Shown: positions 1 to 64,000 of the stretch, piece after piece | How positions within the stretch are numbered: position 1 is the first letter of the stretch | Layout: every line of letters starts with the position of its first letter | Assembly (NCBI RefSeq): GCF_013340205.1 | Contig: NZ_BJTG01000004.1 | Coordinates: forward strand, 124,001-188,000 | Length of the DNA: 64,000 nt | Origin: Anaeromyxobacter diazotrophicus | GTDB taxonomy: Bacteria; Myxococcota; Myxococcia; Myxococcales; Anaeromyxobacteraceae | Reading direction: 5' to 3' | Translations under genes and position numbers: made by a program | Notes under the pieces: model-generated | The model's database searches: none | Seen by the model: only the letters and a program-made list of their open reading frames with translations | Told to the model about the DNA's origin: nothing

Positions 1-530
1 ATCCAGGAGGTCGCGTGCGAGATGAACTTGACCGTTCCCTGGGTGTGCTTCGTGACGTCGTGGCAGATCTGGCAGTCGTCGCGGGTCGGGTTCGCGATCC
101 CGAGGGCGGGGTGCGTGGCCGGGAGCGCCGTGAGCGTGTGGCAGTCGGTGCAGTTGAGCGTGCCCTGGTTCCACGCCACCGTGTGGGCGGGCGCGCCGAG
201 CGGGCTGTGGCAGCCGACGCCGCAGGTGGTCGGCGTGGTGCCGCTGCCGGGCGTGAGGGTGCCGGTGGCGGAGGTGCCGCCCGTGTACGTGTAGCCGTTG
301 AAGGCGAGGACGCCGCCACAGGGATGACACACGGCGCAGGCGATGCCGGACGCGTCGTGCTTGGCGTGCGCGCCGGTGGGCGTGCACTGCGTCGCGGTCG
401 CCGCCGGCCGCTTCGAGACGACACGCCGCTGCCACGTGGCGCCGTCGGCGCTCCCGCCACAGCCGGCGACGAGGAGCGAGAGCCCCGCCGCCGCGGCCAG
501 CGTCGCCGACCACCTTGTCGTGCGCGTCAT
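1..530 (-). CDS. Multiheme c-type cytochrome lipoprotein, CxxCH family (3' end outside window)
   Basis: Only the first 176 codons are present; the gene continues past position 1. The ATG at 530 follows a G-rich Shine-Dalgarno sequence. Residues 1-24 look like a lipoprotein signal with lipobox V-A-G-C24. Heme-type motifs visible are CAVCH, CGVGCH (CX3CH), CTDCH and CQICH. The order and spacing match the N-terminus of the next gene upstream (772-2796), so the two are paralogs that share an N-terminal cap of about four motifs. It is expected to be a periplasm- or outer-membrane-anchored electron carrier. It lies 241 bp downstream of its paralog, with a strong hairpin between, so it may have separate expression. 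Confidence 0.85.
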   Translation of the reverse strand, partial: MTRTTRWSATLAAAAGLSLLVAGCGGSADGATWQRRVVSKRPAATATQCTPTGAHAKHDASGIACAVCHPCGGVLAFNGYTYTGGTSATGTLTPGSGTTPTTCGVGCHSPLGAPAHTVAWNQGTLNCTDCHTLTALPATHPALGIANPTRDDCQICHDVTKHTQGTVKFISHATSW

Positions 531-710
531 GCTTCCCCCCTGCTCGGACCTTCGCCGATCAGGCGAGGGCCAGTGTCGCCGCGTACCATGGTCCCAGGCG
601 TCAAGACCTTGACGCGGATCCAGCGGTGTGAGGTCAGGTGGGGCGAGGCGAGTTGGCGCTGAGTCAAACCGCGGCGACGGGCCGCAGGCGCCCCTCGTGA
701 GCTGAAGCGG

Positions 711-746
711 CCGGCGCTCCCTCCCCGTGCCGGGAAGGGGCGCCGG
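711..746 (-). terminator. Long hairpin after the second cytochrome gene
   Basis: CCGGCG (711-716) pairs with CGCCGG (741-746). The stem continues inward through 725/732 with one C-A mismatch and one T-G wobble, giving about 15 pairs around a 6-nt loop. It starts 26 bp after the stop of the 772-2796 gene. No U-tract follows, so it could be a terminator or an mRNA-stabilising 3' structure. Confidence 0.5.
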
Positions 747-771
747 TCCATTCAGGAAGCGGTCGCCACCG

Positions 772-2796
772 TCAGTGACAGCCGAAGCACGTCGACTTCC
801 ACGTCGGCGTGACCTCGACCGTGCCGTTCACGTGCAGCGCCGGGTTGGTGATGACCGAGCCGGCGCTCCCGGAAGAGGCGTCGGGGTGGCAGAGCTCGCA
901 CTGGCTCCCGCCGGGGTGGCCGACGTGCCAGTACCCGTTCTTGTTCGGCGGGTTGCCGTGGCAGGAGGTGCAGGTCATCGGCCCGTCGGTCCAGAGCGGG
1001 AGGCCGTTGCCGCCGCTGTAGCTGGTCGTGACCTGGACCGGCTGATCGACCGAATAGTCCCAGGCGGTGTACGTGTACGTCCCCGAGTAACCGCCGTGGC
1101 AGTACGTGCTGGCGCAGGTCGCGGTGGCGCGGTTCCAGGAGGGGTTGGCGCCCCCCGCCGTGGCGAGCCCGCCGAACGTCAGGTGGGCCATGCCGTTCAT
1201 GATGTGGCCAGGGGTGAACACGTCGGTGATGGCGGTGTGGCAGCTCGTGCACGCCACCGGGCCGGAGAGGGCGCTGCCCGCGAGGTGGAGGGTGTGGGCG
1301 CCCACGCGGACCGGGTCGGCGGCGTTGCCCCAGGTGGCGCGGGGCGGGGCGCCGGTCTGGCTGTCCACGCCGCCGTGGCACATGAGGCAGTTCTTCGACC
1401 ACGCGAGGACGGTGCCGTCGGGCTGCGTCCGGTCGTGGCACTGGCCGCAGGCGACCTGGGCCAGGCCGCCGGAGAGGTCCTGGCCGTGGCAGGCCTGGCA
1501 AGGACCGAGGCCGCGCTCCGCCGCGTAGGCGTGGAAGCTCGTGCTCGCCGTGTCCATCCACGACGGGTCGTGGCCGGTGGACTGCACCACGCCGTCGAGG
1601 TGCATGCCGCCCTGGCTGGGCGGGATGATCTGGCCGGCCGCGTCCATGGTCTTCGCGTGGCAGACCGCGCAGCCGGTCAGCTCGGCGGCCACCACCGGGT
1701 GCTGCGCCGTCGCGGGCGGGAGACCGTGGCAGGTGCCACAGGCGCCCTGGGACGGGCCGCCGGTCCAGACGGGCTGCGCCGTCCCGTGGCAATAGGTGTT
1801 GCTGCAGGTGGCGGTGGTCCGGTCCCAGGCCGGCGCCACGGCGCCGACGCGCAGGGCGAGCCCGCCGAACGTCACCGTGGCGGTGTCGCCGTCGAGGTGG
1901 CCGATCGCGAAGGCGTCGGCCGGCTTCACGTGGCAGAGCTCGCAGTCGAAGGCGGGCGCGAGCGCGCTGCCGCCGGCGTGCGGGGCGTGCGCGCCCACCC
2001 GCACGAGGTCGGCGTCCTTCCCCCAGGTGGTGCGCGGCGGGGCGCCGCTCGCGTCGTTCTGGCCGCCGTGGCACATGGTGCAGTTCTTCGCCCAGGTGGT
2101 CACGCCGGCCGGCAGGTTCGCGTCGTGGCAGGAGGCGCAGGCGACGCCGCTCGCGCCGCCGGTGAGGTCGCGGCCGTGGCAGTCCTCGCACGCAGCGAGG
2201 CCGCGGTTCGCGGAGAACGCGTGGAAGCTCGGATCCGTCTGGGCCATCCAGGCGGGCTCGTGCGCCCGCAGCTTCACCTTGCCGCTCGTGTGCTGCGACT
2301 GGTCGTGGCAGCCGAGGCAGGTGTCGCGGGTGACCGCGTCGGGCAGCTTCGGGTGTCCCGGCGCGAGCGCGGTGGTGCTGTGGCAGGCGGTGCAGTCGAG
2401 CGGCCCCGCCGTGCCCCAGGTGACGTAGTGCGGATCGCTCCCGAGCGGCGCGTGGCAGGCGACGGCGCAGGTGGTCTGGCCGGCCGCGGAGCCGACCAGC
2501 ACCGTGCCGCCGGCCGTGCCGGTGCCGCCGGGATAGGCGTAGGCGCTGAAGCCGTACGTCCCGCCGTCCGGGTGGCAGACGGCGCAGTCCATCCCCATCG
2601 CGGCGTGCTTGTCGTGCGCGCCGCTGCCGGTGCAGGTGGCCGGCGCGGTGAGCGCCTTCGAGGCAGCTGCCTTGGCGGCGGTGCCGGTCGCGGCGGACGG
2701 CGCGGTGCCGCCGCAGGCGGCGAGGACGAGGCCCATCCCAAGGCAGCAGAGGAGGGCGAGCTGGTGAATCGGCATCTCGAAGCTCGAGCGTGTCAT
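772..2796 (-). CDS. Multiheme c-type cytochrome lipoprotein, about 19 heme motifs
   Basis: 674 residues. The ATG at 2796 is preceded by GAGGGGG; a longer in-frame extension to 2907 would overlap the upstream gene and lacks a signal peptide. Lipobox L-A-A-C28. I count 16 CxxCH, two CX4CH (CSNTYCH and CASTYCH) and one CX3CH. Two modules of about 230 residues each repeat the order seen in the upstream gene: an FHA(Y/F)..ERG or ANRG segment, CxACHGQDL, CxQCH, CTMCHGG, a GAPPRxTWG turn, GAH, a CxxCHxxxxD segment, then the CX4CH. This is the family of Geobacter-type CxxxxCH...CxxCH repeat cytochromes, which carry electrons in metal-reducing bacteria. It starts 22 bp after the stop of the giant paralog and is likely co-transcribed with it. 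The specific electron acceptor cannot be told from sequence. Confidence 0.9.
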   Translation of the reverse strand: MTRSSFEMPIHQLALLCCLGMGLVLAACGGTAPSAATGTAAKAAASKALTAPATCTGSGAHDKHAAMGMDCAVCHPDGGTYGFSAYAYPGGTGTAGGTVLVGSAAGQTTCAVACHAPLGSDPHYVTWGTAGPLDCTACHSTTALAPGHPKLPDAVTRDTCLGCHDQSQHTSGKVKLRAHEPAWMAQTDPSFHAFSANRGLAACEDCHGRDLTGGASGVACASCHDANLPAGVTTWAKNCTMCHGGQNDASGAPPRTTWGKDADLVRVGAHAPHAGGSALAPAFDCELCHVKPADAFAIGHLDGDTATVTFGGLALRVGAVAPAWDRTTATCSNTYCHGTAQPVWTGGPSQGACGTCHGLPPATAQHPVVAAELTGCAVCHAKTMDAAGQIIPPSQGGMHLDGVVQSTGHDPSWMDTASTSFHAYAAERGLGPCQACHGQDLSGGLAQVACGQCHDRTQPDGTVLAWSKNCLMCHGGVDSQTGAPPRATWGNAADPVRVGAHTLHLAGSALSGPVACTSCHTAITDVFTPGHIMNGMAHLTFGGLATAGGANPSWNRATATCASTYCHGGYSGTYTYTAWDYSVDQPVQVTTSYSGGNGLPLWTDGPMTCTSCHGNPPNKNGYWHVGHPGGSQCELCHPDASSGSAGSVITNPALHVNGTVEVTPTWKSTCFGCH
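866..2253. repeat. Two tandem ~690-bp cytochrome modules
   Basis: The WM-(AQ/DT) segments that open the modules sit at about 2247 and 1557, exactly 690 bp apart. Each unit encodes six or seven heme motifs. The same unit, with the same period, occurs four times in the upstream gene. Boundaries are approximate. Confidence 0.75.
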
Positions 2797-2818
2797 GGTT
2801 CGGTTCCCCCTCGGTGCG

Positions 2819-5800
2819 CTAGTGGCCCCAGCCGCCGCTGCCGCCGCTTCCACTGTCCCAGGTCTCGCTGCCGTGGCAGGTCGGGGAGCAGGTCCGCGTC
2901 GAGGCATTCCAGCTGCGGATGCGCGAGCCGTTCACCTCGATGACGCCGTTCACGTGCCGCGTCTTGTCCACGGTCGTGCTGGTGTAGGTGCCGCCGTGGC
3001 AGTAGCTGCAGGACACCCGGTGCGCGCTCTCGCTGCTGTGCCGGCCGGTGCTCGGAGGCGTGCCATGGCAGGCGGTGCACGACGTGATGCTGCCGGACCA
3101 CGCCGGCGTCTGCAGCGTGCCGCCGGAGCTCGAGCCGCTCACGTCCTTCACGGCGTGGCACCAGGTCGAGGCGCAGCTCGCGGCCGTCGTCCCGCTGCGC
3201 GCGGTATAGGTGCCGACGTTGAAGCTCGCGCTCGTGCCGTTCGTGAAGGCGACGTTCGTGACGCCGTTCGCGTGCGTCGAGGTGTAGGTCCCGACGCTCG
3301 GATGGCAGTCCTGGCAGGCGATGCCGCTCGTGTACGTCTTGCCGGCCACGTGGGCCTGGTGCGCGCCGACGCGGAGGCCGGTCGAGGCGCCGAGCGTGTC
3401 GACCGGCGGGGCAGCGTTGAGCGGCGCGGCCGCGGTGGCGGTCTGGCCCGCCTTGCCGTGGCAGGAGGTGCAGGTCATCGCCACGACATCGAGCGCGCCG
3501 TTCGCGTGCGTTGCCTTGTTGACGCTCGTCGCCGTGTAGCCGGTGTGGCAGTTGCCGCACGCGGTGTTCTGCGGGTGGCCGCCGCCGGGGGGCGCCCCGT
3601 GGCAGGAGGTGCACGAGAGCGTCACGTCCTGCGCCCAGGCGATGGTCGCGTTCGCGCCGTTCTTGAACGCGCCGTGGCAGTACGTGCTGGCGCAGCTCGT
3701 CCCGTTCCAGGTGGGGTTGGGCGTGACGCCGCCCCAGCTCGCGTTCTTCGCCAGCGGGCCGAAGGCGAAGGCGACCGCGCCGTTCGCGTGGCTCGTGTCG
3801 CCCGCCGCCGGCACGGCGTTGAAGTGGCACTCCGCGCAGCCGATCGGCGCCGCCCGGAAGTTGGCCTGGTTCACGTGGCCGAGGTGGGCGCCCACGCCGC
3901 GCGCCGTCACCGCCGCGCTCCCGTGGCTGTCGACCGGCGGCGCCGCCTGGACGTTCGCATCCGCGCCGGAGATCCCGGCGCGGGTCCCGTCGCCGTGGCA
4001 GAGGCTGCAGGTCATGGGGACCACGTCGACCTTGCCGTTCACGTGCGCCGCGGCGTTGACCGTCGTCGCGGTGTAGCCGGCGTGGCAGGTGCCGCAGTCG
4101 GTGCGCGCGACGTGGCCGGAGGTCGGCGGGAGGCCGTGGCAGGTGCCGCAGGCGTCCTGCGTGCCGTCCACCTTGGTCCAGACCGGCTTCGTGAGGGTGC
4201 CGCCGGAGAGCGCGGTGCCGTGGCAGCTCGCGGTCGCGCAGGTGGCGCTCGCGCGGTCCCAGCCGAGCGAGGCGCTCACCTCGGCCGACCCGGCGCCGAG
4301 GTGGCCCGCCGCGAAGGCGTCGGCCGGCTTCACGTGGCAGGCGCCGCAGTCGATGGGCGAGGAGAGCTTCGCGCCGACGTGGGACGAGTGCGCGCCGACG
4401 CGGACGAGGTCGGCCGCCTGGCCCCAGGTGGTGCGGGGCGGCGCGCCGGTCGCGTTGTCGGTGCCGCCGTGGCAGGTGGTGCAGCGCGACGCCCAGCCCG
4501 CCCCGTGGCACTGCGCGCAGGCCACGCCGGCGGAGCCGCCGTCGAGCGCCGCGCCGTGGCAGCTCTGGCAGGTGGCGAGGCCCTGGTTCGCCGTGAAGGC
4601 GTGGAAGCCTGGGCTCGCCTGATCACCCCAGCTGGCCGGGTGGTAGGCGTTGTTCTGGACCGTGCCGTCGAGGTGCTGGCCAGCCGGATAGGGCTTCACG
4701 GCGCCCGTGGCGTCGACGGAGCCCTGGTGGCACATGGCGCACGAGCCGAGGCCGCCCGAGACGGCCGGGTGCGGCGCCGGCGGCGGCGCGCCGTGGCAGG
4801 TGCCGCACTTCGCCTGCGTGCCGTCGAGCGTGGTCCAGGTGGGTTTCGTGTTCGTGCCGCCCTGGAGCGTCGCGCCGTGGCAGTAGGTGCTGGCGCAGGT
4901 CGCCGAGGAGCGATCCCAGGTCGGGACGAGCGAGCCGGTGGTCGCGACGCCGCCGAAGGTCACGGTCGCGAGCGGGCCGTCCACGTGGCCGGCGCTCAGC
5001 GCGTCGGCCGGGGTGACGTGGCAGACGACGCAGTCGTAGGCCTGCGCGCGGGCGCTGCCGCCGACGTGCGCGCCGTGCGCTCCGGTCCGCACGGCGTCGC
5101 CGGACTGGCCCCAGGTGGCCTTGGGGGGCGCGCCGGTCGCGTTGTCTGTACCGCCGTGGCACATCGTGCAGGTGGTCTTCCAGGCCGCCCCGTGGCACTG
5201 GGCGCAGGAGACGCCGGCGAAGCCGCCGCCGAGGTCCTGCCCGTGGCAGGTCTGGCAGGCGGCGAGGCCCCGGTTCGCGGAGAGGGCGTGGAAGCTCGCG
5301 CTGGCCGGATCGACCCAGCTCGGGTCGTGGCTCGCCTTCACGTCCACCGCGCCGTCGAGGTGCTTGCCGCCGGCGCTGGTCGGCTTCACCGCGCCCGAGG
5401 CGTCCACCGAGTCGGGGTGGCAGACCGCGCAGCCGGTGAGCTCGGCAGCGACCGCCGGGTGCGCGCCGCCGGGCGGGAGGCCGTGGCAGGTGCCGCAGGA
5501 GGCCTGGCCCTGGCCGATCTTCGTCCAGTCGGGGAGGTTCTGCGCGTTGCCGTTCGGGAAGGCGCCGTGGCAGTAGGTGCTGGCGCAGGTGGGCGCGGCC
5601 CGGTTCCAGGGCGGCGGCGCGGCGCCGCCCGCGAGCGCGAGCCCGCCGAGCTGGACCGCCGCCGTCGCGCCGTCGATGTGTCCCGGGGCGAAGGCGTCGG
5701 CGGGCTTCACGTGGCAGAGCGCGCAGTCGTAACCCGGCGCGGACGCGCTCGCCTTCACGTGCGCGGTGTGGGCGCCGACGCGGACGAGGTCGGCCGCGTG

Positions 5801-7000
5801 GCCCCAGGTCGCCTTGGGCGGCGCGCCGCTCGGCTCGTGGGAGCCGCCGTGGCACATGGTGCAGGTGGTCGCCCACGCGGCGCCGTGGCACTGCGCGCAG
5901 GAGACGCCGGTGAAGCCGCCCGCGAGGTCCTGCCCGTGGCAGCTCTGGCAGGCGCCGAGGCCGCGGTTGGCGGAGGTCGCGTGGAAGTCGGGGCTCACCG
6001 GCGCCATCCAGGTGGTGGAGTGGCCGGCGGTCACGTCGACCGCGCCGTCGAGGTGCTTCCCGCCCGGCCCAGGCAGCACCTTGCCGGCGGCGTCGACCGA
6101 GGCGGGGTGGCACGTCGCGCAGCCGGTCAGGTCGCCCGGGACGGACGGGTGCGTGCCGCCCGGCGGGAGCGCGTGACACGTGCCGCACTTCGCCTGCTCC
6201 TTGCCGACCTGCGTCCAGTCGGGCGCGTTCTGCGCATTGCCGTTCTTGAAGTTGCCGTGGCAGTACGTCCCGGAGCAGGTGGGCGCCGCGCGGTCCCAGG
6301 CGGCCGGGGTGGCGCCCCCCTGGACCGCCAGGCCGCCGAAGGTGACGGTGGCGTTCGGGCCGTCGACGTGGCCCGGGTCGAGGGCGTCGGTCGGGACCAC
6401 GTGGCAGACGTCGCAGGCGAGCGCCTGGGCGGTGGCGCTGCCCGCCACGTGCGCGGTGTGCGCGCCGACGCGGACGGCGTCGCCCGAGTTGCCGTAGGTG
6501 GCCTTCGGCGGCGCGCCGGTCGTCCCATCGGTGCCGCCGTGGCACATGGTGCAGCTCGTCCGCCACGTGGGCCCGTGGCAGCTCTGGCACCCGACGGTCG
6601 TCTGGCCGCCGACGCCGTCCAGGTTCGCGCCGTGGCAGGTCTGGCAGTCGGAGAGCTTCCGGTTGGCGGCCAGCGCGTGGAAGGCGGGGCTCGCCGGGTC
6701 CATCCAGGTGGCGCCGTGGCCGGTGGTGATGCCGCCGCACGGGTGGCAGTCCGCGCACGTGTACCCGGCCGCCTTGAACTCCTGGTGGCTGGCGGCCGCG
6801 GTGGGGGCGTTGAGCGCGCGAGCGCCCGGGGCCACGCGCCGGGCGGCAGTGGCCGGCGAGGCGGCCGGCGGCGTCGCGGCGGCGGAGCCCGCTCCCGTAG
6901 CGGCCGGGCCTTGTCCGCCACAGGCGAGGAGCAGTGCGGCGAGGGAGCACAGCGCTCCCCGGTGCATGCGCGGAGCCGGGATACCCGGACGTGATGGCAT
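2819..7000 (-). CDS. Giant modular multiheme cytochrome lipoprotein (~40 heme motifs)
   Basis: 1393 residues. The ATG at 7000 follows GGGGG; M12 is an alternative start. Lipobox L-L-A-C27 marks a lipoprotein. I count 33 CxxCH motifs, six CX4CH motifs (CSGTYCH, CASTYCH three times, CATASCH, CASTWCH) and a terminal CX3CH (CSPTCH), so up to 40 hemes. Residues ~98-1020 consist of four tandem modules of 229-232 residues, each with about six CxxCH and one CX4CH in fixed order; the C-terminal third is more divergent. The CX4CH motif falls at the same place in each module, so it is conserved and not random. The likely role is a periplasmic or outer-surface electron conduit in metal or other respiration, as known for this Geobacter-like family; location and partner are inferred. 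It heads the operon, with the 19-heme paralog 22 bp downstream. Confidence 0.92.
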   Translation of the reverse strand: MPSRPGIPAPRMHRGALCSLAALLLACGGQGPAATGAGSAAATPPAASPATAARRVAPGARALNAPTAAASHQEFKAAGYTCADCHPCGGITTGHGATWMDPASPAFHALAANRKLSDCQTCHGANLDGVGGQTTVGCQSCHGPTWRTSCTMCHGGTDGTTGAPPKATYGNSGDAVRVGAHTAHVAGSATAQALACDVCHVVPTDALDPGHVDGPNATVTFGGLAVQGGATPAAWDRAAPTCSGTYCHGNFKNGNAQNAPDWTQVGKEQAKCGTCHALPPGGTHPSVPGDLTGCATCHPASVDAAGKVLPGPGGKHLDGAVDVTAGHSTTWMAPVSPDFHATSANRGLGACQSCHGQDLAGGFTGVSCAQCHGAAWATTCTMCHGGSHEPSGAPPKATWGHAADLVRVGAHTAHVKASASAPGYDCALCHVKPADAFAPGHIDGATAAVQLGGLALAGGAAPPPWNRAAPTCASTYCHGAFPNGNAQNLPDWTKIGQGQASCGTCHGLPPGGAHPAVAAELTGCAVCHPDSVDASGAVKPTSAGGKHLDGAVDVKASHDPSWVDPASASFHALSANRGLAACQTCHGQDLGGGFAGVSCAQCHGAAWKTTCTMCHGGTDNATGAPPKATWGQSGDAVRTGAHGAHVGGSARAQAYDCVVCHVTPADALSAGHVDGPLATVTFGGVATTGSLVPTWDRSSATCASTYCHGATLQGGTNTKPTWTTLDGTQAKCGTCHGAPPPAPHPAVSGGLGSCAMCHQGSVDATGAVKPYPAGQHLDGTVQNNAYHPASWGDQASPGFHAFTANQGLATCQSCHGAALDGGSAGVACAQCHGAGWASRCTTCHGGTDNATGAPPRTTWGQAADLVRVGAHSSHVGAKLSSPIDCGACHVKPADAFAAGHLGAGSAEVSASLGWDRASATCATASCHGTALSGGTLTKPVWTKVDGTQDACGTCHGLPPTSGHVARTDCGTCHAGYTATTVNAAAHVNGKVDVVPMTCSLCHGDGTRAGISGADANVQAAPPVDSHGSAAVTARGVGAHLGHVNQANFRAAPIGCAECHFNAVPAAGDTSHANGAVAFAFGPLAKNASWGGVTPNPTWNGTSCASTYCHGAFKNGANATIAWAQDVTLSCTSCHGAPPGGGHPQNTACGNCHTGYTATSVNKATHANGALDVVAMTCTSCHGKAGQTATAAAPLNAAPPVDTLGASTGLRVGAHQAHVAGKTYTSGIACQDCHPSVGTYTSTHANGVTNVAFTNGTSASFNVGTYTARSGTTAASCASTWCHAVKDVSGSSSGGTLQTPAWSGSITSCTACHGTPPSTGRHSSESAHRVSCSYCHGGTYTSTTVDKTRHVNGVIEVNGSRIRSWNASTRTCSPTCHGSETWDSGSGGSGGWGH
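3940..6710. repeat. Four tandem ~690-bp cytochrome modules
   Basis: Aligned module starts (TWMDPAS, TWMAPVS, SWVDPAS, SWGDQAS) lie at about 6703, 6007, 5314 and 4627, so the periods are 696, 693 and 687 bp. The units encode nearly identical segments such as CTMCHGGTD and CAQCHGA. The regular period is a sign of internal duplication followed by divergence. Confidence 0.85.
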
Positions 7001-7130
7001 CGTGAACCCCCATACGCTCCGCGCGCCGCCACGCCTCGCGGGCGCGAGGAGTCGGGTGCTGGAGCCGAGCCGAGCTGCGAAGGCGTCACGGTTAGCAAAT
7101 GTCGGCGAGCCTGCCTACACTCCGCGTCTC

Positions 7131-7153
7131 GCGTGCGGCAACGTGCCGCACGC
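7131..7153. promoter_or_regulatory. Perfect 10-bp inverted repeat upstream of the giant cytochrome
   Basis: GCGTGCGGCA, a 3-nt spacer ACG, then TGCCGCACGC. The arms are perfectly complementary. It lies 131 bp upstream of the cytochrome start and 144 bp past the stop of the isomerase gene, so it may be an operator for the cytochrome operon or a terminator of the isomerase gene. No U-tract is present. The rest of 7001-7296 shows no convincing promoter by eye. Confidence 0.4.
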
Positions 7154-7296
7154 AACGCAGGAACTGCATGATCGTCGTCACTAGGGGTAAGAAAACTCTG
7201 GGTTCAGTGGGTGAAGTGCCGCAAGAACCGCCTGCGCGGGTGAGAGGAAACCCCGCCCGTGGGAGGCGCCCTGCGAGAGCACGCCGCGCGCTTGAT

Positions 7297-8421
7297 TCAG
7301 CGCCGTCCCGAGGGCGGCGGCGGCAGCGACCCCTCGTCCAGGACCACCCGCGCCCCTCGCCGCAGCCGCGCGACGAGCGCGTCCACCGCCGCCTGGGCCC
7401 GCTCCCGGCGCAGCTGCTCACCGATGACCGCCCGGACTTCCTGGAAGGGCCGCGCACCGGCGGGAGTGACCACCGCCAGCTGCTCGCGGTAGCGCGCCTC
7501 GATCTCGCGGTCCGAGGGGAGGCCCGCCGCGCTCGCGGTGCGCCTCGCCAGCGCGCGCGCGAGCGCCTTGCGCTCGAAGAGCTGGAGCTGCGCCTCGACC
7601 TCCGGCCCCCGGCCGTGGCCGCGGGCGAGCGCCTCCCGCTCGAGGAGCGCTTGATCGTCGAGCGCGGCCGGCGGCCCCTTTTGCCGCTGGTCCGCGCGCG
7701 CCTGGCGCTGCCGCAGCCCGGCCACGTACCGCTCCAGCGCGGCCTGCCGCAGGCGGTGCTCCGCCTCGGCGCGCAGCTCCGGGTCCGCCTCGGGGAGCCG
7801 CGCCTCGTCGGCGATCTCGCGCTCGTGCACCACGAAGATCGTGTACCCCTTCGCCACCTGGACCGGGCCGGTGGGCGTGTCGAGCGGGGCGGCGAAGGCC
7901 GCCTCGGCGAGCGCGGGCGCGAGGTTCCGGCGCGCCACCCACCCCAGCACGCCCGACTTCGACTGGATGATGGGGTCGGGCGAGCCCTTCGCCTCGTCGA
8001 TGAGGCTCTCGCCGCCCCGGAGCCGCGCCAGCGAGCGCTCGGCCTCCTCGCGGGTGGCGCGCAGCACGAGCGAGAGCCGGACCTGGTCCTCGCGCGCGTG
8101 GAACGGCGGCACGAGGTCGGCGCGGGTGACGCGGACCGCGCGCCACACCTCCGCCTCGAGGAGGCTCTCGACCGCGAGCTGCCGGCGCGCGGCGGCCACG
8201 GCCTGCGCGAGCTCGGGCTCGCGCTGCAGCCCCTCGGCGCGCGCCGCCTGCGCCAGGAGCACCTCGCGGATCTCCGCCTCGAGCGCGGCGAGCATCGGGA
8301 GCCCCGCATCCTGGGCGCGGGCCGCCACCTCGTCGGAGGTGATCGCCTCGTCCTCGACCCGGGCGACCACGGCGCTCGACGGGGGGACGGCGAGCGCGGC
8401 GGCGAGGAGGAGCCCCAGCAT
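7297..8421 (-). CDS. PpiC/SurA-type peptidyl-prolyl cis-trans isomerase
   Basis: 374 residues with an N-terminal signal-like segment (1-17). Residues ~20-105 resemble the SurA N-terminal chaperone helices. Residues ~112-200 form a parvulin rotamase domain, recognised by the GVLGW motif at 157-161, the EAAFAAPLDTPTGPV segment and the closing YTIFVVHERE. A second helical region at 205-370 is rich in Arg, Ala and Glu. It probably helps fold secreted or outer-membrane proteins in the periplasm. It stands alone, with 296 bp before the cytochrome operon and 45 bp after the ADP-ribosylglycohydrolase. A link to cytochrome maturation is possible but not shown. Confidence 0.85.
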   Translation of the reverse strand: MLGLLLAAALAVPPSSAVVARVEDEAITSDEVAARAQDAGLPMLAALEAEIREVLLAQAARAEGLQREPELAQAVAAARRQLAVESLLEAEVWRAVRVTRADLVPPFHAREDQVRLSLVLRATREEAERSLARLRGGESLIDEAKGSPDPIIQSKSGVLGWVARRNLAPALAEAAFAAPLDTPTGPVQVAKGYTIFVVHEREIADEARLPEADPELRAEAEHRLRQAALERYVAGLRQRQARADQRQKGPPAALDDQALLEREALARGHGRGPEVEAQLQLFERKALARALARRTASAAGLPSDREIEARYREQLAVVTPAGARPFQEVRAVIGEQLRRERAQAAVDALVARLRRGARVVLDEGSLPPPPSGRR

Positions 8422-8466
8422 GGGAGCAGTATGGCACGCCGCGGGCCCAGCGGAGGGCGAGGGGCG

Positions 8467-9528
8467 TCAGCGCGGCGGGGGAGGGGTGAGCGCCGCGAGC
8501 AGCGTCCGCGGATGGTAGAGGTCGCGGAGCGGCCCCGGCGCCGCCGGGACCGCGCCGAGCACCGCCTCGCGCCAGCGGGCGGGGATGGCGGCCTCGCCGT
8601 GCGCGGCGCCGGCGAGCGCGCCGGCGATGGCGCCGTTCGTGTCGGCGTCCCCGCCCCGGTTCACCGCGTCGACCAGGGCCTCCTCGAAGCTCGGCGCGTG
8701 GAGCAGCTCCCAGAAGGCGAGCCGGAACGCCACGCGCACGAAGCCCTGGGTGCGGTGCAGGTGGACGTCGCGGCCGTGGAGGCGCGGGTCCGGCTCCCCC
8801 GCGAGCGCGAGGTCCAGCTCGAGCGCCCGCGCCGCGCTCGCCACGTCGCGCGCGCCGGCGCCCTCCGCCCGCAGCGCCTCCGCGGCGAGCGGGAGCTCCC
8901 GGAGGGCGGCGTCGCGCATCGCCTCGGGCCGCGCGTCCGCCTCGATGGCCGCCGCCAGCGCCGCGTCGAAGGCGGCGCAGGCGAGGCGGCAGCGCGGGTC
9001 GAAGTGCGTGATGGCCGCGTCGGCCAGGGCCGCCGCGCGGCGCGCCCCGGCGCCGGCGAGGAGCACGGCGATGGGCGCGGTGCGCATCAGGGCGCCGTTC
9101 CCGGCCGGTCGGCGCGCGGCGCGCTTCCACAGCTCGAACCCGGCGCGCTGGGCGGGGCGGCCCTCGCGGATGGCGTTCAGCGCCGCGGCCGTCTGGGTGC
9201 CGATGTCGAACGCGGCCTCCTGCCAGGCCACGTAGCGCGACGCGACGTCGTCGCAGTCGAAGCCTCCCCGTGCCTGCAGCGAGGCGGCCAGGCAGCAGGC
9301 CATCTGCGTGTCGTCGGTGACCTGGCCCGCCACGAGCCGGAATGGGCCGCCGCCGAGGATCTCGCGGTGTGGGCCGCGGGCGAGGGTAGGGAAGGGCGGT
9401 GCCCTGGGCTCGCTGAACTCGAGCGTGGTGCCCAGCGCGTCACCGACCGCCAATCCGAGGAGCGCCCCCCGCGAGCGCTCCTGGGACGGCGGCGGCGACG
9501 GCTGAGCCCCCGCATCCTGCGAGACCAT
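8467..9528 (-). CDS. ADP-ribosylglycohydrolase family protein
   Basis: 353 residues from the ATG at 9528, the first start before the conserved GLAVGDALG segment; the Shine-Dalgarno sequence is weak. Family motifs for the dinuclear metal site are present: TDDTQM at 71-76, NGALMR at 144-149 and GGDADTNGA at 292-300. These enzymes remove ADP-ribose from proteins or small molecules (the DraG/ARH fold). There is no nitrogenase, DraT or other ADP-ribosyltransferase in this window, so the substrate is unknown. The length is typical of bacterial members. It is likely cytoplasmic, since no signal peptide is seen. Confidence 0.85.
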   Translation of the reverse strand: MVSQDAGAQPSPPPSQERSRGALLGLAVGDALGTTLEFSEPRAPPFPTLARGPHREILGGGPFRLVAGQVTDDTQMACCLAASLQARGGFDCDDVASRYVAWQEAAFDIGTQTAAALNAIREGRPAQRAGFELWKRAARRPAGNGALMRTAPIAVLLAGAGARRAAALADAAITHFDPRCRLACAAFDAALAAAIEADARPEAMRDAALRELPLAAEALRAEGAGARDVASAARALELDLALAGEPDPRLHGRDVHLHRTQGFVRVAFRLAFWELLHAPSFEEALVDAVNRGGDADTNGAIAGALAGAAHGEAAIPARWREAVLGAVPAAPGPLRDLYHPRTLLAALTPPPPR

Positions 9529-9599
9529 GAAGTTCGCTGTCAGCCCGAGCCGGCGGGCGACTGCTTGTGAGGAGGAGGTCGGAGGTGGCCCCCTTGTGA

Positions 9600-9618
9600 C
9601 TGCGGCAGGACGCCGCAG
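9600..9618 (-). terminator. Hairpin after the EAL gene
   Basis: CTGCGGC, a 5-nt loop, then GCCGCAG is a perfect 7-bp stem located 12-30 nt after the EAL stop codon. No U-tract follows on the minus strand. Confidence 0.4.
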
Positions 9619-9629
9619 CTGCGGGACGG

Positions 9630-10442
9630 CTACGCGGCGCGGGTCCGAAACTGGCCGCGGAACAGGAAGCCCTGCACTGCGTCCACCCCGAGCGCCGCGG
9701 CGAGCTCGAGCTGGGACTCGGTCTCCACGCCCTCGAGGATGGTGCGGGCGCCGAGCCGACGGGCGAGGCCCAGCAGCGCCTCCAGGATGGCGCGCTCGCG
9801 GGGGTCGCCCATCCGGCCGAGCCAGGAGGCATCGAGCTTCAGCACGTCGGCGTCCTTGAGGGTCTCGAGCGAGAGGAGCGCGTCGGGCGCCCCCACGTCG
9901 TCGAGCGCCACCGGCATCGAGCGCTCGCGCAGCGCGCTCACCAGCTCCCGGCCGTAGCGGGCGTCGGCGAAGCACATCGTCTCGATGACCTCCACCACCA
10001 CCGGCTGCTCCCGCGCCTGGATCACGTCGAGGAGCCCGTTCGCGCTGCCGTTCCGGCCCGCATGGAAGCTGTCGGGGTCCACGTTGAGGTGGAGGGGGCC
10101 GTCGGGGGCGTTCTCGATCTGGAACCGCTTCGTCTCCGCCTCCACGTACAGGAGGAGCGAGGGTTCCTCGTGCAGGCGCGCGAACACCGCGCCCGGCGAG
10201 ACGGGGCCGCCCTGCGCGTCGAAGAAGCGCGAGAGCGCCTCGTGTCCGATCGTCTCGCCGGTGTGCAGGTCCACGATGGGCTGGTACTCGACGGCGAAGC
10301 GGCGCCCGAGGACGAGCGCCAGAACGTCACACGAGCTCGGAACCGAGACGGGCAGCCTCGGGCGCCCGTCTTCCGCGAGGTGGCCGTGAGCACGGGCGCT
10401 TCCGAAGAGCTGTTCGTTCATGGAGGGGCGCACCTGGGTCAT
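9630..10442 (-). CDS. EAL-domain cyclic di-GMP phosphodiesterase, stand-alone
   Basis: 270 residues from the ATG at 10442, which has AGGCGG just upstream; an in-frame ATG at 10484 is possible but has no ribosome site. The EAL domain covers residues ~40-265. Catalytic and metal positions visible are E68 of EAL, N120 (LHLNVDP), E151, D181-D182, K202 (LKLD), E237 (EGVE) and Q257 (QGFLF). Loop 6, normally DDFGTG, reads DDVGAP, which may weaken dimerisation-dependent activity. No GGDEF, receiver or sensor domain is attached. It probably lowers cyclic di-GMP in the cytoplasm. Residues 1-40 show no known domain. Confidence 0.85.
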   Translation of the reverse strand: MTQVRPSMNEQLFGSARAHGHLAEDGRPRLPVSVPSSCDVLALVLGRRFAVEYQPIVDLHTGETIGHEALSRFFDAQGGPVSPGAVFARLHEEPSLLLYVEAETKRFQIENAPDGPLHLNVDPDSFHAGRNGSANGLLDVIQAREQPVVVEVIETMCFADARYGRELVSALRERSMPVALDDVGAPDALLSLETLKDADVLKLDASWLGRMGDPRERAILEALLGLARRLGARTILEGVETESQLELAAALGVDAVQGFLFRGQFRTRAA

Positions 10443-10564
10443 CCGCCTACACGTAGCATTATTGCGGCACGTGTGGGATGACACCAGAGACGCACAGTGG
10501 TCTGACGCGAGGTCCCGTCACCGCAAGAAACGCCTGCAGTGACGATGGCTTAGGCCCCAGGGCT

Positions 10565-11692
10565 TCAGTCCGCGACCACCCAGCCCACCGAGGCGGCGAC
10601 GGAGAGCGTGAAGCCTCCGACGCTCCCCCCCGCGCCGTCGGACGGACGGGTGAGGTCCGAGAGCCCGGTGAGCGTGAGGCCGACCGTCGATCGATTGCCC
10701 AGCCATTCGACGCCCACCCGGCCGCCGAGCGCTGGCATCATGTTGAGCGACGGCCGCTGAGCGGCGTCGAAGCCGCCGACGCCGAGGACGATCGCGTTGA
10801 AGCGGGGGCGGAGCGGGATGACGGTGCCGCCGCCCAGCAGGCCGAGCGTCCGGCCGGGGGTCTCGACGCTGACCGAGAGCAGGTAGCCGTCCTGGCGGGC
10901 CGTGAAGTAGAAGGCGGGCCCGCCCGACGCCCCCTGGCCGGCGCCGCTCGAGCCCGCGAAGCCGGCCGACAGGATGCGGGTGAACCGCCGGTCGCGATCC
11001 ACGGGCGAGTCCAGGTCGGCGGGGGTGGAGCGCGCGATCAGGGCGCCGGCCGCGGCCGGCGGGGCGGCGCCGCTCGCAGCGGGCGCGGCGACGCCGCTCG
11101 CGGCGGGGGCGGCGACCCCGCTCGTGGCGGGCGCGGCCGCGGCGAGGGCGGGGGCGGCGGCCGCGGGCGAAGCGGGCGCGCCGGCGGTGGGCGCGGCGGC
11201 CTGCGGCGGCGGCTCGGCCTTCGCCTGCATCATCGCGGGCGCGGGGGGCGGCTTCACCTCGTGGCACTGCCGGCAAGCCATCGGCCCGCGCTGCTGCTCG
11301 CGGTGGCAGCCGATGCACCGGTCGTGGGCGACGCGCGGCGTGAACTCGATCTTCGTGACCGGCCCCTTGCCGTGGCAGTCGGCGCAGTGCGCCTTGCGAG
11401 CCAGGTGAGCGCGGTGGTCGATGGTGACGGTGCCGAAGGAGCGGGTGGTGCGGACGACCTTCTCGGGCGGCGGAGCGAGCGCGGCCAGCGCCGCGTCGCG
11501 CAGCGCCTCGGCGCCTCCCGACGCGGAGAGCGCCTCGCCGAGCACGGCGCGATCCGGCACCGAGGTCGAGGCGGACAGCGCCGTGTCGCGCACGGCCTGC
11601 TGCGGTGCGCCGCCCGCACCGAGCGCCAAGGCCGCCAGCGTGGCGAGCAGCGAGACAGGCATCCACTCGAGCGTACAGCAACTCACCCCCAT
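10565..11692 (-). CDS. Triheme cytochrome c7-like domain fused by an Ala/Pro linker to a beta-rich domain
   Basis: 375 residues if it starts at the ATG at 11692; the ATG at 11662 (M11) puts the signal peptide (MPVSLLATLAALALGAG) at the true N-terminus and may be the real start. Three heme motifs form a compact c3/c7-like unit: CADCH 103-107, CIGCH 126-130 and CRQCH 140-144, preceded by the FGTV..DHRAH segment typical of such triheme domains. Residues 148-218 are a low-complexity Ala/Pro linker with repeats of AAPAASGV type. Residues ~235-375 alternate polar and hydrophobic residues with many glycines, like outer-membrane strands, but I do not recognise the family. It is secreted, and likely links heme electron transfer to the outer membrane; this last point is inference. 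Confidence 0.75.
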   Translation of the reverse strand: MGVSCCTLEWMPVSLLATLAALALGAGGAPQQAVRDTALSASTSVPDRAVLGEALSASGGAEALRDAALAALAPPPEKVVRTTRSFGTVTIDHRAHLARKAHCADCHGKGPVTKIEFTPRVAHDRCIGCHREQQRGPMACRQCHEVKPPPAPAMMQAKAEPPPQAAAPTAGAPASPAAAAPALAAAAPATSGVAAPAASGVAAPAASGAAPPAAAGALIARSTPADLDSPVDRDRRFTRILSAGFAGSSGAGQGASGGPAFYFTARQDGYLLSVSVETPGRTLGLLGGGTVIPLRPRFNAIVLGVGGFDAAQRPSLNMMPALGGRVGVEWLGNRSTVGLTLTGLSDLTRPSDGAGGSVGGFTLSVAASVGWVVAD

Positions 11693-11773
11693 CTGGGAAA
11701 TGGGGCGGCTGGTTCGGTGGGTGGCGCGGGACAGACCCTGCGCCCGGGTGCGCGTCAGTGCCCGGGGAGGGCG

Positions 11774-12289
11774 TCAGGGCGGGGCCGCGGCGAGCATCCG
11801 CGCCGCGGCGCCGGGGTCGACGCGCTGCACCAGCGCCAGCTCGAGGTCGATGGCGCGCGCCTCGTCCTCGGCCGGATCGTCGGGGTGAGCCTGGATGGAG
11901 ACGTAGCGCACGATCGAGGTGCCGCGCCCGAGGTCGGTGCCCTGCACGCGGAAGCGCCGGCGCTCGCCGTCCGCGTTCGACTCGGCCACCCAGCGGCCTC
12001 CGCCGTCCTCGCGCGTCTCGAAGCCCTTGCTGAGGAGCTGGCCCCAGGTGTTCTGCTCGGGCTGTCCGACGGTCGCGCGGTCGCGTCCGACGAGCTGCAC
12101 ACCGCGCTCGGAGAGGACCCGCAGCGCGTCTGGCCACACCGCCGCCAGCGGGCGCGGGAGCTGGTACCCGTTCAGCTCGCGGCGAAGCGCCGACTCGCGC
12201 TTCGCGCCCGCGAGGGAGGCGCAGGAGAGCGCGAGCGAGGCGAGCAGGGCGAGCGCGAGGAGGGCGCTCGGGTTCCGGAGGCGGGGCAT
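11774..12289 (-). CDS. Putative lipoprotein, unknown function
   Basis: 171 residues. The ATG at 12289 has AGGAG nine bases upstream. The N-terminus is a signal peptide ending at a non-canonical lipobox (A-L-S-C23). The mature part (residues ~35-165) has alternating strands and helices with a TWGQLLSKGFETRED segment, slightly reminiscent of BamC/NlpB-type lipoproteins, but the match is not firm. It lies 98 bp downstream of the hybrid kinase stop and 81 bp upstream of the cytochrome-fusion gene, all on the minus strand. Probably located in the cell envelope. Confidence 0.65.
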   Translation of the reverse strand: MPRLRNPSALLALALLASLALSCASLAGAKRESALRRELNGYQLPRPLAAVWPDALRVLSERGVQLVGRDRATVGQPEQNTWGQLLSKGFETREDGGGRWVAESNADGERRRFRVQGTDLGRGTSIVRYVSIQAHPDDPAEDEARAIDLELALVQRVDPGAAARMLAAAPP

Positions 12290-12387
12290 CGGGGCGAGCT
12301 CCTGATCGGGACGGGGCGAGTCTACCGCTCGCGCCGGGCGGCGCCAGTTCGGGCGCGCGGCGGTATCGGGCGCTGTCGGCCGGCGGC

Positions 12388-13926
12388 TCACCGACGTCCG
12401 TCGGCGCGGCGCAGGACGTCCTCGACGGCGCGCAGGCCGATGGGCTTCGTGAGGTGAAAGTCGAACCCCGCGTCGAGGGAGCGCTGGCGGTCCTCCGGCT
12501 GCCCGTACCCCGTCGCGGCGACGAGGAAGGGCGCCCTCCCCAGCGCGCTCCGGATGCGGCGCGCCACCTCGTACCCGTCGAGCTGGGGCAGGCCGATGTC
12601 GACCAGGATCACCTCGAAGGGCTCGGCGAGCGCCTGGGCGACGGCGCTCGGGCCGTCGGAGGCGACCCGGACCTCCTGGCCCAGGCCCTCGAGGCACATC
12701 TGCATCACGGCGCGGTTGTCCTCTCCGTCGTCCACCACCAGCACCCGGCGGCGGCGCAGGGGCGGCGCGCGCTGGGCGCCGGCGGCGGGCGCTTCCTGCC
12801 CGGCGGGCAGGAGTGGCAGGCGCGCGGTGAAGGTCGAGCCGCGCCCGACGCCGGCGCTCTCGACCGTGATGGCGCCGCCGTGCATGGCCACGAGCGTCCG
12901 CGTCACGGTGAGCCCGAGCCCGAGCCCGCCCTGCGAGCGGTCGAGCGTGGTGGGCACCTGCATGAAGAGGTCGAAGACGTGCGCCAGGTGGTCAGGGGCG
13001 ATCCCGATCCCGTCGTCGCGCACCACGAGGACCGCGTCGGAGCCGTCGCGGGCGAGGGCCACCTCCACGTGCCCGCCGGGCGCCGTGTACTTGATGGCGT
13101 TGCGGACGAGGTTCGCGACCACCTGCTCGAGCCGCGCCGGGTCGCCCTCCACGGCGAGCGGCTCGCCCGGCGGCCGGAACGCGAACGCGACCGGGCGCGC
13201 GGCGGCGACCGGCTCCAGGGCCTCGAGCGAGCGCGTCACGAGCTCCCCCAGGTCGAGCGGGCGTCGCTCGAGGGTGATCTTCCCGGAGGTGACGCGCGCG
13301 ACGTCGAGCAGGTCGTCCACCAGCCGCCCGAGCTGCGCGGCCTGCCGCTGCACCACCCCGAGCTGCCGCGCGTCGGCGCCGCCCTTGCGCTCCATGACCT
13401 GCGCCGCGAGCGTGATGGCGCCGAGCGGGTTGCGGAGCTCGTGGCCCAGCATGGCGAGGAACTGGTCGCGTGCGGTCATCGAGCGCCGCTGCGCGGCGAG
13501 GACGTCGCGGGCGGCGTACTGGCGCCGGCGCGCGCGCAGCGCGGCGCGGGCGGCGCTCACGAGCATCATGCGGCGGAGCGGGCGGTCGAGCAGGGTGACG
13601 TTGCCGAGCGTGCCGAGCCGCGCCAGCGCCGGGCCGCGCAGGTCGAGCGGGCCGCCCTGGCTCGTGAAGATCAGTACCGGGAGGTCCGACCAGGGCGGCT
13701 GCCGCGCCACCCAGGCCGTGAGCAGGGCCGCCTGCGCCGGGGACAGCACCTCCTCGGCGAGGAGGGCGGCGCCGGCCCCGGCCTCGAGCGCCTCGCACAG
13801 GGGCGCCATCCCGCGGCACGCCTCCCCCTCCAGGCCCGCCCCCCGCAGCACCTCCAGCGCCAGCTCCGCGTCGCGCCCGGTGGGCGCCAGGACGAGCAGC
13901 CGCTCCGAGCTGGCCTCCTCGTTCAC
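12388..13926 (-). CDS. Hybrid histidine kinase with C-terminal receiver domain
   Basis: 512 residues from a GTG at 13926, whose GTGA overlaps the stop of the KaiC gene, so the two are translationally coupled. Residues ~9-130 look like a degenerate receiver without a clear acceptor Asp. HisKA has H162 in the MLGHELRNPLGAI box. The ATPase domain shows N276, DDGIGI at 304-309 and GGLGLGL. A C-terminal receiver (394-510) has D399/D400, acceptor D443 (ILVDIG) and LTKPI. No membrane segment is visible, so it is a soluble kinase. It probably works with the KaiC-like ATPase, as in the many bacterial KaiC-kinase pairs; the input signal is unknown. Confidence 0.88.
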   Translation of the reverse strand: MNEEASSERLLVLAPTGRDAELALEVLRGAGLEGEACRGMAPLCEALEAGAGAALLAEEVLSPAQAALLTAWVARQPPWSDLPVLIFTSQGGPLDLRGPALARLGTLGNVTLLDRPLRRMMLVSAARAALRARRRQYAARDVLAAQRRSMTARDQFLAMLGHELRNPLGAITLAAQVMERKGGADARQLGVVQRQAAQLGRLVDDLLDVARVTSGKITLERRPLDLGELVTRSLEALEPVAAARPVAFAFRPPGEPLAVEGDPARLEQVVANLVRNAIKYTAPGGHVEVALARDGSDAVLVVRDDGIGIAPDHLAHVFDLFMQVPTTLDRSQGGLGLGLTVTRTLVAMHGGAITVESAGVGRGSTFTARLPLLPAGQEAPAAGAQRAPPLRRRRVLVVDDGEDNRAVMQMCLEGLGQEVRVASDGPSAVAQALAEPFEVILVDIGLPQLDGYEVARRIRSALGRAPFLVAATGYGQPEDRQRSLDAGFDFHLTKPIGLRAVEDVLRRADGRR

Positions 13927-15398
13927 TCCGCCTCGCCCGGCCGCCCGCCGGCCTCGCGCGGGAGCGGCACGCCGGTGAGGACGCCGCGCAGATGGGAGAG
14001 CGGCTCGCCCAGCGCGACGCCGCTCGAGGAGAGGAGGTACTCGCGGATGGTCGTCTCGTGCGCTCCGGTGCGCTTCTTCATGACGGAGATGGCCTTGCGG
14101 ACCGCGCCCTCCACCTCGAAGAACCGGAGCAGCACCACCGTGTCGGAGAGGTAGCTCACGTCGGCGGGGGAGCTGAGCTCCTCGCCGAGGAGGCCGTGCT
14201 GCGCCACGAGCAGGAGCGCCATGACGCCCTTCTGCGCGAGGTAGGCGAGCAGCTCGTGCAGCTGCAGGATGAGGAAGCTCTCGTCGGGCATCGCCTGCAG
14301 GAAGCCGTTCAGGCTGTCGATGATCACCATCCGCGCCCCATGCTCGTCCACGGCGCGGCGGACCTGGTGCACGAACTCGCCGGGCGCGAGCTCCGCGGGA
14401 TCGACCTGCTGGAGGCTGAGGAGGCCCGACGCGAGCGCGCTGTCGAGCTCCATCCCGAGCGAGCGGGCGCGCGCGAGCATGGTCGCGCGGCTTTCGTCGA
14501 ACGCGAACACCGCGACCCGCTCGCCGCGCTGCGCCGCGCGGCGCGCGTAGAGCGTGCCGAGCGAGGACTTCCCGGAGCCCGACGGCCCCATGACGAGCGT
14601 GCTCGTGCCGCGCGCGAGCCCGCCGCCGAGCAGCGCGTCGAGGGCGGGGAGCCCGCTCGGGAACGCCTTCTCGTCGAGGCTCCCCCGGTGCTCGGCGGCG
14701 ACCAGCCGCGGGAAGACCTGGAGGCCGCCCGTGCGGATGACGAAGTCGTGATAGCCGCCGCGGTAAGCCACCCCCCGCATCTTGAGCACCCGGAGCCGCC
14801 GCCGCTCGGCGCCGAAGGCGGGGTGGAGCTGCTCCATGGTGAGCACGCCGTGGGCGAGGCTCTGCAGGAGGACGTCGGGCGCGTCGGGGGAAGGGTTGTC
14901 CACCAGCAGGATGGTGCGATCCGCGACGGCGAGCTCGCTCTTCAGAGCCAGGATCTCGCGCCGGTAGCGGAGCCCGTTCTGAGCCAGGAGCCGGAGCTCG
15001 GTGCAGGAGTCCAGCACGACGCGGGAGGGCTTCACCCGCTCGACTTCGCTCAGGATGCGCCGCATGCGCTCGCCGAGCTCCACCTCGGAGGGGTGGAAGA
15101 GGGTGTTCTCCTCGGGCGCGTCCTCGGCCAGCTCGAGCACGTCGAGCGCATCGAGGGACCAGCCATGGGAGCGCGCCACGGCGACGAGCTCCTCGCGCGT
15201 CTCGGACATCGAGATGTAGAGCGCGCGCTCCCCGCGCGCGAGGCCGGCCAGCAGGAACTGCAGCCCGAGCGTCGTCTTGCCCGCGCCGGGGGTTCCCTGC
15301 AGGAGGTAGAGGCGCCGGCTGGGGAAGCCGCCGCCCAGGACGTCGTCCAGACCCGGGATGCCTGAGGTGCACCTGGGAGAGGAGCCTGCGTCGGGCAT
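13923..15398 (-). CDS. Double-domain KaiC-like ATPase
   Basis: 491 residues from the ATG at 15398. There are two RecA/KaiC domains. Domain 1 has Walker A GTPGAGKT at 35-42; domain 2 has GPSGSGKS at 271-278 and the DE pair 301-302 at the catalytic-glutamate position, while domain 1 has SE (65-66) there. KaiC-family proteins bind and hydrolyse ATP, often as hexamers, and in non-cyanobacteria pair with histidine kinases in signalling. No KaiA or KaiB is present in the window, so a clock role is not supported. The downstream hybrid kinase overlaps its stop by 4 bp, which suggests a functional pair. Confidence 0.9.
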   Translation of the reverse strand: MPDAGSSPRCTSGIPGLDDVLGGGFPSRRLYLLQGTPGAGKTTLGLQFLLAGLARGERALYISMSETREELVAVARSHGWSLDALDVLELAEDAPEENTLFHPSEVELGERMRRILSEVERVKPSRVVLDSCTELRLLAQNGLRYRREILALKSELAVADRTILLVDNPSPDAPDVLLQSLAHGVLTMEQLHPAFGAERRRLRVLKMRGVAYRGGYHDFVIRTGGLQVFPRLVAAEHRGSLDEKAFPSGLPALDALLGGGLARGTSTLVMGPSGSGKSSLGTLYARRAAQRGERVAVFAFDESRATMLARARSLGMELDSALASGLLSLQQVDPAELAPGEFVHQVRRAVDEHGARMVIIDSLNGFLQAMPDESFLILQLHELLAYLAQKGVMALLLVAQHGLLGEELSSPADVSYLSDTVVLLRFFEVEGAVRKAISVMKKRTGAHETTIREYLLSSSGVALGEPLSHLRGVLTGVPLPREAGGRPGEAE

Positions 15399-15636
15399 GT
15401 TCGCTCGTTCCGTTCTCGTTGGACCACCCGGCGGCCGGGCGGGCCATGAGAGGCCACCCCCTTCTTTAGCTCGCCCATCCGGTGGAATCGACTCTCCTGC
15501 GGGAGGCTGGCGAGCGGGGCGGGAGCGGCAGGCCGCGCACTCACGGCGTGCATGCACCGCGGGCGCCGCGTTCCGGGCGGGGCGGGTCCCTCGGCGCGGT
15601 TGCGGGGCGGGCCTCGCGGTGCTTTGTACCGCTCCC

Positions 15637-16590
15637 ATGAGAGCTTTCGCGCGCTTCGCCTGGGCGGTCCTCGCGTACGACGTGGCCGTGATCGCCTGGG
15701 GCGCCCTCGTGCGGGCCACCGGCTCCGGCGCCGGGTGCGGGCAGCACTGGCCGCTCTGCAATGGGGAGGTGGTGCCGCGGGCGCCGGGCGCGGAGATGGC
15801 GGTCGAGTTCACCCACCGCGCGACGAGCGGGATCGCGCTGGTGCTGGTGGTGGCGCTCTTCGTCTGGGCGCGGCGGGCGCTGCCGCGCGGGCACGCGGCG
15901 CGGCGGGCCGCCGCGGCCTCGCTCGCCTTCATGGTCGCCGAGGCGCTGCTCGGCGCGGGGTTGGTGCTCTTCGGCTGGGTGGCGAAGGACGCCTCGGCCG
16001 GCCGCGGCTTCGCCATGGCGCTCCACCTCGCGAACACCTTCTTCCTGCTCGCGTCCCTGGCGCTCACCGCCGGGTGGGCGGACTCCAGCGGGAAGCTCGC
16101 CCTGCGCCGTGACACCCTCTCGCGCCTCGCCGCGCTGGGCGCGGTGGCGCTTCTCCTCGCCGGCGTCTCGGGCGCGGTGGCCGCGCTCGGAGACACGCTC
16201 TTCCCGGCGGTGAGCTTCGCGGCGGGGCTGCGCGAGGAGCTGTCCGGCGGCGCGCACGTCCTCCTGCGGCTGCGGGTGGCGCACCCGTTCGCCGCGCTGG
16301 CGGCGGCCGGGGTCCTCCTCGGCGCGGCGGCGGTCGCGCTGCGGCCGGAGGGGCACCCGCGGGCCCGCCGGGCGGCCCTGGCGCTGGCGGCCCTGGTGGT
16401 GGTGGAGTTCGCCGCGGGCGTGGTGAACCTGCTCCTCCTCGCCCCGGTGGCGATGCAGGTGGTCCACCTCGTCCTGGCCGACCTCACCTGGATCGCGCTG
16501 GTCCTCACCGCCGGCTGGAGCGCGCTCCCGGACGCCCGCTCGCGCGAGGTGGCGGCGCCCGCGCGGCAGCCCGCTCCCGCGGCAGGGTGA
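15637..16590 (+). CDS. ctaA: Heme A synthase (CtaA/COX15)
   Basis: 317 residues with eight predicted hydrophobic segments. The first loop holds the Cys pair C34 and C41 (CGQHWPLC), as in Bacillus-type CtaA, and the EFTHR motif at 57-61 has the catalytic Glu and a heme-ligand His. Further His occur in ALHLANTFF, RVAHPF and VVHLV, giving the four-His pattern of the internally duplicated family. It converts heme O to heme A in the inner membrane for aa3-type oxidases. The ATG at 15637 lacks a strong ribosome site; it matches the family's N-terminus. No ctaB or oxidase subunits are nearby. It is divergent from the KaiC gene across 238 bp. Confidence 0.88.
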   Translation: MRAFARFAWAVLAYDVAVIAWGALVRATGSGAGCGQHWPLCNGEVVPRAPGAEMAVEFTHRATSGIALVLVVALFVWARRALPRGHAARRAAAASLAFMVAEALLGAGLVLFGWVAKDASAGRGFAMALHLANTFFLLASLALTAGWADSSGKLALRRDTLSRLAALGAVALLLAGVSGAVAALGDTLFPAVSFAAGLREELSGGAHVLLRLRVAHPFAALAAAGVLLGAAAVALRPEGHPRARRAALALAALVVVEFAAGVVNLLLLAPVAMQVVHLVLADLTWIALVLTAGWSALPDARSREVAAPARQPAPAAG

Positions 16591-16672
16591 AGGGCTCGCC
16601 CGGCGGAACTAGCTTCGGGGGATGCGACCTCTCCCCCTGACGCCCGCCGTCTCGCTCGCCTGAGGACCAGCC

Positions 16673-19600
16673 ATGTGGCTCGTCCGGCTGGCGCTGCGGC
16701 GGCCTTACACCATCGCGACGCTGTGCCTCGCCATCGCTCTCTTCGGGGCGCTCTCGCTGGCGCGGCTGCGCGTCGACATCCTGCCCTCGGTGGACATCCC
16801 GGTGGTGGTGGTGGTGTGGGCCTACCCGGGGCTCAGCGCCGACGAGATGGAGAAGCGCGTCATCTACCTCACCGAGCGCGCCTTCTCGACCACCGTCGGC
16901 GACATCGAGCGCATCGAGTCGCAGGCCATCGACGGCATCGGCCTGGTGAAGGTCTACTTCCAGCCCGAGGTCGAGATCGGCGGCGCCATCGCCCAGATCA
17001 CCGCCGTGGGCCAGACCATCCTCCGCGTCATGCCGCCCGGCATGACGCCGCCCACCGTCCTCCAGTTCAACGCCTCGAACGTCCCGGTGGCGCAGCTCAC
17101 GCTGGGCGGCCGGGCGGGCGAGCAGGAGTCGTTCGACTACGGGCTCAACGTCCTGCGGCTGAAGCTCTTCACCATCCAGGGGCTCGCCACCCCGGCGCCG
17201 TTCGGCGGACGCCAGAAGCAGGTCATGGTGGACCTCGACCCGGAGCGGCTCGCCGCGCGCGGGCTGTCGCCGCAGGACGTGGTGAACGCGCTGACCGCCG
17301 GCAACGTCATCCTGCCCGCCGGCACGGCCCGCCTGGGCGACACCGAGTACGACGTCCTGCTCAACGGCAGCCCCACCCGCGTGGGCGAGTTCGACGAGCT
17401 GCCGCTGCGCCAGGTGGAGGGGCGGCTGGTGCGGCTGGGCGACGTCTCGCACGTGCGGGAGGGCTACGCCGTGCAGACGAACGTGGTGCACGTGGACGGC
17501 CGCCGCTCCACGTACCTCGCCATCCTGCGCAAGGCGGGCTCCTCGACCCTGGCGGTGGTGGACTCCGTCCGCGAGCTCCTGCCGGCGCTGCAGAAGACCG
17601 CGCCGGAGGGGATCGAGCTCCGGCTCGACTTCGACCAGAGCACCTTCGTGCGCGCCGCGCTGCACGAGGTGCTGCGCGAGGCGCTCCTCGCCTCGGCGCT
17701 CGTCTCGCTCATGATCCTCTTCTTCCTGGGCAGCTGGCGCGGCATGGTGATCGTCTGCAGCTCGATCCCGGTCGCCATCCTGGTCTCGGTCATCGGGCTC
17801 TTCCTCACCGGCCACACGCTCAACGTCATGACGCTGGGCGGCCTCGCGCTCGCCATCGGCATGCTGGTCGACGACGCGACGGTGGAGGTGGAGAACATCC
17901 ACCGCAACCAGGGGAACCGCTGGCCCGACGGCACCCCGCACTCGCTCACGCGGGTGGTCATGGACAGCGCCCAGCAGATCGCCACCCCCGCGCTCGCCGC
18001 CACGCTCTCCATCTGCATCGTCTTCTTCCCGGTGGTGCTGCTCACCGGGCCGGCGCGCTTCCTGTTCCGGCCGCTGGCGCTGGCGGTGGTGCTGGCTATG
18101 CTCGCCTCGTACGCGCTCTCGCGCACGCTCGTCCCGACGCTGGCGCGGCTCCTCATGGAGAAGCAGCACGGCCGTCCGGACGAGGGGGCCGGGCGCCTCG
18201 CGCGCGCCTCGCGCCGCTTCAACGCGTGGCGCGACCGCCAGTTCGACCGGCTGCGCGACGCGTACGGGGCGGCGCTGGCCGCCGTGCTGGCGCACCGGGG
18301 GCTGGTGCTGGTCGCGGCCACGGTGCTCCTCGCGCTCTCGGCGCTCCTCACCCGGGTGGTCGGGCTCGACTTCTTCCCGGCGGTGGACACGGGCCAGCTG
18401 CGGCTCCACGTCCGCGCCGCGGCGGGCACCCGCATCGAGGTGACCGAGCAGCAGGTCATGGCGGTGGAGGGCGCCGTCCGCGAGCTGGCGCAGGGCGACG
18501 TGCAGGGGCTGGTGGACAACCTCGGCGTCCCGGTCTCGTACAACCTGGGCTTCGTGGCCTCGAGCAATGCCGGGGGCGAGGACGCCGAGGTCCGCGTCTC
18601 GCTCCGGCCCGGGCACCGGCCCACCGCGGCGCTGCAGGACCGCCTGCGGGCGGAGCTGCCGCGCCGCTTCCCCGGCGTCCAGTTCTGGTTCGAGCCGGCC
18701 GACGTGGTGAGCCAGGTGCTCTCCTTCGGGCTGCCGGCCCAGCTCGAGGTGGAGGTGGCGGGGCACGACACGGCGGCCGCGCTGAGGTACGCGCAGGCCG
18801 CCATCGCCGAGGTGCGGCGCGTCCCAGGCGCGGCGGACGCGCACATCGCGCAGGTCTTCGACCGGCCCGCGATCCAGGTGGACGTGGACCGGCAGCAGGC
18901 GCAGGCGCTCGGGCTCTCCGAGCGCGACGTGGCGGCGAGCCTGCTCACCTCGCTCTCATCGAGCTCGCTCACCGCGCCGAGCTTCTGGGTGAACCCGGCC
19001 ACCGGCATCAACTACAACGTCGCGGTCCAGACCCCGCTGGCGCGGCTGCGCGACCTCGGCGACCTCGCCACCACCCCGCTCTCGGCGCCCTCGGCCGCGC
19101 CGCAGCCCGCCTCGCCGGCCGACCCGGGCGTCGGCGCACCCTACCTCGGCTCGCTCTCGGTGCTGCGGCCGCGCACCACGACCGCCTACATCGCGCACGA
19201 CACGGTGCAGCCCATCGTCGAGGTGCAGTTCGCCGCCTCCGGGCGCGACCTCGGCGCGGTCGCCTCGGACGTGCAGCGCGCGATCGACCGGCTGAAGGCG
19301 CCCCCCGGCACGACCGTCAAGCTGCGCGGCCAGAGCGAGGCCATGTTCCAGGCGTTCGGCCGGCTCGGGCTGGGGCTGTTCCTGGCGGTCGCGCTCGTCT
19401 ACCTGCTCTTGGTGGTGCTGTTCCAGTCCTGGTCCGACCCGCTCATCATCCTCATGGCGGTGCCGGGCGCGCTGTGCGGGATCCTGTGGCTGCTCTCGGT
19501 GACCGGCACGACGCTCAACGTCGAGTCGTTCATGGGCGCCATCATGGCGGTCGGGATCGCCACCTCGAACAGCATCCTGCTGGTCTCGTTCGCGAACGAC

Positions 19601-19936
19601 TTCCGCGCCGAGGCGGAGCGCGATCCGGGGCCGCTCCCCGCCATGCTGGCCTCCGGGGAGACGCGCCTGCGGCCCGTGATCATGACCGCGCTCGCCATGA
19701 TCCTCGGCATGCTCCCCATGGCGCTCGGGCTCGGGGAGGGGGGCGAGCAGAACGCGCCGCTCGGGCGGGCGGTGATCGGGGGGCTCCTCGCGGCGACGGT
19801 GACCACGCTCTTCCTGGTGCCGGTCGTCTACACGTTCGTCCGCCGCAAGCCGCCGCACAAGCACGTGCTCGACGTGCGCTTCGAGGGCGAGCTGCGCGAC
19901 CCGGGGGCCGGCGGGCCGGCACCCGCGCACGGGTGA
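16673..19936 (+). CDS. RND-family efflux permease (AcrB/AcrD/AcrF-like)
   Basis: 1087 residues, a usual length for the family, with twelve expected membrane helices in two repeats. The proton-relay pair is present in the fourth helix (MLVDDATVEVENI, around residues 400-401). The porter region contains the NASNVPVAQL segment common in a widespread AcrB-like subgroup. The drug or metal substrate cannot be predicted. It is followed 12 bp later by its adaptor gene, while no outer-membrane channel gene is adjacent, so it probably shares a TolC encoded elsewhere. The start ATG at 16673 opens directly with the first helix. Confidence 0.92.
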   Translation: MWLVRLALRRPYTIATLCLAIALFGALSLARLRVDILPSVDIPVVVVVWAYPGLSADEMEKRVIYLTERAFSTTVGDIERIESQAIDGIGLVKVYFQPEVEIGGAIAQITAVGQTILRVMPPGMTPPTVLQFNASNVPVAQLTLGGRAGEQESFDYGLNVLRLKLFTIQGLATPAPFGGRQKQVMVDLDPERLAARGLSPQDVVNALTAGNVILPAGTARLGDTEYDVLLNGSPTRVGEFDELPLRQVEGRLVRLGDVSHVREGYAVQTNVVHVDGRRSTYLAILRKAGSSTLAVVDSVRELLPALQKTAPEGIELRLDFDQSTFVRAALHEVLREALLASALVSLMILFFLGSWRGMVIVCSSIPVAILVSVIGLFLTGHTLNVMTLGGLALAIGMLVDDATVEVENIHRNQGNRWPDGTPHSLTRVVMDSAQQIATPALAATLSICIVFFPVVLLTGPARFLFRPLALAVVLAMLASYALSRTLVPTLARLLMEKQHGRPDEGAGRLARASRRFNAWRDRQFDRLRDAYGAALAAVLAHRGLVLVAATVLLALSALLTRVVGLDFFPAVDTGQLRLHVRAAAGTRIEVTEQQVMAVEGAVRELAQGDVQGLVDNLGVPVSYNLGFVASSNAGGEDAEVRVSLRPGHRPTAALQDRLRAELPRRFPGVQFWFEPADVVSQVLSFGLPAQLEVEVAGHDTAAALRYAQAAIAEVRRVPGAADAHIAQVFDRPAIQVDVDRQQAQALGLSERDVAASLLTSLSSSSLTAPSFWVNPATGINYNVAVQTPLARLRDLGDLATTPLSAPSAAPQPASPADPGVGAPYLGSLSVLRPRTTTAYIAHDTVQPIVEVQFAASGRDLGAVASDVQRAIDRLKAPPGTTVKLRGQSEAMFQAFGRLGLGLFLAVALVYLLLVVLFQSWSDPLIILMAVPGALCGILWLLSVTGTTLNVESFMGAIMAVGIATSNSILLVSFANDFRAEAERDPGPLPAMLASGETRLRPVIMTALAMILGMLPMALGLGEGGEQNAPLGRAVIGGLLAATVTTLFLVPVVYTFVRRKPPHKHVLDVRFEGELRDPGAGGPAPAHG

Positions 19937-19948
19937 GGGGGAGGGCGC

Positions 19949-21169
19949 GTGGACTGGCAGCGGCACGAGGCGGAGCCGGCGGCGGGCGAGGGCGCGCGGC
20001 GCGGGCGGGAGCGGCGGGCGCTCGGGCTCGTCCTCGCCGTCGCGCTCGTGGCGGCGCTGGCAGGGGTGGCCCTGCTCCTCGCCGCCCGCCACCGCCGCGA
20101 GGCGGGGGAGCGCGACCGGCTGGCACGCGCGGCGGAGCGCGGGCCGGCGGTGCTGGTGGCGCGCGCCGAGCTGCCGAGCGGCGCGCGGACGGTGACCCTG
20201 CCCGGCGACGTGCGCGCCTTCTGGCAGGCGACCCTCTACGCCAAGGTGAACGGGTACGTGCAGGAGATGAGGGTCGACAAGGGCCAGGCGGTGAAGAAGG
20301 GCGAGGTGCTGGCCCGCATCGCCTCGCCCGAGACCGACCAGCAGGTGCGCGCCGCGCGCGCCACGCTCGAGGTCCGCCGGCGAAACGCGGCGCGCGCCGA
20401 GCGCCTGGCGCCGCACGGCGTGGTGTCGCGGCAGGAGCTCGACCAGGCGCGCGCCGATCTGGGCGTGGCGCAGGCCGACGCCCGCCGCGTCGCGGCGCTG
20501 CAGGAGTACCAGGTGCTGCGCGCCCCCTTCGACGGCGTGGTGACCGCGCGCTACGTCGACCCCGGCGCGCTCCTCACCGCCAGCGCCACCGGCGCGCCGG
20601 TGGTCGACGTGGCCTCCCCGGGCCGCGTCCGCATCCTCGTCTACGTGGGCCAGGACGTGGCGCCGTTCGTGAAGCTCGGCGACCCGGCGGAGGTGGCGCT
20701 CGACGCCGTGCCCGGCGTCCGGATCGCGGGGCGGGTGGCCCGCCTCGCCGACGCGCTCGACCCGCGCACGCGCTCCATGCTGGTGGAGGTCTGGCCGGAG
20801 GGCGAGGCGCCGCTGCGGCTCGTGCCGGGGCTCTTCGTCCACGTCGCGCTGCGCCTCTCGATGCCGCCCTTGCCGTCGATCCCCTCGCAGGCGCTGGTGG
20901 CGCGCGGGGCGAAGCTGCAGGTGGCGCTGGTGCAGGGCGGGAAGCTCCACTTCGTGGACGTCGAGCCGGGCGTCGACGACGGCCGCCGCATCCAGGTGCG
21001 GCGCGGCCTCGCGGGCGGCGAGGTGGTGGCGCTCTCGCCCCCGAGCGACCTCGGCGAGGGCGCGCCGGTGGAGGCGCTGACGCCGGAGCAGCAGCAGGCC
21101 GCGCAGCCAGGCCGGACCCCCGGCGGGGGAGGGAGCGCGCGGGCGGCGCGCGCCCCGCTCGATCGCTGA
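19949..21169 (+). CDS. RND efflux periplasmic adaptor (membrane fusion protein)
   Basis: 406 residues from a GTG at 19949 with GGGGGAGGG just ahead. One N-terminal membrane anchor is at ~25-46. It is followed by a lipoyl half-motif (GYVQEMRVDKGQAVKKGEVL), a coiled hairpin with AxLExRRRNAARAERL, a second lipoyl half (LRAPFDGVVTARYVDPG) and beta-barrel segments. It bridges the inner-membrane pump to an outer-membrane channel. It is coupled to the preceding permease gene by a 12-bp gap. The C-terminal 40 residues are low-complexity Gln, Gly and Ala. Confidence 0.9.
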   Translation: MDWQRHEAEPAAGEGARRGRERRALGLVLAVALVAALAGVALLLAARHRREAGERDRLARAAERGPAVLVARAELPSGARTVTLPGDVRAFWQATLYAKVNGYVQEMRVDKGQAVKKGEVLARIASPETDQQVRAARATLEVRRRNAARAERLAPHGVVSRQELDQARADLGVAQADARRVAALQEYQVLRAPFDGVVTARYVDPGALLTASATGAPVVDVASPGRVRILVYVGQDVAPFVKLGDPAEVALDAVPGVRIAGRVARLADALDPRTRSMLVEVWPEGEAPLRLVPGLFVHVALRLSMPPLPSIPSQALVARGAKLQVALVQGGKLHFVDVEPGVDDGRRIQVRRGLAGGEVVALSPPSDLGEGAPVEALTPEQQQAAQPGRTPGGGGSARAARAPLDR

Positions 21170-21257
21170 GGTTGCCCCAGTTGGGCCCGGGGGAGGTCGC
21201 GCCCTTCCGGACCGCGGCCTCCGCCGATAGACACCATGAACCGACTCCGAGCTCACC

Positions 21258-22772
21258 TTGGACCCTTCCCCCACGCCCGCGCCGCTGAACGACCTCCCGC
21301 TCTCGCTCGACGGCGCCCACGCGCTGGCGCGGCTCCGGGCGCACCTCGCCGCCGCGCTCGAGGCGGCAGGGCTCGGGACCTTCTCCCTCGACCCCGGGAG
21401 CTTCGAGGGCGAGTGGGATCCGCGGGCGGCGGAGGTCCTCGGCGCGTCCACCTGGCGAGGCCGCCTGCTCGACCACGCCGCGCCCGAGGAGGAGGCGCCG
21501 CTGCGCCGCGCGTTCGGAGCCCTGCTGGGGCCCCGCGCGGCCGGGACCGTCCATCTCGACTTCAAGGTCGCCGGCGCCAGCGCCCGGCCGCGCTGGTGCT
21601 CGCTCGCCGGCGCGCTGGCGCCGCGCGAGGGCGGCGGCCTGACGGTGGTGGGGACGCTGCAGGACGTCACCGAGGCGCGCCTGTCGCGGGAGCAGCGGCA
21701 GCGCCTCGAGGCGGAGCTCCGCGAGGCGAACCAGCGGCTGGCGCGCTCCCAGGCCCTCCTCGACGCGATGATCGAGCACGCCCCGGTGGGCATCGGCCTC
21801 GTCGACCGCGAGCTGCGGTTCCAGCGGGTGAACGAGCGGCTGGCGGCCATCAACGGCCTCGCGGCCGCGGAGCACGCCGGGCGCACGCCGCGCGAGCTGC
21901 TGCCGGACCTGCCGCTCGACGCGTGGGAGGCGGCCTGGCGGCGCGTCCTCGAGACCGGGGAGCCCGCCACCGGCCTCGAGCTCTCGGGCCGCACGCCCGC
22001 GAGCGACGAGCTGCGCTACTGGAAGGAGGCGCTGTACCGGGTCCGCGCCGGGGAGGAGACGCTCGGGGTCGGGGTGCTGGTCGAGGACGTCACCGACACG
22101 AAGCGCCGCGAGGAGATGCAGCGCCTGCTCGTGGGCGTGGTCGGCCACGACCTGCGCAACCCGCTCTCCACCTTCCTCAACGGACTCCACGTCCTGCGCG
22201 CCGAGCCGGCGCTGAGCGAGCGGGGCCGCCGCACCCTCGACCGCATGCGGAACGCGGCGGCGGGGATGGACCGGCTGGTGAGCGACCTCCTCGACTACAC
22301 GCGCATCCGGGCCGGGCAGGGCATCCCGGTGAGCCGGTTGCCCGCGCGCCTGCGCGACGTCGTCGTCCCGCTGGTGGAGGACGCGCGGCTCGCCCACCCC
22401 GATCGCTCGATCGTGTGCTCCGGCCAGGGGGACGACGCCGGCCGCTGGGACCCCGACCGCCTCGGCCAGGTGGTCTCGAACCTGCTCACCAACGCCCTCA
22501 AGCACGGGGCGCGGGGGGAGCCGATCGAGGTGCGGTGGCGGGGCGAGGAGCGCGCGGTCGTGCTGGAGGTGGCGAACGGCGGCCCGCCCATTCCCCCCGA
22601 GCTCCTCGCGCGGCTGTTCGAGCCGATGACGCAGGGCGAGGCCCGGCGCGACGGGGTGGGGCTCGGGCTGTTCATCACGCGCGAGGTGGTGCGGGCGCAC
22701 GGCGGCCGGGTGGTGGCGCGCTCCTCGCCGGAGCTGGGCACCGTCTTCGAGGTGGAGCTGCCGAGGGGCTGA
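21258..22772 (+). CDS. PAS-domain histidine kinase, soluble
   Basis: 504 residues from a TTG at 21258; no in-frame ATG or GTG fits better, so the start is uncertain. Residues ~20-145 and ~165-285 look like two PAS folds, each ending in a DVT(E/D) segment that leads into a coil. The HisKA box VVGHDLRNPLS carries H297. The ATPase domain (390-500) has the N-box NLLTNALKHG and the GVGLGLFI loop. There is no membrane segment and no receiver. No response regulator gene is adjacent on this strand. The gene is convergent with another kinase at 22836. Confidence 0.85.
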   Translation: MDPSPTPAPLNDLPLSLDGAHALARLRAHLAAALEAAGLGTFSLDPGSFEGEWDPRAAEVLGASTWRGRLLDHAAPEEEAPLRRAFGALLGPRAAGTVHLDFKVAGASARPRWCSLAGALAPREGGGLTVVGTLQDVTEARLSREQRQRLEAELREANQRLARSQALLDAMIEHAPVGIGLVDRELRFQRVNERLAAINGLAAAEHAGRTPRELLPDLPLDAWEAAWRRVLETGEPATGLELSGRTPASDELRYWKEALYRVRAGEETLGVGVLVEDVTDTKRREEMQRLLVGVVGHDLRNPLSTFLNGLHVLRAEPALSERGRRTLDRMRNAAAGMDRLVSDLLDYTRIRAGQGIPVSRLPARLRDVVVPLVEDARLAHPDRSIVCSGQGDDAGRWDPDRLGQVVSNLLTNALKHGARGEPIEVRWRGEERAVVLEVANGGPPIPPELLARLFEPMTQGEARRDGVGLGLFITREVVRAHGGRVVARSSPELGTVFEVELPRG

Positions 22773-22780
22773 GGCCGCGC

Positions 22781-22801
22781 GGCGGGGGACGAGCCCCCGC
22801 C
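22781..22801. terminator. Bidirectional hairpin between convergent kinase genes
   Basis: GGCGGGGG, a 5-nt loop ACGAG, then CCCCCGCC is a perfect 8-bp stem placed in the 63-bp gap between two convergent stop codons. No U-tract flanks it. Confidence 0.55.
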
Positions 22802-22835
22802 CTACGGCCCGCTGCCGGCGGCTCGCGCCCCCTCC

Positions 22836-24284
22836 CTACGGCCCGTTGCCCGCGCTGGGCTCGAGCCGCAGCCGGAACGAGAAGGTGCTGCCGCGGCCGA
22901 CCTCGCTCTCGACCGACACCTTCCCCCCGTGCGCCTCCACGATCTCGCGCACGATCATGAGCCCGAGCCCCGTGCCGGCGATGTCGCGCGGCAGGTCGCC
23001 CGCGCGCGCGTAGGGCCGGAAGAGGTGGGGGAGGGCGCTGGCGGGGATGCCGCGCCCGGTGTCCTGCACCGCCGCCTCGACGGCGTCGCCCTCGAGCCGG
23101 AGCCGCACCAGCACCCGGCCGCCCGAGGGCGTGAACTTGAGCGCGTTCGAGACCAGGTTCGACAGGACCTGCCCGATGCGGCGGCGGTCGCCGAGCACGC
23201 GGGCCTGCGCCGCCGCCGGCTCGAACCGCAGCTCCAGCCGGCTCGCCTGCGCGACCGCCTGGTACTCGTCGACCACGCGGCGGACGAGCGCGTTGAGGTC
23301 GATGGGCGCCGGCTCGAGCTGCACCCCGGCGCTCTCCATCCGGGCGAGATCCAGGAAGTCGTTGATCATCGAGACGAGCTCGCGGATGCGCGCCTCGATG
23401 CGCTCCACGTCGGTGCGCGCCTCGGGCGGGAGCGCCCCGCGCCGGCCGGCCAGCAGCCACTCGACCCGCATCAGCATGGCGCTGAGCGGCGAGCGGAGGT
23501 CGTGCGCCACCATGGCGTAGAAGTCCACCCGGCGCGTCTCGACCCGTCGCTGCTCCGTCACGTCCCGCAGGGACACCGCCAGGGAGACGCCCCCCTCCTC
23601 CACGAGCCGCTTCACCGCCGGTGCGTAGTGCCGGGCGCCCAGTGCCAGGTCCGGCAGGTGGGCGGGCGCCGCGCCGAGCCCCGCGTCGGACTGGAGCGGG
23701 AGCTCGGGGGCGCACTCCGCGAGCGGCCGGCCGAGCAGCGGCCGGTCGAGGGCGGCGAACAGGCGCGCCGCCTCCTCGTTCGCGAACACCACCCGCCCGG
23801 CGGGGTTCACGAGCAGCACCGCCTCGGGGAGCGACGCGAGCAGGGTCCGGAGCGAGGCCTCGGCCTCCTCGGCCCGCCGCCGCAGGGCGCGCGAGCGCGC
23901 CAGCGCGTCCACCCGCGCCCGCAGCTCCTCGGGCGCGAAGGGCTTGGCGAGGAAGTCGTTGGCGCCGGCGCGCAGCCCCTCCACCACCTGCGCCGTCTCG
24001 CGGTGCGCGGTGAGGAGCAGCACCGGCGTCTCGGCGGTGGCCGGCGAGGCGCGGAGGAACTTGCAGACGTCGATGCCGGAGACGCCCGGCATCATCCAGT
24101 CGAGCACCAGCACCTCGGGCTGGCCGCCGGCCGCGAACCGCTCCAGCACCGCCGCGCCGTCGGAGAAGCTCTCGACCCGGTGCTGCGGCTCGAGCACGCG
24201 GCGCGCGTGGTCGCGCTCGAGCCCATTGTCGTCGACCACCCACACCCAGGGTAGATCGGCCGGCCTGGCGTCGGGAGCGGGCAC
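22836..24284 (-). CDS. REC-PAS hybrid histidine kinase
   Basis: 482 residues from a GTG at 24284, chosen because it immediately precedes the receiver domain (VWVVDDN) and leaves room for the divergent promoter. The receiver spans 12-125 with D18-D19, acceptor D62 and K114 (LAKPF). A PAS-like region is at 145-250. The HisKA box AMVAHDLRSPLS carries H261, and the ATPase domain ends around 475 with GTGLGLMIV. With an N-terminal receiver and no membrane helix, it is likely a relay kinase inside a phosphorelay. It is divergent from the chemosensory operon across 135 bp, so it may exchange phosphoryl groups with that pathway; this is inference. Confidence 0.85.
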   Translation of the reverse strand: MPAPDARPADLPWVWVVDDNGLERDHARRVLEPQHRVESFSDGAAVLERFAAGGQPEVLVLDWMMPGVSGIDVCKFLRASPATAETPVLLLTAHRETAQVVEGLRAGANDFLAKPFAPEELRARVDALARSRALRRRAEEAEASLRTLLASLPEAVLLVNPAGRVVFANEEAARLFAALDRPLLGRPLAECAPELPLQSDAGLGAAPAHLPDLALGARHYAPAVKRLVEEGGVSLAVSLRDVTEQRRVETRRVDFYAMVAHDLRSPLSAMLMRVEWLLAGRRGALPPEARTDVERIEARIRELVSMINDFLDLARMESAGVQLEPAPIDLNALVRRVVDEYQAVAQASRLELRFEPAAAQARVLGDRRRIGQVLSNLVSNALKFTPSGGRVLVRLRLEGDAVEAAVQDTGRGIPASALPHLFRPYARAGDLPRDIAGTGLGLMIVREIVEAHGGKVSVESEVGRGSTFSFRLRLEPSAGNGP

Positions 24285-24419
24285 CGCCCACGTCGTGTAG
24301 CGCGGGCTGGCCCGCGCGCCAAGCGCGCCGCGGGGCCCAAGGGGGGGCCGCGCGAAGCGTGGGAGCGGCGGGGGGCCGGGAGTAAGTTCACCCACCGAGC
24401 GGTCAGCGCGGAGGCGTGC

Positions 24420-24797
24420 GTGGCGGACGTCCTGGTGGTGGACGACAGCAAGGTGATGCGCGACATGATCGTCGCGTGCCTGCGCGCGCGGGCGGGCCTC
24501 GAGTTCGTCCACGCCGCGAGCGGGCTCGAGGCCATCGAGCGGCTGTCGCTGCACCCGTTCGACCTCGTGCTGCTCGACCTCAACATGCCCGACATCGGGG
24601 GCATCGAGGTGGTCGAGTTCATCCGGGCCCAGGACAAGCTCCGCGCGCTGCCGATCGTGGTCATCACCACGCGGGGCGACGAGGCGTCGCGCGCCCGGGC
24701 CCTGGCGGCCGGCGCCGACCGCTTCCTGACGAAGCCGTTCACGCCGGAGGCGCTCGTCCGCGAGGTGAGCGGGCTGCTCGGTGCCGCGCGCCCATGA
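24420..24797 (+). CDS. cheY: CheY-like single-domain response regulator
   Basis: 125 residues from a GTG at 24420 with GGAGG upstream. The receiver fold is complete: D8 and D9 bind metal, D53 (LLDLNMP) is the acceptor, T83/T84 and K105 (LTKPF) complete the site. There is no output domain, as in CheY. It is the first gene of the chemosensory operon and its stop overlaps the cheA start (ATGA). It probably takes phosphate from CheA and carries the signal to a target, which may be the HEAT-repeat protein in this operon. Confidence 0.92.
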   Translation: MADVLVVDDSKVMRDMIVACLRARAGLEFVHAASGLEAIERLSLHPFDLVLLDLNMPDIGGIEVVEFIRAQDKLRALPIVVITTRGDEASRARALAAGADRFLTKPFTPEALVREVSGLLGAARP

Positions 24798-26818
24798 CCG
24801 GCCGGGTCGACCTGGGCGAGTTCGTCGCGGCCTTCCTGGTGGAGGCGGAGGAGCTCCTGCGCGCCGCCTCGAGCCAGCTGCTCGCCGTCGAGGCGGAGGC
24901 GAAGCAGGGCCGCGCGCGCCCGCGCGCCGTCCGGGAGGCCTTCCGCGCCACCCACACGCTGAAGGGGCTCGCCGCCATGGTGGGCCAGGAGCCCATCGTG
25001 GGGCTGGCGCACCGGATGGAGGCGGTGCTGCGAACCGCGGACGCGGCCGGGGGGCGGCTCGACCCGGCCGCGCTGGACGTCCTCCTCCGCGGGGTCCGCG
25101 AGCTCGAGCGGCAGGTGAGCGCCGTCGGGAAGGGCGGGGCCGCCCCCGAGCCCCCCCGCGCGCTCGTCGAGCGGCTCCAGGGGCTCGAGGAGGAGGCGCC
25201 CGCCGCGGCCGCGGCGGCGCCCGCGCGGCTCGATCTGGACCCGGCGCTGGCGGCCAAGCTGTCAGGCTACGAGCGCGATCAGCTCCTCGCCGCGCTCGGC
25301 GAGGGGCGGCGCGCGCTGCGGGTCGACTTCACCCCCTCGCCCGCCCGCGCCGCCGAGGGGCTCAACATCACCACCGTCCGGGAGCGGGTGGCCGGCGTGG
25401 CCGAGATCGTGAAGGTCCTGCCGCGCTCGGTGCCCGCCAGCGACGAGGCGCCCGGGGGGATCGCCTTCGCGCTCCTGCTGGTCGCCGCCGGCTCCGACGA
25501 GGAGGTGGCGGCGGCCGCCGGGGTCGCGCCCTCGGCGCTGCTCCCCATCGGGCGGACCCGAGGCGAGGCCGCCCCGCCGCAGCACGCCCCCGAGCTCGAG
25601 CTCGAGCTCCCGGAGGTGGCCGCCGGCGCCGGCGTGGTGCGGGTCGAGGTGGCGCGGCTCGACGAGGCGCTGGAGGGGCTGTCGGCGCTGGTGGTGACGC
25701 GCTCGCGGCTGCGCGGGGCGGCCGCCCGGCTGGCGGAGCGGGGCGCCGACGTGCGCGAGCTCGACGGCGTGCTGGCGGAGGCGGGGCGGCAGCTGCGCGA
25801 CGTGCGCCGCGCCTTCCTGCGGGTGCGGATGGTGCGGGTGACCGAGGTGCTCGACCGGCTGCCGCTGCTGGTCCGCGGGCTGCAGCGCGCCACCGGGAAG
25901 CGCGTGCGCCTGGAGATGGACGCGGGGGAGGCCGAGCTCGACAAGGGCGTGGCGGAGCGCCTCTTCCCGGCGCTGGTGCACCTGGTCCGGAACGCGGTGG
26001 ATCATGGGCTCGAGGACGCCGCCGGGCGGCGCGCGGCCGGGAAGCCCGAGGAGGGCGCCATCACCGTCTCGTGCTTCGAGCGCTCCACCAGCCAGCTCGA
26101 GCTGACGGTGGCGGACGACGGCGCCGGCATCGACCGCGAGGCGGTGGCGCGCCGCGCCGGCGCGCCGCCGCCGGAGACGGATGCGGCGCTGCTCGACCTG
26201 CTCTGCCGGCCCGGGCTCTCGACGCGGCCGGCGGCCAGCACCACCAGCGGACGCGGCATGGGCATGGACATCGTGCGCCGGGTGGTGGTCGAGGAGCTCG
26301 GCGGCGAGCTGTCGCTCCGCACGGTGCGGGGGCAGGGGAGCGCCTTCACCCTGCGGGTGCCGCTCACCATCTCGATCGTCGACGCGTTCTCGCTCGTCGC
26401 CGGCGGCCAGCGGTACGTGGTGCCCGTCTCGGCGGTGGAGGAGATCCTGGAGCTCGATCGGGCGCGGGTGGTCGAGGGGCCTTCGCCCGGGCGCGGACGC
26501 GGCGTGGGGCTCGTCGAGCGCCGCGGCGAGGCGGTGCCGCTCCTCGATCTGTGCGCCGCGCTCGGTGCGCCGCGGGCCGGCCCGCCCGCCGGCCAGGCGC
26601 TGCTCGTGCGGCGCGGCGGCGACCCGGTGGCGTTCGCGGTGGACAAGATGGTGGGGCAGCAGGAGGTGGTGCTCCGGCCGCTGCTGGACCCGCTGGTGCG
26701 CCGGACCGGCGTCGCGGCCGCCACCGACCTGGGTGACGGGAGGCCGACCCTGGTGCTCGACCTCGTCGCGCTGGGCGGCGCGGCCCTGACGGCGGGGCCC
26801 GGGGAGGCGATCGCGTGA
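24794..26818 (+). CDS. cheA: Chemotaxis histidine kinase CheA
   Basis: 674 residues. The HPt domain has acceptor H54 in RATHTLKGLA. Residues ~155-270 form an unassigned alpha/beta stretch, possibly a P2-type response-regulator-binding domain. The dimerisation helices lie at ~285-375. The ATPase domain shows NAVDHG near 400, DDGAGID near 440 and GRGMGMD near 486. The C-terminal 530-674 is a CheW-like coupling domain. It phosphorylates CheY and CheB in response to receptor arrays. It overlaps cheY by 4 bp at the start and cheW by 4 bp at the end, so translation is coupled. Confidence 0.93.
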   Translation: MTGRVDLGEFVAAFLVEAEELLRAASSQLLAVEAEAKQGRARPRAVREAFRATHTLKGLAAMVGQEPIVGLAHRMEAVLRTADAAGGRLDPAALDVLLRGVRELERQVSAVGKGGAAPEPPRALVERLQGLEEEAPAAAAAAPARLDLDPALAAKLSGYERDQLLAALGEGRRALRVDFTPSPARAAEGLNITTVRERVAGVAEIVKVLPRSVPASDEAPGGIAFALLLVAAGSDEEVAAAAGVAPSALLPIGRTRGEAAPPQHAPELELELPEVAAGAGVVRVEVARLDEALEGLSALVVTRSRLRGAAARLAERGADVRELDGVLAEAGRQLRDVRRAFLRVRMVRVTEVLDRLPLLVRGLQRATGKRVRLEMDAGEAELDKGVAERLFPALVHLVRNAVDHGLEDAAGRRAAGKPEEGAITVSCFERSTSQLELTVADDGAGIDREAVARRAGAPPPETDAALLDLLCRPGLSTRPAASTTSGRGMGMDIVRRVVVEELGGELSLRTVRGQGSAFTLRVPLTISIVDAFSLVAGGQRYVVPVSAVEEILELDRARVVEGPSPGRGRGVGLVERRGEAVPLLDLCAALGAPRAGPPAGQALLVRRGGDPVAFAVDKMVGQQEVVLRPLLDPLVRRTGVAAATDLGDGRPTLVLDLVALGGAALTAGPGEAIA

Positions 26819-27264
26819 GCCGCGCGCTGCACGTGCTGTTCCGGGTCGGCGCCGCCGAGTACGCGCTGCCCGCCGCCGAGGTGCTCCAGATGGAGTCGTA
26901 CGCCGGCGCGACGCCCGTCCCCGGCGCGCCCGCCTTCGTGGCGGGGGTGGTGCAGGTACGAGGCCGGGTGCTGCCGGTGCTGGACCTGCGGGCGCGCTTC
27001 GGGCTCGCGCCGGCGGAGCCCTCGCTCGATCGCCGGCTCGTGGTGGCGCAGCACCGGGAGCGCCCGGTGGCGCTGCTCGTCGACAGCGCGCGCGAGGTCC
27101 TGACGCTGGAGGCGGACGACTTCCGGCCGCCGCCGCCCATGGTGTCCGAGGAGGCCGAGGGCCTCGTCAAGGCGGTGGCGCAGGTCGGCCCCCGCCTCGT
27201 CCTGATGCTCGATTTCCCGAAGCTCATCGGTGAGGAGGCGCTCGATGCCGCGCAGCAGGCCTGA
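26815..27264 (+). CDS. cheW: CheW coupling protein
   Basis: 149 residues from a GTG at 26815 that overlaps the cheA stop. The CheW fold is recognised by [38 protein letters not shown] and the closing VLMLDF. It links the receptor to CheA. The reading frame extends 20 bp past the start of the chemoreceptor gene, a further overlap that keeps the operon tight. Confidence 0.92.
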
Positions 27265-29752
27265 CACGAAGAAGGCGGGCCGCGGGGCCGCGCCGCGCCG
27301 TGGCGCCTCGCCCGCGGGCCCCGCCGCCCCTTCCAGCCGGGGCGGGGAGCTGTCGGCGATGCGGGACGCCACGCAGCGGCTCATCGCGGGCCGCAACGAG
27401 CAGGCCGCCGCCGGCGAGCAGCTGCGCGCCGGCATGGAGGGGATCGCGGCGGGCGTGGAGGAGTCCGCGGCCTCGGCGCAGGAGCTGGCGCGCGCGCAGC
27501 GCGGCGTGGCCGAGACGAGCGCGGCGCTCCAGCAGGGCTCCGACGCGAACGCCGCCTCCGCCCGGGAGCTCGCCGCCTCGGTGGCGGGGGTGCGGCAGGA
27601 CGCGGAGCGGCTCGCCGCCTCGGCGGAGGGGAACGCGGCCACGGTGGAGGAGCTGGCGCGCTCGGTCAAGGGCGTCGCCGGCAACGCCGAGGAGCTGGCC
27701 GCGTCGAGCGAGGAGCTGCTGGCGTCGGCGACGCAGATGGGCGCGACCGTGCGCGAGCTCGGGTCGCAGGGCGAGGCGGGGGCGGCCGCGACCGAGCAGG
27801 TCGCCGCCACCGCCCAGCAGATGTCGAAGGGGCTGGGCCGGCTGGCGGCCGACGCCAGGACCGCCGGGGAGCGGGTGGCGAGCGTCGCCGCCGGCACGGC
27901 CAGGGTGGGCCGCGGCGTGGACGAGGTGGCGCGCGACGCCTCCTCGGCCGCCGCGGCGGTGGAGGAGAGCTCCGCCGGCGCGGAGGAGCTGGCGCGGTCC
28001 ATCAAGGCGGTGGCGGAGCACGCCCGCGGGCTCGAGGCGTCGGCGGCCTCGAGCGCGGCCGGGCTGACCGAGGTCGCCGCCTCGGTGGAGCAGGTGACGG
28101 CCAACGCGGAGCGGACGGCCTCCTCCGTGGAGGCGAACGCGGCCACCGTCGAGCAGCTGGCCCGGAGCGCCGCCGGGACCGCCCAGGCGGTGGACGAGGT
28201 GAGGAAGCTCGCCGAGTCGAGCGCGGCCGGCGCCGCCCAGCTCGGCGAGTCGGCCCGGCGCATCGCGCAGATCGGCGAAGAGGCGCGGGCGGTCGGGGAG
28301 CACGCGGCGGCGGCGGCCCGGGCCGGCGGGGCCACCGTCCAGCGCTCGATGAAGGGGTTCGGCAAGCTGCGCCAGGCCATCGGCGGCTCGGCCGCGGTCA
28401 TGAAGGAGATGGGCGAGCGGGCGGAGCAGATCGGCGACATCGTGCAGACCATCAACGTCATCGCCGACCGGACCAACCTCCTCTCGCTCAACGCCAGCAT
28501 CGAGGCCGCCCGCGCCGGCGAGCACGGCCGCGGCTTCGCCGTGGTGGCGGAGGAGATCCGGGCGCTCGCGGACCGCGCGGCGGCCCAGAGCGGCGACATC
28601 GCCAAGATCGTGCGCGGGCTCCAGGCGGTCGTGCGCGAGGCGCTGGAGGCCACCTCCGAGGGCGTGCGCGCCGCGGACGAGGGGAGCGCCCAGGTGGAGG
28701 AGGCGGAGCGGGCGCTCTCGACCATCCTGGAGGGCGTCGAGTCGCTGACCGGGTCCGTGCGCCAGGTGACCGCGGCCGGCGCGGAGCAGGCGGCGGCGGT
28801 GCGGACCGTGACCGAGGGCACCTCGCGCGTGAGCGAGCAGGCGCGGCTCATCGCGCGCGCCGCCGCCGAGCAGGTGGACGCGACGCAGGCGCTCGCCCGC
28901 AACGGCGGCGAGCTGCGGCAGATGGCGCGGCAGACCACGCAGGCGCTGGCCGAGCAGGCGCGCACCATGAAGGAGCTGGTGCGGCAGAACGCGGGGGTGG
29001 CCACCGCCGCCGAGCAGGTCTCGCGCGCGGCCCAGGAGCAGGCGGCGACCTCGGCCCAGCTCGCGAAGGCCATCGTCGAGGTGCGCAACGTCACGCAGCG
29101 CACCGCCACCGCGATGGGCGAGCAGAGCCGCACCGTGGCGGAGGTCGCGGGGGCGGCGCAGGAGATGGCGGGGCTGACCGAGGCCACCCTGCGCGGGCTG
29201 GCGGAGCAGGCGCGGGGCGCGGCCGAGGTGGCGAAGGCGATGGACGACACCCGCCGGCAGGCGGCGCAGACCGCGCGGGCGCTGGCCGAGCAGGGGCAGG
29301 GGACGAAGCAGGTCGAGACGGCGGCCCGGGACGTCGCGCGGCTCGCGGCGGAGGTGACGCGCGCCACCGCGGAGCAGGGAAAGGCCGCCGGGAACATGGC
29401 CCAGGCGGCGGAGGAGGTGCGGCGGGTGGCCCGCCAGACGGCGCTCGCCGTGTCGGAGCAGGACGAGGCGATCCGGAGCTTCGGGGAGGTGGTCTCGCGG
29501 CAGGCGGTGGGCCTCGCCAGCCTCGCCCGCTCGAACGGGGAGCAGGCCGTCGCCACCGAGCAGCTCGCGCGCGGCCTGGCGCAGATGCGCGGGCAGGTGC
29601 GGGAGATCGCGACCACGCTCTCCTCGCAGGCGCGCGGGTCCCAGGGCATGGCGGACGAGATGGACCAGATGGCCGACGGCCTGGTGCGGCTCGGCGCGGC
29701 GCGCCGGCGCGGCCGGCGCGGCGCGGCCGCAGAGCCGGGGGAGGGCGCGTGA
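27245..29752 (+). CDS. Ultra-long soluble methyl-accepting chemoreceptor
   Basis: 835 residues from the ATG at 27245, with GAGGAGG upstream inside cheW. The conserved signalling tip ([20 protein letters not shown]) starts at residue ~406, near the exact middle, and is followed by [15 protein letters not shown]. On each side about 390-400 residues are almost wholly helical heptads rich in Ala, Glu, Gln and Val. There is no membrane segment, no HAMP and no recognisable sensor domain; residues 1-40 and the last 20 are basic and low-complexity. Ordinary receptor arms have far fewer heptads, so this hairpin would be very long. It is probably a cytoplasmic receptor for the adjacent CheA and CheW, with repeats such as VEELARS and ANAATVE pointing to internal duplication. 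Confidence 0.9.
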
Positions 29753-32085
29753 ACCGGCCCCTCCCGCTCGGGCTGTCGCAGGACGACCAGCGCCGGCTGG
29801 GCGAGGTGGAGGCGCTCGCCGGGCGCGGGGCGGTGCCCGAGCTGGTGCAGCGCCTCTCCGACCCGAGCTGGGCGGTCCGGCGCGGCGTCGTCGACGCGCT
29901 GGCGAGGCTGGGAGATCCCGCCGTGGAGCCGCTCTGCGCCGCGCTCGCGGGGGACCGGGGGGACGAGGCGCTCCTGGCGGCCGCCGTCGACGCGCTCGCG
30001 GCCAGCCGCGGCGAGGTCGACGGCCCGGTCGGCCGGCTCGCCGAGCACGCCGACCCGCACGTGGTGGCCGACGCGGCGCAGATCCTGGGCCGGCGCCGCA
30101 GCGGGAAGGCGGTGCCGATCCTGACCCGCCTCGCCGCGCACGCCGACGACAACGTGGCGGTGGCGGCCCTGGAGGCCCTGGGCCGCATCGGCGGCACGGC
30201 GGCGGTCGACGCGCTCCTCTCCACGGTGGCCGGGGGCAACTTCTTCCGGACCTTCCCGGCGCTGGAGGTGCTCGGACGCAGCGGGGATCCGCGCGCGATC
30301 GCGCCGCTCGCCAGGCTGCTCGACAGCACCTTCTACGCCCCGGAGGCCGCGCGCGCGCTCGGACACACCGGCCTCGCCGCGGCGGTCCCGCCGCTGGCGG
30401 CCCAGCTCCACCGCGGTCCGGAGGCGCTGGTGCGCGCCGCCGCCGTCGCCCTGGCCGACTTGCACGACGCGCAGCGCCGGCAGTACGGCTCGGGGCAGGG
30501 CGCGGAGAAGGCGCTCCGGTCGGCCGCGCTCCCGCAGCTGGCCGCGAGCCGGCTGGCGCAGTCCGTCCCCGGCGCCACCCCCGACGAGCAGCGCGCGCTG
30601 GCGCGCGTGCTCGGCTGGCTCGGGTCGCCGGAGGCGAGCGCGACGCTGCTCGGGCTGCTCGAGGTCGCGCCCGAGCCGGCGGCCGAGGGCCTGCGCTCGG
30701 TCGGGCACGACGCCGATCGGCAGCTCGGGGAGGCGGTCCGCCTCGGCGACAGCGCCCGCCGGAAGCTGCTCCTGCCCCTGCTGGTGGGGCGGGCGCACGC
30801 GCTGGAGCACGCCCTGCTCTGCCTCGACGACCCGGCGCCCGAGGTCCGCGCCGCGGCCGCCGAGGTGCTGAGCAGCCTGCGCGAGCCCGCCGCGGTCCCC
30901 GTGCTCTTCGCGCACCTGGGCGACCCGGACCTGGGCGCCGCGCGGGCCGTGGTGGGGGCCGTCGAGTCCATCGCCAGCGCCGAGACCGAGCAGCTCGCGC
31001 TGGCGGCGGCGCGCTCGCCCGACCCGCGCGTCCGCCACGCCGCGCTGGGCGTGGTCGCCTACTTCGGGTTCTCCGGCGGGCTGCAGGTCATGGAGGAGGC
31101 GCTCGCGGCCGGGGACGAGCGCCTGCGCGACGCCGCGCTGGCAGGCCTGCCGTACCTGGACGAGCCGCGGGCGCAGGAGCTGCTGCTCGCCGCCGCGGAG
31201 CACCCGTCGCCGCGCACCCGCGCCTCGGCCATGCGCGCGCTGGGGCAGACCGCCGGCGCGCCGGCCGCGCTGGCGGCCCTGCGGCGCGGCGTCGGCGACC
31301 CGGACCCGTGGGTCGCGTACTACGCGTGCCAGGCGCTGGGGAAGCAGCGGGACGAGGCGGCCGCGGGGCAGCTCGTCGCCGCGGCCCGCCACCCCTCGGG
31401 CCAGGTGCGGGTCGCCGCGGTGGAGGCGCTGGCGCACCTCGCCTCGGAGGCCGCGGGCGCGGCGCTGCGGGCCGCGGCGAGCTCGAGCGACCAGGACATC
31501 AGGCGCGCCGCGCTGCAGGGCCTCGGCGCGTCGCGCGCGCCGGGCGCGCTCCCGACGCTGCTCGCCGCCGCCGGCGCGGGCGACCGCGCCACGCGGGTGG
31601 TGGCCCTGACCGCGCTGGCCGACCGCGACGAGCCGGAGGTGCTGCCGGTGCTGGCGCAGGCCGCGGCCGACCGGGACGAGGAGGTGCGCGCGGCGGCCGT
31701 GGCGCGCCTGGCCGAGTGGCGCAACGCCGGAGGGACGCACGTCCTCATCGGGCTGCTCGGCAACCCCGCCGCGCGCGAGCGCGCCCTCGAGGCGCTCTCC
31801 CTGCCGACGCCGGGGCGCATCGCGGGGCTCCTCTCGGCGCTCGAGGTGGCCGACGGCGAGCTGCCGCCGCTGCTCGTCTCGGCCCTGGCGCGCATGGATC
31901 GTCCCGACGCGCGCGCCGCCATCGTGAGCGCGGTCGAGCTGGGTGGCCCGGCCACCCGGGCCGCGGCGGTGGAGGCGGTGGGCGCGCTCGACCTCGCCGA
32001 CGGGCGGGAGGCGCTGGCGCGGGCCGCGGAGCGTGACCCCGACCCGGGCGTGCGCCGGCTCGCCGCGGCCGCCCTCGCTCGCTGA
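29749..32085 (+). CDS. HEAT-repeat protein of the chemosensory operon
   Basis: 778 residues from a GTG at 29749 that overlaps the receptor stop. Nearly the whole protein consists of HEAT-like (PBS-lyase type) helical pairs, about 22-25 by eye, with recurring patterns such as DPxVRxAAxxALxxL. There is no enzyme domain, signal peptide or membrane segment. HEAT solenoids act as protein-binding scaffolds. Myxococcus xanthus Che7 includes a HEAT-repeat protein (Cpc7) under chemosensory control, so this may be a comparable output or scaffold; homology to Cpc7 has not been tested here. Its place between the receptor and cheR, with overlaps on both sides, argues for a core function. Confidence 0.88.
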
Positions 32086-32918
32086 TGCCGCACCCGGTGA
32101 TGCCCGCGCTCACGGTCCATCCCCAGGTGCTGAGCCTCCTGGCCGGCCTCGTCGAGGACCGCGCCGGGCTGCACTACGGCCTCGACGACCGCGCGCTGCT
32201 GGCGGAGAAGGTGGTCCCGCGCGCGCTCGACCGCGGCTTCGGCTCGCTCCTCGACTACTACTACTTCCTCCGCTACGACCCGGCGGGCGACGCCGAGCTG
32301 GACCGGCTGGTGGAGGCGCTCTGCGTCCACGAGAGCTACTTCTTCCGCGAGGTCCAGCCCCTGCGGGTGGCGGTGGAGGAGGTCCTCGCCCCGGCGATCC
32401 GGGCCGGCCGCCGGCCGCGGGTGTGGTGCGCGGCGGCGGCGCAGGGCGAGGAGCCTCTCACGCTGGCGATGCTGCTCGACGAGCGCGGGTGGCTCGGGCA
32501 GGTCGAGCTGGAGGCGACCGACGTCAGCCTCCGCGCGCTGGAGCGGGCGCGGGCGGGCGTTTTCGGCCAGCGCGCCCTGCGCGCGCTGCCGGCGGGCGTG
32601 CTGGGCCGGTGGCTCGAGCCGCAGGGGCAGGGGGCGGTGGCCCGGCGCGAGCTGGTGGAGGCGGTGCGCTGGCGGCGCCTCAACCTGATGGACGCGGCGG
32701 CGGTGCGCGCCATGGGGCCGGTCGAGCTCCTGCTCTGCCGGAACGTCATCATCTACTTCGCGGACGAGACGGTGCGGCGCCTCGTGCGCAGCCTGGGCGA
32801 GGCGCTGGCGCCCGGCGGGGCGCTGGTGGTCGGCGCCTCCGAGTCGCTCCTCCGGTTCGGCAGCGCGCTCGCCTGCGAGGAGCGGGGCGGGGTCTTCCTG
32901 TACCGGGCGGCGCGATGA
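32085..32918 (+). CDS. cheR: Chemoreceptor methyltransferase CheR
   Basis: 277 residues from the ATG at 32085, which overlaps the HEAT gene stop (TGATG). The N-terminal helical domain ends in HESYFFRE at 82-89. The SAM-binding domain has AAAAQGEEP around 116-123, where most family members carry a Cys-Ser/Thr-Gly pattern, and the LCRNVIIYF motif near residue 215. It methylates glutamates on the chemoreceptor with S-adenosylmethionine. There are no TPR repeats or other fused domain. It overlaps cheB by 4 bp. Confidence 0.92.
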   Translation: MPHPVMPALTVHPQVLSLLAGLVEDRAGLHYGLDDRALLAEKVVPRALDRGFGSLLDYYYFLRYDPAGDAELDRLVEALCVHESYFFREVQPLRVAVEEVLAPAIRAGRRPRVWCAAAAQGEEPLTLAMLLDERGWLGQVELEATDVSLRALERARAGVFGQRALRALPAGVLGRWLEPQGQGAVARRELVEAVRWRRLNLMDAAAVRAMGPVELLLCRNVIIYFADETVRRLVRSLGEALAPGGALVVGASESLLRFGSALACEERGGVFLYRAAR

Positions 32919-33946
32919 GCGGCGCGCGCGTCAAGGTGCTGGTGGTGGACGACTCCGCCTTCGCGCGCAAGGTGGTGCGGGAGACGCTCGCGGCCGAGCC
33001 GGACCTGCAGGTGGTGGGCTCGGCCCGCGACGGGCTCGAGGCGCTGGAGAAGATCGCCGAGCTGGCGCCCGACGTCGTCACCCTGGACCTGAGCATGCCG
33101 GGCCTGGACGGCCTGGGCGTGCTGGGGTCGCTGGCCGGGCGGCCGAAGCCGCGGGTGGTGGTGGTGAGCACGGTCGAGAGCGACAGCGAGCGCGGGCTGG
33201 CGGCGCTCGAGGCGGGCGCGGTCGAGCTGGTGCGCAAGCCGACCGCGCTCGCCACCGGGCGGCTGCTCGGGATGGCGGGCGAGCTCGTGCGCGCGGTGCG
33301 GGCGGCGGCCAGCGCGCGCAGCCCGGAGCCCTGGGAGGTGTTCGAGGCGCCGCTGGCCGCGCCGCCGACCGCGCCGCGCCGGCGGCTGGTGGTGCTGGGG
33401 GCGTCCACCGGCGGCCCGCAGGCGGTGACCCGGCTCTTGAAGGCGCTGCCCGGCGACTTCCCGGCGCCGGTGGCGGTGGTGGTGCACCTCCCGCCCGGCT
33501 ACACCGGGCCGTTCGCGGAGCGGCTCGACCGCGAGTGCGCGCTGCGGGTCCGCGAGGCCGAGCCGGGGCTGGCGCTCGTGCCGGGGCTGGTGGTCGTGGC
33601 GAAGGCGGGGGTGCACCTCAAGGTGCGCGCCGGCGCGCGCGGCGAGCTGACGGCCGTGCTCGATCCCGCCCCGGCCGACGCGCTGCACCGGCCGGCGGTG
33701 GACCAGCTCTTCGCGAGCGCGGCCCGGGCGACCGGCGCCGCCACGCTGGCGGCCGTCCTGACCGGGATGGGCCAGGACGGGCTGGAGGGCGCGCGGCTGC
33801 TGCGGGCGGCGGGGGCCGACGTGCTCACCGAGACCGAGGCGAGCTGCGTCGTCTACGGCATGCCGCGCGCGGTGTGGGAGGCGGGGCTCGCCACCGCCGA
33901 GGCGCCGCTCTCCCGCATGGCGGCCGAGATCCTCGCGCGGCTGTAG
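32915..33946 (+). CDS. cheB: Chemoreceptor methylesterase/response regulator CheB
   Basis: 343 residues from the ATG at 32915. The receiver domain covers 5-125 with acceptor D58 (VTLDLSMPG). The esterase domain (155-340) has the catalytic triad S164 in GASTGGP, H191 in VVHLPPG and D288 in TGMGQDG. It removes methyl groups from receptor glutamates once phosphorylated by CheA. It is the last gene of the operon, followed by a probable intrinsic terminator. Confidence 0.93.
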   Translation: MSGARVKVLVVDDSAFARKVVRETLAAEPDLQVVGSARDGLEALEKIAELAPDVVTLDLSMPGLDGLGVLGSLAGRPKPRVVVVSTVESDSERGLAALEAGAVELVRKPTALATGRLLGMAGELVRAVRAAASARSPEPWEVFEAPLAAPPTAPRRRLVVLGASTGGPQAVTRLLKALPGDFPAPVAVVVHLPPGYTGPFAERLDRECALRVREAEPGLALVPGLVVVAKAGVHLKVRAGARGELTAVLDPAPADALHRPAVDQLFASAARATGAATLAAVLTGMGQDGLEGARLLRAAGADVLTETEASCVVYGMPRAVWEAGLATAEAPLSRMAAEILARL

Positions 33947-33959
33947 CAGCGCTGGGCAG

Positions 33960-33998
33960 CGGCGGGTGCACCCACCGTGAGGCCCCCCCCCTTTTTTT
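33960..33998 (+). terminator. Intrinsic terminator of the chemosensory operon
   Basis: CGGCGGGTG pairs with CACCCACCG (33960-33977, one mismatch), followed after a C-rich stretch by seven T (33992-33998). It begins 14 bp after the cheB stop. The T-run is the only such one seen after a gene in this window. Confidence 0.6.
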
Positions 33999-34374
33999 GG
34001 CCCTCTCCGCCGGTGGAATGCGCAGCGGGAGGCGTCGCTCAGTGACCGCCCCGCCTCGCGCGAAACGCTGGCAGCGGTTCCGAGCGGGCGGCGGGGTGGC
34101 CCGCCGGCGTCGCTCCGGACGACCTACCGGGTTCGTACGGCGGCCGGCCCAGAAACGCGCGGAGGCCGGGCAACGCATCGTGCCGCGCCGGCACGGCGCA
34201 CGAGGTCCGCGCGCCGGCGCGGCACCGGCGTTGCTGGCGGCAGTACGGCGGGCGGGAGTCTCACGCAGGTCGGCCTCCGCTCCTTCGGAGGGCCACCCCG
34301 CCGCCCGCTGGCGGGCGGTGCCGTCCGCAGGTCGGGGTCGCGGTCGCGGTCGCGGTCCCCACCCCAGGCGGCCC
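33999..34374. other. Structured intergenic region without a gene
   Basis: No convincing reading frame is present. Three perfect hairpins can be drawn: 34179-34195 (CGTGCCG, 3-nt loop, CGGCACG), 34274-34291 (CCTCCG, 6-nt loop, CGGAGG) and 34301-34318 (CCGCCCG, 4-nt loop, CGGGCGG). A 6-bp tandem repeat follows at 34336. The region may be a long leader, a small RNA or only GC-rich spacer. Confidence 0.4.
34336..34357. repeat. Short tandem repeat (GGTCGC)x3.7
   Basis: Three full GGTCGC units and a partial fourth, just upstream of the marR promoter. Its length could vary by slippage; no function is evident. Confidence 0.6.
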
Positions 34375-34403
34375 TTGACTCCGGCTGGCCAGGCGCGTAT
34401 TTG
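34375..34403 (+). promoter_or_regulatory. Sigma-70-like promoter of the marR-efflux operon
   Basis: TTGACT (34375-34380) is a near-consensus -35 box, spaced 17 bp from TATTTG (34398-34403), a weak -10 box. The transcript would start near 34410, only about a dozen bases before the ATG, leaving no room for a normal ribosome site. Confidence 0.5.
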
Positions 34404-34428
34404 CGAGCCGCAACAATTGCGTATGCAA
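34401..34428. promoter_or_regulatory. Two TTGC...GCAA dyads overlapping the marR promoter and start
   Basis: TTGCGAGCCGCAA (34401-34413) and TTGCGTATGCAA (34417-34428) are two inverted repeats centred about 16 bp apart, covering the -10 box, the likely start site and the ATG. This layout fits autorepression by the MarR protein encoded at once downstream. Binding by this regulator is inferred. Confidence 0.5.
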
Positions 34429-34869
34429 GAATATCTCGGTCTCCTCATCGCCGCGGCGCGCAGCCGCATCAAGCAGGTGGTGCTCGCCCAGGTGGCGCAG
34501 TTCGGGCTGGCGCCGCAGCAGTTCTGGATGCTGGTCGCCCTCCGCGAGCACCCCGGGCTCTCGCAGGCGGCGCTCGCCGAGCGCGTCCGCGCGGACGCGC
34601 CGACGGTGAGCCGCACGCTCGCGGCGCTGCTCGAGCGCGGCCTGGTGCGCAGCGAGCCCGATCCCGAGGACCGGCGGCGGTCGTGCGTCTTCCTCACCCC
34701 GGCGGGCGAGCGGCTGGCGGGCGAGGTGGCGGCGGTGGCGGAGGGGGTCCGCAACGCCGTGGTGGACGGGATGAGCCCCGCCGAGCAGGCGACCGTGCGG
34801 CGGGGGCTGAAGCGCATCCTCGAGAACCTCGACCGGTACGAGGCGCAGGTGCGCGGGAGGCGGGCGTGA
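34423..34869 (+). CDS. MarR-family transcriptional regulator
   Basis: 148 residues. The ATG at 34423 lies within an inverted repeat and has no Shine-Dalgarno sequence. The winged helix-turn-helix has recognition helices at ~45-70 (LSQAALAERVRADAPTVSRTL) and a wing at 80-95 (DPEDRRRSCVFLTPAG). Such proteins are dimeric repressors released by small ligands, often phenolic or drug-like. It is the first gene of a tripartite efflux operon and overlaps the tolC-like gene by 4 bp, so it most likely controls the pump and itself. Confidence 0.9.
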   Translation: MQEYLGLLIAAARSRIKQVVLAQVAQFGLAPQQFWMLVALREHPGLSQAALAERVRADAPTVSRTLAALLERGLVRSEPDPEDRRRSCVFLTPAGERLAGEVAAVAEGVRNAVVDGMSPAEQATVRRGLKRILENLDRYEAQVRGRRA

Positions 34870-36200
34870 ACGCGATGACCCTGGTGCTGCTGCTCGCGTC
34901 GGCGCAGGCAGGGCCGCAGCCCCAGCCGCAGCCGCCGGCCCTCCCCACCCTGACCCTCGCCGACGCCGAGCGGAGCGCGCACGCGCACCAGCCGCAGCTC
35001 CTCCAGGCCCGCTCCCTCTCGAGCGCGGCCTCGGCGCGGGCGGACGAGGCGCGCGCGCCACTCCTGCCGCAGGTGCAGGGGACCGCCGCCTACGAGCGCT
35101 CGACCGGCAACTACGTGGCCCGCCCCGGCGCGCTGCCGAGCACGGTGGCCAGGACCGTCCCGAGCCCGAGCTGGGCCACCAGCGACTACTTCAACTTCGG
35201 GCTCACCGCCTCGCAGCTGGTGTGGGACTTCGGCCAGTCGAGCGGCCGCTGGCGCGCGGCCCAGGCCTCCGCCGGCGCCCAGCGCGAGAGCGAGTACGCG
35301 ACCGAGAGCCAGGTGCTGCTCACGGTGCGGGCCGCCTACTTCAACGCGCGGGCCCAGCGCGACCTGGTGCGCGTCGCCCGCGAGACGCTCGCGAACCAGG
35401 GGGCGCACCTCAAGCAGGTGGAGGGGTTCGTGCGGGCCGGGACGCGGCCCGAGATCGACCTCCTGCAGGCGCGCACCGACCGCGCCAACGCCCAGGTGCA
35501 GCTCATCAACGCCGAGAACGCCTACGCCACCGCGCGGGCGCAGCTCAACCAGGCGATGGGCGTCGCCGGCTCCACCGAGTACGAGGTCGGGAGCGACACC
35601 CTGCCGCCGGTGGACGGCGAGGACGCCGCGGTCGACGCGCTCCTCCCCGAGGCGGAGCGGAACCGGCCCGACCTCCTCGCGCTGGAGGAGCAGGCGCGGG
35701 CGCAGGAGCTGACGGCGACCGCGCTGCAGGGCGGCTACGGGCCGGCGCTGGGCGTCTCCACCGGCTTCACCGACGCGGGGCCCTCGCTCGGCTCCACGGT
35801 GTGGAACTGGAACGCGACCGCCACCCTGACCTGGAACCTGTTCCAGGGCGGGCTCACCCGCGCCCAGGTCGAGGAGGCGCGCGCCAACACCTCGGCCGCG
35901 CGTGCCCAGGCCGAGGTGCTGCGCCTCCAGCTCCGGGTCGACCTGGACCAGGCGCGCCTGGCGGTGCGCGCGGCGAAGAGCTCGCTCGGCGCCGCCGGCG
36001 AGGCGCTGGTGAACGCGCGGGAGCGCCTGCGCCAGGCGGAGCGGCGCTACCAGATGGGCGTGGGGAGCCTCATCGATCTCGGCGACGCGCAGCTCGCGGC
36101 CACCAGCGCCGCCGCGCAGCTCGTCCAGGCCGAGTACAACCTGTCCACCTCGCGCGCGCAGCTCCTGCGCGCGCTGGGGCGCGAGGTGTCGCGTGGCTGA
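34866..36200 (+). CDS. TolC-family outer-membrane efflux channel
   Basis: 444 residues from a GTG at 34866 that overlaps the marR stop; an ATG nine bases later (34875) is an alternative. A short signal peptide is followed by a Pro/Gln-rich stretch. Two OEP repeats are visible, each with a strand pair and long helices: VWDFGQSSGRWRAA in the first and WNLFQGGLTRAQVEEARAN in the second, plus the typical YQMGVGSLIDLGDAQ near the end. It forms the outer-membrane tunnel of the adjacent pump. It overlaps the adaptor gene by 8 bp. Confidence 0.9.
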   Translation: MNAMTLVLLLASAQAGPQPQPQPPALPTLTLADAERSAHAHQPQLLQARSLSSAASARADEARAPLLPQVQGTAAYERSTGNYVARPGALPSTVARTVPSPSWATSDYFNFGLTASQLVWDFGQSSGRWRAAQASAGAQRESEYATESQVLLTVRAAYFNARAQRDLVRVARETLANQGAHLKQVEGFVRAGTRPEIDLLQARTDRANAQVQLINAENAYATARAQLNQAMGVAGSTEYEVGSDTLPPVDGEDAAVDALLPEAERNRPDLLALEEQARAQELTATALQGGYGPALGVSTGFTDAGPSLGSTVWNWNATATLTWNLFQGGLTRAQVEEARANTSAARAQAEVLRLQLRVDLDQARLAVRAAKSSLGAAGEALVNARERLRQAERRYQMGVGSLIDLGDAQLAATSAAAQLVQAEYNLSTSRAQLLRALGREVSRG

Positions 36201-37476
36201 GACCGTGAACCGTCGCGGGCGCTGGGCGCTCGCCGTCGTCGCCGTGGCGCTCCTCGCCGCGGGGGCGGTGTGGCTCCTGCGCGGGCGCGGCGCGGACCAG
36301 CCCAAGGGTGGGGCGGCCGCGGCCGGCGCCCAGGCCCAGCGGCCGGTGCCGGTGGCGGTCGCCGTGGCGGCCCGCCGCGACGTGCCGATCTGGCTCGAGG
36401 GCCTCGGCAACGTGGTCGCCTACCAGACCGTCACCGTGAAGCCGCAGGTGGACGGGCGACTCGACCAGGTGCTCTTCCGGGAGGGGCAGGCGGTCCGCAA
36501 GGGCGACGTGCTGGCCCAGATCGACCCGCGGCCGTTCCAGGCGCAGCTCCGGCAGGCGGAGGGGGCGCTCGCCCGCGACCAGGCGCAGCTCAGGAGCGCG
36601 AAGCTCGACCTCGAGCGGTACCGCTCGCTGGCGGCGGAGAAGCTCGTCCCGCAGCAGCAGGCGGACCAGCAGATCGCGGTGGTGGGGCAGCTCGAGGGCG
36701 CGGTGCACATCGACGACGCGAACATCGCCACCGCCCGCCTCAACCTCGACTACGCGCGCATCACCGCCCCCATCGACGGCGTCACCGGGATCCGGGTGGT
36801 CGACCCGGGCAACGTCGTGCACGCCTCGGATCCGAACGGCCTGGTGGTGGTGACCCAGCTCGACCCCATCGCCGTCCTCTTCACGCTGCCGCAGGACCAG
36901 CTCACCGCCATCGCCTCCGCGCAGGCGCGCGGCCGCCTGGCGGTGGACCTCTACGCGCGGGACGGCACGACGCTGCTCGGCTCGGGACAGCTCCTCGTCA
37001 TCGACAACCAGATCAACCAGGCGACCTCCACCGTGCGGCTCAAGGCGGTGGCCCCGAACCCGAAGCGCGCGCTCTGGCCGAACCAGTTCGTGAACGCGCG
37101 GCTCCGGCTCGGCACGCGCGAGGGCGCGCTCGTCCTGCCCGCCTCGGCGGTGCAGCGCGGGCCGAACGGGACCTTCGTCTACGTCGTCGGGGCGGACAGC
37201 ACCGTCTCGCCGCGCCCGGTGGAGGTCGAGGCCACCGTGGGCGACCTGGCGGTGCTGGCGAAGGGGGTGGCGGAGGGGGAGCGGGTGGTGACGGAGGGGC
37301 AGAACCAGCTCAGGCCCGGCGCCAAGGTGGCGCCGCGCGAGCCGGGCAAACCGGGCGGCGCCGGCGCGCCGGCCGCGGCCGCGGGCCCCGGCCCGGGGTC
37401 GGGCTCGGCCGCGGGCGGGCAGGGCCCGGCGGGCGGCGACGGGGGCGGGCGCGCGGCGGGGGCGTCGAGCCGATGA
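36193..37476 (+). CDS. mdtA: MdtA-like RND adaptor protein
   Basis: 427 residues from a GTG at 36193. One membrane anchor spans ~12-28. The lipoyl halves (KPQVDGRLDQVLFREGQAV and ITAPIDGVTGIRVVDPGN), the coiled hairpin between them, the beta-barrel domain (AVLFTLPQDQLTAI) and the membrane-proximal domain are all present and resemble MdtA. The last ~50 residues are Gly, Ala and Pro rich. It couples the channel to the two permeases that follow. It overlaps the mdtB-like gene by 4 bp. Confidence 0.9.
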   Translation: MAETVNRRGRWALAVVAVALLAAGAVWLLRGRGADQPKGGAAAAGAQAQRPVPVAVAVAARRDVPIWLEGLGNVVAYQTVTVKPQVDGRLDQVLFREGQAVRKGDVLAQIDPRPFQAQLRQAEGALARDQAQLRSAKLDLERYRSLAAEKLVPQQQADQQIAVVGQLEGAVHIDDANIATARLNLDYARITAPIDGVTGIRVVDPGNVVHASDPNGLVVVTQLDPIAVLFTLPQDQLTAIASAQARGRLAVDLYARDGTTLLGSGQLLVIDNQINQATSTVRLKAVAPNPKRALWPNQFVNARLRLGTREGALVLPASAVQRGPNGTFVYVVGADSTVSPRPVEVEATVGDLAVLAKGVAEGERVVTEGQNQLRPGAKVAPREPGKPGGAGAPAAAAGPGPGSGSAAGGQGPAGGDGGGRAAGASSR

Positions 37477-40400
37477 GCGTCTCGGAGCCCTTCATCCGGC
37501 GGCCGGTCGCGACCGCGCTCCTGACCTTCGGGCTCCTCCTGGCCGGGCTCGCGGGGTACCGCCAGCTCCCGGTGGCGGCGCTGCCGCAGGTGGACTACCC
37601 GACCATCGTGGTCTCGACCGCGCTCCCCGGCGCGAGCGCCGAGACCATGGCCTCGGCCGTCACCACGCCGCTCGAGCGCCAGTTCGGGCAGATGCCGGCG
37701 CTCTCGCAGATGACCTCGGTGTCGAGCTTCGGCACCTCCCAGATCACGCTCCAGTTCCAGCTCGATCGCAGCATCGACGCCGCCGAGCAGGACGTGCAGG
37801 CGGCCATCAACGCCGCCACCACGCTGCTCCCGCGCGGCCTGCCGAGCCCGCCCACCTACTCGAAGTCCAACCCGGCCGACACGCCCATCCTGACGCTCGC
37901 CGTCAGCTCGGACTCGCTCCCGCTGCCGCAGGTGAACGACCAGGCCGACTCGATCCTGGCCCAGAAGATCTCGCAGGTGGCGGGGGTCGGGCTCGTCACC
38001 CTCAACGGCGCCCAGAAGCCCGCCGTCCGGGTGCAGGTCGATCCGGCGGCGCTGGCGGCCAACGGCCTCACCCTGGCCGACGTCCGGCTGGCGCTGGCGG
38101 CCGCGAACGTGAACCAGGCCAAGGGCAACCTCGACGGCCCGCGCCAGGACTACACGCTCGCCACCAACGACCAGCTGTACCAGGCGAAGAGCTTCGGCGC
38201 GCTCGTGCTCGCCTACAAGAACGGCGCGCCGGTGCGCCTCGACGCGGTGGCCGACGCGGTGGACGGGGTCGAGAACGACCAGCTGGCGGGCTGGGCCGGC
38301 GAGAAGCGCGCCATCATCCTCAACGTGCAGCGGCAGCCCGGCGCCAACGTCATCGACGTGGCCGAGCGGGTGAAGGCGCTCCTCCCGCGGCTCTCGTCGG
38401 CGCTGCCGCAGGGGCTGCAGGTCACCATCCTCTCCGACCGCACCGAGACGGTGCGCGCCTCGGTGGACGACGTGCAGTTCACGCTCGTCCTGTCGGTGCT
38501 GCTGGTGGTGGCGGTCATCTACGTCTTCCTGCGCTCGCTGCGCGCCACCTTCATCCCGGGCGTGGCGGTGCCGCTCTCGCTCATCGGCACCTTCGGGATC
38601 ATGTACCTGTGCGGCTACAGCCTGAACAACCTCTCGCTCATGGCGCTCACCATCTCGACCGGCTTCGTGGTCGACGACGCCATCGTCATGATCGAGAACA
38701 TCTCGCGCTACGTGGAGCAGGGCGACCCGCCCTTCGAGGCGGCGCTCAAGGGCGCGAAGCAGATCGGCTTCACCATCGTGTCGCTCACCGTCTCCCTCGT
38801 GGCGGTGCTCATCCCGCTCCTGTTCATGGGCGGGATCATCGGGCGGCTCTTCCGCGAGTTCGCGGTCACCCTCAGCATCGCCATCGGGGTCTCGGCGGTG
38901 CTCTCGCTCACGCTCACCGCCATGATGTGCGCCCACCTCCTGCGCGCGCACGAGGAGCCGGGGCGGCTGGCGCGCGCCTTCGAGCGCTTCTTCGACCGGC
39001 TGCTCGCGTTCTACGACCGCACCCTGCGCTGGGTCCTCGACCACCAGCCGCTCACGCTGGCGGTGACGATCGGCACGCTCCTCCTCACGCTGGCGCTGGC
39101 GCTCGTCATCCCCAAGGGCTTCTTCCCGCTGCAGGACACCGGGCTGCTCGTCGGCGTCACCGAGGCCGCCCCCGACGTCTCGTTCCAGCGCATGGCGTCG
39201 CGGCAGCAGGCGCTGGCCGAGGCGGTCCGGGAGGACCCCGACGTCGCGACGGTGGCCTCCTTCATCGGGCCGGACGGCACGAACCCGACCGTGAACAGCG
39301 GGCGGCTCTCCATCGCGCTCAAGCCGCGCTCGGAGCGGAGCGCCAGCGCCGCCGAGGTCATCGCCCGGCTCCAGCCGCGCCTGGCGCAGGTGGAGGGCAT
39401 CCGCGCCTTCCTCCAGCCGGTGCAGGACCTCCAGATCGAGACGCGCGTCTCGCGCACCCAGTACCAGTACACGCTGGAGGACGCCGACCCCGAGGAGCTC
39501 GCCACCTGGGCGCCGCGGGTCCTGGAGCGGCTGCGCCAGCTCCCGCAGCTCCGCGAGGTGGCGAGCGACCAGCAGTCGGGTGGGCTCCAGGTGAAGCTCA
39601 CCATCGACCGCGACACCGCCGGCCGCCTCGGCATCCAGGCGCAGGCCATCGACGACGCGCTGTACGACGCCTTCGGGCAGCGGCAGGTCTCGACCATCTT
39701 CACCCAGCTCAACCAGTACCGCGTGATCCTGGAGGTGAAGCCCGAGTTCCAGCAGGACCCGCGCGCGCTCGACCGCATCTACGTGAAGTCGGCCGCCGGC
39801 GACCCGGTGCCGCTCTCCAGCTTCACCCACATGGAGCGGACCACCGCCCCGCTCGCCATCAGCCACCAGGGCCAGTTCCCCGCCGTGACGCTCTCCTTCG
39901 ACCTCGCGCCCGGCGCGGCGCTGGGGAGCGCGGTGGACGCCATCGCCGCGGCCGACGCCGAGATCGGGCTCCCGCCCGGCGTGCGGGCCGGGTTCACCGG
40001 CACGGCGCAGGCCTTCCGCGAGTCGCTGGCGAGCGAGCCGCTGCTCATCCTGGCGGCGCTCCTCACCGTCTACATCGTGCTGGGCGTGCTCTACGAGAGC
40101 TACATCCACCCGGTGACGATCCTGTCCACGCTGCCCTCGGCCGGGGTGGGGGCGCTCCTCGCGCTCATCCTGTGCCGGAGCGAGTTCGACATCATCGCGC
40201 TCATCGGGATCGTGCTGCTCATCGGCATCGTGAAGAAGAACGCCATCATGATGATCGACTTCGCGCTCGAGGCCGAGCGCGAGCAGAAGCTCCCCACCCG
40301 CGAGGCCATCTACCAGGCCTGCCTGCTGCGCTTCCGGCCCATCATGATGACCACCATGGCGGCGCTCCTCGGCGGGCTGCCGCTCGCGCTCGGCACCGGC

Positions 40401-40583
40401 ACCGGCTCGGAGCTGCGCCGCCCGCTCGGCATCGGCATCGTGGGCGGGCTCGTCATCTCGCAGCTCCTCACGCTCTACACGACCCCGGTGGTCTACCTGT
40501 ACATGGCGCGGCTGGGGCGGCTGGTGAAGCGCGGCCGCGAGCCCGAGGCGCAGCCGACGGCGGTGGCCGGCGGGGCGGAGTGA
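37473..40583 (+). CDS. mdtB: MdtB-like RND permease subunit
   Basis: 1036 residues. The N-terminus SEPFIRRPVAT is typical of MdtB/MdtC. Twelve helices are expected; the proton-relay pair is in GFVVDDAIVMIENI (about residues 400-401). It lies directly before a second, closely related permease whose first 14 residues are nearly the same, as in MdtBC heterotrimers. It pumps drugs or other amphiphiles, driven by protons, in the inner membrane. The substrate cannot be told from sequence. Confidence 0.92.
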   Translation: MSVSEPFIRRPVATALLTFGLLLAGLAGYRQLPVAALPQVDYPTIVVSTALPGASAETMASAVTTPLERQFGQMPALSQMTSVSSFGTSQITLQFQLDRSIDAAEQDVQAAINAATTLLPRGLPSPPTYSKSNPADTPILTLAVSSDSLPLPQVNDQADSILAQKISQVAGVGLVTLNGAQKPAVRVQVDPAALAANGLTLADVRLALAAANVNQAKGNLDGPRQDYTLATNDQLYQAKSFGALVLAYKNGAPVRLDAVADAVDGVENDQLAGWAGEKRAIILNVQRQPGANVIDVAERVKALLPRLSSALPQGLQVTILSDRTETVRASVDDVQFTLVLSVLLVVAVIYVFLRSLRATFIPGVAVPLSLIGTFGIMYLCGYSLNNLSLMALTISTGFVVDDAIVMIENISRYVEQGDPPFEAALKGAKQIGFTIVSLTVSLVAVLIPLLFMGGIIGRLFREFAVTLSIAIGVSAVLSLTLTAMMCAHLLRAHEEPGRLARAFERFFDRLLAFYDRTLRWVLDHQPLTLAVTIGTLLLTLALALVIPKGFFPLQDTGLLVGVTEAAPDVSFQRMASRQQALAEAVREDPDVATVASFIGPDGTNPTVNSGRLSIALKPRSERSASAAEVIARLQPRLAQVEGIRAFLQPVQDLQIETRVSRTQYQYTLEDADPEELATWAPRVLERLRQLPQLREVASDQQSGGLQVKLTIDRDTAGRLGIQAQAIDDALYDAFGQRQVSTIFTQLNQYRVILEVKPEFQQDPRALDRIYVKSAAGDPVPLSSFTHMERTTAPLAISHQGQFPAVTLSFDLAPGAALGSAVDAIAAADAEIGLPPGVRAGFTGTAQAFRESLASEPLLILAALLTVYIVLGVLYESYIHPVTILSTLPSAGVGALLALILCRSEFDIIALIGIVLLIGIVKKNAIMMIDFALEAEREQKLPTREAIYQACLLRFRPIMMTTMAALLGGLPLALGTGTGSELRRPLGIGIVGGLVISQLLTLYTTPVVYLYMARLGRLVKRGREPEAQPTAVAGGAE

Positions 40584-40593
40584 GGGGGCAGCG

Positions 40594-43500
40594 GTGAGCA
40601 TCTCGGAGCCCTTCATCCGGCGGCCGGTCGCGACGACGCTCCTGGCGGCGGCGCTGCTCCTCGCCGGGGCCGCGGCCTACACCCAGCTCCCGGTCTCGCC
40701 CCTGCCGCGGGTGGACTTCCCCACCGTGAACGTCTCGGCCGGCCTGCCCGGCGCGAGCCCGGAGACCATGGCCTCCTCGGTGGCGACGCCGCTCGAGCGA
40801 CGCTTCGGCCGCATCGCCGGGCTCTCCGAGATCACCTCGGTCTCCTCGCTCGGCTCGACCAGCCTCACGCTCCAGTTCGACCTCGACCGCGACGTGGACG
40901 CCGCCGCCCGCGACGTGCAGGCCGCCATCAACGCCTCGCTCGGCGATCTGCCCGCCGGGCTGCCCGTCCGCCCCAACTTCCGCAAGGTGAACCCGGCCGA
41001 CGCGCCCATCATGATCCTGGCCGTCAGCTCGGAGACCCTCCCGCTCTCGCGGGTGTTCGACACCGCCAACACCGTCCTGGCCCAGAAGATCTCGCAGGTG
41101 GAGGGGGTGGGGCAGGTCTTCGTCGGCGGCGGCCAGCAGCCCGCGGTCCGCATCCAGGTGGACCCGGCGGCGCTGGCCGGGGCGGGCCTCTCCACCGGGA
41201 GCCTGAGGACCACCATCGGCGCCGCCACCGCGAACGCGCCCAAGGGGTCGCTCGACGGGCCCGAGCAGGCGCACGCGGTGGCCGCCGACGACCAGCTCCT
41301 CAACGCCGCCGCCTGGCAGCCGCTCATCGTGGGCTACGCGAACGGCAGCCCGGTGCGGCTGCGCGACGTGGCGCGGGTCGTCGACAGCGTGGAGAACACC
41401 CGGGTCGCCGGCTGGGTGGACGGCCGCCGGGCGGTGGTCATGATCGTCCGGCGCCAGCCGGGGGCGAACATCATCGAGGTGATCGAGCGGGTGAAGGCGC
41501 TGCTCCCGCAGCTCACCAGCGCCATCTCGCCGGCCATCAAGGTGGAGCTGGCGCTCGACCGCAGCACCACCATCCGCGCCTCGGTGCGCGACGTCCAGCT
41601 CACCCTGTTCCTCAGCGTGGGGCTGGTGGTGCTGGTGGTGTTCCTGTTCCTGCGCAGCGCGCGGGCCACGGTCATCCCCAGCGTGGCCGTGCCGCTCGCG
41701 ATCGTCGCCACCTTCGGCGGCATGTACCTGCTCGGCTACAGCCTCGACAACCTGTCGCTCATGGCGCTCACCATCTCCACCGGATTCGTGGTCGACGACG
41801 CCATCGTGGTGACGGAGAACGTGACCCGCTTCGTGGAGGCGGGCGAGCCGCCCATGCAGGCCGCGCTCAAGGGCGCGAAGCAGATCGGCTTCACCATCGT
41901 CTCCATCACCGCCTCGCTGCTGGCGGTCTTCATCCCCATCCTGCTCATGGGCGGGGTGGTGGGCCGGCTCTTCCGCGAGTTCGCGGTGACCCTCAGCATC
42001 GCCATCGCCGTCTCGGCCGTCATCTCGCTCACCCTCACGCCCATGATGGCCTCGCGGCTCCTCGCGCCGCGCTCGACGCAGCGGCGCGGCGCGCTCTACC
42101 GCGCCTCGGAGCGGTTCTTCGACGGCATGCTCCACGGCTACGAGCGCGGGCTGCGCTGGGTGCTCGACCACCACGGGCTCATGCTGGCGGTGACGGTCGC
42201 CGCCGCGGCGGTGAGCGTGTGGCTGTACGTGGTGGTGCCGAAGGGGCTCTTCCCCCAGCAGGACACCGGGCAGGTGGCCGGCATCTCCGACGCCCCGCAG
42301 GACATCTCCTTCCCCGCCATGCGCGCCCGGCAGGAGCTGGTGAACCAGGTGGTGATGGCCCACCCGGCCGTGGACCACATGGTGTCGTTCATCGGCGGCG
42401 GTACCATCAACAACGGCAACGCCTTCATCCAGCTCAAGCCGAAGCCGCCGCGCCGGCAGACCGCCGACCAGGTCATCGGCGAGCTCCGACCCAAGCTGGC
42501 CCAGGTGCCGGGCATCCAGCTCTTCCTCCAGTCGGTGCAGGACGTCCGGGTGGGCGGCCGCGTGGCCCGGACGCAATACCAGTACACGCTGCAGGACGCG
42601 AACCTGGCGGAGCTCAACGCCTGGGCACCCCGGATGGTGGAGAAGCTGAAGACGCTCCCGGAGCTGCGCGACGTGGCGAGCGACCAGCAGACGAGCGCGC
42701 TCGAGCTGCGGGTGGACGTCGACCGCGACACGGCGGCCCGGCTCGGCATCACCCCGCAGGCGGTGGACGACGCGCTCTACGACGCCTTCGGGCAGCGGCA
42801 GGTCGCGACCACCTTCACCCAGCTGAACCAGTACCGGGTGGTGCTGGAGATGAAGCCGGAGCTGGCGCAGCACCCCGACGCGCTCTCGAGCATCTACGTC
42901 CCCACCCCCGGGGGCGGGCAGGTGCCGCTCTCGAGCATCGCTCGCTGGACGCCCGGCCCCACCTCGCTCTCGGTGAACCACCAGGGCCAGTTCCCGGCCG
43001 TGACGCTCTCGTTCAACCTGGCGCCGGGGGTGGCGCTCGGGCAGGCGCTCACGGCGGTGCACCGCGCCGAGCAGCAGATCGGGCTGCCGGCCAGCATCCG
43101 CGCGGCGCCGCAGGGGACGGCGCAGGCCTTCGTCGAGTCGCTCCGGAGCGAGCCGTGGCTCGTGCTGGCCGCGCTCATCGCCGTCTACATCGTGCTGGGC
43201 GTGCTCTACGAGAGCTACGTGCACCCGGTGACGATCCTCTCCACGCTGCCCTCGGCCGGCGTGGGCGCGCTGGTGGCGCTGATCGTCATGAGGACCGAGT
43301 TCAGCATCATCGCGCTCATCGGCGTCATCCTGCTCATCGGCATCGTGAAGAAGAACGCCATCATGATGATCGACTTCGCCATCGAGGCGGAGCGCGACGA
43401 GGGGCTCAGCACGCGCGACGCCATCTACCGCGCCTGCATGCTGCGCTTCCGCCCCATCATGATGACCACGCTGGCGGCGCTCCTCGGCGCGCTGCCGCTC

Positions 43501-43668
43501 GCGTTCGGGGGCGGGGCGGGCGCCGAGCTGCGCCGGCCGCTCGGCATCACCATCGTGGGCGGCCTCGTCTTCTCGCAGGCCCTCACGCTCTTCACGACGC
43601 CGGTGGTCTACCTGGCGCTCGACCGCTTCACCCGCCGCCGTCAGCGGCCGGTGTCGCCGCGGCGGTAG
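40594..43668 (+). CDS. mdtC: MdtC-like RND permease subunit
   Basis: 1024 residues from a GTG at 40594, 10 bp after the mdtB stop. It is paralogous to the previous gene along its whole length, with GFVVDDAIVVTENV carrying the proton-relay pair. Two tandem permeases after one adaptor are typical of the heteromeric MdtABC system. Its stop lies inside the 3' end of the opposite-strand aldo/keto reductase gene (28-bp overlap), so no terminator could be placed after it. Confidence 0.92.
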   Translation: MSISEPFIRRPVATTLLAAALLLAGAAAYTQLPVSPLPRVDFPTVNVSAGLPGASPETMASSVATPLERRFGRIAGLSEITSVSSLGSTSLTLQFDLDRDVDAAARDVQAAINASLGDLPAGLPVRPNFRKVNPADAPIMILAVSSETLPLSRVFDTANTVLAQKISQVEGVGQVFVGGGQQPAVRIQVDPAALAGAGLSTGSLRTTIGAATANAPKGSLDGPEQAHAVAADDQLLNAAAWQPLIVGYANGSPVRLRDVARVVDSVENTRVAGWVDGRRAVVMIVRRQPGANIIEVIERVKALLPQLTSAISPAIKVELALDRSTTIRASVRDVQLTLFLSVGLVVLVVFLFLRSARATVIPSVAVPLAIVATFGGMYLLGYSLDNLSLMALTISTGFVVDDAIVVTENVTRFVEAGEPPMQAALKGAKQIGFTIVSITASLLAVFIPILLMGGVVGRLFREFAVTLSIAIAVSAVISLTLTPMMASRLLAPRSTQRRGALYRASERFFDGMLHGYERGLRWVLDHHGLMLAVTVAAAAVSVWLYVVVPKGLFPQQDTGQVAGISDAPQDISFPAMRARQELVNQVVMAHPAVDHMVSFIGGGTINNGNAFIQLKPKPPRRQTADQVIGELRPKLAQVPGIQLFLQSVQDVRVGGRVARTQYQYTLQDANLAELNAWAPRMVEKLKTLPELRDVASDQQTSALELRVDVDRDTAARLGITPQAVDDALYDAFGQRQVATTFTQLNQYRVVLEMKPELAQHPDALSSIYVPTPGGGQVPLSSIARWTPGPTSLSVNHQGQFPAVTLSFNLAPGVALGQALTAVHRAEQQIGLPASIRAAPQGTAQAFVESLRSEPWLVLAALIAVYIVLGVLYESYVHPVTILSTLPSAGVGALVALIVMRTEFSIIALIGVILLIGIVKKNAIMMIDFAIEAERDEGLSTRDAIYRACMLRFRPIMMTTLAALLGALPLAFGGGAGAELRRPLGITIVGGLVFSQALTLFTTPVVYLALDRFTRRRQRPVSPRR

Positions 43669-44630
43669 GCCGCCGTCAGCTCGTCGAGCCGCGCCTTCAG
43701 GTCGGCCGGGAGCGGCGCCTCGGCGGCGGCGAGCGCGGGGCCGAGCTGCTCCGGGCGGCTGGCGCCGACGATGGGCGCGGTCACCGCGGGGTGCGCCATC
43801 ACCCAGCGGACGGCCATCGTGACGAGGTCGAGCCCGGCCTCGGCGGCCAGCGGGCGGAGCCGCCCCACCACCTCGAACATGTCCTCGTGCCAGTACCGGT
43901 CCTGGTAGCGCTGGGCGGCGGTGCCGAGGGTGAAGCGCGAGCCCTCCGGCGGCTGCCCCGGCGCGTGCTTCCCGCTGAGGAGCCCGCCGGCGATGGGGTT
44001 GTAGGGGATGACCCCGATCCCCTCCTCCAGGCAGAGCGGCAGGAGCTCGCGCTCGATCTCGCGGAAGAGCAGGTTGTAGCGCGGCTGCACCGAGTCGAAG
44101 CGGGCGACGCCGAGCGCCTCGCTCCGCCCCAGGGCGCGGGCCACCTGGTAGGCGAGGAAGTTGGAGCAGCCGGCGTAGCGCACCTTGCCGGCGCGGACCG
44201 CGTCCTCGAGCGCGCGCAGCGTCTCGTCGATGGGCGTCTCGGGGTCGGGCGCGTGGAGCTGGTACAGGTCCACGTAGTGCGTGCCGAGCCGGCGCAGCGA
44301 GGCGTCGAGCGCGTCGAGCACGTGCTTGCGCGAGTTGCCCCGATCCCACGGCCGGGCGGAGGTGGGGAAGTGGCACTTCGTGGCGAGCACGAACTCGTGC
44401 CGCCGGCCCTTGAGCCAGCGCCCGACGATCTCCTCGGTGCGGCCGACGGTGTCGAAGGTCCCGCCGAGCGGGTAGACGTCGGCCGTGTCGAGGAAGGTGA
44501 CGCCGCCCGCCGCGGCGGCGTCGAGGATCGCCACCGAGGTGCGCTCGTCGCACTGCAGGCCGAACGTCATGGTGCCGAGGCACAGGCGCGAGACCTGGAG
44601 GCCGGTCCGGCCGAGGCGGGTGTGCTGCAT
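43641..44630 (-). CDS. Aldo/keto reductase
   Basis: 329 residues. The AKR barrel has the catalytic tetrad D48, Y53, K85 and H126 (FLDTADVY, ATKCHF, DLYQLHAPDP). These enzymes reduce aldehydes or ketones with NADPH; the substrate is not predictable. It overlaps the end of mdtC by 28 bp on the opposite strand. A second, more distant aldo/keto reductase lies 12 bp upstream, so the two are probably co-transcribed. Confidence 0.9.
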   Translation of the reverse strand: MQHTRLGRTGLQVSRLCLGTMTFGLQCDERTSVAILDAAAAGGVTFLDTADVYPLGGTFDTVGRTEEIVGRWLKGRRHEFVLATKCHFPTSARPWDRGNSRKHVLDALDASLRRLGTHYVDLYQLHAPDPETPIDETLRALEDAVRAGKVRYAGCSNFLAYQVARALGRSEALGVARFDSVQPRYNLLFREIERELLPLCLEEGIGVIPYNPIAGGLLSGKHAPGQPPEGSRFTLGTAAQRYQDRYWHEDMFEVVGRLRPLAAEAGLDLVTMAVRWVMAHPAVTAPIVGASRPEQLGPALAAAEAPLPADLKARLDELTAAYRRGDTGR

Positions 44631-44642
44631 GGTCGTTCCTCC

Positions 44643-45623
44643 TCAGCGGGCGGCGGCCGGCCGGGGACGGCTGGCGCGCTCGAGGTGCTCGAGCTCGTCG
44701 GGGCCGAGCACGAGGGTGGCGGCCGCGACCAGCTCCGCCACCTGCGCCGGGGTGGTGGCGCTGGCGATGGGGGTGGTCACCGGGGGGTGATGGAGCTGCC
44801 AGGCGAGCGCGACCTGCGCCGGCGTGACCTGGAGCGAGGCGGCCACCTCGCCGAGCGCGGTGAGCGCCCGCATGGCCTGCGGATCGGCGAGGTACCTGGC
44901 GGCGCGCTCGGAGCGCGGCCCGGCCGGCGCGCCCGGGCCGCCGTACTTGCCGGACAGGAAGCCCGAGGCGAGCGCGTAGTAGGTGCAGACCCCGAGGCCC
45001 CGCTCCTTGCACAGCGCCGCCAGCGGGCCCTCGAAGGCGGCGCGCTCGACCAGGTTGTACTCGGGCTGGAGCACGGCGTAGGCGGCGAGGCCGTTCGCGG
45101 CGCTCGCGTCGAGCGCGGCCCGGAGGCGGGGGGCGTCGTAGTTGGAGGCGCCGAGCCAGCGCACCTTGCCCTCGCGCACCAGCGCGTCGAAGGCGCGCAG
45201 CGTCTCCTCCAGCGGGGTCTTCGGGTCGTCGCGGTGCGCGTAGTAGAGGTCGATGCACTCGACGCCCAGGCGGCGCAGGGAGGCCTCGCAGCCGCGGCGG
45301 ATGAGGTCGGCCGTGAGCCCGGCGGCGAGGCCCGGCCCGCCCGAGCCGACCTTGGTCGCGACGATCACCTCGGCGCGGCACCGGCGCTCGCGCAGCCACG
45401 CCCCCAGGATCTCCTCCGACTCGCCGCCGTGGTTGCCGGGCGCCCAGGCGCTGTAGACGTCGGCGGTGTCGACGAAGTTGCCGCCGCCGGCGCGGTAGGC
45501 GTCGAGCACCGCGAAGGAGGCGTCGCGGTCGGCGGTCCAGCCGAAGACGTTTCCGCCCAGGTTGACGGGGAAGACGTGGAGGTCGGTGGCGCCCAGCCGG
45601 CGCCGGGCGGGTTCGGAACGCAT
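44643..45623 (-). CDS. Aldo/keto reductase (second copy)
   Basis: 326 residues. The tetrad is D52, Y57, K91 and H130 (VDTADVYS, ATKVGSGG, DLYYAHRDDP). The GGNVFGWTADRDASFAVLD start and the long loop resemble the group of oxidoreductases with broad or unknown substrates. It is only distantly similar to its downstream neighbour, so this is not a recent duplication. It is the first gene of the pair. Confidence 0.9.
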   Translation of the reverse strand: MRSEPARRRLGATDLHVFPVNLGGNVFGWTADRDASFAVLDAYRAGGGNFVDTADVYSAWAPGNHGGESEEILGAWLRERRCRAEVIVATKVGSGGPGLAAGLTADLIRRGCEASLRRLGVECIDLYYAHRDDPKTPLEETLRAFDALVREGKVRWLGASNYDAPRLRAALDASAANGLAAYAVLQPEYNLVERAAFEGPLAALCKERGLGVCTYYALASGFLSGKYGGPGAPAGPRSERAARYLADPQAMRALTALGEVAASLQVTPAQVALAWQLHHPPVTTPIASATTPAQVAELVAAATLVLGPDELEHLERASRPRPAAAR

Positions 45624-45670
45624 CGGCGCAGGATAAGGGCCCGGGGACCCGGAGGCGACCCCGAAGTTGC

Positions 45671-47200
45671 TCAGGGCGCGGCCGCCGCGGTCGCCGGCGC
45701 GCCGCCGCGCGCGACCGCGGGCGGGAGCGCCAGCGCGTCGGCGAGGGTCCCGGGGGCGTCGGCCGTGCCGGGGCAGAGCCGTTCGGCCATGTCGACCGAG
45801 GCCTGGGCCAGGTCCTGCCGCGAGCCGGCGGACCGCCGCAGGCTCCGCTCGAGCCGCGTCACCTCGTGGAACCGCTCCCGCGAGGCCATGCCGTGCCGCG
45901 CGGCCGCCCGGTGGCGCGCCGCCAGCAAGGCGTCGCGGCGGAGCGCGTCGAGGAGCTTCGCCGCGAGCGCCTGGCCCTCGCCGTCGAGCGCGGCGTGGTC
46001 CACCAGCCGGAGCCCCTGGCGGTTGCCCGCCCAGACGCGCCCCAGCTGGCCGAAGCTACCGGCGGCGGGGAGGTCCTCCAGCACCAGCGCCGGCCCGCCC
46101 TGGACGGGGAAGTCCTTGGCCATCAGCTCGAACAGGAGCGCGCCGTCGCCGCGCGCGCGCACCGCCGCCACCAGGCCGCCGAACGGGAAGAAGGGCTCGT
46201 CCGCGCCGCGCGCGCTCGCCAGGAGCGCCGCGCGCTCGCCCGGGTCGAGCGCGGCGGCCGGGTCGGTGCGCGCGGCGGGCTTGGCGCGCTTGAGGGTGGT
46301 GAGCAGGTCGCGCAGCTGATCGACGCCCACGACGACGTTGAGCGCGGCGCCCTTGGCGTAGCCGGCGTGGTAGACGCCGACGAGCTCGAACTCGCCGGTG
46401 CGGCAGGAGATGGCGAAGACCGGGGAGCCGGAGTTGCCGGGCGACAGCAGCGCGTCGACCACGAAGTCGTCGTGGTCCCAGTCCTTCTCCTCGTCGTGGT
46501 CATAGGCGGAGACCACCTTGCCCACGTTGTTGGCGCGCAGCACGCCGAGCGGGAAGCCGCGCACGTCCACCGCGTTCCGCTCGCGCAGCGCCGCGCTGTG
46601 GCCGATCTTCCACGGCACCACGGGGAGCGCGCCCTTCGCCTTGAGCACCGCCACGTCGAGGGCCGGGTCCGCCACCACGCGCGCGAGCGGCACGTCGTCG
46701 CGCTCGTAGGCGTCGGACTCGTTCTCCACGATGCGGAGCGCGTCCGAGACGCGCTTGCAGCCGGACGGGACGTCCTCGACCGGGTGCTCCTCGGAGGTCA
46801 CCGCCGGCCACTCGGCGACGTGGTCGTTGGTGACGAGCAGCGTCTCGCCCGCCTGCTGCCGGTAGCCGAACCCGGTGCCGTGGGCCGCCACCTTGCGCCG
46901 GGTGCGCCGGAGCGAGCCGTCCGGCGCGTAGGAGGGGCACTCGTAGACCGCCGTCGACCGGATGCAGTAGGTGTACGGCCGCTGCTGCTGCTCGAACTCG
47001 CGCGCCTTGGCGGAGAGGGCAGCCAGGTCGTCGGCGTACTCCCCCGAGCAATACGGCCCGGCCGGCGCGGTCGGCGGACGCGCCGCCGGGGCCTTCACGC
47101 GGGACCGCGCGGCCGCCCACGCCGGCGGGACGGCCGCCAGGGCCAGCACGAGGGCGAGGCCGGCGAGCAGGGTGGGGCGGCGGAGCGGGAGGAGCGGCAC
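45671..47200 (-). CDS. Secreted trypsin-like serine protease
   Basis: 509 residues from a GTG at 47200 with GGAGG four bases upstream; a longer reading frame exists but would place the signal peptide internally. The signal peptide is 1-30 (AAVPPAWA). The chymotrypsin-like triad is H127 (LVTNDHV), D182 (PALDVAVL) and S257 (SPGNSGSP). The C-terminal ~200 residues are helical and not assigned. Several cysteines (51, 79, 88, 148, 266) could form disulfides. Likely periplasmic or exported; no PDZ domain is seen, unlike DegP. Confidence 0.85.
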   Translation of the reverse strand: MPLLPLRRPTLLAGLALVLALAAVPPAWAAARSRVKAPAARPPTAPAGPYCSGEYADDLAALSAKAREFEQQQRPYTYCIRSTAVYECPSYAPDGSLRRTRRKVAAHGTGFGYRQQAGETLLVTNDHVAEWPAVTSEEHPVEDVPSGCKRVSDALRIVENESDAYERDDVPLARVVADPALDVAVLKAKGALPVVPWKIGHSAALRERNAVDVRGFPLGVLRANNVGKVVSAYDHDEEKDWDHDDFVVDALLSPGNSGSPVFAISCRTGEFELVGVYHAGYAKGAALNVVVGVDQLRDLLTTLKRAKPAARTDPAAALDPGERAALLASARGADEPFFPFGGLVAAVRARGDGALLFELMAKDFPVQGGPALVLEDLPAAGSFGQLGRVWAGNRQGLRLVDHAALDGEGQALAAKLLDALRRDALLAARHRAAARHGMASRERFHEVTRLERSLRRSAGSRQDLAQASVDMAERLCPGTADAPGTLADALALPPAVARGGAPATAAAAP

Positions 47201-47333
47201 CGGACCTCCGTGAAGGAGAGGGCTCGTGGAGGAAGTTAGCAGCGCGGCGCCCGTGGAGCCGCCAATCGAGCAGGCAAGGGCCCGACGGGGTGGCCGTGGC
47301 GCGCCGGGTCCTCCGGACGCAAGATGCGCGCCG

Positions 47334-48242
47334 ATGAGGCGCCGCCCCGTGCTCGCGGCCGCCGCGACGGCCGCGATCCTGCTCGCCGCCCGCGGCGCGC
47401 ACGCCGCCGATCCGACCTTCACCTTCACGTCGCCCGACAAGGCCAGCCACGACGGCTGGAAGGCGTCCGCCCAGGCCGGCGTCAACGTGAGCACGGGAAA
47501 CGCGCAGGCGGTCTCGCTCTCGGCGACCGGCTCCGTCTCGCACCGCTCGGGCGACGACCGGTTCTCCCTCGACGCCTTCGGCGCGTTCGCCCGCAGCCGG
47601 GTGGACGTGGCCGCCGACACGAACGGCACCCCGGGCATCGGCCCGGACGAGATCCACCGCGTGGTGCAGACGACCTCGCGCGCCTGGTCGCTCAAGGGCC
47701 GGTACGACCGCTTCGTCGGCGCGCGCGACTCGCTCTACGGCGCGGTGCTCGCGTCGGGCGACGAGCCCGCCGGCAAGAAGCTCCTCGCGGGCGCGCAGGT
47801 GGGCGTGAGCCGCGACGTGCTGCGGCGGGGCCCGAGCACGGTCACGCTGGAGCTGGGCTACGACGTCGCGCACCAGGAGTACGTGGCGACGACGCCGGAT
47901 CTGACGGTGCACTCGGCGCGGTTCTTCGCGGGCTACGAGCTCACCCCCGCGCCGGTGGTCGGGGTGAAGGTCTCGCTCGAGCTGCTCACGAACCTCAACG
48001 CCGAGCCGATCGCGAGCGGGCGTGTCGGCCCGTTCCACGACGACCGGCTGGTCGGGCGCGCCGAGCTCAACCTGAAGCTCACGGACCGCGGCTCGCTGGG
48101 CGTGCGCGTGCGCGGCCGCTACGACAGCGCCCCCGCGCCTCGCCCGCCTCCCCAGGGCACGTCCTGGCAGGCGGGCTACGTGCCCCTCGCCGATCGGCTC
48201 GACACCGTGAGCGAGCTGGTCTTCAGCTTCAACTTCCTGTGA
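47334..48242 (+). CDS. DUF481-like outer-membrane beta-barrel protein
   Basis: 302 residues with a signal peptide (1-24). The mature part has many alternating strands (GWKASAQAGVNVSTGNAQ, LSLSATGS-type) and ends in ELVFSFNFL, a C-terminal aromatic residue pattern typical of BamA-targeted barrels. The pattern resembles the DUF481 (salt-induced outer membrane protein) family. Its function is unknown. It is divergent from the protease gene across 133 bp. Confidence 0.75.
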   Translation: MRRRPVLAAAATAAILLAARGAHAADPTFTFTSPDKASHDGWKASAQAGVNVSTGNAQAVSLSATGSVSHRSGDDRFSLDAFGAFARSRVDVAADTNGTPGIGPDEIHRVVQTTSRAWSLKGRYDRFVGARDSLYGAVLASGDEPAGKKLLAGAQVGVSRDVLRRGPSTVTLELGYDVAHQEYVATTPDLTVHSARFFAGYELTPAPVVGVKVSLELLTNLNAEPIASGRVGPFHDDRLVGRAELNLKLTDRGSLGVRVRGRYDSAPAPRPPPQGTSWQAGYVPLADRLDTVSELVFSFNFL

Positions 48243-48256
48243 TCCCTCCGCGGGGC

Positions 48257-48272
48257 TGCGCGAGTGCGCGCA
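48257..48272 (+). terminator. Hairpin after the DUF481-like gene
   Basis: TGCGCG, loop AGTG, CGCGCA; a perfect 6-bp stem 15 nt after the stop codon. No U-tract. Confidence 0.35.
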
Positions 48273-48352
48273 AGCGGGTCGCTCGGGGCGGCCACGCCCG
48301 GGATCGACGGCGCGCGGCCTCGCTCTGCGACACTGTGCGGCGAGGAGGCACC

Positions 48353-48526
48353 ATGCTGCCCGAGACGAAGCCGGCGCAGGCACCTGACCCGACGATCGTG
48401 ATGAAGGACCACGCGTTCGATCGCGACCTCGACGACCTGGGCATGAGCCCGGAGGATCTGGAGCGCGAGGTGGAGAGCGAGACCCCGGCGGCCCCCGAGC
48501 ACCAGGAGCTGATGCTCCGGCACTGA
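48353..48526 (+). CDS. Small acidic protein, unknown
   Basis: 57 residues from the ATG at 48353 with a strong GAGGAGG site. The sequence is acidic (FDRDLDDLGMSPEDLEREVE) with no Cys, signal or membrane segment and no family I recognise. The good ribosome site and codon bias favour a real gene. It sits alone between the barrel and the GNAT genes. Confidence 0.55.
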   Translation: MLPETKPAQAPDPTIVMKDHAFDRDLDDLGMSPEDLEREVESETPAAPEHQELMLRH

Positions 48527-48577
48527 GCGCCGCCCGCGGGCGGGCGCGGCCGCCGCGCGCGGGTTATCAGACAGTGC

Positions 48578-48898
48578 ATGGCCGAACGGACCACGACGGA
48601 GCAGCCGACGCACGAGCTGGCGGTGCGGCACGCGGGCGGCGCGCGCGGCGGCGCGTTCCTCGTCGAGCGCGGCGGGGAGCGGCTGGCGGAGCTCACCTAC
48701 CGCCGCGACGAGGCGGGGCGCGCCGTGATCGAGCACACCGAGGTCTCCGAGGTGCTGCGCGGGCAGGGCGTGGCCCGCCGCCTCGTCGACGCGGCCGTCG
48801 CCTGGTCGCGCGAGTCGGGGGTGAAGCTCGTGCCGGTCTGCACCTACGCGAAGAAGGTGCTCGAGCACGATCCCGCGCTGCGCGACGTGCTGGGCTGA
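48578..48898 (+). CDS. GNAT-like N-acetyltransferase
   Basis: 106 residues, the size of the short GNAT group (YjdJ-like). The acetyl-CoA-binding loop is in VLRGQGVARRLVDAAV (60-75), preceded by the strand AVIEHTEVSE and followed by KLVPVCTYAKKVLE, a pattern common to this family. The substrate is unknown. It is cytoplasmic. Confidence 0.8.
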   Translation: MAERTTTEQPTHELAVRHAGGARGGAFLVERGGERLAELTYRRDEAGRAVIEHTEVSEVLRGQGVARRLVDAAVAWSRESGVKLVPVCTYAKKVLEHDPALRDVLG

Positions 48899-48909
48899 GC
48901 GGCCCCGGA

Positions 48910-48929
48910 GGCGAGCGCTGGCCCTCGCC
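48910..48929 (+). terminator. Hairpin after the GNAT gene
   Basis: GGCGAG, 8-nt loop, CTCGCC, placed 11 nt after the stop. No U-tract. Confidence 0.35.
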
Positions 48930-48945
48930 ACCGCCGCTCCCCGAA

Positions 48946-48965
48946 ACATTTCGCAACACTCCGCA
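48946..48965. promoter_or_regulatory. Tandem 10-bp direct repeat upstream of the OmpR-type regulator
   Basis: ACATTTCGCA and ACACTCCGCA are adjacent and match at eight of ten positions, about 180 bp before the response regulator. OmpR-family proteins bind such half-turn-phased direct repeats, so this may be an autoregulatory site. It also contains the dyad CGAAA-CA-TTTCG. Confidence 0.3.
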
Positions 48966-49142
48966 CACGCAGGCGCGACGCGGCCGGGCGATGGTGGCGG
49001 CGTCGCACGGCGCGCTCCCCCGCGCGCCTTTCGCGCTCCGCGCGGACCGGTCGTCGGCGAAACCCTCCCGCCACCGGCCGGTCCGCGGCGGGGCTCGTCC
49101 GACGGCCGCGGCCCGGCCGCGCCTTCCAGGGAGGATCCCGCC

Positions 49143-49946
49143 ATGACCAGCGCCGAGCCCGAGCGGTTCCGCGTCCTCTACGTCGAGGACGACGAGCGGC
49201 TCGCCTCGATGACCACCCGTTACCTGGAGGCGCACGGGCACCAGGTCACCTGGGTGGGAGACGGGCGGCAGGGCCTGGCCGAAGCGGTGAAGGGCCAGCA
49301 CGACGTGGTCGTGCTCGACGTCATGCTGCCGCGGCTGTCCGGGATCGAGGTCTGCCGCGAGCTGCGGGCCCGCTGCGGCGTCCCCATCATCATGCTCACG
49401 GCGCTGGGCGAGGAGGCGGACAAGGTGCTCGGCCTGGAGAGCGGCGCCGACGACTACCTCGCGAAGCCGTTCTCCTCGCGCGAGCTGCTGGCGCGCCTCA
49501 AGGCGCTGGTGCGGCGCGGGCGGGGCGCGGTCGGCCCGCCGCGCGACACCTTGCGGGTCGGCGACCTCGAGGTGTCGCCGCGCAGCTTCACCGCGCGCCG
49601 CGCCGGCCGGCCGCTGCGGCTCACCACCGCCGAGTTCGTGCTGCTGCGCGTGCTGGCGGAGCGCGCGGGCCAGGTCCTCACCCGCGAGCAGCTGCTCGAC
49701 CTGACGAAGGGGAGCGCCGACGAGGTCTTCGACCGCTCCGTGGACGCGCACATCTCGCGCCTGCGGCACAAGCTAGACCCTCGTCGAGCGGAGCCGTCCT
49801 CGGTGCTCGCCATCGACGAAGCGGAGGAGGATCTGGCCGGGTCCTCTCGGAGCTGGAGCGCAAGTGAGGGTAGGCCCCCCGCCGGGGAGCGCGCCGGGCA
49901 AGAGGGAGGGGGGCAGACACGGTGTCGCGGTCCGTCTCCCCTGTGA
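49143..49946 (+). CDS. OmpR-family response regulator with abnormal C-terminus
   Basis: 267 residues. The receiver domain (9-125) is intact: D16-D17, acceptor D59 (VVVLDVML), T86 and K108 (LAKPF). The DNA-binding domain begins at ~137 and is normal up to VDAHISRLRHKL (residue 211). The usual ending, in which a KTVRGxGY-type hairpin wing closes the domain, is missing and is replaced by about 56 low-complexity residues. This suggests a frameshift, a recombination or a degenerated tail. No sensor kinase follows; the next gene is a CBS protein. DNA binding may be altered or lost. Confidence 0.75.
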   Translation: MTSAEPERFRVLYVEDDERLASMTTRYLEAHGHQVTWVGDGRQGLAEAVKGQHDVVVLDVMLPRLSGIEVCRELRARCGVPIIMLTALGEEADKVLGLESGADDYLAKPFSSRELLARLKALVRRGRGAVGPPRDTLRVGDLEVSPRSFTARRAGRPLRLTTAEFVLLRVLAERAGQVLTREQLLDLTKGSADEVFDRSVDAHISRLRHKLDPRRAEPSSVLAIDEAEEDLAGSSRSWSASEGRPPAGERAGQEGGGQTRCRGPSPL

Positions 49947-50031
49947 CGGGGCAGGGGGGCCGCGCAGCCCGTCCTGGGCGGCTCCACCCGCCGCCGGGCG
50001 AGCGCACCATGGCGGAGAGGAGGGTGCCGCC

Positions 50032-50496
50032 ATGCTGGTCAAGGACGTGATGAGCCGCCGCCCGGAGATCGTCGCTCCCGGGGAGACCGTGGCTGCGGCG
50101 GCGCGGAAGATGCGCGCCGCCGGGGTGGGGGTGCTCCCGGTGTGCGAAGGCGACCGGCTGGTCGGGATGCTCACGGACCGGGACATCGTCGTGCGCGCCG
50201 TCGCCGCCGGGGAGGACCCGCGCTCGCTTCGGGTCAGCGCGGCGATGACGCCGCAGGTGGTGTCGTGCTCCGAGGGCGAGGATCTCGAGGCCGCGGCGGC
50301 GCTCATGGACGAGCACGCGGTGCGCCGGATGGCGGTGCTCGGCGCCGGGGGTGCCCTGGTGGGCGTGCTGAGCGTGGACGATCTGGCGACCTTCAGCCGC
50401 GCGCTCGCGGGCGAGGTGATCGAGCACAGCCGCGACCCGGGCCGCCCGCTGGAGCGGGGCGGCTATCCGTGGTGGGAGGAGGAGGAAGTGCGCTGA
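50032..50496 (+). CDS. Tandem CBS-domain protein
   Basis: 154 residues from the ATG at 50032, preceded by GGAGAGGAGGG. Two CBS motifs span ~5-60 (MLTDRDIVVRAVAAG) and ~70-125 (VLSVDDLA). The MTDRD-type signature is typical of stand-alone CBS pairs that bind adenine nucleotides and regulate partners. The C-terminal 25 residues (ERGGYPWWEEEEVR) are aromatic and acidic. Its partner is not evident. It is convergent with the RIO kinase gene. Confidence 0.88.
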   Translation: MLVKDVMSRRPEIVAPGETVAAAARKMRAAGVGVLPVCEGDRLVGMLTDRDIVVRAVAAGEDPRSLRVSAAMTPQVVSCSEGEDLEAAAALMDEHAVRRMAVLGAGGALVGVLSVDDLATFSRALAGEVIEHSRDPGRPLERGGYPWWEEEEVR

Positions 50497-50517
50497 AGCG
50501 CGCGCCTCTCGCCAGGT

Positions 50518-51702
50518 TCAGCGCGGACCGCGGCGGCGCCGCCGGCGGTGGCCGCTGCCCGGCGCGGCGGCCGGCGGCGCGGCGTGCGCGCCCGGCGGCG
50601 GCCGGGGATGCGGGTGCTGCGCGTGCTGAGGCTGCGCGCGCGGGTGCTGCGGCTGGGAGCGCAGCGGCTGCTGCTGCGGATGTGGGTGCTGCGGCTGAGA
50701 CTCTGGGTGCGTGTGCTGCGCCGGGCGGCTCACCCTGATCACCTCGGGCCCGGGGCCGCCGCGGGGCGGCGCGCCGGACGGGCGCCGCGGCTCCTGCGCG
50801 CGCGGCTCCTGGCGCCGCCCTTCCTGGCGCCGCTGGTCGTGACGGCGCGGCTCCTGCGGGCGCCCCTCCTGCCGGCGCTGCGGGCCGCCCGCCTGCGCGC
50901 GCGGAGGCGCGCCGTGCGAGGCGGCGTGCGGCCGCGGGGCCTCGCGGCGCGGCGCCTCGGGGGCGCGCCCGCTCGGGACGAAGTCGGGCCTCAGCTCGCG
51001 CCGCTCGTAGGCACGCCAGATCTCGGCGGCGTCGCCGGCCGCGGCGTGCAGCGCCGGGTCCAGGGCGGCGAAGAACCGGCGCACGTTCTCGACGTCGCGC
51101 TGGAAGAACCGCTGCGCCTGGCTGTTGTGCGCGGCCCCGATCACCTGCGGGAAGTCGATGACCACCGGCCCGTTCCAGCCGGCGAGCACGTTGTAGGGCG
51201 AGAGGTCCCCGTGGATGAGGTCGGCCGCCAGCATCCGCACCGCCTGGCTGCGCAGGTCCGCGTACAGGGCGGCCGCGTCCGCGCGCGCGATCTGCGCGTC
51301 GACGAGGCGCGGCGCGGGGCGGCCCTCGGCGTCGACCACCACCTCCATGAGCAGCACGCCCTGGTAGAAGAGGACGGGCTTCGGGACGCGCACGCCGGCC
51401 GCGTGCAGCGCGTACAGCGCGTCCGCCTCCTTGGCCTTCCACGCCTCCTCGGCGGCGGCCTGGCCGAACCGCGAGCCCCGGTCCATGGCGCGCTGCATGC
51501 GCGTGTCGCGGACCTGCCGCCCTTCCCGGTAGGCGGCGTTGTTGCGGAAGCTGCGCGCCTGGCGCTCCTTGTAGATCTTCGCCGCGACGATCTCGCCGCC
51601 GTGGCGCACCAGCCACAGGTCGGCCTCCTTGCCGCTCTTCAGGCGGGCGACCACCTCGTCGATGATGCCGTCGGCGAGGAGCGGGGCGAGCGGGTCGTGC
51701 AT
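50518..51702 (-). CDS. RIO-type protein kinase with His/Gln/Arg-rich tail
   Basis: 394 residues from the ATG at 51702. RIO motifs are clear: nucleotide loop SGKEADLW at 23-30, K42, catalytic loop HGDLSPYN at 164-171 (D166, N171) and the metal Asp D183 in VIDFPQ. RIO1 kinases are Ser/Thr kinases or ATPases linked to ribosome maturation in archaea and eukaryotes; bacterial roles are little known. Residues ~245-394 are low-complexity: first Pro/Arg/Gln, then repeats of His, Pro and Gln, ending in a run of Arg. The tail could bind metal or RNA. Confidence 0.88.
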   Translation of the reverse strand: MHDPLAPLLADGIIDEVVARLKSGKEADLWLVRHGGEIVAAKIYKERQARSFRNNAAYREGRQVRDTRMQRAMDRGSRFGQAAAEEAWKAKEADALYALHAAGVRVPKPVLFYQGVLLMEVVVDAEGRPAPRLVDAQIARADAAALYADLRSQAVRMLAADLIHGDLSPYNVLAGWNGPVVIDFPQVIGAAHNSQAQRFFQRDVENVRRFFAALDPALHAAAGDAAEIWRAYERRELRPDFVPSGRAPEAPRREAPRPHAASHGAPPRAQAGGPQRRQEGRPQEPRRHDQRRQEGRRQEPRAQEPRRPSGAPPRGGPGPEVIRVSRPAQHTHPESQPQHPHPQQQPLRSQPQHPRAQPQHAQHPHPRPPPGAHAAPPAAAPGSGHRRRRRRGPR

Positions 51703-51767
51703 GCGGGCGGGACAAGTAGAGGAGTGCCGCGGCGCGGTCAACCCCTCCCGCGCGTCCCGGCGCACGC

Positions 51768-54700
51768 CTAGGCCGCGTGGACCACGGCGGTCGAGCCTTC
51801 CTCGCCCCGCCTCACCTCGATCCGGGCCGGGATCCGGCGCCGCAGCTCCGGGACGTGCGAGATGACGCCGACGAGCCGGCCGTGCTCCCGCAGGTCCTCG
51901 AGCGCGCGGACGGCGTGATCGAGCGTCTCCTCGTCGAGCGAGCCGAACCCCTCGTCCACGAACAGCGCGTCCAGGCGCAGGCCGCCCGAGCGGCGCAGGA
52001 CCACGTCGGAGAGGCCGAGCGCGAGCGCCAGGCTGGCGAGGAAGCTCTCGCCGCCGGAGAGCGCGCCGACCGGCCGATCGGTGACCCCCGTCCAGGCGTC
52101 CTCGACCACCAGCCCGAGCCCCGAGGCCTGCCCCTTGTGGCCGACCGCGGCGTCGTGGCGCAGGCGGAAGCGCCCGCGCGACATGGCCAGGAGCCGGCGG
52201 CTGGCGGCCTCCGCCACCTCCTCCAGGCGCGCGGCCAGCACGAAGCGCTGCAGGCTCATGTTGAGGCCGTTCTTGCCGTTCGCGACCTCCGCCACGCGGC
52301 CCAGGACCTCCGCCTCCCGCTCCAGGGCGGCGAGCTGGGTCCCCAGGTCGCCGAGCCGCCGCTCCTGCTTGCCGATGGCCTGGAGCTCGCCGTCGAGGGT
52401 GACGGCGGCGTCGCGCGCGGCGGCGGCGGTGGTCGCGGCGGCGTCCCGCGCCGCGCGCGCGGCCGCGAGGTCGGGGGGCGAGCTCGCGGCGAGCTCCTCG
52501 CCGAGGGCCGCGGCTCGCTCGGCGGCCGTGCGCGCCGAGACCGTGCGGTCCTCGATGGCCCGCGCCAGCTCGCGCCGGCGCTCCTCGGGCAGGAGGGCGG
52601 CCTCGCAGCCGGCGGTGCTCGCGAACTCCGCCGCCTGGCACGCCGCCGCGGCCTCGGCCTGGGCGGCGCCCGCGCGCTCCGCGGCGCGCTCGCGCTCGTC
52701 GCGGCAGGCCGCCCGCCGCGCGGCCGCGGCGGCGCGGGCCGCCCCAGCGCCGGCGTGCGCCGCGGCGGCGGAGGCGAGCGCCTGCTCCAAGGCGCGCAGC
52801 TCGGCCTGGACCCGCGCCAGCCGCTCGCGCGCGTCGGGGCCGGCCCCGGTGGCCGCGAGCTGGCGGCGCAGCTCGTCGCGGGCGGCGGCGGCCGCGCCGG
52901 AGCGCTGGGCCGCGGCCGCCGCGGACTCACCGGCGGCGCGGCTCGCGGAGAGGGCCTCCGCCTCCCGGGCGCGCGCCTCGTCGAGCGCGCGCTCGGCCCG
53001 GGCGAGCTCCTTCGAGGCGGCGCGCGCGGCCGCGAGGGCCTGGCCCGCCGCCGCGGCCTCGGCCTGGAGCTGCGCGAGCGGGCGCGGCTCGGCCTCGCGC
53101 GCCCGGGCGGCGCGGGACCGCGCCTCCTCCAGCAACGCCGCCGCGCTCGACCGCTGCCGCTCCCGGGCGGAGGCGCCCTCGGCCAGCTTCTCGGCGCCGG
53201 CGCGGGCGGCGTCCACCTCCTTCTTGTCCGGCACCTTCGCCGCGGCGCGCGCCGGGGCGGGGTGCTCGACCGAGCCGCAGACCGGGCAGGGCTGAGCGGG
53301 TTGCAGCTTGTTGGCCGCGAGCCACGCCGCGAGCCCGGCCTCCCGTGCGGCGTTGAGCCCGTCCGCCTCGGCCCGGGCCCGGGCCGCGGCCTCGGCGGCG
53401 TGGGCCGCCTGCCGCTCCAGCCCGGCGAGCTCCTGCTCCAGCCTCCGCGCGTCGGCCTCGAGCCCGTCGCGCTCCTGGGCGGCTCGGGCCGCCGCCTCGA
53501 GCGCGGCCGCCGCCTCGGCGCGTCGGCCCTCGTCCTGCGCCGCGGGGCGGAGCGCCGCGGCGCGCGCGCCGAGCGCCTCGGCCTCCCGCGCGGCCGCCTC
53601 GTGCGCCTCGCGGGCGGTGGCCAGGGCCGCGGCCGCGCGCGTGGACTCGGAGGCCAGCGCCCGGAGGTCCTCCTCCGCGCGGTCGAGGCGCTCCAGCTCC
53701 GGGAGGGCGCGCGCGAGCGCCTGGGCGCGCCCCGCCAGCTCGGGGAGCCGCGCCGCCCCGGCCTGGGCGCGGTCGAGCGCCTCCTGCGCCTGGGCGGCGT
53801 CCGCCGCGGCCAGCGCCTCGGCGCGGACGGCCTCCTCCTCGCCGGCCGCGCGCTCGGCCCGGGCTGCCTCGGCCTGCGCGGCGGCGGCGAGCCTCTCGCG
53901 CACGCGCTCGGCGCGCTCGGCGCGCGCGAGCCGCTCGCGGTCGGCGGCGAGCTCCGCCGCCGCGCCGGCCGCGCGCTCGACGGCGAGGTGCGCCCGCGCG
54001 AGCTCGTCGAAGCGGCCGGCCAGGGCGGCCGCCGCGGCGAGCCCCGCCTCGGCCTCGGCCCGCGCGCCGTCGAGCGCCCCCGCCTCGGCGCGCGCGGCCG
54101 CGAGGCGAGCCTCGACGGCGGCCCGCCGCTCCGCCAGGGCCGCGGCGCTCTCGCCTCCGAGCACCTCGTCCTGGCGCTGGCGCAGCTCCTTCGCGCGCCG
54201 GAGGAGGTCGTTCTTGCGCTCGGCGAGGAGCCGCTCGACGTCGGCGTACCGCTCGGTCCCGAAGAGCCGTTGCAAGAGCGCTTCGCGCTCGCGGGCGTCG
54301 GCGACGAGGAGCTTCTTGAAGTCGCCCTGCGGCAGGAGCACCACCCGCTGGAACTGCTCGGGCCCCATCCCGAGCAGCGCCTCGACCTTCTCGGAGACGG
54401 CGGTGGTCCGGGTGGCGAGCGGCGCCGGCTCGCCCTCGCGAAAGAGCGCGGCCGACCCCGGCTCGGCGGTGGTGCCATCGCCGCGCTTCTTGGGGCGGTT
54501 CCAGGCGGCGGTGCGCTCGACCCGGTAGACGGCGTCGCCCAGCGAGAACCGGAAGGTGACCCGGGGCGCGGCGCCCTCGGCGGCGCGGTCGGCGCGGAGG
54601 CGGCTCTCGGGTCGCGTGCCGGGCACGACGCCGTACAGCGCGAAGGTCATCGCGTCGAACAGGGTCGTCTTGCCGGCTCCGGTCGGGCCGTGGATGAGGA

Positions 54701-54791
54701 AGAGCTCGCTCGGGCCGAGCGCGGTGAAGTCGACCGACTGCCGGCGCGCGTACGGCCCGAACGCCTGCAGCTCCAGCGACAGCGGCCTCAC
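51768..54791 (-). CDS. sbcC: Nuclease ATPase subunit SbcC
   Basis: 1007 residues. Walker A GPTGAGKT at 35-42; the ABC signature ALSGGESFLASLAL and Walker B LDALFVDEGFGSLD are near the C-terminus. Between them are two long coiled coils rich in Ala, Glu and Arg, with a zinc hook CPVC at 502-505, exactly in the middle. It is the SMC-like ATPase of the SbcCD (Rad50-Mre11) complex, which processes hairpins and double-strand ends. It overlaps sbcD by 4 bp. Confidence 0.95.
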   Translation of the reverse strand: MRPLSLELQAFGPYARRQSVDFTALGPSELFLIHGPTGAGKTTLFDAMTFALYGVVPGTRPESRLRADRAAEGAAPRVTFRFSLGDAVYRVERTAAWNRPKKRGDGTTAEPGSAALFREGEPAPLATRTTAVSEKVEALLGMGPEQFQRVVLLPQGDFKKLLVADAREREALLQRLFGTERYADVERLLAERKNDLLRRAKELRQRQDEVLGGESAAALAERRAAVEARLAAARAEAGALDGARAEAEAGLAAAAALAGRFDELARAHLAVERAAGAAAELAADRERLARAERAERVRERLAAAAQAEAARAERAAGEEEAVRAEALAAADAAQAQEALDRAQAGAARLPELAGRAQALARALPELERLDRAEEDLRALASESTRAAAALATAREAHEAAAREAEALGARAAALRPAAQDEGRRAEAAAALEAAARAAQERDGLEADARRLEQELAGLERQAAHAAEAAARARAEADGLNAAREAGLAAWLAANKLQPAQPCPVCGSVEHPAPARAAAKVPDKKEVDAARAGAEKLAEGASARERQRSSAAALLEEARSRAARAREAEPRPLAQLQAEAAAAGQALAAARAASKELARAERALDEARAREAEALSASRAAGESAAAAAQRSGAAAAARDELRRQLAATGAGPDARERLARVQAELRALEQALASAAAAHAGAGAARAAAAARRAACRDERERAAERAGAAQAEAAAACQAAEFASTAGCEAALLPEERRRELARAIEDRTVSARTAAERAAALGEELAASSPPDLAAARAARDAAATTAAAARDAAVTLDGELQAIGKQERRLGDLGTQLAALEREAEVLGRVAEVANGKNGLNMSLQRFVLAARLEEVAEAASRRLLAMSRGRFRLRHDAAVGHKGQASGLGLVVEDAWTGVTDRPVGALSGGESFLASLALALGLSDVVLRRSGGLRLDALFVDEGFGSLDEETLDHAVRALEDLREHGRLVGVISHVPELRRRIPARIEVRRGEEGSTAVVHAA

Positions 54792-55945
54792 GCCGCGCGC
54801 TCCTGGCGGTCGATCTCGGCCAGCGCGGCCGTGAACACCTGGCGGTGCTCGGGGCCGGGCAGGGCGCCCGTGACGGTGGAGAAGAAGCTCTCGAAGAGCT
54901 TCAGCTCGTCGCGGCCCGCGCCCGCCACCTGCTGCCCGAACGCGCCCTGGCCCGGTGCCGCGGCCAGCTCCAGGCGCACCACGTTGAGCACGTGGGCGAA
55001 GCGCGCCTGGAGCTTGCGCTTCGCGTCGAGCACGTACCCCTCGTCCTCGAGCGTCACCTCCACCAGATCGCGCTCGTGCCGCGCGAGCTCGGGGCGGCGC
55101 AGGAGGTCCGCCAGCTTCCCGCGCAACCGGACCACCTGGCGCTTCGCCCCCAGGGCGACCGTGCGCGCCGTGGCGCGCCCGCGCTCGACCTCCACCAGGG
55201 CTACGCTCTTGTCCTGGTCCGCCTCGCTGAAGGAGTACCTGAGGAGGGAGCCGGCATACCGGAGGCCGGGCGCGATCTCCTGCGGCGCGTGCAGGTGCCC
55301 GAGCGCGACGTAGTCGAAGCCGGCCAGGGTCTCCGCCGGGACGGAGCCCGCCGTGCCCACGACCACCGGCCGCTCGCTGTCGGGCGTCTGCTGGGCGCCC
55401 TGGACGAAGGCGTGGGCCACCAGGACGGCGGGCAGCCCGCGGCGCGCGGCGTCCGCGCGCGCCCCCGCCACGGCGCGCGCGGTGGCGGCGGCGTGCCCGC
55501 GGATCGCCTCGTCGCCCTCGAGCCCGCGCACGACGTCCGGATCGACGAAGGGGAGGGCGTAGACGAGCCCCCGGCCCGGGAGCTCGATCGGCTCGGCGGC
55601 GCGCTGGAGCTGGCCGCGCAGGTGGACGCCGCGGGCGGCGAGCAACCGGGCGCCGAAGGAGAGCCGCTCCGCCGAGTCGTGGTTCCCGGCGATGGCGACG
55701 ACGGGGATGGCGAGGTCCGCCAGGCGGGTCAGCACGTCGTCGAGCAGCGCGACCGCCTCCGGCGGCGGGACGGCGCGGTCGTAGACGTCGCCCGCCACCA
55801 CCAGCGCGTCCGGGCGCTCGTCGCGAGCCAGCGCCACGAGCTGGTCGAGCGCGAACGCCTGGTCCTCGAGCAGCGACTCCTCGTGGAGGGCGCGCCCGAG
55901 GTGCCAGTCGGAGGTGTGGAGGAGGCGGAGGGCCACGGCGACCAT
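54788..55945 (-). CDS. sbcD: Nuclease subunit SbcD
   Basis: 385 residues from the ATG at 55945; longer in-frame starts (55966, 56089) run into the ABC transporter gene and lack homology. Calcineurin-type phosphoesterase motifs are TSDWHLGR (D13, H15), AGDVYDR (D53), GNHDS (N88, H89) and GHLH. It is the Mn-dependent nuclease of SbcCD. The first gene of the pair; sbcC follows with a 4-bp overlap. Confidence 0.93.
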   Translation of the reverse strand: MVAVALRLLHTSDWHLGRALHEESLLEDQAFALDQLVALARDERPDALVVAGDVYDRAVPPPEAVALLDDVLTRLADLAIPVVAIAGNHDSAERLSFGARLLAARGVHLRGQLQRAAEPIELPGRGLVYALPFVDPDVVRGLEGDEAIRGHAAATARAVAGARADAARRGLPAVLVAHAFVQGAQQTPDSERPVVVGTAGSVPAETLAGFDYVALGHLHAPQEIAPGLRYAGSLLRYSFSEADQDKSVALVEVERGRATARTVALGAKRQVVRLRGKLADLLRRPELARHERDLVEVTLEDEGYVLDAKRKLQARFAHVLNVVRLELAAAPGQGAFGQQVAGAGRDELKLFESFFSTVTGALPGPEHRQVFTAALAEIDRQERAA

Positions 55946-55994
55946 GGTACTCGGGGGAGCCGACATCGCCCGGCCGCCGGCCCCGGAGCGCGCC

Positions 55995-56732
55995 TCAGGG
56001 CCCGAGGGCCTGGAGGACGCTCCGCGCGAAGGGGAGGTCGGGCCGGGCGCGCAGCGCCTCGAGCGGCCCGAGGTGGACGATCCGGCCACGGTCGAGGACG
56101 GCGGTGCGCGGGCCGAGCGCCTGCGCCTCGCGGGGATCGTGCGTCACGTAGAGCGCCGTCGCGCCCCGCTCGTGGAGGAGCTCGCGGAAGAGCGCGAGCA
56201 GCTCCTGCTTCAGGCCGACGTCGAGGTTCGAGAGCGGCTCGTCGAGGAGCACGGCGCGCGGTGCGAGGACCAGCGCCCGGGCGATGGCCACGCGCTGCCG
56301 CTCGCCGCCCGAGAGCTCCCCCGGGTGGCGGCGCGCCTTCCCGGCCAGGCCGACACGGGAGAGGATGGCGGCCACGCGCTCCTCCCGCTCCGCGCGCGCG
56401 ACCTTCCTCCCCTCCAGGCCGAAGCTCAGGTTCCCGTGGACGGTGAGGTGGGGCCAGAGCGCGAGGTCCTGGAACACCATCGCGAGCCCCCGCTCCTCGG
56501 GGGCGAGGACGAGCCGGCCGGCCTCGGAGGCGAGCGCGTCCCCGATGCGCACGGCGCCGCGCGCCGGCGCGAGGAGCCCGGCGACGACGCGGAGGAGCGT
56601 CGTCTTGCCCGACCCCGAGCTCCCCAGCACCGGGAGCGTCTCGCCGGGCGCGACCCGCAGCGAGACCTCGGCGAGCACCTCCTGGCCGCCGCGGAGCGCG
56701 GTGACGCGGTCGAGCTGGAGCGCGGCGCTCAC
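55995..56732 (-). CDS. ABC transporter ATPase, iron(III)/FbpC-type
   Basis: 245 residues from a GTG at 56732 that overlaps the permease stop. Walker A GSSGSGKT at 37-44, Q-loop Q88, signature LSGGE at 140-144, Walker B D164-E165 (LLDEPLSNLD) and switch H198 (VTHD) are intact. There is no TOBE domain after residue ~205, which is short compared with many FbpC proteins. It powers the importer encoded just upstream. Confidence 0.9.
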   Translation of the reverse strand: MSAALQLDRVTALRGGQEVLAEVSLRVAPGETLPVLGSSGSGKTTLLRVVAGLLAPARGAVRIGDALASEAGRLVLAPEERGLAMVFQDLALWPHLTVHGNLSFGLEGRKVARAEREERVAAILSRVGLAGKARRHPGELSGGERQRVAIARALVLAPRAVLLDEPLSNLDVGLKQELLALFRELLHERGATALYVTHDPREAQALGPRTAVLDRGRIVHLGPLEALRARPDLPFARSVLQALGP

Positions 56733-58315
56733 CGCCCCCTCCGGAGGAGCAGCGCGGCGCCGAGCGCGAGCACGGCCGCGGTCATCGCCACCTGGGCGCA
56801 GCTGAGCGCCGCGACGACCGCCCCCGGCCCGTTGGCCTCGAGCGTGAAGATCCGGACCGTGAGCGGCTCCTGGCCCGCCGGGTAGAGGAGGACCGCCGTC
56901 TCGAGGTCCCGCAGGCAGAAGACGACCGCGAGGAGCCAGGCCGCCGCGAGCCCGCGCGCGTGGAGCGGCACGAGGATGCGGCCGAGGCGGCGCAGGAACC
57001 GCGCGCCCGCGATCGCGGCCGCCTCCTCGTGGTGCGCCGAACCCTGCGCGAACGACACCGCCGCGGTCCGGAGCGCCACCGCCGCGTGGCGCGCGGCGAG
57101 CGCCAGGCCGACCATCGCGCTCGACCCGTAGACGGGCTGGAGCGACGGCCGGTTCCAGGCGGCGACGAGGCCCACGCCGAGCACCGCGGCCGGGGTCACG
57201 AAGGCGAGGACGGCGAGGGCGTCGAGCGCGGCGCCCCCTCGCCGGCGGCGTGCGGCGGCGTGGCCGATCACGATCGCGAGGGCGAGGACGACGGTGCCGG
57301 CGCCGAGCGCGTCGAGGAGGCTGTACCAGGCGCTCGCGCCGATCCACCGCGGCAGCTCCGCGAAGCCGCCGCCGCGGGCGGCGCGGAGCGCGAGCGCCGC
57401 CAGCGGGAGGAGCGGCAGGAGCGAGGCCCCCGCGGCGAAGAGCGCCGCGGGGAGGCGCCAGCGGCCGAGGCGCAGGTCGGGCACCTCCCGGCTGCGGAGC
57501 CCGAGCACCGCGAAGGAGCGGCGGCCGGCGGCGCGGCGCTCGAAGGCGAGCAGCCCGGCCGCGACCGCGAAGAGCGGCGCCGCCAGGGCGAAGGCCTCGC
57601 CCGGCGCGAAGTCGACGCCGCCGAGCCGGGAGAACACGAGCGCCGGGTACACGGCCACGCGGAGGAACATCGGGACGCCCAGCTCGGAGAAGGCGAGCGA
57701 GAACACGATCAGCGCCGCGAGCGCGATGGCCGGGCGGATGAGGGGGAGGAGGATCCGCGCCGCGGCGCGCCCCGGCCCCGCGACCAGGAGCGCCGCCTCC
57801 TCCAGCGAGGGATCGACGGCGCGCAAGGCGACCGCGACGAGGGAGGTGACGACGGGCGTGAGCGCGAGCGCGAGGACGAGGACCGCGCCCGGCGCGGAGA
57901 AGAGGAGCCGCCCGCCGGGCCCGCTGGCGGCGATCCCGCCGCGGCCGAGCAGGTGGAACCAGCCGAGGGCGAGCAGGAACGGCGGGAGGAACAGCGGGAA
58001 CGCGTGCAGCCCGAGCGCCAGCCGCCGGAGCGGGAGGTCTGCGCGGCCGAGCAGGACGCCCAGCGGGAGCCCGATCCCGAGGGCGAGGAGCGTGACGGCG
58101 GACGCGAGGCCGAGGGACGACAGGAGGAGGAGCCACGTCCGGGGCGCCGAGAGCGCCCGCGCGGCGTGCCGGAGCGCCTCGGCGCTCGCGAGCTGGCCGG
58201 AGAGGGCCACGAGGGGCGAGAGCGCGAGCGCGGCGAGCGCGAGGCCCGCCGCGGCCAGGAGCAGGGGCTCCTCGCGCCGCCGCAGCGCTAGAGCCCAGCC
58301 CATTCGCGGAGCCAT
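56729..58315 (-). CDS. ABC transporter permease, iron(III)/FbpB-type
   Basis: 528 residues from the ATG at 58315, which has GGAGCGG upstream; 58303 is an alternative. It consists of two tandem inner-membrane permease halves with about 12 helices. Each half has an EAA-type loop: EEAALLVAGPGRAAARILLP and EEAAAIAGARFLRRLGRILV. Fusion of both halves is normal for iron(III)-type systems. Its start overlaps the binding-protein gene by about 28 bp. Confidence 0.9.
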   Translation of the reverse strand: MAPRMGWALALRRREEPLLLAAAGLALAALALSPLVALSGQLASAEALRHAARALSAPRTWLLLLSSLGLASAVTLLALGIGLPLGVLLGRADLPLRRLALGLHAFPLFLPPFLLALGWFHLLGRGGIAASGPGGRLLFSAPGAVLVLALALTPVVTSLVAVALRAVDPSLEEAALLVAGPGRAAARILLPLIRPAIALAALIVFSLAFSELGVPMFLRVAVYPALVFSRLGGVDFAPGEAFALAAPLFAVAAGLLAFERRAAGRRSFAVLGLRSREVPDLRLGRWRLPAALFAAGASLLPLLPLAALALRAARGGGFAELPRWIGASAWYSLLDALGAGTVVLALAIVIGHAAARRRRGGAALDALAVLAFVTPAAVLGVGLVAAWNRPSLQPVYGSSAMVGLALAARHAAVALRTAAVSFAQGSAHHEEAAAIAGARFLRRLGRILVPLHARGLAAAWLLAVVFCLRDLETAVLLYPAGQEPLTVRIFTLEANGPGAVVAALSCAQVAMTAAVLALGAALLLRRGR

Positions 58316-59295
58316 GGCTGGAGCCGCTCCATCGTGTCGGCGAGGCGGGCGTAGTCGACCCGCATCGCCCGGACGTCCTCCGCCCGCCGGCCGCCGGGCG
58401 CCGGCGACACGCCCGCGCGGAGCGGGAGGTGCGCGGCGAGGTCGACCAGCTTCTGCTCGGCCGCCGTGGACAGGAGGAAGTCGACGAGGCGCCGCGCCGG
58501 CTCGGGGTGCGGTCCCGCGAGCATCGCCACCGCCGTCGGCATCAGCAGCGTGCCCATCCCGTCCTGGTCGGGGTAGACGACGTCGACGGGCGCGCCCTCG
58601 CGGAGCGCCTCCGCGGCGTCGTCCGTGTCGGCCAGCCCGAAGGCCACCTCGCCCGAGGCGACGAGCCGCTTCACCTCGCCGTTCGAGCTCGCGATCCGGC
58701 AGCCGTTCGCCCGGAGCTGGCCGAGGAAGGCCTTCAGCGCCTCGTCGCCCCAGACGTCCGCCAGCGCGGCCACGTGCATGGTGGTCGTGCCGAAGAGCGG
58801 GTTGGCGAGCGCGGTCTGGCCCTTCCACCTCGGGTCGGCGAGATCGCGCACCGAGCGCGGCCGCGCGTCCGGCTTCACGCGGTCCCGGTTCACGAGCAGC
58901 AGGCGCGCCCGCGCCGCGCCACCCGTCCAGCTGCCGTCGGCGGCCTTGAACGCGGGCGGGACGCCGGCCGCGCTCGGGGACGCGTACGGGCGCACGAGGC
59001 CGCGCTTCGCGAGCAGGAGCGGGCGGACGGGATCGCCCGACCAGAACACGTCGGCCTGCGGGCTCCCGGCCTCGGCGACGATCCGGTTGAGCACGCCCGT
59101 GCTCTTCGTCTCCTCGGTGTCGAAGACCGCGCGGACCTTCACCCCCTCCTGCCGCTCGAAGTCGCGCAGGATGGGCTCGGTGAAGACCTGGTCGATGGAG
59201 AGGTAGACGACCACCTCGCGCCCGCGGCTCCGGCAGCCCAGGGCGGGGCCGAGGGCGAGGGCGAGGAGGAGGAAGGTCGGCCGCAGTCGGCTCAT
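58288..59295 (-). CDS. Periplasmic substrate-binding lipoprotein, iron(III)-type ABC
   Basis: 335 residues. The signal peptide ends at A-L-G-C21, so it is probably a lipoprotein. The fold is that of the extracellular solute-binding family 1/FutA-FbpA group (VVVYLSIDQVFTEPIL, SPQADVFWSGDP, DQDGMGTLLMPTAVAML). Iron(III) is the usual ligand, but phosphonate or other anions are possible. Its ATG overlaps the stop of the upstream barrel pseudogene (ATGA), showing the ancestral operon. Context with chrBA makes a metal or oxyanion ligand likely. Confidence 0.85.
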   Translation of the reverse strand: MSRLRPTFLLLALALGPALGCRSRGREVVVYLSIDQVFTEPILRDFERQEGVKVRAVFDTEETKSTGVLNRIVAEAGSPQADVFWSGDPVRPLLLAKRGLVRPYASPSAAGVPPAFKAADGSWTGGAARARLLLVNRDRVKPDARPRSVRDLADPRWKGQTALANPLFGTTTMHVAALADVWGDEALKAFLGQLRANGCRIASSNGEVKRLVASGEVAFGLADTDDAAEALREGAPVDVVYPDQDGMGTLLMPTAVAMLAGPHPEPARRLVDFLLSTAAEQKLVDLAAHLPLRAGVSPAPGGRRAEDVRAMRVDYARLADTMERLQPWLREWAGL

Positions 59296-59949
59296 CTCGG
59301 GAACCCCAGGCTCCAGGCCCACGTGAGCCCGGCGCGGAGCTCGGTCGTGCTCACGCCGCCGGCGCGCGCGAGGCGCAGGGCGGCGTCGAGGGAGAGCCCC
59401 TCGGAGGCGCGCCAGATCGCGCCGGCGAGGCCGGAGACCGTAGTCGGCAGGGCGCGCTCGCGCTCCACGAACGCCTCCGCGACCGGCCGGACCGGCCAGG
59501 CGTCGTGCCCCTCGAGGATGACCCCGCCGAACACGCCCGGTCATGGGCGCGGGTCCAGGCGGCGGCCCCGTTCACGTGCACGGTCAGGTCGCGCCAACGC
59601 TGGGAGACGATGAGCGCCCACTCGGCGCCGACGCCGCTGTCGCCGCGGAGGGTCGGGAGCAGGATCCCGAGCTCCGTCGCCACGCTCGGGCCGGCCTTTT
59701 CCTGGAGACTCCCTTCGCGCAGGACGCGCTTCAGGGACAAGGCCGTGTCCTCGACCCGCAGCCTCGGCTCGTGGAGGGCGCTCCCGAGCCCCACGAAGTG
59801 CCGCCCCTCGAGCACGGCCTCCCACCGGTCGGCGAAGCCCCAGTTGAGGACGAGGCTCGGCGCGACCAGCGTCCGGTCGGAGCCCTCCACGAGGTATCCG
59901 AGCGGCCCCAGCTCGATCTCGAGCGCTCCTGTTCCTCCGGCCGGCTCAT
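59292..59949 (-). pseudogene. Outer-membrane barrel gene, frameshifted and without signal sequence
   Basis: Two reading frames together give one barrel-like protein. Frame one contains GPLGYLVEGSDRTLVAPS and DRWEAVLEGRHFVGLGSAL, ending about 59540 at AWTRAHDR; frame two resumes with VFGGVILEGHDAWPVRP and ends in LRAGLTWAWSLGFPR. A single missing base near 59538 would restore continuity. The 5' end also lacks a signal peptide: the ATG at 59949 that overlaps chrA opens a third frame. The pattern resembles the MetA-like/transporter barrel family. It may be a decayed gene or a sequencing error at one point. Confidence 0.7.
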
Positions 59950-61184
59950 GAGAGCGGTCCGCCGAACCATCCCGGCGCGAACGCGCGCAGCAGCCCGAGG
60001 ACGCCGCCGGCCAGCACCACGACCACCACGTTGAGCCGCCACCTCCACCAGGTGAGCGCGGCGAAGGCCGCGAGCCCGAGCGCCACGGTGACCCAGTCGA
60101 TCCTCCCCGCGGGCCTGAACGCCACGTTCGCGAGCGGGATCGAGATCGAGAAGATGAGGCCCACCACGCCGGAGGTGACGCCCTTCAGGAACTCCTTCAG
60201 GCCTGGCCTGGAGGTGAACCAGTTCATGTGCCGGGCGGCTGGCAGCACGAACAGGAACGACGGCAGGAACAGCCACAGCGTCGCCGCGGTGGCGCCGAGC
60301 CACGGCGCGTGCACCCCCTGCCCGGCGAGGAAGCCGACGAAGATGCCGATGGAGATGAGCGGCCCCGGCGTCGTCTCGCCGAGCGCGAGCACGTCGATCA
60401 TCTGGCGGTCGCTGATCCAGCCGTAGGTCGCGACGGCGCCTTCCCGGAGGTAGGGCAGCACCGCGTAGGCGCCGCCGAAGGAGAACAGCCCCACCTTGAA
60501 GAAGAACCACGAGACGTCGAGCAGGCGGCTCGCCGTCGAGCCGGCGGCGTCGGCGCGCGCGGCGAGGAGGAGCGAGGCGGCGGCGGCGGCGGTGCGCGAA
60601 CCCGGCCCCAGGCGGTGCCAGGCGACGTAGCCGAGGCCGCACGCGAGGAGCACGAGGACGAAGGGCACGCGTCCGAAGTAGAAGGCGGCGAACGCCGCGG
60701 CCGCGAGCACGGCCGGGAAGACGCCCTTCAGCGCGGCGCGCGAGATGCGGACGAGCGCGGCGAGGAGCAGGGCGAGGCCGACCGGCCGGAAGCCCCACAG
60801 CACGCCCAGCACCTCCGGCGTCTTCCCGAAGTGGACGTAGATCCAGGCGAGCGCGGTGAGCGTGAGGTAGCCGGGCAGGATGAACAGCACGCCCGCGAGG
60901 AGGCCGCCCCGGTAGCCCCCTTTCTTGTAGCCGATGTAGATCGCCAGCTGCAGCGCCTCGGGGCCGGGCAGCAGGTGGCAGAAGTTCAGCGCGCGGACGA
61001 ACTCGTCCTCGTCGATCCACCGCTGGCGCTCGACCACCTGCAGGTGCATGAGGCCGATCTGGCCCACCGGCCCGCCGAAGGCGAGCCAGCCGAGCGCGAG
61101 GAAGTACCAGAAGATCTCGGAGATCGAGACCCGCTGGTCGGCCGCGGACGCGGCGGGGGGAGGCGCTGGGGTCGGCTCGGGCAT
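59946..61184 (-). CDS. chrA: Chromate transporter ChrA
   Basis: 412 residues from the ATG at 61184; a GTG at 61208 is possible but sits directly on its ribosome site. Two CHR domains are seen: FLALGWLAFGGPVGQIGLM in the first half and FKVGLFSFGGAYAVLPYL in the second, with about ten to twelve helices. LPGPEALQLAIYIG and ETTPGPLISIGIFVG are conserved family segments. It exports chromate in exchange for protons across the inner membrane, or may carry a similar oxyanion. It lies in one operon with chrB. Confidence 0.92.
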   Translation of the reverse strand: MPEPTPAPPPAASAADQRVSISEIFWYFLALGWLAFGGPVGQIGLMHLQVVERQRWIDEDEFVRALNFCHLLPGPEALQLAIYIGYKKGGYRGGLLAGVLFILPGYLTLTALAWIYVHFGKTPEVLGVLWGFRPVGLALLLAALVRISRAALKGVFPAVLAAAAFAAFYFGRVPFVLVLLACGLGYVAWHRLGPGSRTAAAAASLLLAARADAAGSTASRLLDVSWFFFKVGLFSFGGAYAVLPYLREGAVATYGWISDRQMIDVLALGETTPGPLISIGIFVGFLAGQGVHAPWLGATAATLWLFLPSFLFVLPAARHMNWFTSRPGLKEFLKGVTSGVVGLIFSISIPLANVAFRPAGRIDWVTVALGLAAFAALTWWRWRLNVVVVVLAGGVLGLLRAFAPGWFGGPLS

Positions 61185-61217
61185 CGGACACCGGCGCGGC
61201 GGGGGCACCCCTCCCGT

Positions 61218-61874
61218 TCACTCGAGCGGCGTCGCGGTCAGCGCGTCGAAGGAGGTGACCGAGTCGGCCTTGGTCCAGACGCCCACCTGGCCGGCCTCGC
61301 GGAAGGTGTCGTCCCGCGCCTCGAGGATCGGCTTCCCCTCCCAGTACACCCGGAGCCGGTCGCCGCGCGCCTCGACGGCGAGCGCGTGCCAGGTCCCCGT
61401 CGCGACCCGGCCGCGCCAGCCCTCGACCTCACGGCGGCGGCCGTTCACCACCTTGTAGAGGTTGACGTTGTCCTCGAGCGCGTTGGCGCGCACGACGTAG
61501 TAGTCGCCGGCGTCGCGGTACCGGAAGACGAGACCGCAGGCCTGGTCGATCTTCCCGCTCACCGGCTTGCACCGCACCTCGAGCCGGAGGTCCGCGAGCC
61601 TGGGCGCGTCCGCGATGGCCACCGGAAACCGGTAGTCCGTGCCGTCCGCGTCGAGCTGCGTGAGCACGTGGTCGCCGGCCGGGGCCGACGGGTCCCGGGT
61701 GACCACCCACTTCCCCTCGCGCCCCTCGCCAGTGCGGCCGAACGAGAAGCCAGCCGGCGCGGCGTCCAGGGCGTCGGTCTGGAAGTCCCAGGTCCTCGCG
61801 GCCGCCCCCTGCGCGCGGGCGATCGCCCAGGCGCCGAGCAGCGCCGCCAGACCGGTGATCGCGAGCCCTCGCAT
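61218..61874 (-). CDS. Secreted beta-sandwich protein (DUF1080-like)
   Basis: 218 residues with a signal peptide (1-22). The fold pattern (CGLVFRYRDAGDYYVVRANAL, YWEGKPILEARDD, GQVGVWTKADSVTSFD) matches the concanavalin-like 3-keto-disaccharide hydrolase/DUF1080 group. No catalytic residues can be named. It lies between chrB (27 bp) and chrA (33 bp to the chosen start), so it belongs to the chromate operon, where its role is unknown. Confidence 0.75.
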   Translation of the reverse strand: MRGLAITGLAALLGAWAIARAQGAAARTWDFQTDALDAAPAGFSFGRTGEGREGKWVVTRDPSAPAGDHVLTQLDADGTDYRFPVAIADAPRLADLRLEVRCKPVSGKIDQACGLVFRYRDAGDYYVVRANALEDNVNLYKVVNGRRREVEGWRGRVATGTWHALAVEARGDRLRVYWEGKPILEARDDTFREAGQVGVWTKADSVTSFDALTATPLE

Positions 61875-61901
61875 CCCGTGCTCCTCCCGCGCGGCGCGCG
61901 G

Positions 61902-62867
61902 TCAGTGCCTCGTCGCGCCGCCGTGGACGGCGTACAGGTCGTCGAACACCGCCGCGCCGCGCGCGAGCCGCGCCTCGTCCTCCGGGTGCGCGGCGGCGAT
62001 CCCCGCCACCAGCTGGCCGATGCCGGGCGCCTCCTCGCGGCCGTGCTTCGCGTCCTTCACGTCGATGTCGTGGACGATCTCCGCGATGGCTCGGAGCGCG
62101 GGATCGTCGAGCCCGAACCGCCGCACCAGCACCTCGAAGGTGCACAGCTCGCCCTCGTGGGTGAACTCCGCCCCCTCGAACATGTCGAAGCGCAGCTCGC
62201 CCGGCGCGGGCCGGTAGCCCTTCGCCGGCACGAACTTGAAGGTCGCCCGCGGGTCGATGAACCGGCGGATGAGCCAGGCGCTCGCCATCCGGTCCACCTT
62301 GATCCCCGCGCGCGTCACCCAGGTGCGGCCCTGGTGCTGGGCCCGATCCAGCGCCGGCTTCGCCGGCTCCACGCCCTCGACGGTCCTCATGCGCGCCTCC
62401 ATGCCGGACAGGAGGCCCTCGACGACCTCGCGCCCGGGTGCTCCGAAGAAGTCGATGGCGGCGAGCTCCACGGCGCGCTGGCGGAGCCGCGCCACCTGCC
62501 CGGCCAGCTCGCCCCCGCGGGCGCGGGGGAGGGCGTCGCGCCGGGGCAGCGCCGCGGCCACCGCGCGCGCCTGCCCGGCCAGCTCCCGGTAGTCGGCCTC
62601 GCGGGCCGCCTGGAAGAGCGCGGTGAGCTCCTCGTCGGTCAGGCCGTCGACGAAGCGGGCCTCGACCAGCGAGCCGTCCCCGCCGCCCTCCACGATCTCG
62701 CGCAGGATCCACTGCAGGTCCTCCTGCGTCTCGTCGTTGTGCGGCAGGGCGTAGACCGAGTTCTTGATGGCCACCGCGCCCACCCGCGCGAGGTGCCGGC
62801 CGACCTTCACCCGCAGGTAGGCGGGCACCGGTGGGATCTGGTGGATGAGCAGCATCCAGCGCGCCAC
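61902..62867 (-). CDS. chrB: Chromate resistance protein ChrB
   Basis: 321 residues from a GTG at 62867, chosen because MARWMLLIHQIPP aligns with the usual MxxWLLLIHQLPP start of the family; the ATG at 62855 is an alternative. It shows AYLRVKVGRHLARVGAVAIK, ALPHNDETQEDLQW, the Cys/His region GELCTFEVLVRRFG and the DIDVKD segment. ChrB is a chromate-responsive regulator or resistance factor in known operons. It is the first gene of the minus-strand block. Confidence 0.9.
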   Translation of the reverse strand: MARWMLLIHQIPPVPAYLRVKVGRHLARVGAVAIKNSVYALPHNDETQEDLQWILREIVEGGGDGSLVEARFVDGLTDEELTALFQAAREADYRELAGQARAVAAALPRRDALPRARGGELAGQVARLRQRAVELAAIDFFGAPGREVVEGLLSGMEARMRTVEGVEPAKPALDRAQHQGRTWVTRAGIKVDRMASAWLIRRFIDPRATFKFVPAKGYRPAPGELRFDMFEGAEFTHEGELCTFEVLVRRFGLDDPALRAIAEIVHDIDVKDAKHGREEAPGIGQLVAGIAAAHPEDEARLARGAAVFDDLYAVHGGATRH

Positions 62868-63123
62868 GGAGCGGGCAGGGGAGTCGGGGGATCGCCTCGT
62901 CGAAGGGCTCAACTGTATCGGAGATGTAGCAACCGCATCATGGCGCGGGAACCCCCGGCACGACGCACGGGGGGCCGGCCGCCAGCGCGCCCGGCCGCTT
63001 CCCCGCTCGCCGGGCGCACGGGCAGCGGCGCCCCTCGCTGGTGGTGCGCCCAACTGAGGATGGCTCCCGCGCCGCGCGGGCGCGAAGAGGCGGAGCGCAC
63101 CCTCACTCGCAGCGGAGGTCCCC

Positions 63124-63681
63124 ATGAAGATCGCAACGGCCCTCGCCCTCGCCCTCGCGGCCGCGGGCTGCAGTTCCTCGCGCTCGGCGGAGCGGACCAG
63201 CTCGGCGCCGCAGCCTGTGGCGACCGCGGCGCCGGCGCCGGCGCGCGCCTCGATGATGGACGTGTGCCCCATGGCCGTCCCAGGCACGACGGTGTCGGCG
63301 GCGGACACGCCGCAAGGCGAGGCGCTCACGTTCGTCACGAGCTCGGGTCAGGTGGACGACCTGCGCCGCCGCGTCCGCGCGATGGCCGACATGCACAACG
63401 AGCACCACGCCGGGATGCACGGCGGGATGCAGGGCGGGATGGGGGAGGGCGGGATGATGGGCGGCAGCGGCGAGGGCGGGATGGCCGGGATGGGGCACGG
63501 CGGGATGATGATGCCGCCGCCGTCCCGCGCCAGCGCCGAGGACACCGAGGGCGGCGCGCGCCTCACGCTGGTGCCCGAGGACCCCGCGCAGGCCGACCAG
63601 CTCCGCAGCGCGGTCCGGATGCACTCGGAGCGCATGCAGCAGGGCGGCTGCGCCGGGATGATGGACGGCCACGCGCAGTGA
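63124..63681 (+). CDS. Met/His/Gly-rich lipoprotein
   Basis: 185 residues from the ATG at 63124 with GGAGG five bases upstream. Lipobox A-A-G-C16. The middle (residues ~90-135) is a low-complexity tract of Met, His and Gly (MHNEHHAGMHGGMQGGMGEG type) that could bind Cu(I), Ag(I) or another soft metal. Flanking regions are ordinary charged helices with a C-terminal Cys. I do not recognise a family. It is divergent from chrB across 256 bp. Confidence 0.75.
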   Translation: MKIATALALALAAAGCSSSRSAERTSSAPQPVATAAPAPARASMMDVCPMAVPGTTVSAADTPQGEALTFVTSSGQVDDLRRRVRAMADMHNEHHAGMHGGMQGGMGEGGMMGGSGEGGMAGMGHGGMMMPPPSRASAEDTEGGARLTLVPEDPAQADQLRSAVRMHSERMQQGGCAGMMDGHAQ

Positions 63682-63732
63682 TCGCGCCTGCGGGCGACGG
63701 CCAGCGCGGGTGACCGGGAGCGGCAGCCCGGA

Positions 63733-63749
63733 GTGACAAATGTCGTCAC
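63733..63749. promoter_or_regulatory. GTGAC-N7-GTCAC dyad upstream of the last gene
   Basis: A perfect 5-bp inverted repeat with a 7-bp AT-rich spacer (AAATGTC), about 180 bp before the GTG at 63927. Its form resembles CRP/FNR-family operators. The regulator is unknown. Confidence 0.35.
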
Positions 63750-63926
63750 CCGCGCGCGGCGGGGAGAGGTGGGCGGGGTGCGTGCCCGCGCCCACCTTCG
63801 AAACGGCAACGCGTCCGGCCGCTTGAGCGCAGGGTGGCCGCGACCCGGATCGGTGCGGGCGCGGCGTGGAACTTGCTGACTGCTCCGTGGCCGGGCGCGC
63901 CCCGCGCACCCCTCACGGAGGACGCC

Positions 63927-64000
63927 GTGTCCCTCGAACGCAAGCCGAGCAAGGTCGCAGGAGAGCCGCCCCCGGACGGGAAGCCGTTTCACGTCGGCGC
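63927..64000 (+). CDS. Start of an unidentified gene (3' end outside window)
   Basis: A GTG at 63927 follows GGAGG with 6-nt spacing. The first 24 codons read VSLERKPSKVAGEPPPDGKP and on, with no stop before the window ends. No family can be assigned. It is listed because the ribosome site is strong. Confidence 0.5.
   Translation, partial: MSLERKPSKVAGEPPPDGKPFHVG

Follow-up and report, generated by a model that had tools for sequence, protein, structure and literature searches.

The window analysed here, a stretch of 64,000 nucleotides from Anaeromyxobacter diazotrophicus (genome G000, contig NZ_BJTG01000004.1, positions 124,001 to 188,000), contains a gene for a predicted lipoprotein of 1393 amino acids, here called A40, which runs on the minus strand from an ATG at position 7000 to a TAG at 2819-2821 and carries 33 CxxCH, six CX4CH and one CX3CH motifs, i.e., 40 CH sites (Table 1). 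On recounting, all three motif numbers given by the first-pass annotation were recovered exactly, as were its coordinates, to which the strand can now be added. By comparison, 2000 composition shuffles of the protein yielded a mean of 0.29 CxxCH and 0.28 CX4CH, with a maximum of 3. Given that the GC content of this frame reaches 0.97 at the third codon position, as against 0.64 and 0.66 at the first and second, the minus strand is the coding one, and a 1399-aa open reading frame lying over the same bases on the plus strand was rejected as an antisense shadow.

Table 1. Features of the A40 gene and its surroundings (positions in the window).
Feature	Position	Strand	Basis
F19, second 19-heme lipoprotein, C-terminal part	1..530	-	whole gene G000:C4:122518-124530
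B19, 19-heme lipoprotein with two 7-heme modules	772..2796	-	motif count, module HMM; starts 22 bp past the A40 stop
A40, TIGR01904 family, 40 c-type heme sites	2819..7000	-	motif count, profile match, GC3
C-terminal end of A40 with CX3CH (CSPTCHGSETW)	2822..2971	-	CX4CH counterpart (CSSLSCHGSETW or CSGLSCHGSESW) in three positional counterparts
5-heme unit 2, residues 1161-1343	2972..3520	-	motif order; 5 CH and 5 distal His columns over 123 units
5-heme unit 1, residues 986-1160	3521..4045	-	motif order; 5 CH and 5 distal His columns over 123 units
7-heme module 4, residues 768-979	4064..4699	-	module HMM, 285 bits
7-heme module 3, residues 539-766	4703..5386	-	module HMM, 355 bits
7-heme module 2, residues 310-536	5393..6073	-	module HMM, 344 bits
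7-heme module 1, residues 80-306, including the extra N-terminal CADCH	6083..6763	-	module HMM, 325.6 bits
Predicted signal peptide with lipobox (MPSRPGIPAPRMHRGALCSLAALLLAC; LLAC), no Asp at +2	6920..7000	-	read from the translation
PpiC-type prolyl isomerase, upstream of A40	7297..8421	-	PF13145 and PF00639
Presumed ADP-ribosylglycohydrolase-like protein	8467..9975	-	by eye
Presumed EAL-domain-like protein	9630..10484	-	by eye
c7-like protein, three CxxCH; C-terminal part barrel-like	10565..11692	-	barrel-like part by eye

The sites of A40 follow the order 1 + 7 + 7 + 7 + 7 + 5 + 5 + 1 = 40. The earlier description of 40 hemes made from four 7-heme modules is borne out as regards the modular build and the number of modules, but these modules hold just 28 of the 40 sites, the others being a site at the N-terminus, those of the two 5-heme units and the C-terminal CX3CH. 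The modules are spaced at 687, 690 and 693 bp, with 696 bp for one stretch (229-231 aa at the protein level), in keeping with the periods of 696, 693 and 687 bp reported before, and when the end-to-end alignment on which the modular reading had been made to depend was run, all four matched over their full length at 46-61% identity, with an identical order of motifs. The terminus of module 4 has the form of a 7-to-5 junction, which is also present in relatives.

The histidines of the units follow the same arithmetic. Among 16 7-heme modules drawn from four proteins encoded in this genome (a seventeenth row, affected by a three-residue cutting error, was left out), the invariant His residues number exactly seven within the CXnCH motifs and seven outside them, while 123 five-heme units of the family have an invariant His in each of their five motifs and another five His that are conserved in 93% or more. 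Given these numbers (7+7 and 5+5), every unit site of A40, including the CX4CH sites, has one potential distal His partner in the sequence, as is expected of bis-His multiheme proteins, and this parity is what full bis-His loading would need. The CX4CH heme, which the first-pass annotation considered special, is not evidently so, judging from the motif itself, which is the signature of TIGR01904, from the number of distal His, which equals that of the hemes per unit, and from the slot in the arrays examined, which holds CX4CH in 196 cases and CX3CH in 53 (53/249, about a fifth); tetraheme cytochrome c3, moreover, carries CX4CH twice (PMC10454114). Attachment of the hemes probably proceeds through system II, given that this genome yielded no match to CcmF_C, a marker of Ccm system I, and encodes ResB/CcsA-type proteins. 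The genome has two loci of the ResB/CcsA type plus a further CcsA-like protein (G000:C6:206898-208808, C5:390164-392213 and C6:156244-156816), and these several heme-attachment proteins may possibly differ in the motifs that they prefer.

The profile comparison with the CxxxxCH...CxxCH repeat family, which had been suggested beforehand, places A40 in TIGR01904, with a score of 185.6 bits (cut-off 27) and six matched stretches, and PF09698 also matches (47.7 bits, cut-off 21.7), so that the protein passes the curated cut-offs of the GSu_C4xC__C2xCH family in both databases. Each of its six CX4CH motifs is followed by a CxxCH, which is the repeat that these models describe. The TIGR01904 model, however, covers 73 residues around a CX4CH and the next CxxCH, whereas the 7-heme unit of A40 is larger and has three clustered CxxCH ahead of the CX4CH part. 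A further profile of the MtrC/MtrF fold, PF22113, scored 87.4 bits against a threshold of 30, possibly driven by CxxCH spacing, and the split-barrel domains I and III of MtrC/MtrF gave no profile match in A40. The whole protein matched a single PDB entry, an aldolase (E = 0.0004), which was discounted because it probably reflects biased composition, and the module profile retrieved only weak matches from the PDB, with UndA at E = 0.0055 amid DnaJ chains, which were not counted as evidence. AlphaFold2 produced no usable model of one module (23 alignment rows, pLDDT 53.5) or of two (5 rows, pLDDT 37.4).

Downstream of A40, the order of genes is B19, F19, an NHL-type propeller, a 471-aa hexaheme protein and a second propeller, beyond which lie a 745-aa barrel-like protein, a GNA1162-like lipoprotein, a 405-aa protein, a PpiC-type isomerase and two proteins with 26 and 16 sites, both with paired CxxCH. 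The start of B19 is preceded by GAGGGGG, and A40 and B19 are probably parts of one operon. The prolyl isomerase upstream of A40 might also be linked to it functionally. The 745-aa protein has no match in Pfam or NCBIfam, and the 471-aa protein is a homologue of OmcS that aligns with the whole chain of PDB 6ef8 (E = 1.8e-130). That A40 stands, together with two 19-heme lipoproteins, beside an OmcS-type nanowire cluster had been missed in the first-pass annotation. The block recurs, wholly or in part, in nine related genomes with its order kept, the NHL gene alone differing in position, and is presumably the counterpart of the GSU2500-GSU2493 OmcS secretion block. In the published excerpt describing it, this Geobacter block of eight genes, located by omcS homologues, is associated with the maturation and secretion of nanowires (PMC12977616), and OmcS homologues have already been reported in Anaeromyxobacter (PMC10954620). 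The likeness of the island to the OmcS nanowire system, as far as the excerpts of its description extend, lies in the close OmcS homologue and in a block of similar content (6ef8; PMC12977616; PMC10954620), whereas A40 itself returned no OmcS match in a sequence search of the PDB and does not count as an OmcS homologue by that measure.

Seven genomes have giant arrays at distances of 0.15-8.5 kb from an OmcS homologue, and a random placement that close would be expected in about 0.3-0.6% per genome, although the seven share ancestry and are not independent; in G003, G011 and G017 the arrays were seen at least 16 kb from omcS. This clustering does not prove contact between A40 and OmcS, which may nevertheless occur. 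In the same genus, one genome that is 92% complete (G010) gave just one match to TIGR01904 and none to OmcS, and the extracellular system may have been lost in this sister species or may fall into gaps of the assembly. A second giant array of the A. diazotrophicus genome was seen outside the window (G000:C4:97288-103806, plus strand; L009:13288-19806), where it encodes a 2172-aa lipoprotein with 63 CH and eight 7-heme modules, two of which have CX3CH in place of CX4CH.

A cytochrome with 40 hemes is already known in Anaeromyxobacter, a point that had been overlooked, since that of A. dehalogenans 2CP-C, from the same bacterial family and with 40 sites like A40, was published in 2008 (PMC2330069). 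Arrays in three genomes (G001, G002 and G007) have the same 33/6/1 motif counts as A40 and align with it at about 42%, but they place two adjacent 7-heme units between 5-heme units and differ from it at both ends; given these differences in unit order and ends, the equal counts are partly a coincidence, and a strict orthology between A40 and the A. dehalogenans type of 40-heme protein was rejected. The ends of A40 fit arrays of 51, 61 and 65 sites better. Site numbers as high as this are shared with the giant S-layer cytochromes of ANME archaea, which have 20-80 sites, yet those are archaeal S-layer fusions, for which the excerpt of the source describes no unit array of the A40 type (PMC9012536). 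The longest frame seen in the family, in a draft genome, has 3902 codons with 94 CH sites in 5-heme units (L024:368-12073, minus strand, G014:C28), as against the 20-80 sites given for ANME in that excerpt (PMC9012536).

On a smaller scale, metagenome-assembled genomes (MAGs) of Ignavibacteria and Bacteroidota contain loci with a lipoprotein of a single 7-heme module, usually next to a protein of 12 or 14 sites. Their module is 29-41% identical to those of A40, with all of the heme sites and nearly all of the ligands kept, the difference being that these proteins have mostly one unit each and A40 is a multi-unit array. In two loci that were read, the preceding protein is barrel-like, has a signal peptide and ends in F, as outer-membrane barrels do. 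With the ignavibacterial barrel-like protein as the query, no match was found in the A. diazotrophicus genome, although this is a weak test, as barrels change fast. Given that the single-unit loci have the arrangement of porin-cytochrome clusters, whose layout has been described (PMC4245776), the analogy suggests that the outer surface is where the single 7-heme unit works. The corresponding parts at the A40 locus would be the predicted lipobox, LLAC, for the lipoprotein signal, and the nearby genes of the 26- and 16-heme proteins, together with that of the 745-aa barrel-like protein without a family match. As a member of its family, A40 is ordinary, and the surprising parts are the arithmetic of its units, the series of lengths and the link to nanowire genes.

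The motif strings of the family's giant proteins consist mostly of 3-, 5- and 7-heme units in succession. Four positional counterparts of A40, each followed by a 19-heme gene, have 61 (G005), 61 (G009), 51 (G006) and 65 (G016) sites, and in all four the N-terminal 7-heme unit resembles module 1 of A40 best at its start (by a narrow margin of 135 vs 130 in G006) and module 4 best at its end. A C-terminal CxxxxCHGSE(T/S)W is common to three of the four and absent from the 65-site protein. The simplest reading of these sequences would be that one unit became four in the A40 lineage, or that four became one in the others, the direction being left undecided by the module tree, which has weak deep support. 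Proteins of 58 and 48 sites from two species match end to end, with end units 79-92% identical, and differ in having four copies vs one of one unit type and two vs three of another. In the 58-site array of G006 (L029:4193-10468, minus strand, G006:C1), two 498-bp units have identical DNA and their neighbours are 87-95% identical (three more at 87-93%), which points to duplication or gene conversion in the very recent past, unless it is an assembly effect. The tuning of length by duplication that had been proposed for A40 finds its parallel in these arrays of related species, which differ by whole units, and the number of units most likely changes in evolution by duplication and loss between conserved ends.

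Taken together, it appears rather probable that A40 works as a surface-anchored relay or buffer of electrons in extracellular respiration, with an OmcS-type system. The protein would be anchored in the outer membrane and probably exposed on the surface, as a string of self-contained bis-His heme units consisting of the N-terminal site, the four 7-heme and two 5-heme units and the C-terminal site. Electrons would reach it from a trans-outer-membrane conduit formed by the 26-heme and 16-heme proteins and the barrel-like partner of the same island, and would be passed on or held at the surface, either next to a filament of the OmcS type and extracellular acceptors, metal oxides among them, or on the way to these. 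The number of units would set both the reach and the electron capacity of A40, and would shift through the duplication or loss of whole units.

A role mainly in storage, as proposed for the large cytochromes of A. dehalogenans (PMC2330069), in which A40 would hold electrons whenever acceptors run short and capacity, not reach, would depend on the number of units, accords with a unit number that varies with no obvious fixed length, but it appears unlikely, given that the placement by the OmcS secretion block suggests a setting of transport, with which storage is nevertheless compatible. The same placement could mean that A40, B19 and F19 are an accessory of nanowire export, serving to anchor or charge an OmcS-type filament at its base and not as a general surface reductase, since the three genes immediately precede those for the NHL protein and OmcS, with all of them on one strand, and arrays are close to omcS in the seven genomes mentioned above. 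This reading also appears improbable, as array and nearest omcS are on opposite strands or several genes apart in some genomes, the excerpted description of GSU2500-GSU2493 mentions no giant array (PMC12977616), and the 63-site array of A. diazotrophicus lies about 16 kb from omcS.

Finally, tandem units recombine easily, and the variation in length may be drift without function, as the wide range of array lengths and the two identical 498-bp units with neighbours at 91-95% in one relative (G006) would allow. Such neutral expansion seems quite unlikely, however, given that the Cys and distal His are retained, so that the units, whatever the length of the array, stay subject to selection as heme units.

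The lengths of A40 and its relatives form a natural series, with 40, 51, 61 and 65 sites among the positional counterparts and 48 and 58 in another set, which could be used to test directly how the length of a heme chain relates to reach, capacity and rate, and the single-unit relatives of Ignavibacteria offer a way to see the action of one unit alone. Filaments of the OmcS type lengthen by polymerising, whereas here the number of hemes is written in the gene. It may tentatively be proposed, as a possibility still open to considerable doubt, that the Anaeromyxobacteraceae maintain covalent, membrane-anchored heme wires, with a length set genetically through the gain or loss of whole 3-, 5- or 7-heme units between fixed ends, and that these wires cooperate with self-assembling OmcS-type filaments. 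If true, this would be a second, gene-encoded route to the length of a biological wire, with up to 94 sites per reading frame.

Follow-up and report, generated by a model that had tools for sequence, protein, structure and literature searches.

A giant Mcp7-type soluble chemoreceptor in a Che7-type operon of Anaeromyxobacter diazotrophicus

Mcp7 (MXAN_6962) is a chemoreceptor of M. xanthus, listed with 821 aa and described as soluble, with no transmembrane segment and no HAMP domain (PMC3945109, in part). The same source describes one or two mobile subpolar clusters of Mcp7 and its binding by CheW7. The Che7 system to which it belongs has been associated with a HEAT protein and with the coupling of aggregation to sporulation (PMC9040617, in part). 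A review, as far as its text was available, reports that this HEAT protein, Cpc7, binds CheY7 and affects development (PMC11514114). Chemoreceptors are commonly sorted by length, and the available part of the MiST3 description gives twelve classes, from 24H to 64H, the top class having 32 heptads per arm. According to Moine et al. (PMC3945109), the M. xanthus receptors belong to class 40H, with the exceptions of DifA and McpK.

The receptor considered here is encoded in a 64,000-nucleotide stretch of A. diazotrophicus DNA, referred to below as the window. A preliminary description had presented it as an 835-residue soluble chemoreceptor with a central tip, devoid of membrane, HAMP or sensor domains, and each of these points was borne out. 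The open reading frame was confirmed, an in-frame GTG at 27230 being able to add five residues. Its translation contains a single Pfam family above the curated cut-off, the MCP signalling domain PF00015 (residues 383-531), with an E-value of 8.5e-42 and 143.4 bits against a cut-off of 34.6, which makes it a member of the MCP family. At the curated Pfam cut-offs no HAMP, PAS, Cache or other sensor domain was found in the receptor, and reading the sequence revealed no long hydrophobic stretch. The tip glutamate, in the RAGE motif, is residue 426, preceded by 425 residues and followed by 409. The tip sequence is invariant among the relatives aligned, and in the surrounding region (residues 381-470) 62 of 90 positions are at least 97% conserved in 33 sequences. 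With its single PF00015 stretch, the protein is not a double receptor of the DosM type. DosM of Vibrio cholerae is also soluble and sits in a membrane-free array; it carries two signalling domains, one at each end, in contrast to the single mid-chain tip seen here.

Thirty loci of the same genome match PF00015, with a recognisable tip motif in 25 of them. By this genome-wide count, the window receptor has 410 residues past the tip, compared with 79-247 in the other 24. The upper value belongs to a receptor (L010, G000:C11:123531-124001) with an odd C-terminal tail, the usual length being 140-180.

Table 1 The chemosensory operon and the parts of its receptor. Positions are those of the window; residue numbers are those of the receptor.
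Feature	Position	Strand	Evidence
CheY-type single-domain response regulator, 125 aa	24420..24797	+	PF00072 E 2e-28
CheA kinase (Hpt, dimerisation, HATPase and CheW domains)	24794..26818	+	Pfam; ATG at 24794 overlaps the CheY stop
CheW coupling protein, 149 aa	26815..27264	+	PF01584 E 2.2e-33
Giant soluble chemoreceptor, Mcp7 type, 835 aa	27245..29752	+	ORF translation, Pfam, alignment of relatives
Predicted disordered basic N-terminal tail, residues 1-31, unconserved in the family	27245..27337	+	Charge, prediction
N-terminal arm, residues 46-400, indel-free heptads with 28-residue periodicity	27380..28444	+	Alignment, periodicity
Signalling tip region, residues 381-470, turn at Glu426	28385..28654	+	Pfam, conservation
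C-terminal arm, residues 471-805, heptads in 28-residue units	28655..29659	+	Alignment, periodicity
Glutamine ladder in the coiled-coil core, residues 515, 543, 571, 599, 627, 655, 683, 711, 739, 767 and 795	28787..29629	+	Alignment
HEAT-repeat protein, 778 aa, Cpc7 type	29749..32085	+	HEAT_2 E 1.1e-77, 10 stretches; start overlaps the receptor stop
CheR methyltransferase, 277 aa	32085..32918	+	PF01739 E 3.7e-38
CheB methylesterase with receiver domain	32915..33946	+	PF01339 E 4e-54, PF00072; ATG at 32915 overlaps the CheR stop

The receptor is not an orphan. It lies within a complete cluster, CheY-CheA-CheW-MCP-HEAT-CheR-CheB (Table 1), which is the che7 gene set of M. xanthus, and the window CheY shares 68-73% identity with the first gene of the clusters at four other loci (L035, L036, L040 and L041). 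A giant soluble MCP beside CheW and a HEAT protein, in the full gene order, is what identifies a Che7 system with its Mcp7. These sequence features identify the window receptor as the Mcp7 ortholog of a Che7-type system, Mcp7 being compared through its published length, domains and gene list as given in the partial source. The two proteins agree in being soluble, in the absence of HAMP and transmembrane segments, in their similar length and in their operon partners; the window copy differs by arms that are a few heptads shorter than those of most relatives and by its basic tails. As Mcp7 is a named protein, both the receptor family and the system are already known.

The operon is flanked upstream by an AcrB-type pump and a HlyD-type protein (16673-21169) and downstream by a MarR regulator, an outer-membrane efflux protein and a HlyD-type protein (34401-37476). 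Just upstream of CheY are a PAS histidine kinase (21258-22772, + strand) and a convergent hybrid kinase with receiver, PAS, HisKA and HATPase domains (22836-24554, - strand).

The length of the arms was assessed by a mechanical heptad walk, which gave 369 residues (52.7 heptads) for the N-terminal arm and 393 residues (56.1 heptads) for the C-terminal arm, in agreement with the earlier estimate that each could hold more than 50. No break occurs in the heptad repeat: averaged over the family, residues 46-805 gave a best period of 3.5000, with a coherence of 0.389, compared with at most 0.108 in 1000 permutations, and one phase (0.66-0.88 of 3.5) was common to six sub-segments of this region. 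By the same count, the total amounts to about 109 heptads in the window receptor, 91 in a relative from Gemmatirosa, 105 in L036 and 117-120 in most relatives. In residues of N/C arm, this corresponds to 411-418/407-421 in most relatives, 369/393 in the window, 362/372 in L036 and 320/316 in Gemmatirosa; L098 (432/407) is less symmetric than the other relatives. The lengths of the two arms thus match lineage by lineage, indicating that they change in concert. L036 and the window receptor are the two myxobacterial receptors with shortened arms, and both have arginine-rich tails at the shortened ends.

The arms are nearly twice as long as those of the longest catalogued class, 64H. As judged by heptad count rather than by class HMMs, the window receptor falls outside all MiST classes from 24H to 64H. 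The range of 12-22 heptads per arm that had been quoted for common classes was too narrow, since it leaves out the longer ones, up to the 32 of 64H in MiST3. The preliminary description would also have lost its point if the length had been common for a known class. The length is indeed the usual one for Mcp7 orthologs, but it matches none of the twelve MiST3 classes. The published 40H assignment of Mcp7 conflicts with the present heptad count and does not reflect arm length. Furthermore, the literature searched did not mention how long the arms of Mcp7-type receptors are (about 53-60 heptads each). With MiST3 ending at 64H and Mcp7 assigned to 40H, the length class is therefore apparently undescribed. 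The receptor thus belongs to a known family, and to a length class (about 53-57 heptads per arm in the window, as counted on the sequence) of which we found no description.

The arms are not only long but strictly conserved in length. No indel was observed over the 760 residues from 46 to 805, first in 33 and then in 52 distinct sequences, the relatives having about 46-60% identity to the window receptor. From the 33-sequence alignment L076 and L081 had been removed as identical sequences, both matching two Corallococcus loci in length and identity. It included L084 and L086 as long open frames with uncertain starts, which were trimmed for the tail-charge and heptad-walk analyses, the 52-sequence set and the final covariation work. 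Autocorrelation peaked at 28 and 56, indicating that both arms are made of 28-residue units, i.e. of four heptads. The ladder of core glutamines follows this spacing: the nine from 515 to 739, 28 residues apart, are present in 52/52 sequences, that at 767 in 30/52 and that at 795 in 48/52. In the Gemmatirosa receptor, all eight glutamines up to 711 are retained. In the Thermotoga maritima receptor 2ch7, a Glu-Gln pair aligns with the first one of the window receptor, which lies 88-89 residues from the tip, and the window arm thus resembles a methylation helix repeated outward. The alignment with 2ch7, a 309-residue fragment, covers residues 292-579, with the Glu-Gln in register. 2ch7 belongs to class 44H, with arms of about 22 heptads.

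The arms may therefore be seen as extended methylation helices, in which the 28-residue Glu-Gln unit found near the tip of canonical receptors would be repeated about 11 times, the core glutamine of each unit probably fixing the register. The methylation-site consensus occurs 7 times in the window arms, compared with 3.1 ± 1.7 in shuffled sequences, 13 of 500 shuffles scoring as high. This enrichment is modest, which leaves methylation along the arms a guess.

A genome of the same order (G049) provides receptors of intermediate size. It has 22 MCP loci, 16 of them with the tip motif; 14 of these have 139-172 residues past the tip, and the other two are the Mcp7 ortholog, with 426, and a receptor with 224 that bears the first four Glu-Gln repeats. 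The latter (L122, G049:C1:7130800-7131237) is of 64H size, and its Glu-Gln pairs, at 89, 117, 145 and 173 residues from the tip, form the start of the same ladder; it differs by its shorter extension past the tip and by 43 gaps in the alignment. It is possibly McpJ, which is given as a HAMP membrane receptor in a table of PMC3945109. In the window genome, a receptor with 225 residues past the tip and a similar tip sequence (L017) may be its counterpart. Arms of about 140, 224, 316 and 390-420 residues form a series which, together with the 28-residue unit, suggests lengthening by whole units, in both arms together.

We considered how such arms might be arranged. The preliminary description had proposed that they may fold back. 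Partway folding of the hairpin would produce an intramolecular bundle about half as long, which would fit an array of ordinary depth. The covariation data spoke for a different arrangement. In a set of 52 sequences (effective number 16.8), the register i+j=852, corresponding to a fold about residue 426, ranked first of 12 or 41 N-to-C registers in 9/9 settings. When the whole protein was scanned (up to 203 antiparallel registers), it ranked first in seven of the eight testable settings and third in the eighth, the setting 'a,d 3-letter' having no testable register. Up to about 260 residues from the tip the signal is maintained; it weakens in the outermost third (261-380), where the rank varies from 1 to 15 according to the setting. 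A smaller gap-free run with 32 sequences placed 852 first in 6/6 settings; L036, omitted from that run, was restored in the 52-sequence runs, and Gemmatirosa was included in earlier covariation runs only. A turn within the N-terminal arm at residue 268 (register 537) gave a peak (z 3.29) in a single covariation setting. Yet, in the six testable settings this register ranked 3, 9, 70, 86, 112 and 187, whereas 852 ranked first in five of them and third in one.

AlphaFold2 predictions pointed to helix but gave no trustworthy model of the shape. The full-length prediction (pLDDT 62.5) had the turn at the tip and extra breaks in both arms at one level, at 175-179 and 671-675, as expected if the hairpin folded back. 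When residues 100-752 were modelled (pLDDT 73.3), the breaks were at 266-270, near the turn of register 537, and at 582-584. The break had therefore moved by about 90 residues on trimming of the ends, and the tip turn was lost; the models were accordingly taken as evidence of helix and not of shape. Across the five sequences modelled, the predictions gave no information on overall shape. The heptad phase runs on through the break sites, and residues 176 (27770-27772; a core Asn conserved in relatives) and 673/676 (29261-29272), at the breaks of the full-length model, are among the strongest covarying inter-arm pairs of register 852. Taken together, these data make folding back very unlikely. 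Since covariation favours the tip-centred register over nearly all others, the N- and C-terminal arms most likely form one long hairpin, paired antiparallel in one register centred on Glu426.

The distribution of the receptor was studied in several samples. A scan of named genomes yielded four full-length relatives, two from Corallococcus and two from myxobacterial MAGs, and at the level of the order 50 of 145 genomes have the receptor arm. Among 117 genomes sampled evenly across the phylum, the HEAT protein was detected in 31 and the receptor arm in the same 31; a weak arm match in another genome (G105; 29%, E 5e-11) was rejected. Of 34 loci examined, 32 have all the genes in the full order; L091 and L100 are truncated by the end of the stretch or of the contig. 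Loci L071-L100 were picked through the HEAT protein, and its adjacency there is by construction; in 19/19 further loci, found through the arm alone, CheW and HEAT also adjoin the receptor. Within the Anaeromyxobacteraceae, the cluster is present in the window genome and absent from the 20 other genomes listed, including one other member of the genus, which points to gain by transfer or repeated loss. Outside the phylum, a whole Che7-type cluster with the same gene order is carried by a 1.04-Mb plasmid of Gemmatirosa kalamazoonensis (Gemmatimonadota; L101, NZ_CP007130.1, 423663-434910). Its receptor aligns with that of the window without gaps over residues 136-729, with 40% identity, and shares the glutamine ladder, but belongs to another phylum, is plasmid-borne and has about 45 heptads per arm. 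Matches from Lysobacter and Eubacterium (L037-L039) were rejected as members of the class; they cover residues 375-561 or 276-668 of the query only, and their frames end soon after the signalling region.

The constant company of the HEAT protein bears on its function. The earlier proposal was that it binds the arms. In its full form, the arms would be a docking platform, with the HEAT solenoid wrapping the rod and sensing or setting its state, and the receptor would be long because its partner is long. The HEAT gene lies directly 3' of the receptor in every locus examined, including the 19 found through the arm, the two proteins co-occur in the same 31 of 117 phylum genomes, and both are alpha-helical repeats of similar size. 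Yet, in the available text of the review, Cpc7 binds CheY7 (PMC11514114), and this makes the HEAT protein more likely an output component than a binder of the arms. A HEAT_PBS protein of Halobacterium (OE2401F), likened here by description, is similarly encoded in a che gene region and placed, in the part of its source consulted, after CheY, between CheY and the flagellum; it differs by its archaeal flagellar output. Furthermore, the Gemmatirosa C-terminal arm is 77 residues shorter than that of the window, but the match of its HEAT protein still spans residues 10-759 of 778; in this one case, the length of the HEAT protein does not track that of the arm. Docking along the arms is thus quite unlikely as the reason for their length.

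The basic tails of the window receptor brought up yet another role. Its first 30 residues carry a net charge of +6 and its last 25 one of +3, the two tails lying at one end of the hairpin; L036 has +6 in its last 25 residues. The distal ends might then bind the nucleoid, the arms bridging DNA and the kinase layer, as with FrzCD of M. xanthus, another soluble receptor, which is described in part of its literature as binding DNA through a basic N-terminal tail. FrzCD, however, has 417 residues and two HAMP domains, and it shares the basic N-terminal tail with the window copy only. Among 34 sequences, a charge of at least +4 in the first 30 residues was observed only in the window receptor and L035, the others ranging from -4 to +2, and nucleoid binding as a family trait was rejected on this ground. 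In addition, PMC3945109, as far as consulted, describes the M. xanthus Mcp7 clusters as subpolar and faster than those of FrzCD. We consider nucleoid binding highly improbable.

The reading that we regard as likely is that of a Che7-type receptor of giant length class, acting as a hairpin rod in its own clusters, tuned by CheR and CheB and signalling through CheY to the HEAT protein. Two hairpins would form a straight, dimeric four-helix rod of about 58 nm (390 residues, with a helix rise of about 0.148 nm per residue), and its tip would dock CheA and CheW. The length of this receptor fits no other receptor in the cell, and it would therefore assemble soluble clusters of its own. The CheR and CheB of the same operon would provide adaptation, and CheA would phosphorylate CheY, which would act on the HEAT protein as output carrier. 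As the receptor contains no sensor domain, the input may act on the arms, on the distal ends or through adaptation itself. It is conceivable, though unlikely, that sensing resides in the arms themselves. The receptor would then be a rod of about 60 nm with one core glutamine per four heptads, and would represent a separate giant class common to two phyla. Temperature, crowding or covalent modification along its length would shift the packing of this rod and thereby the kinase activity at the tip, in soluble arrays of unseen depth.

The expected mismatch with normal array geometry agrees with a review which, in the part available, states that one heptad more or less bars an E. coli receptor from the main array. 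The membrane arrays of V. cholerae measure 25 and 38 nm. With arms nearly twice those of the longest class and apparently paired, any array that the Mcp7-type receptor builds should look unlike those imaged. Receptor length is thought to decide which receptors share an array, and indel-free arms spanning 760 residues are a natural extreme test of this idea. They would equally test over what distance a coiled coil can pass on a conformational signal.
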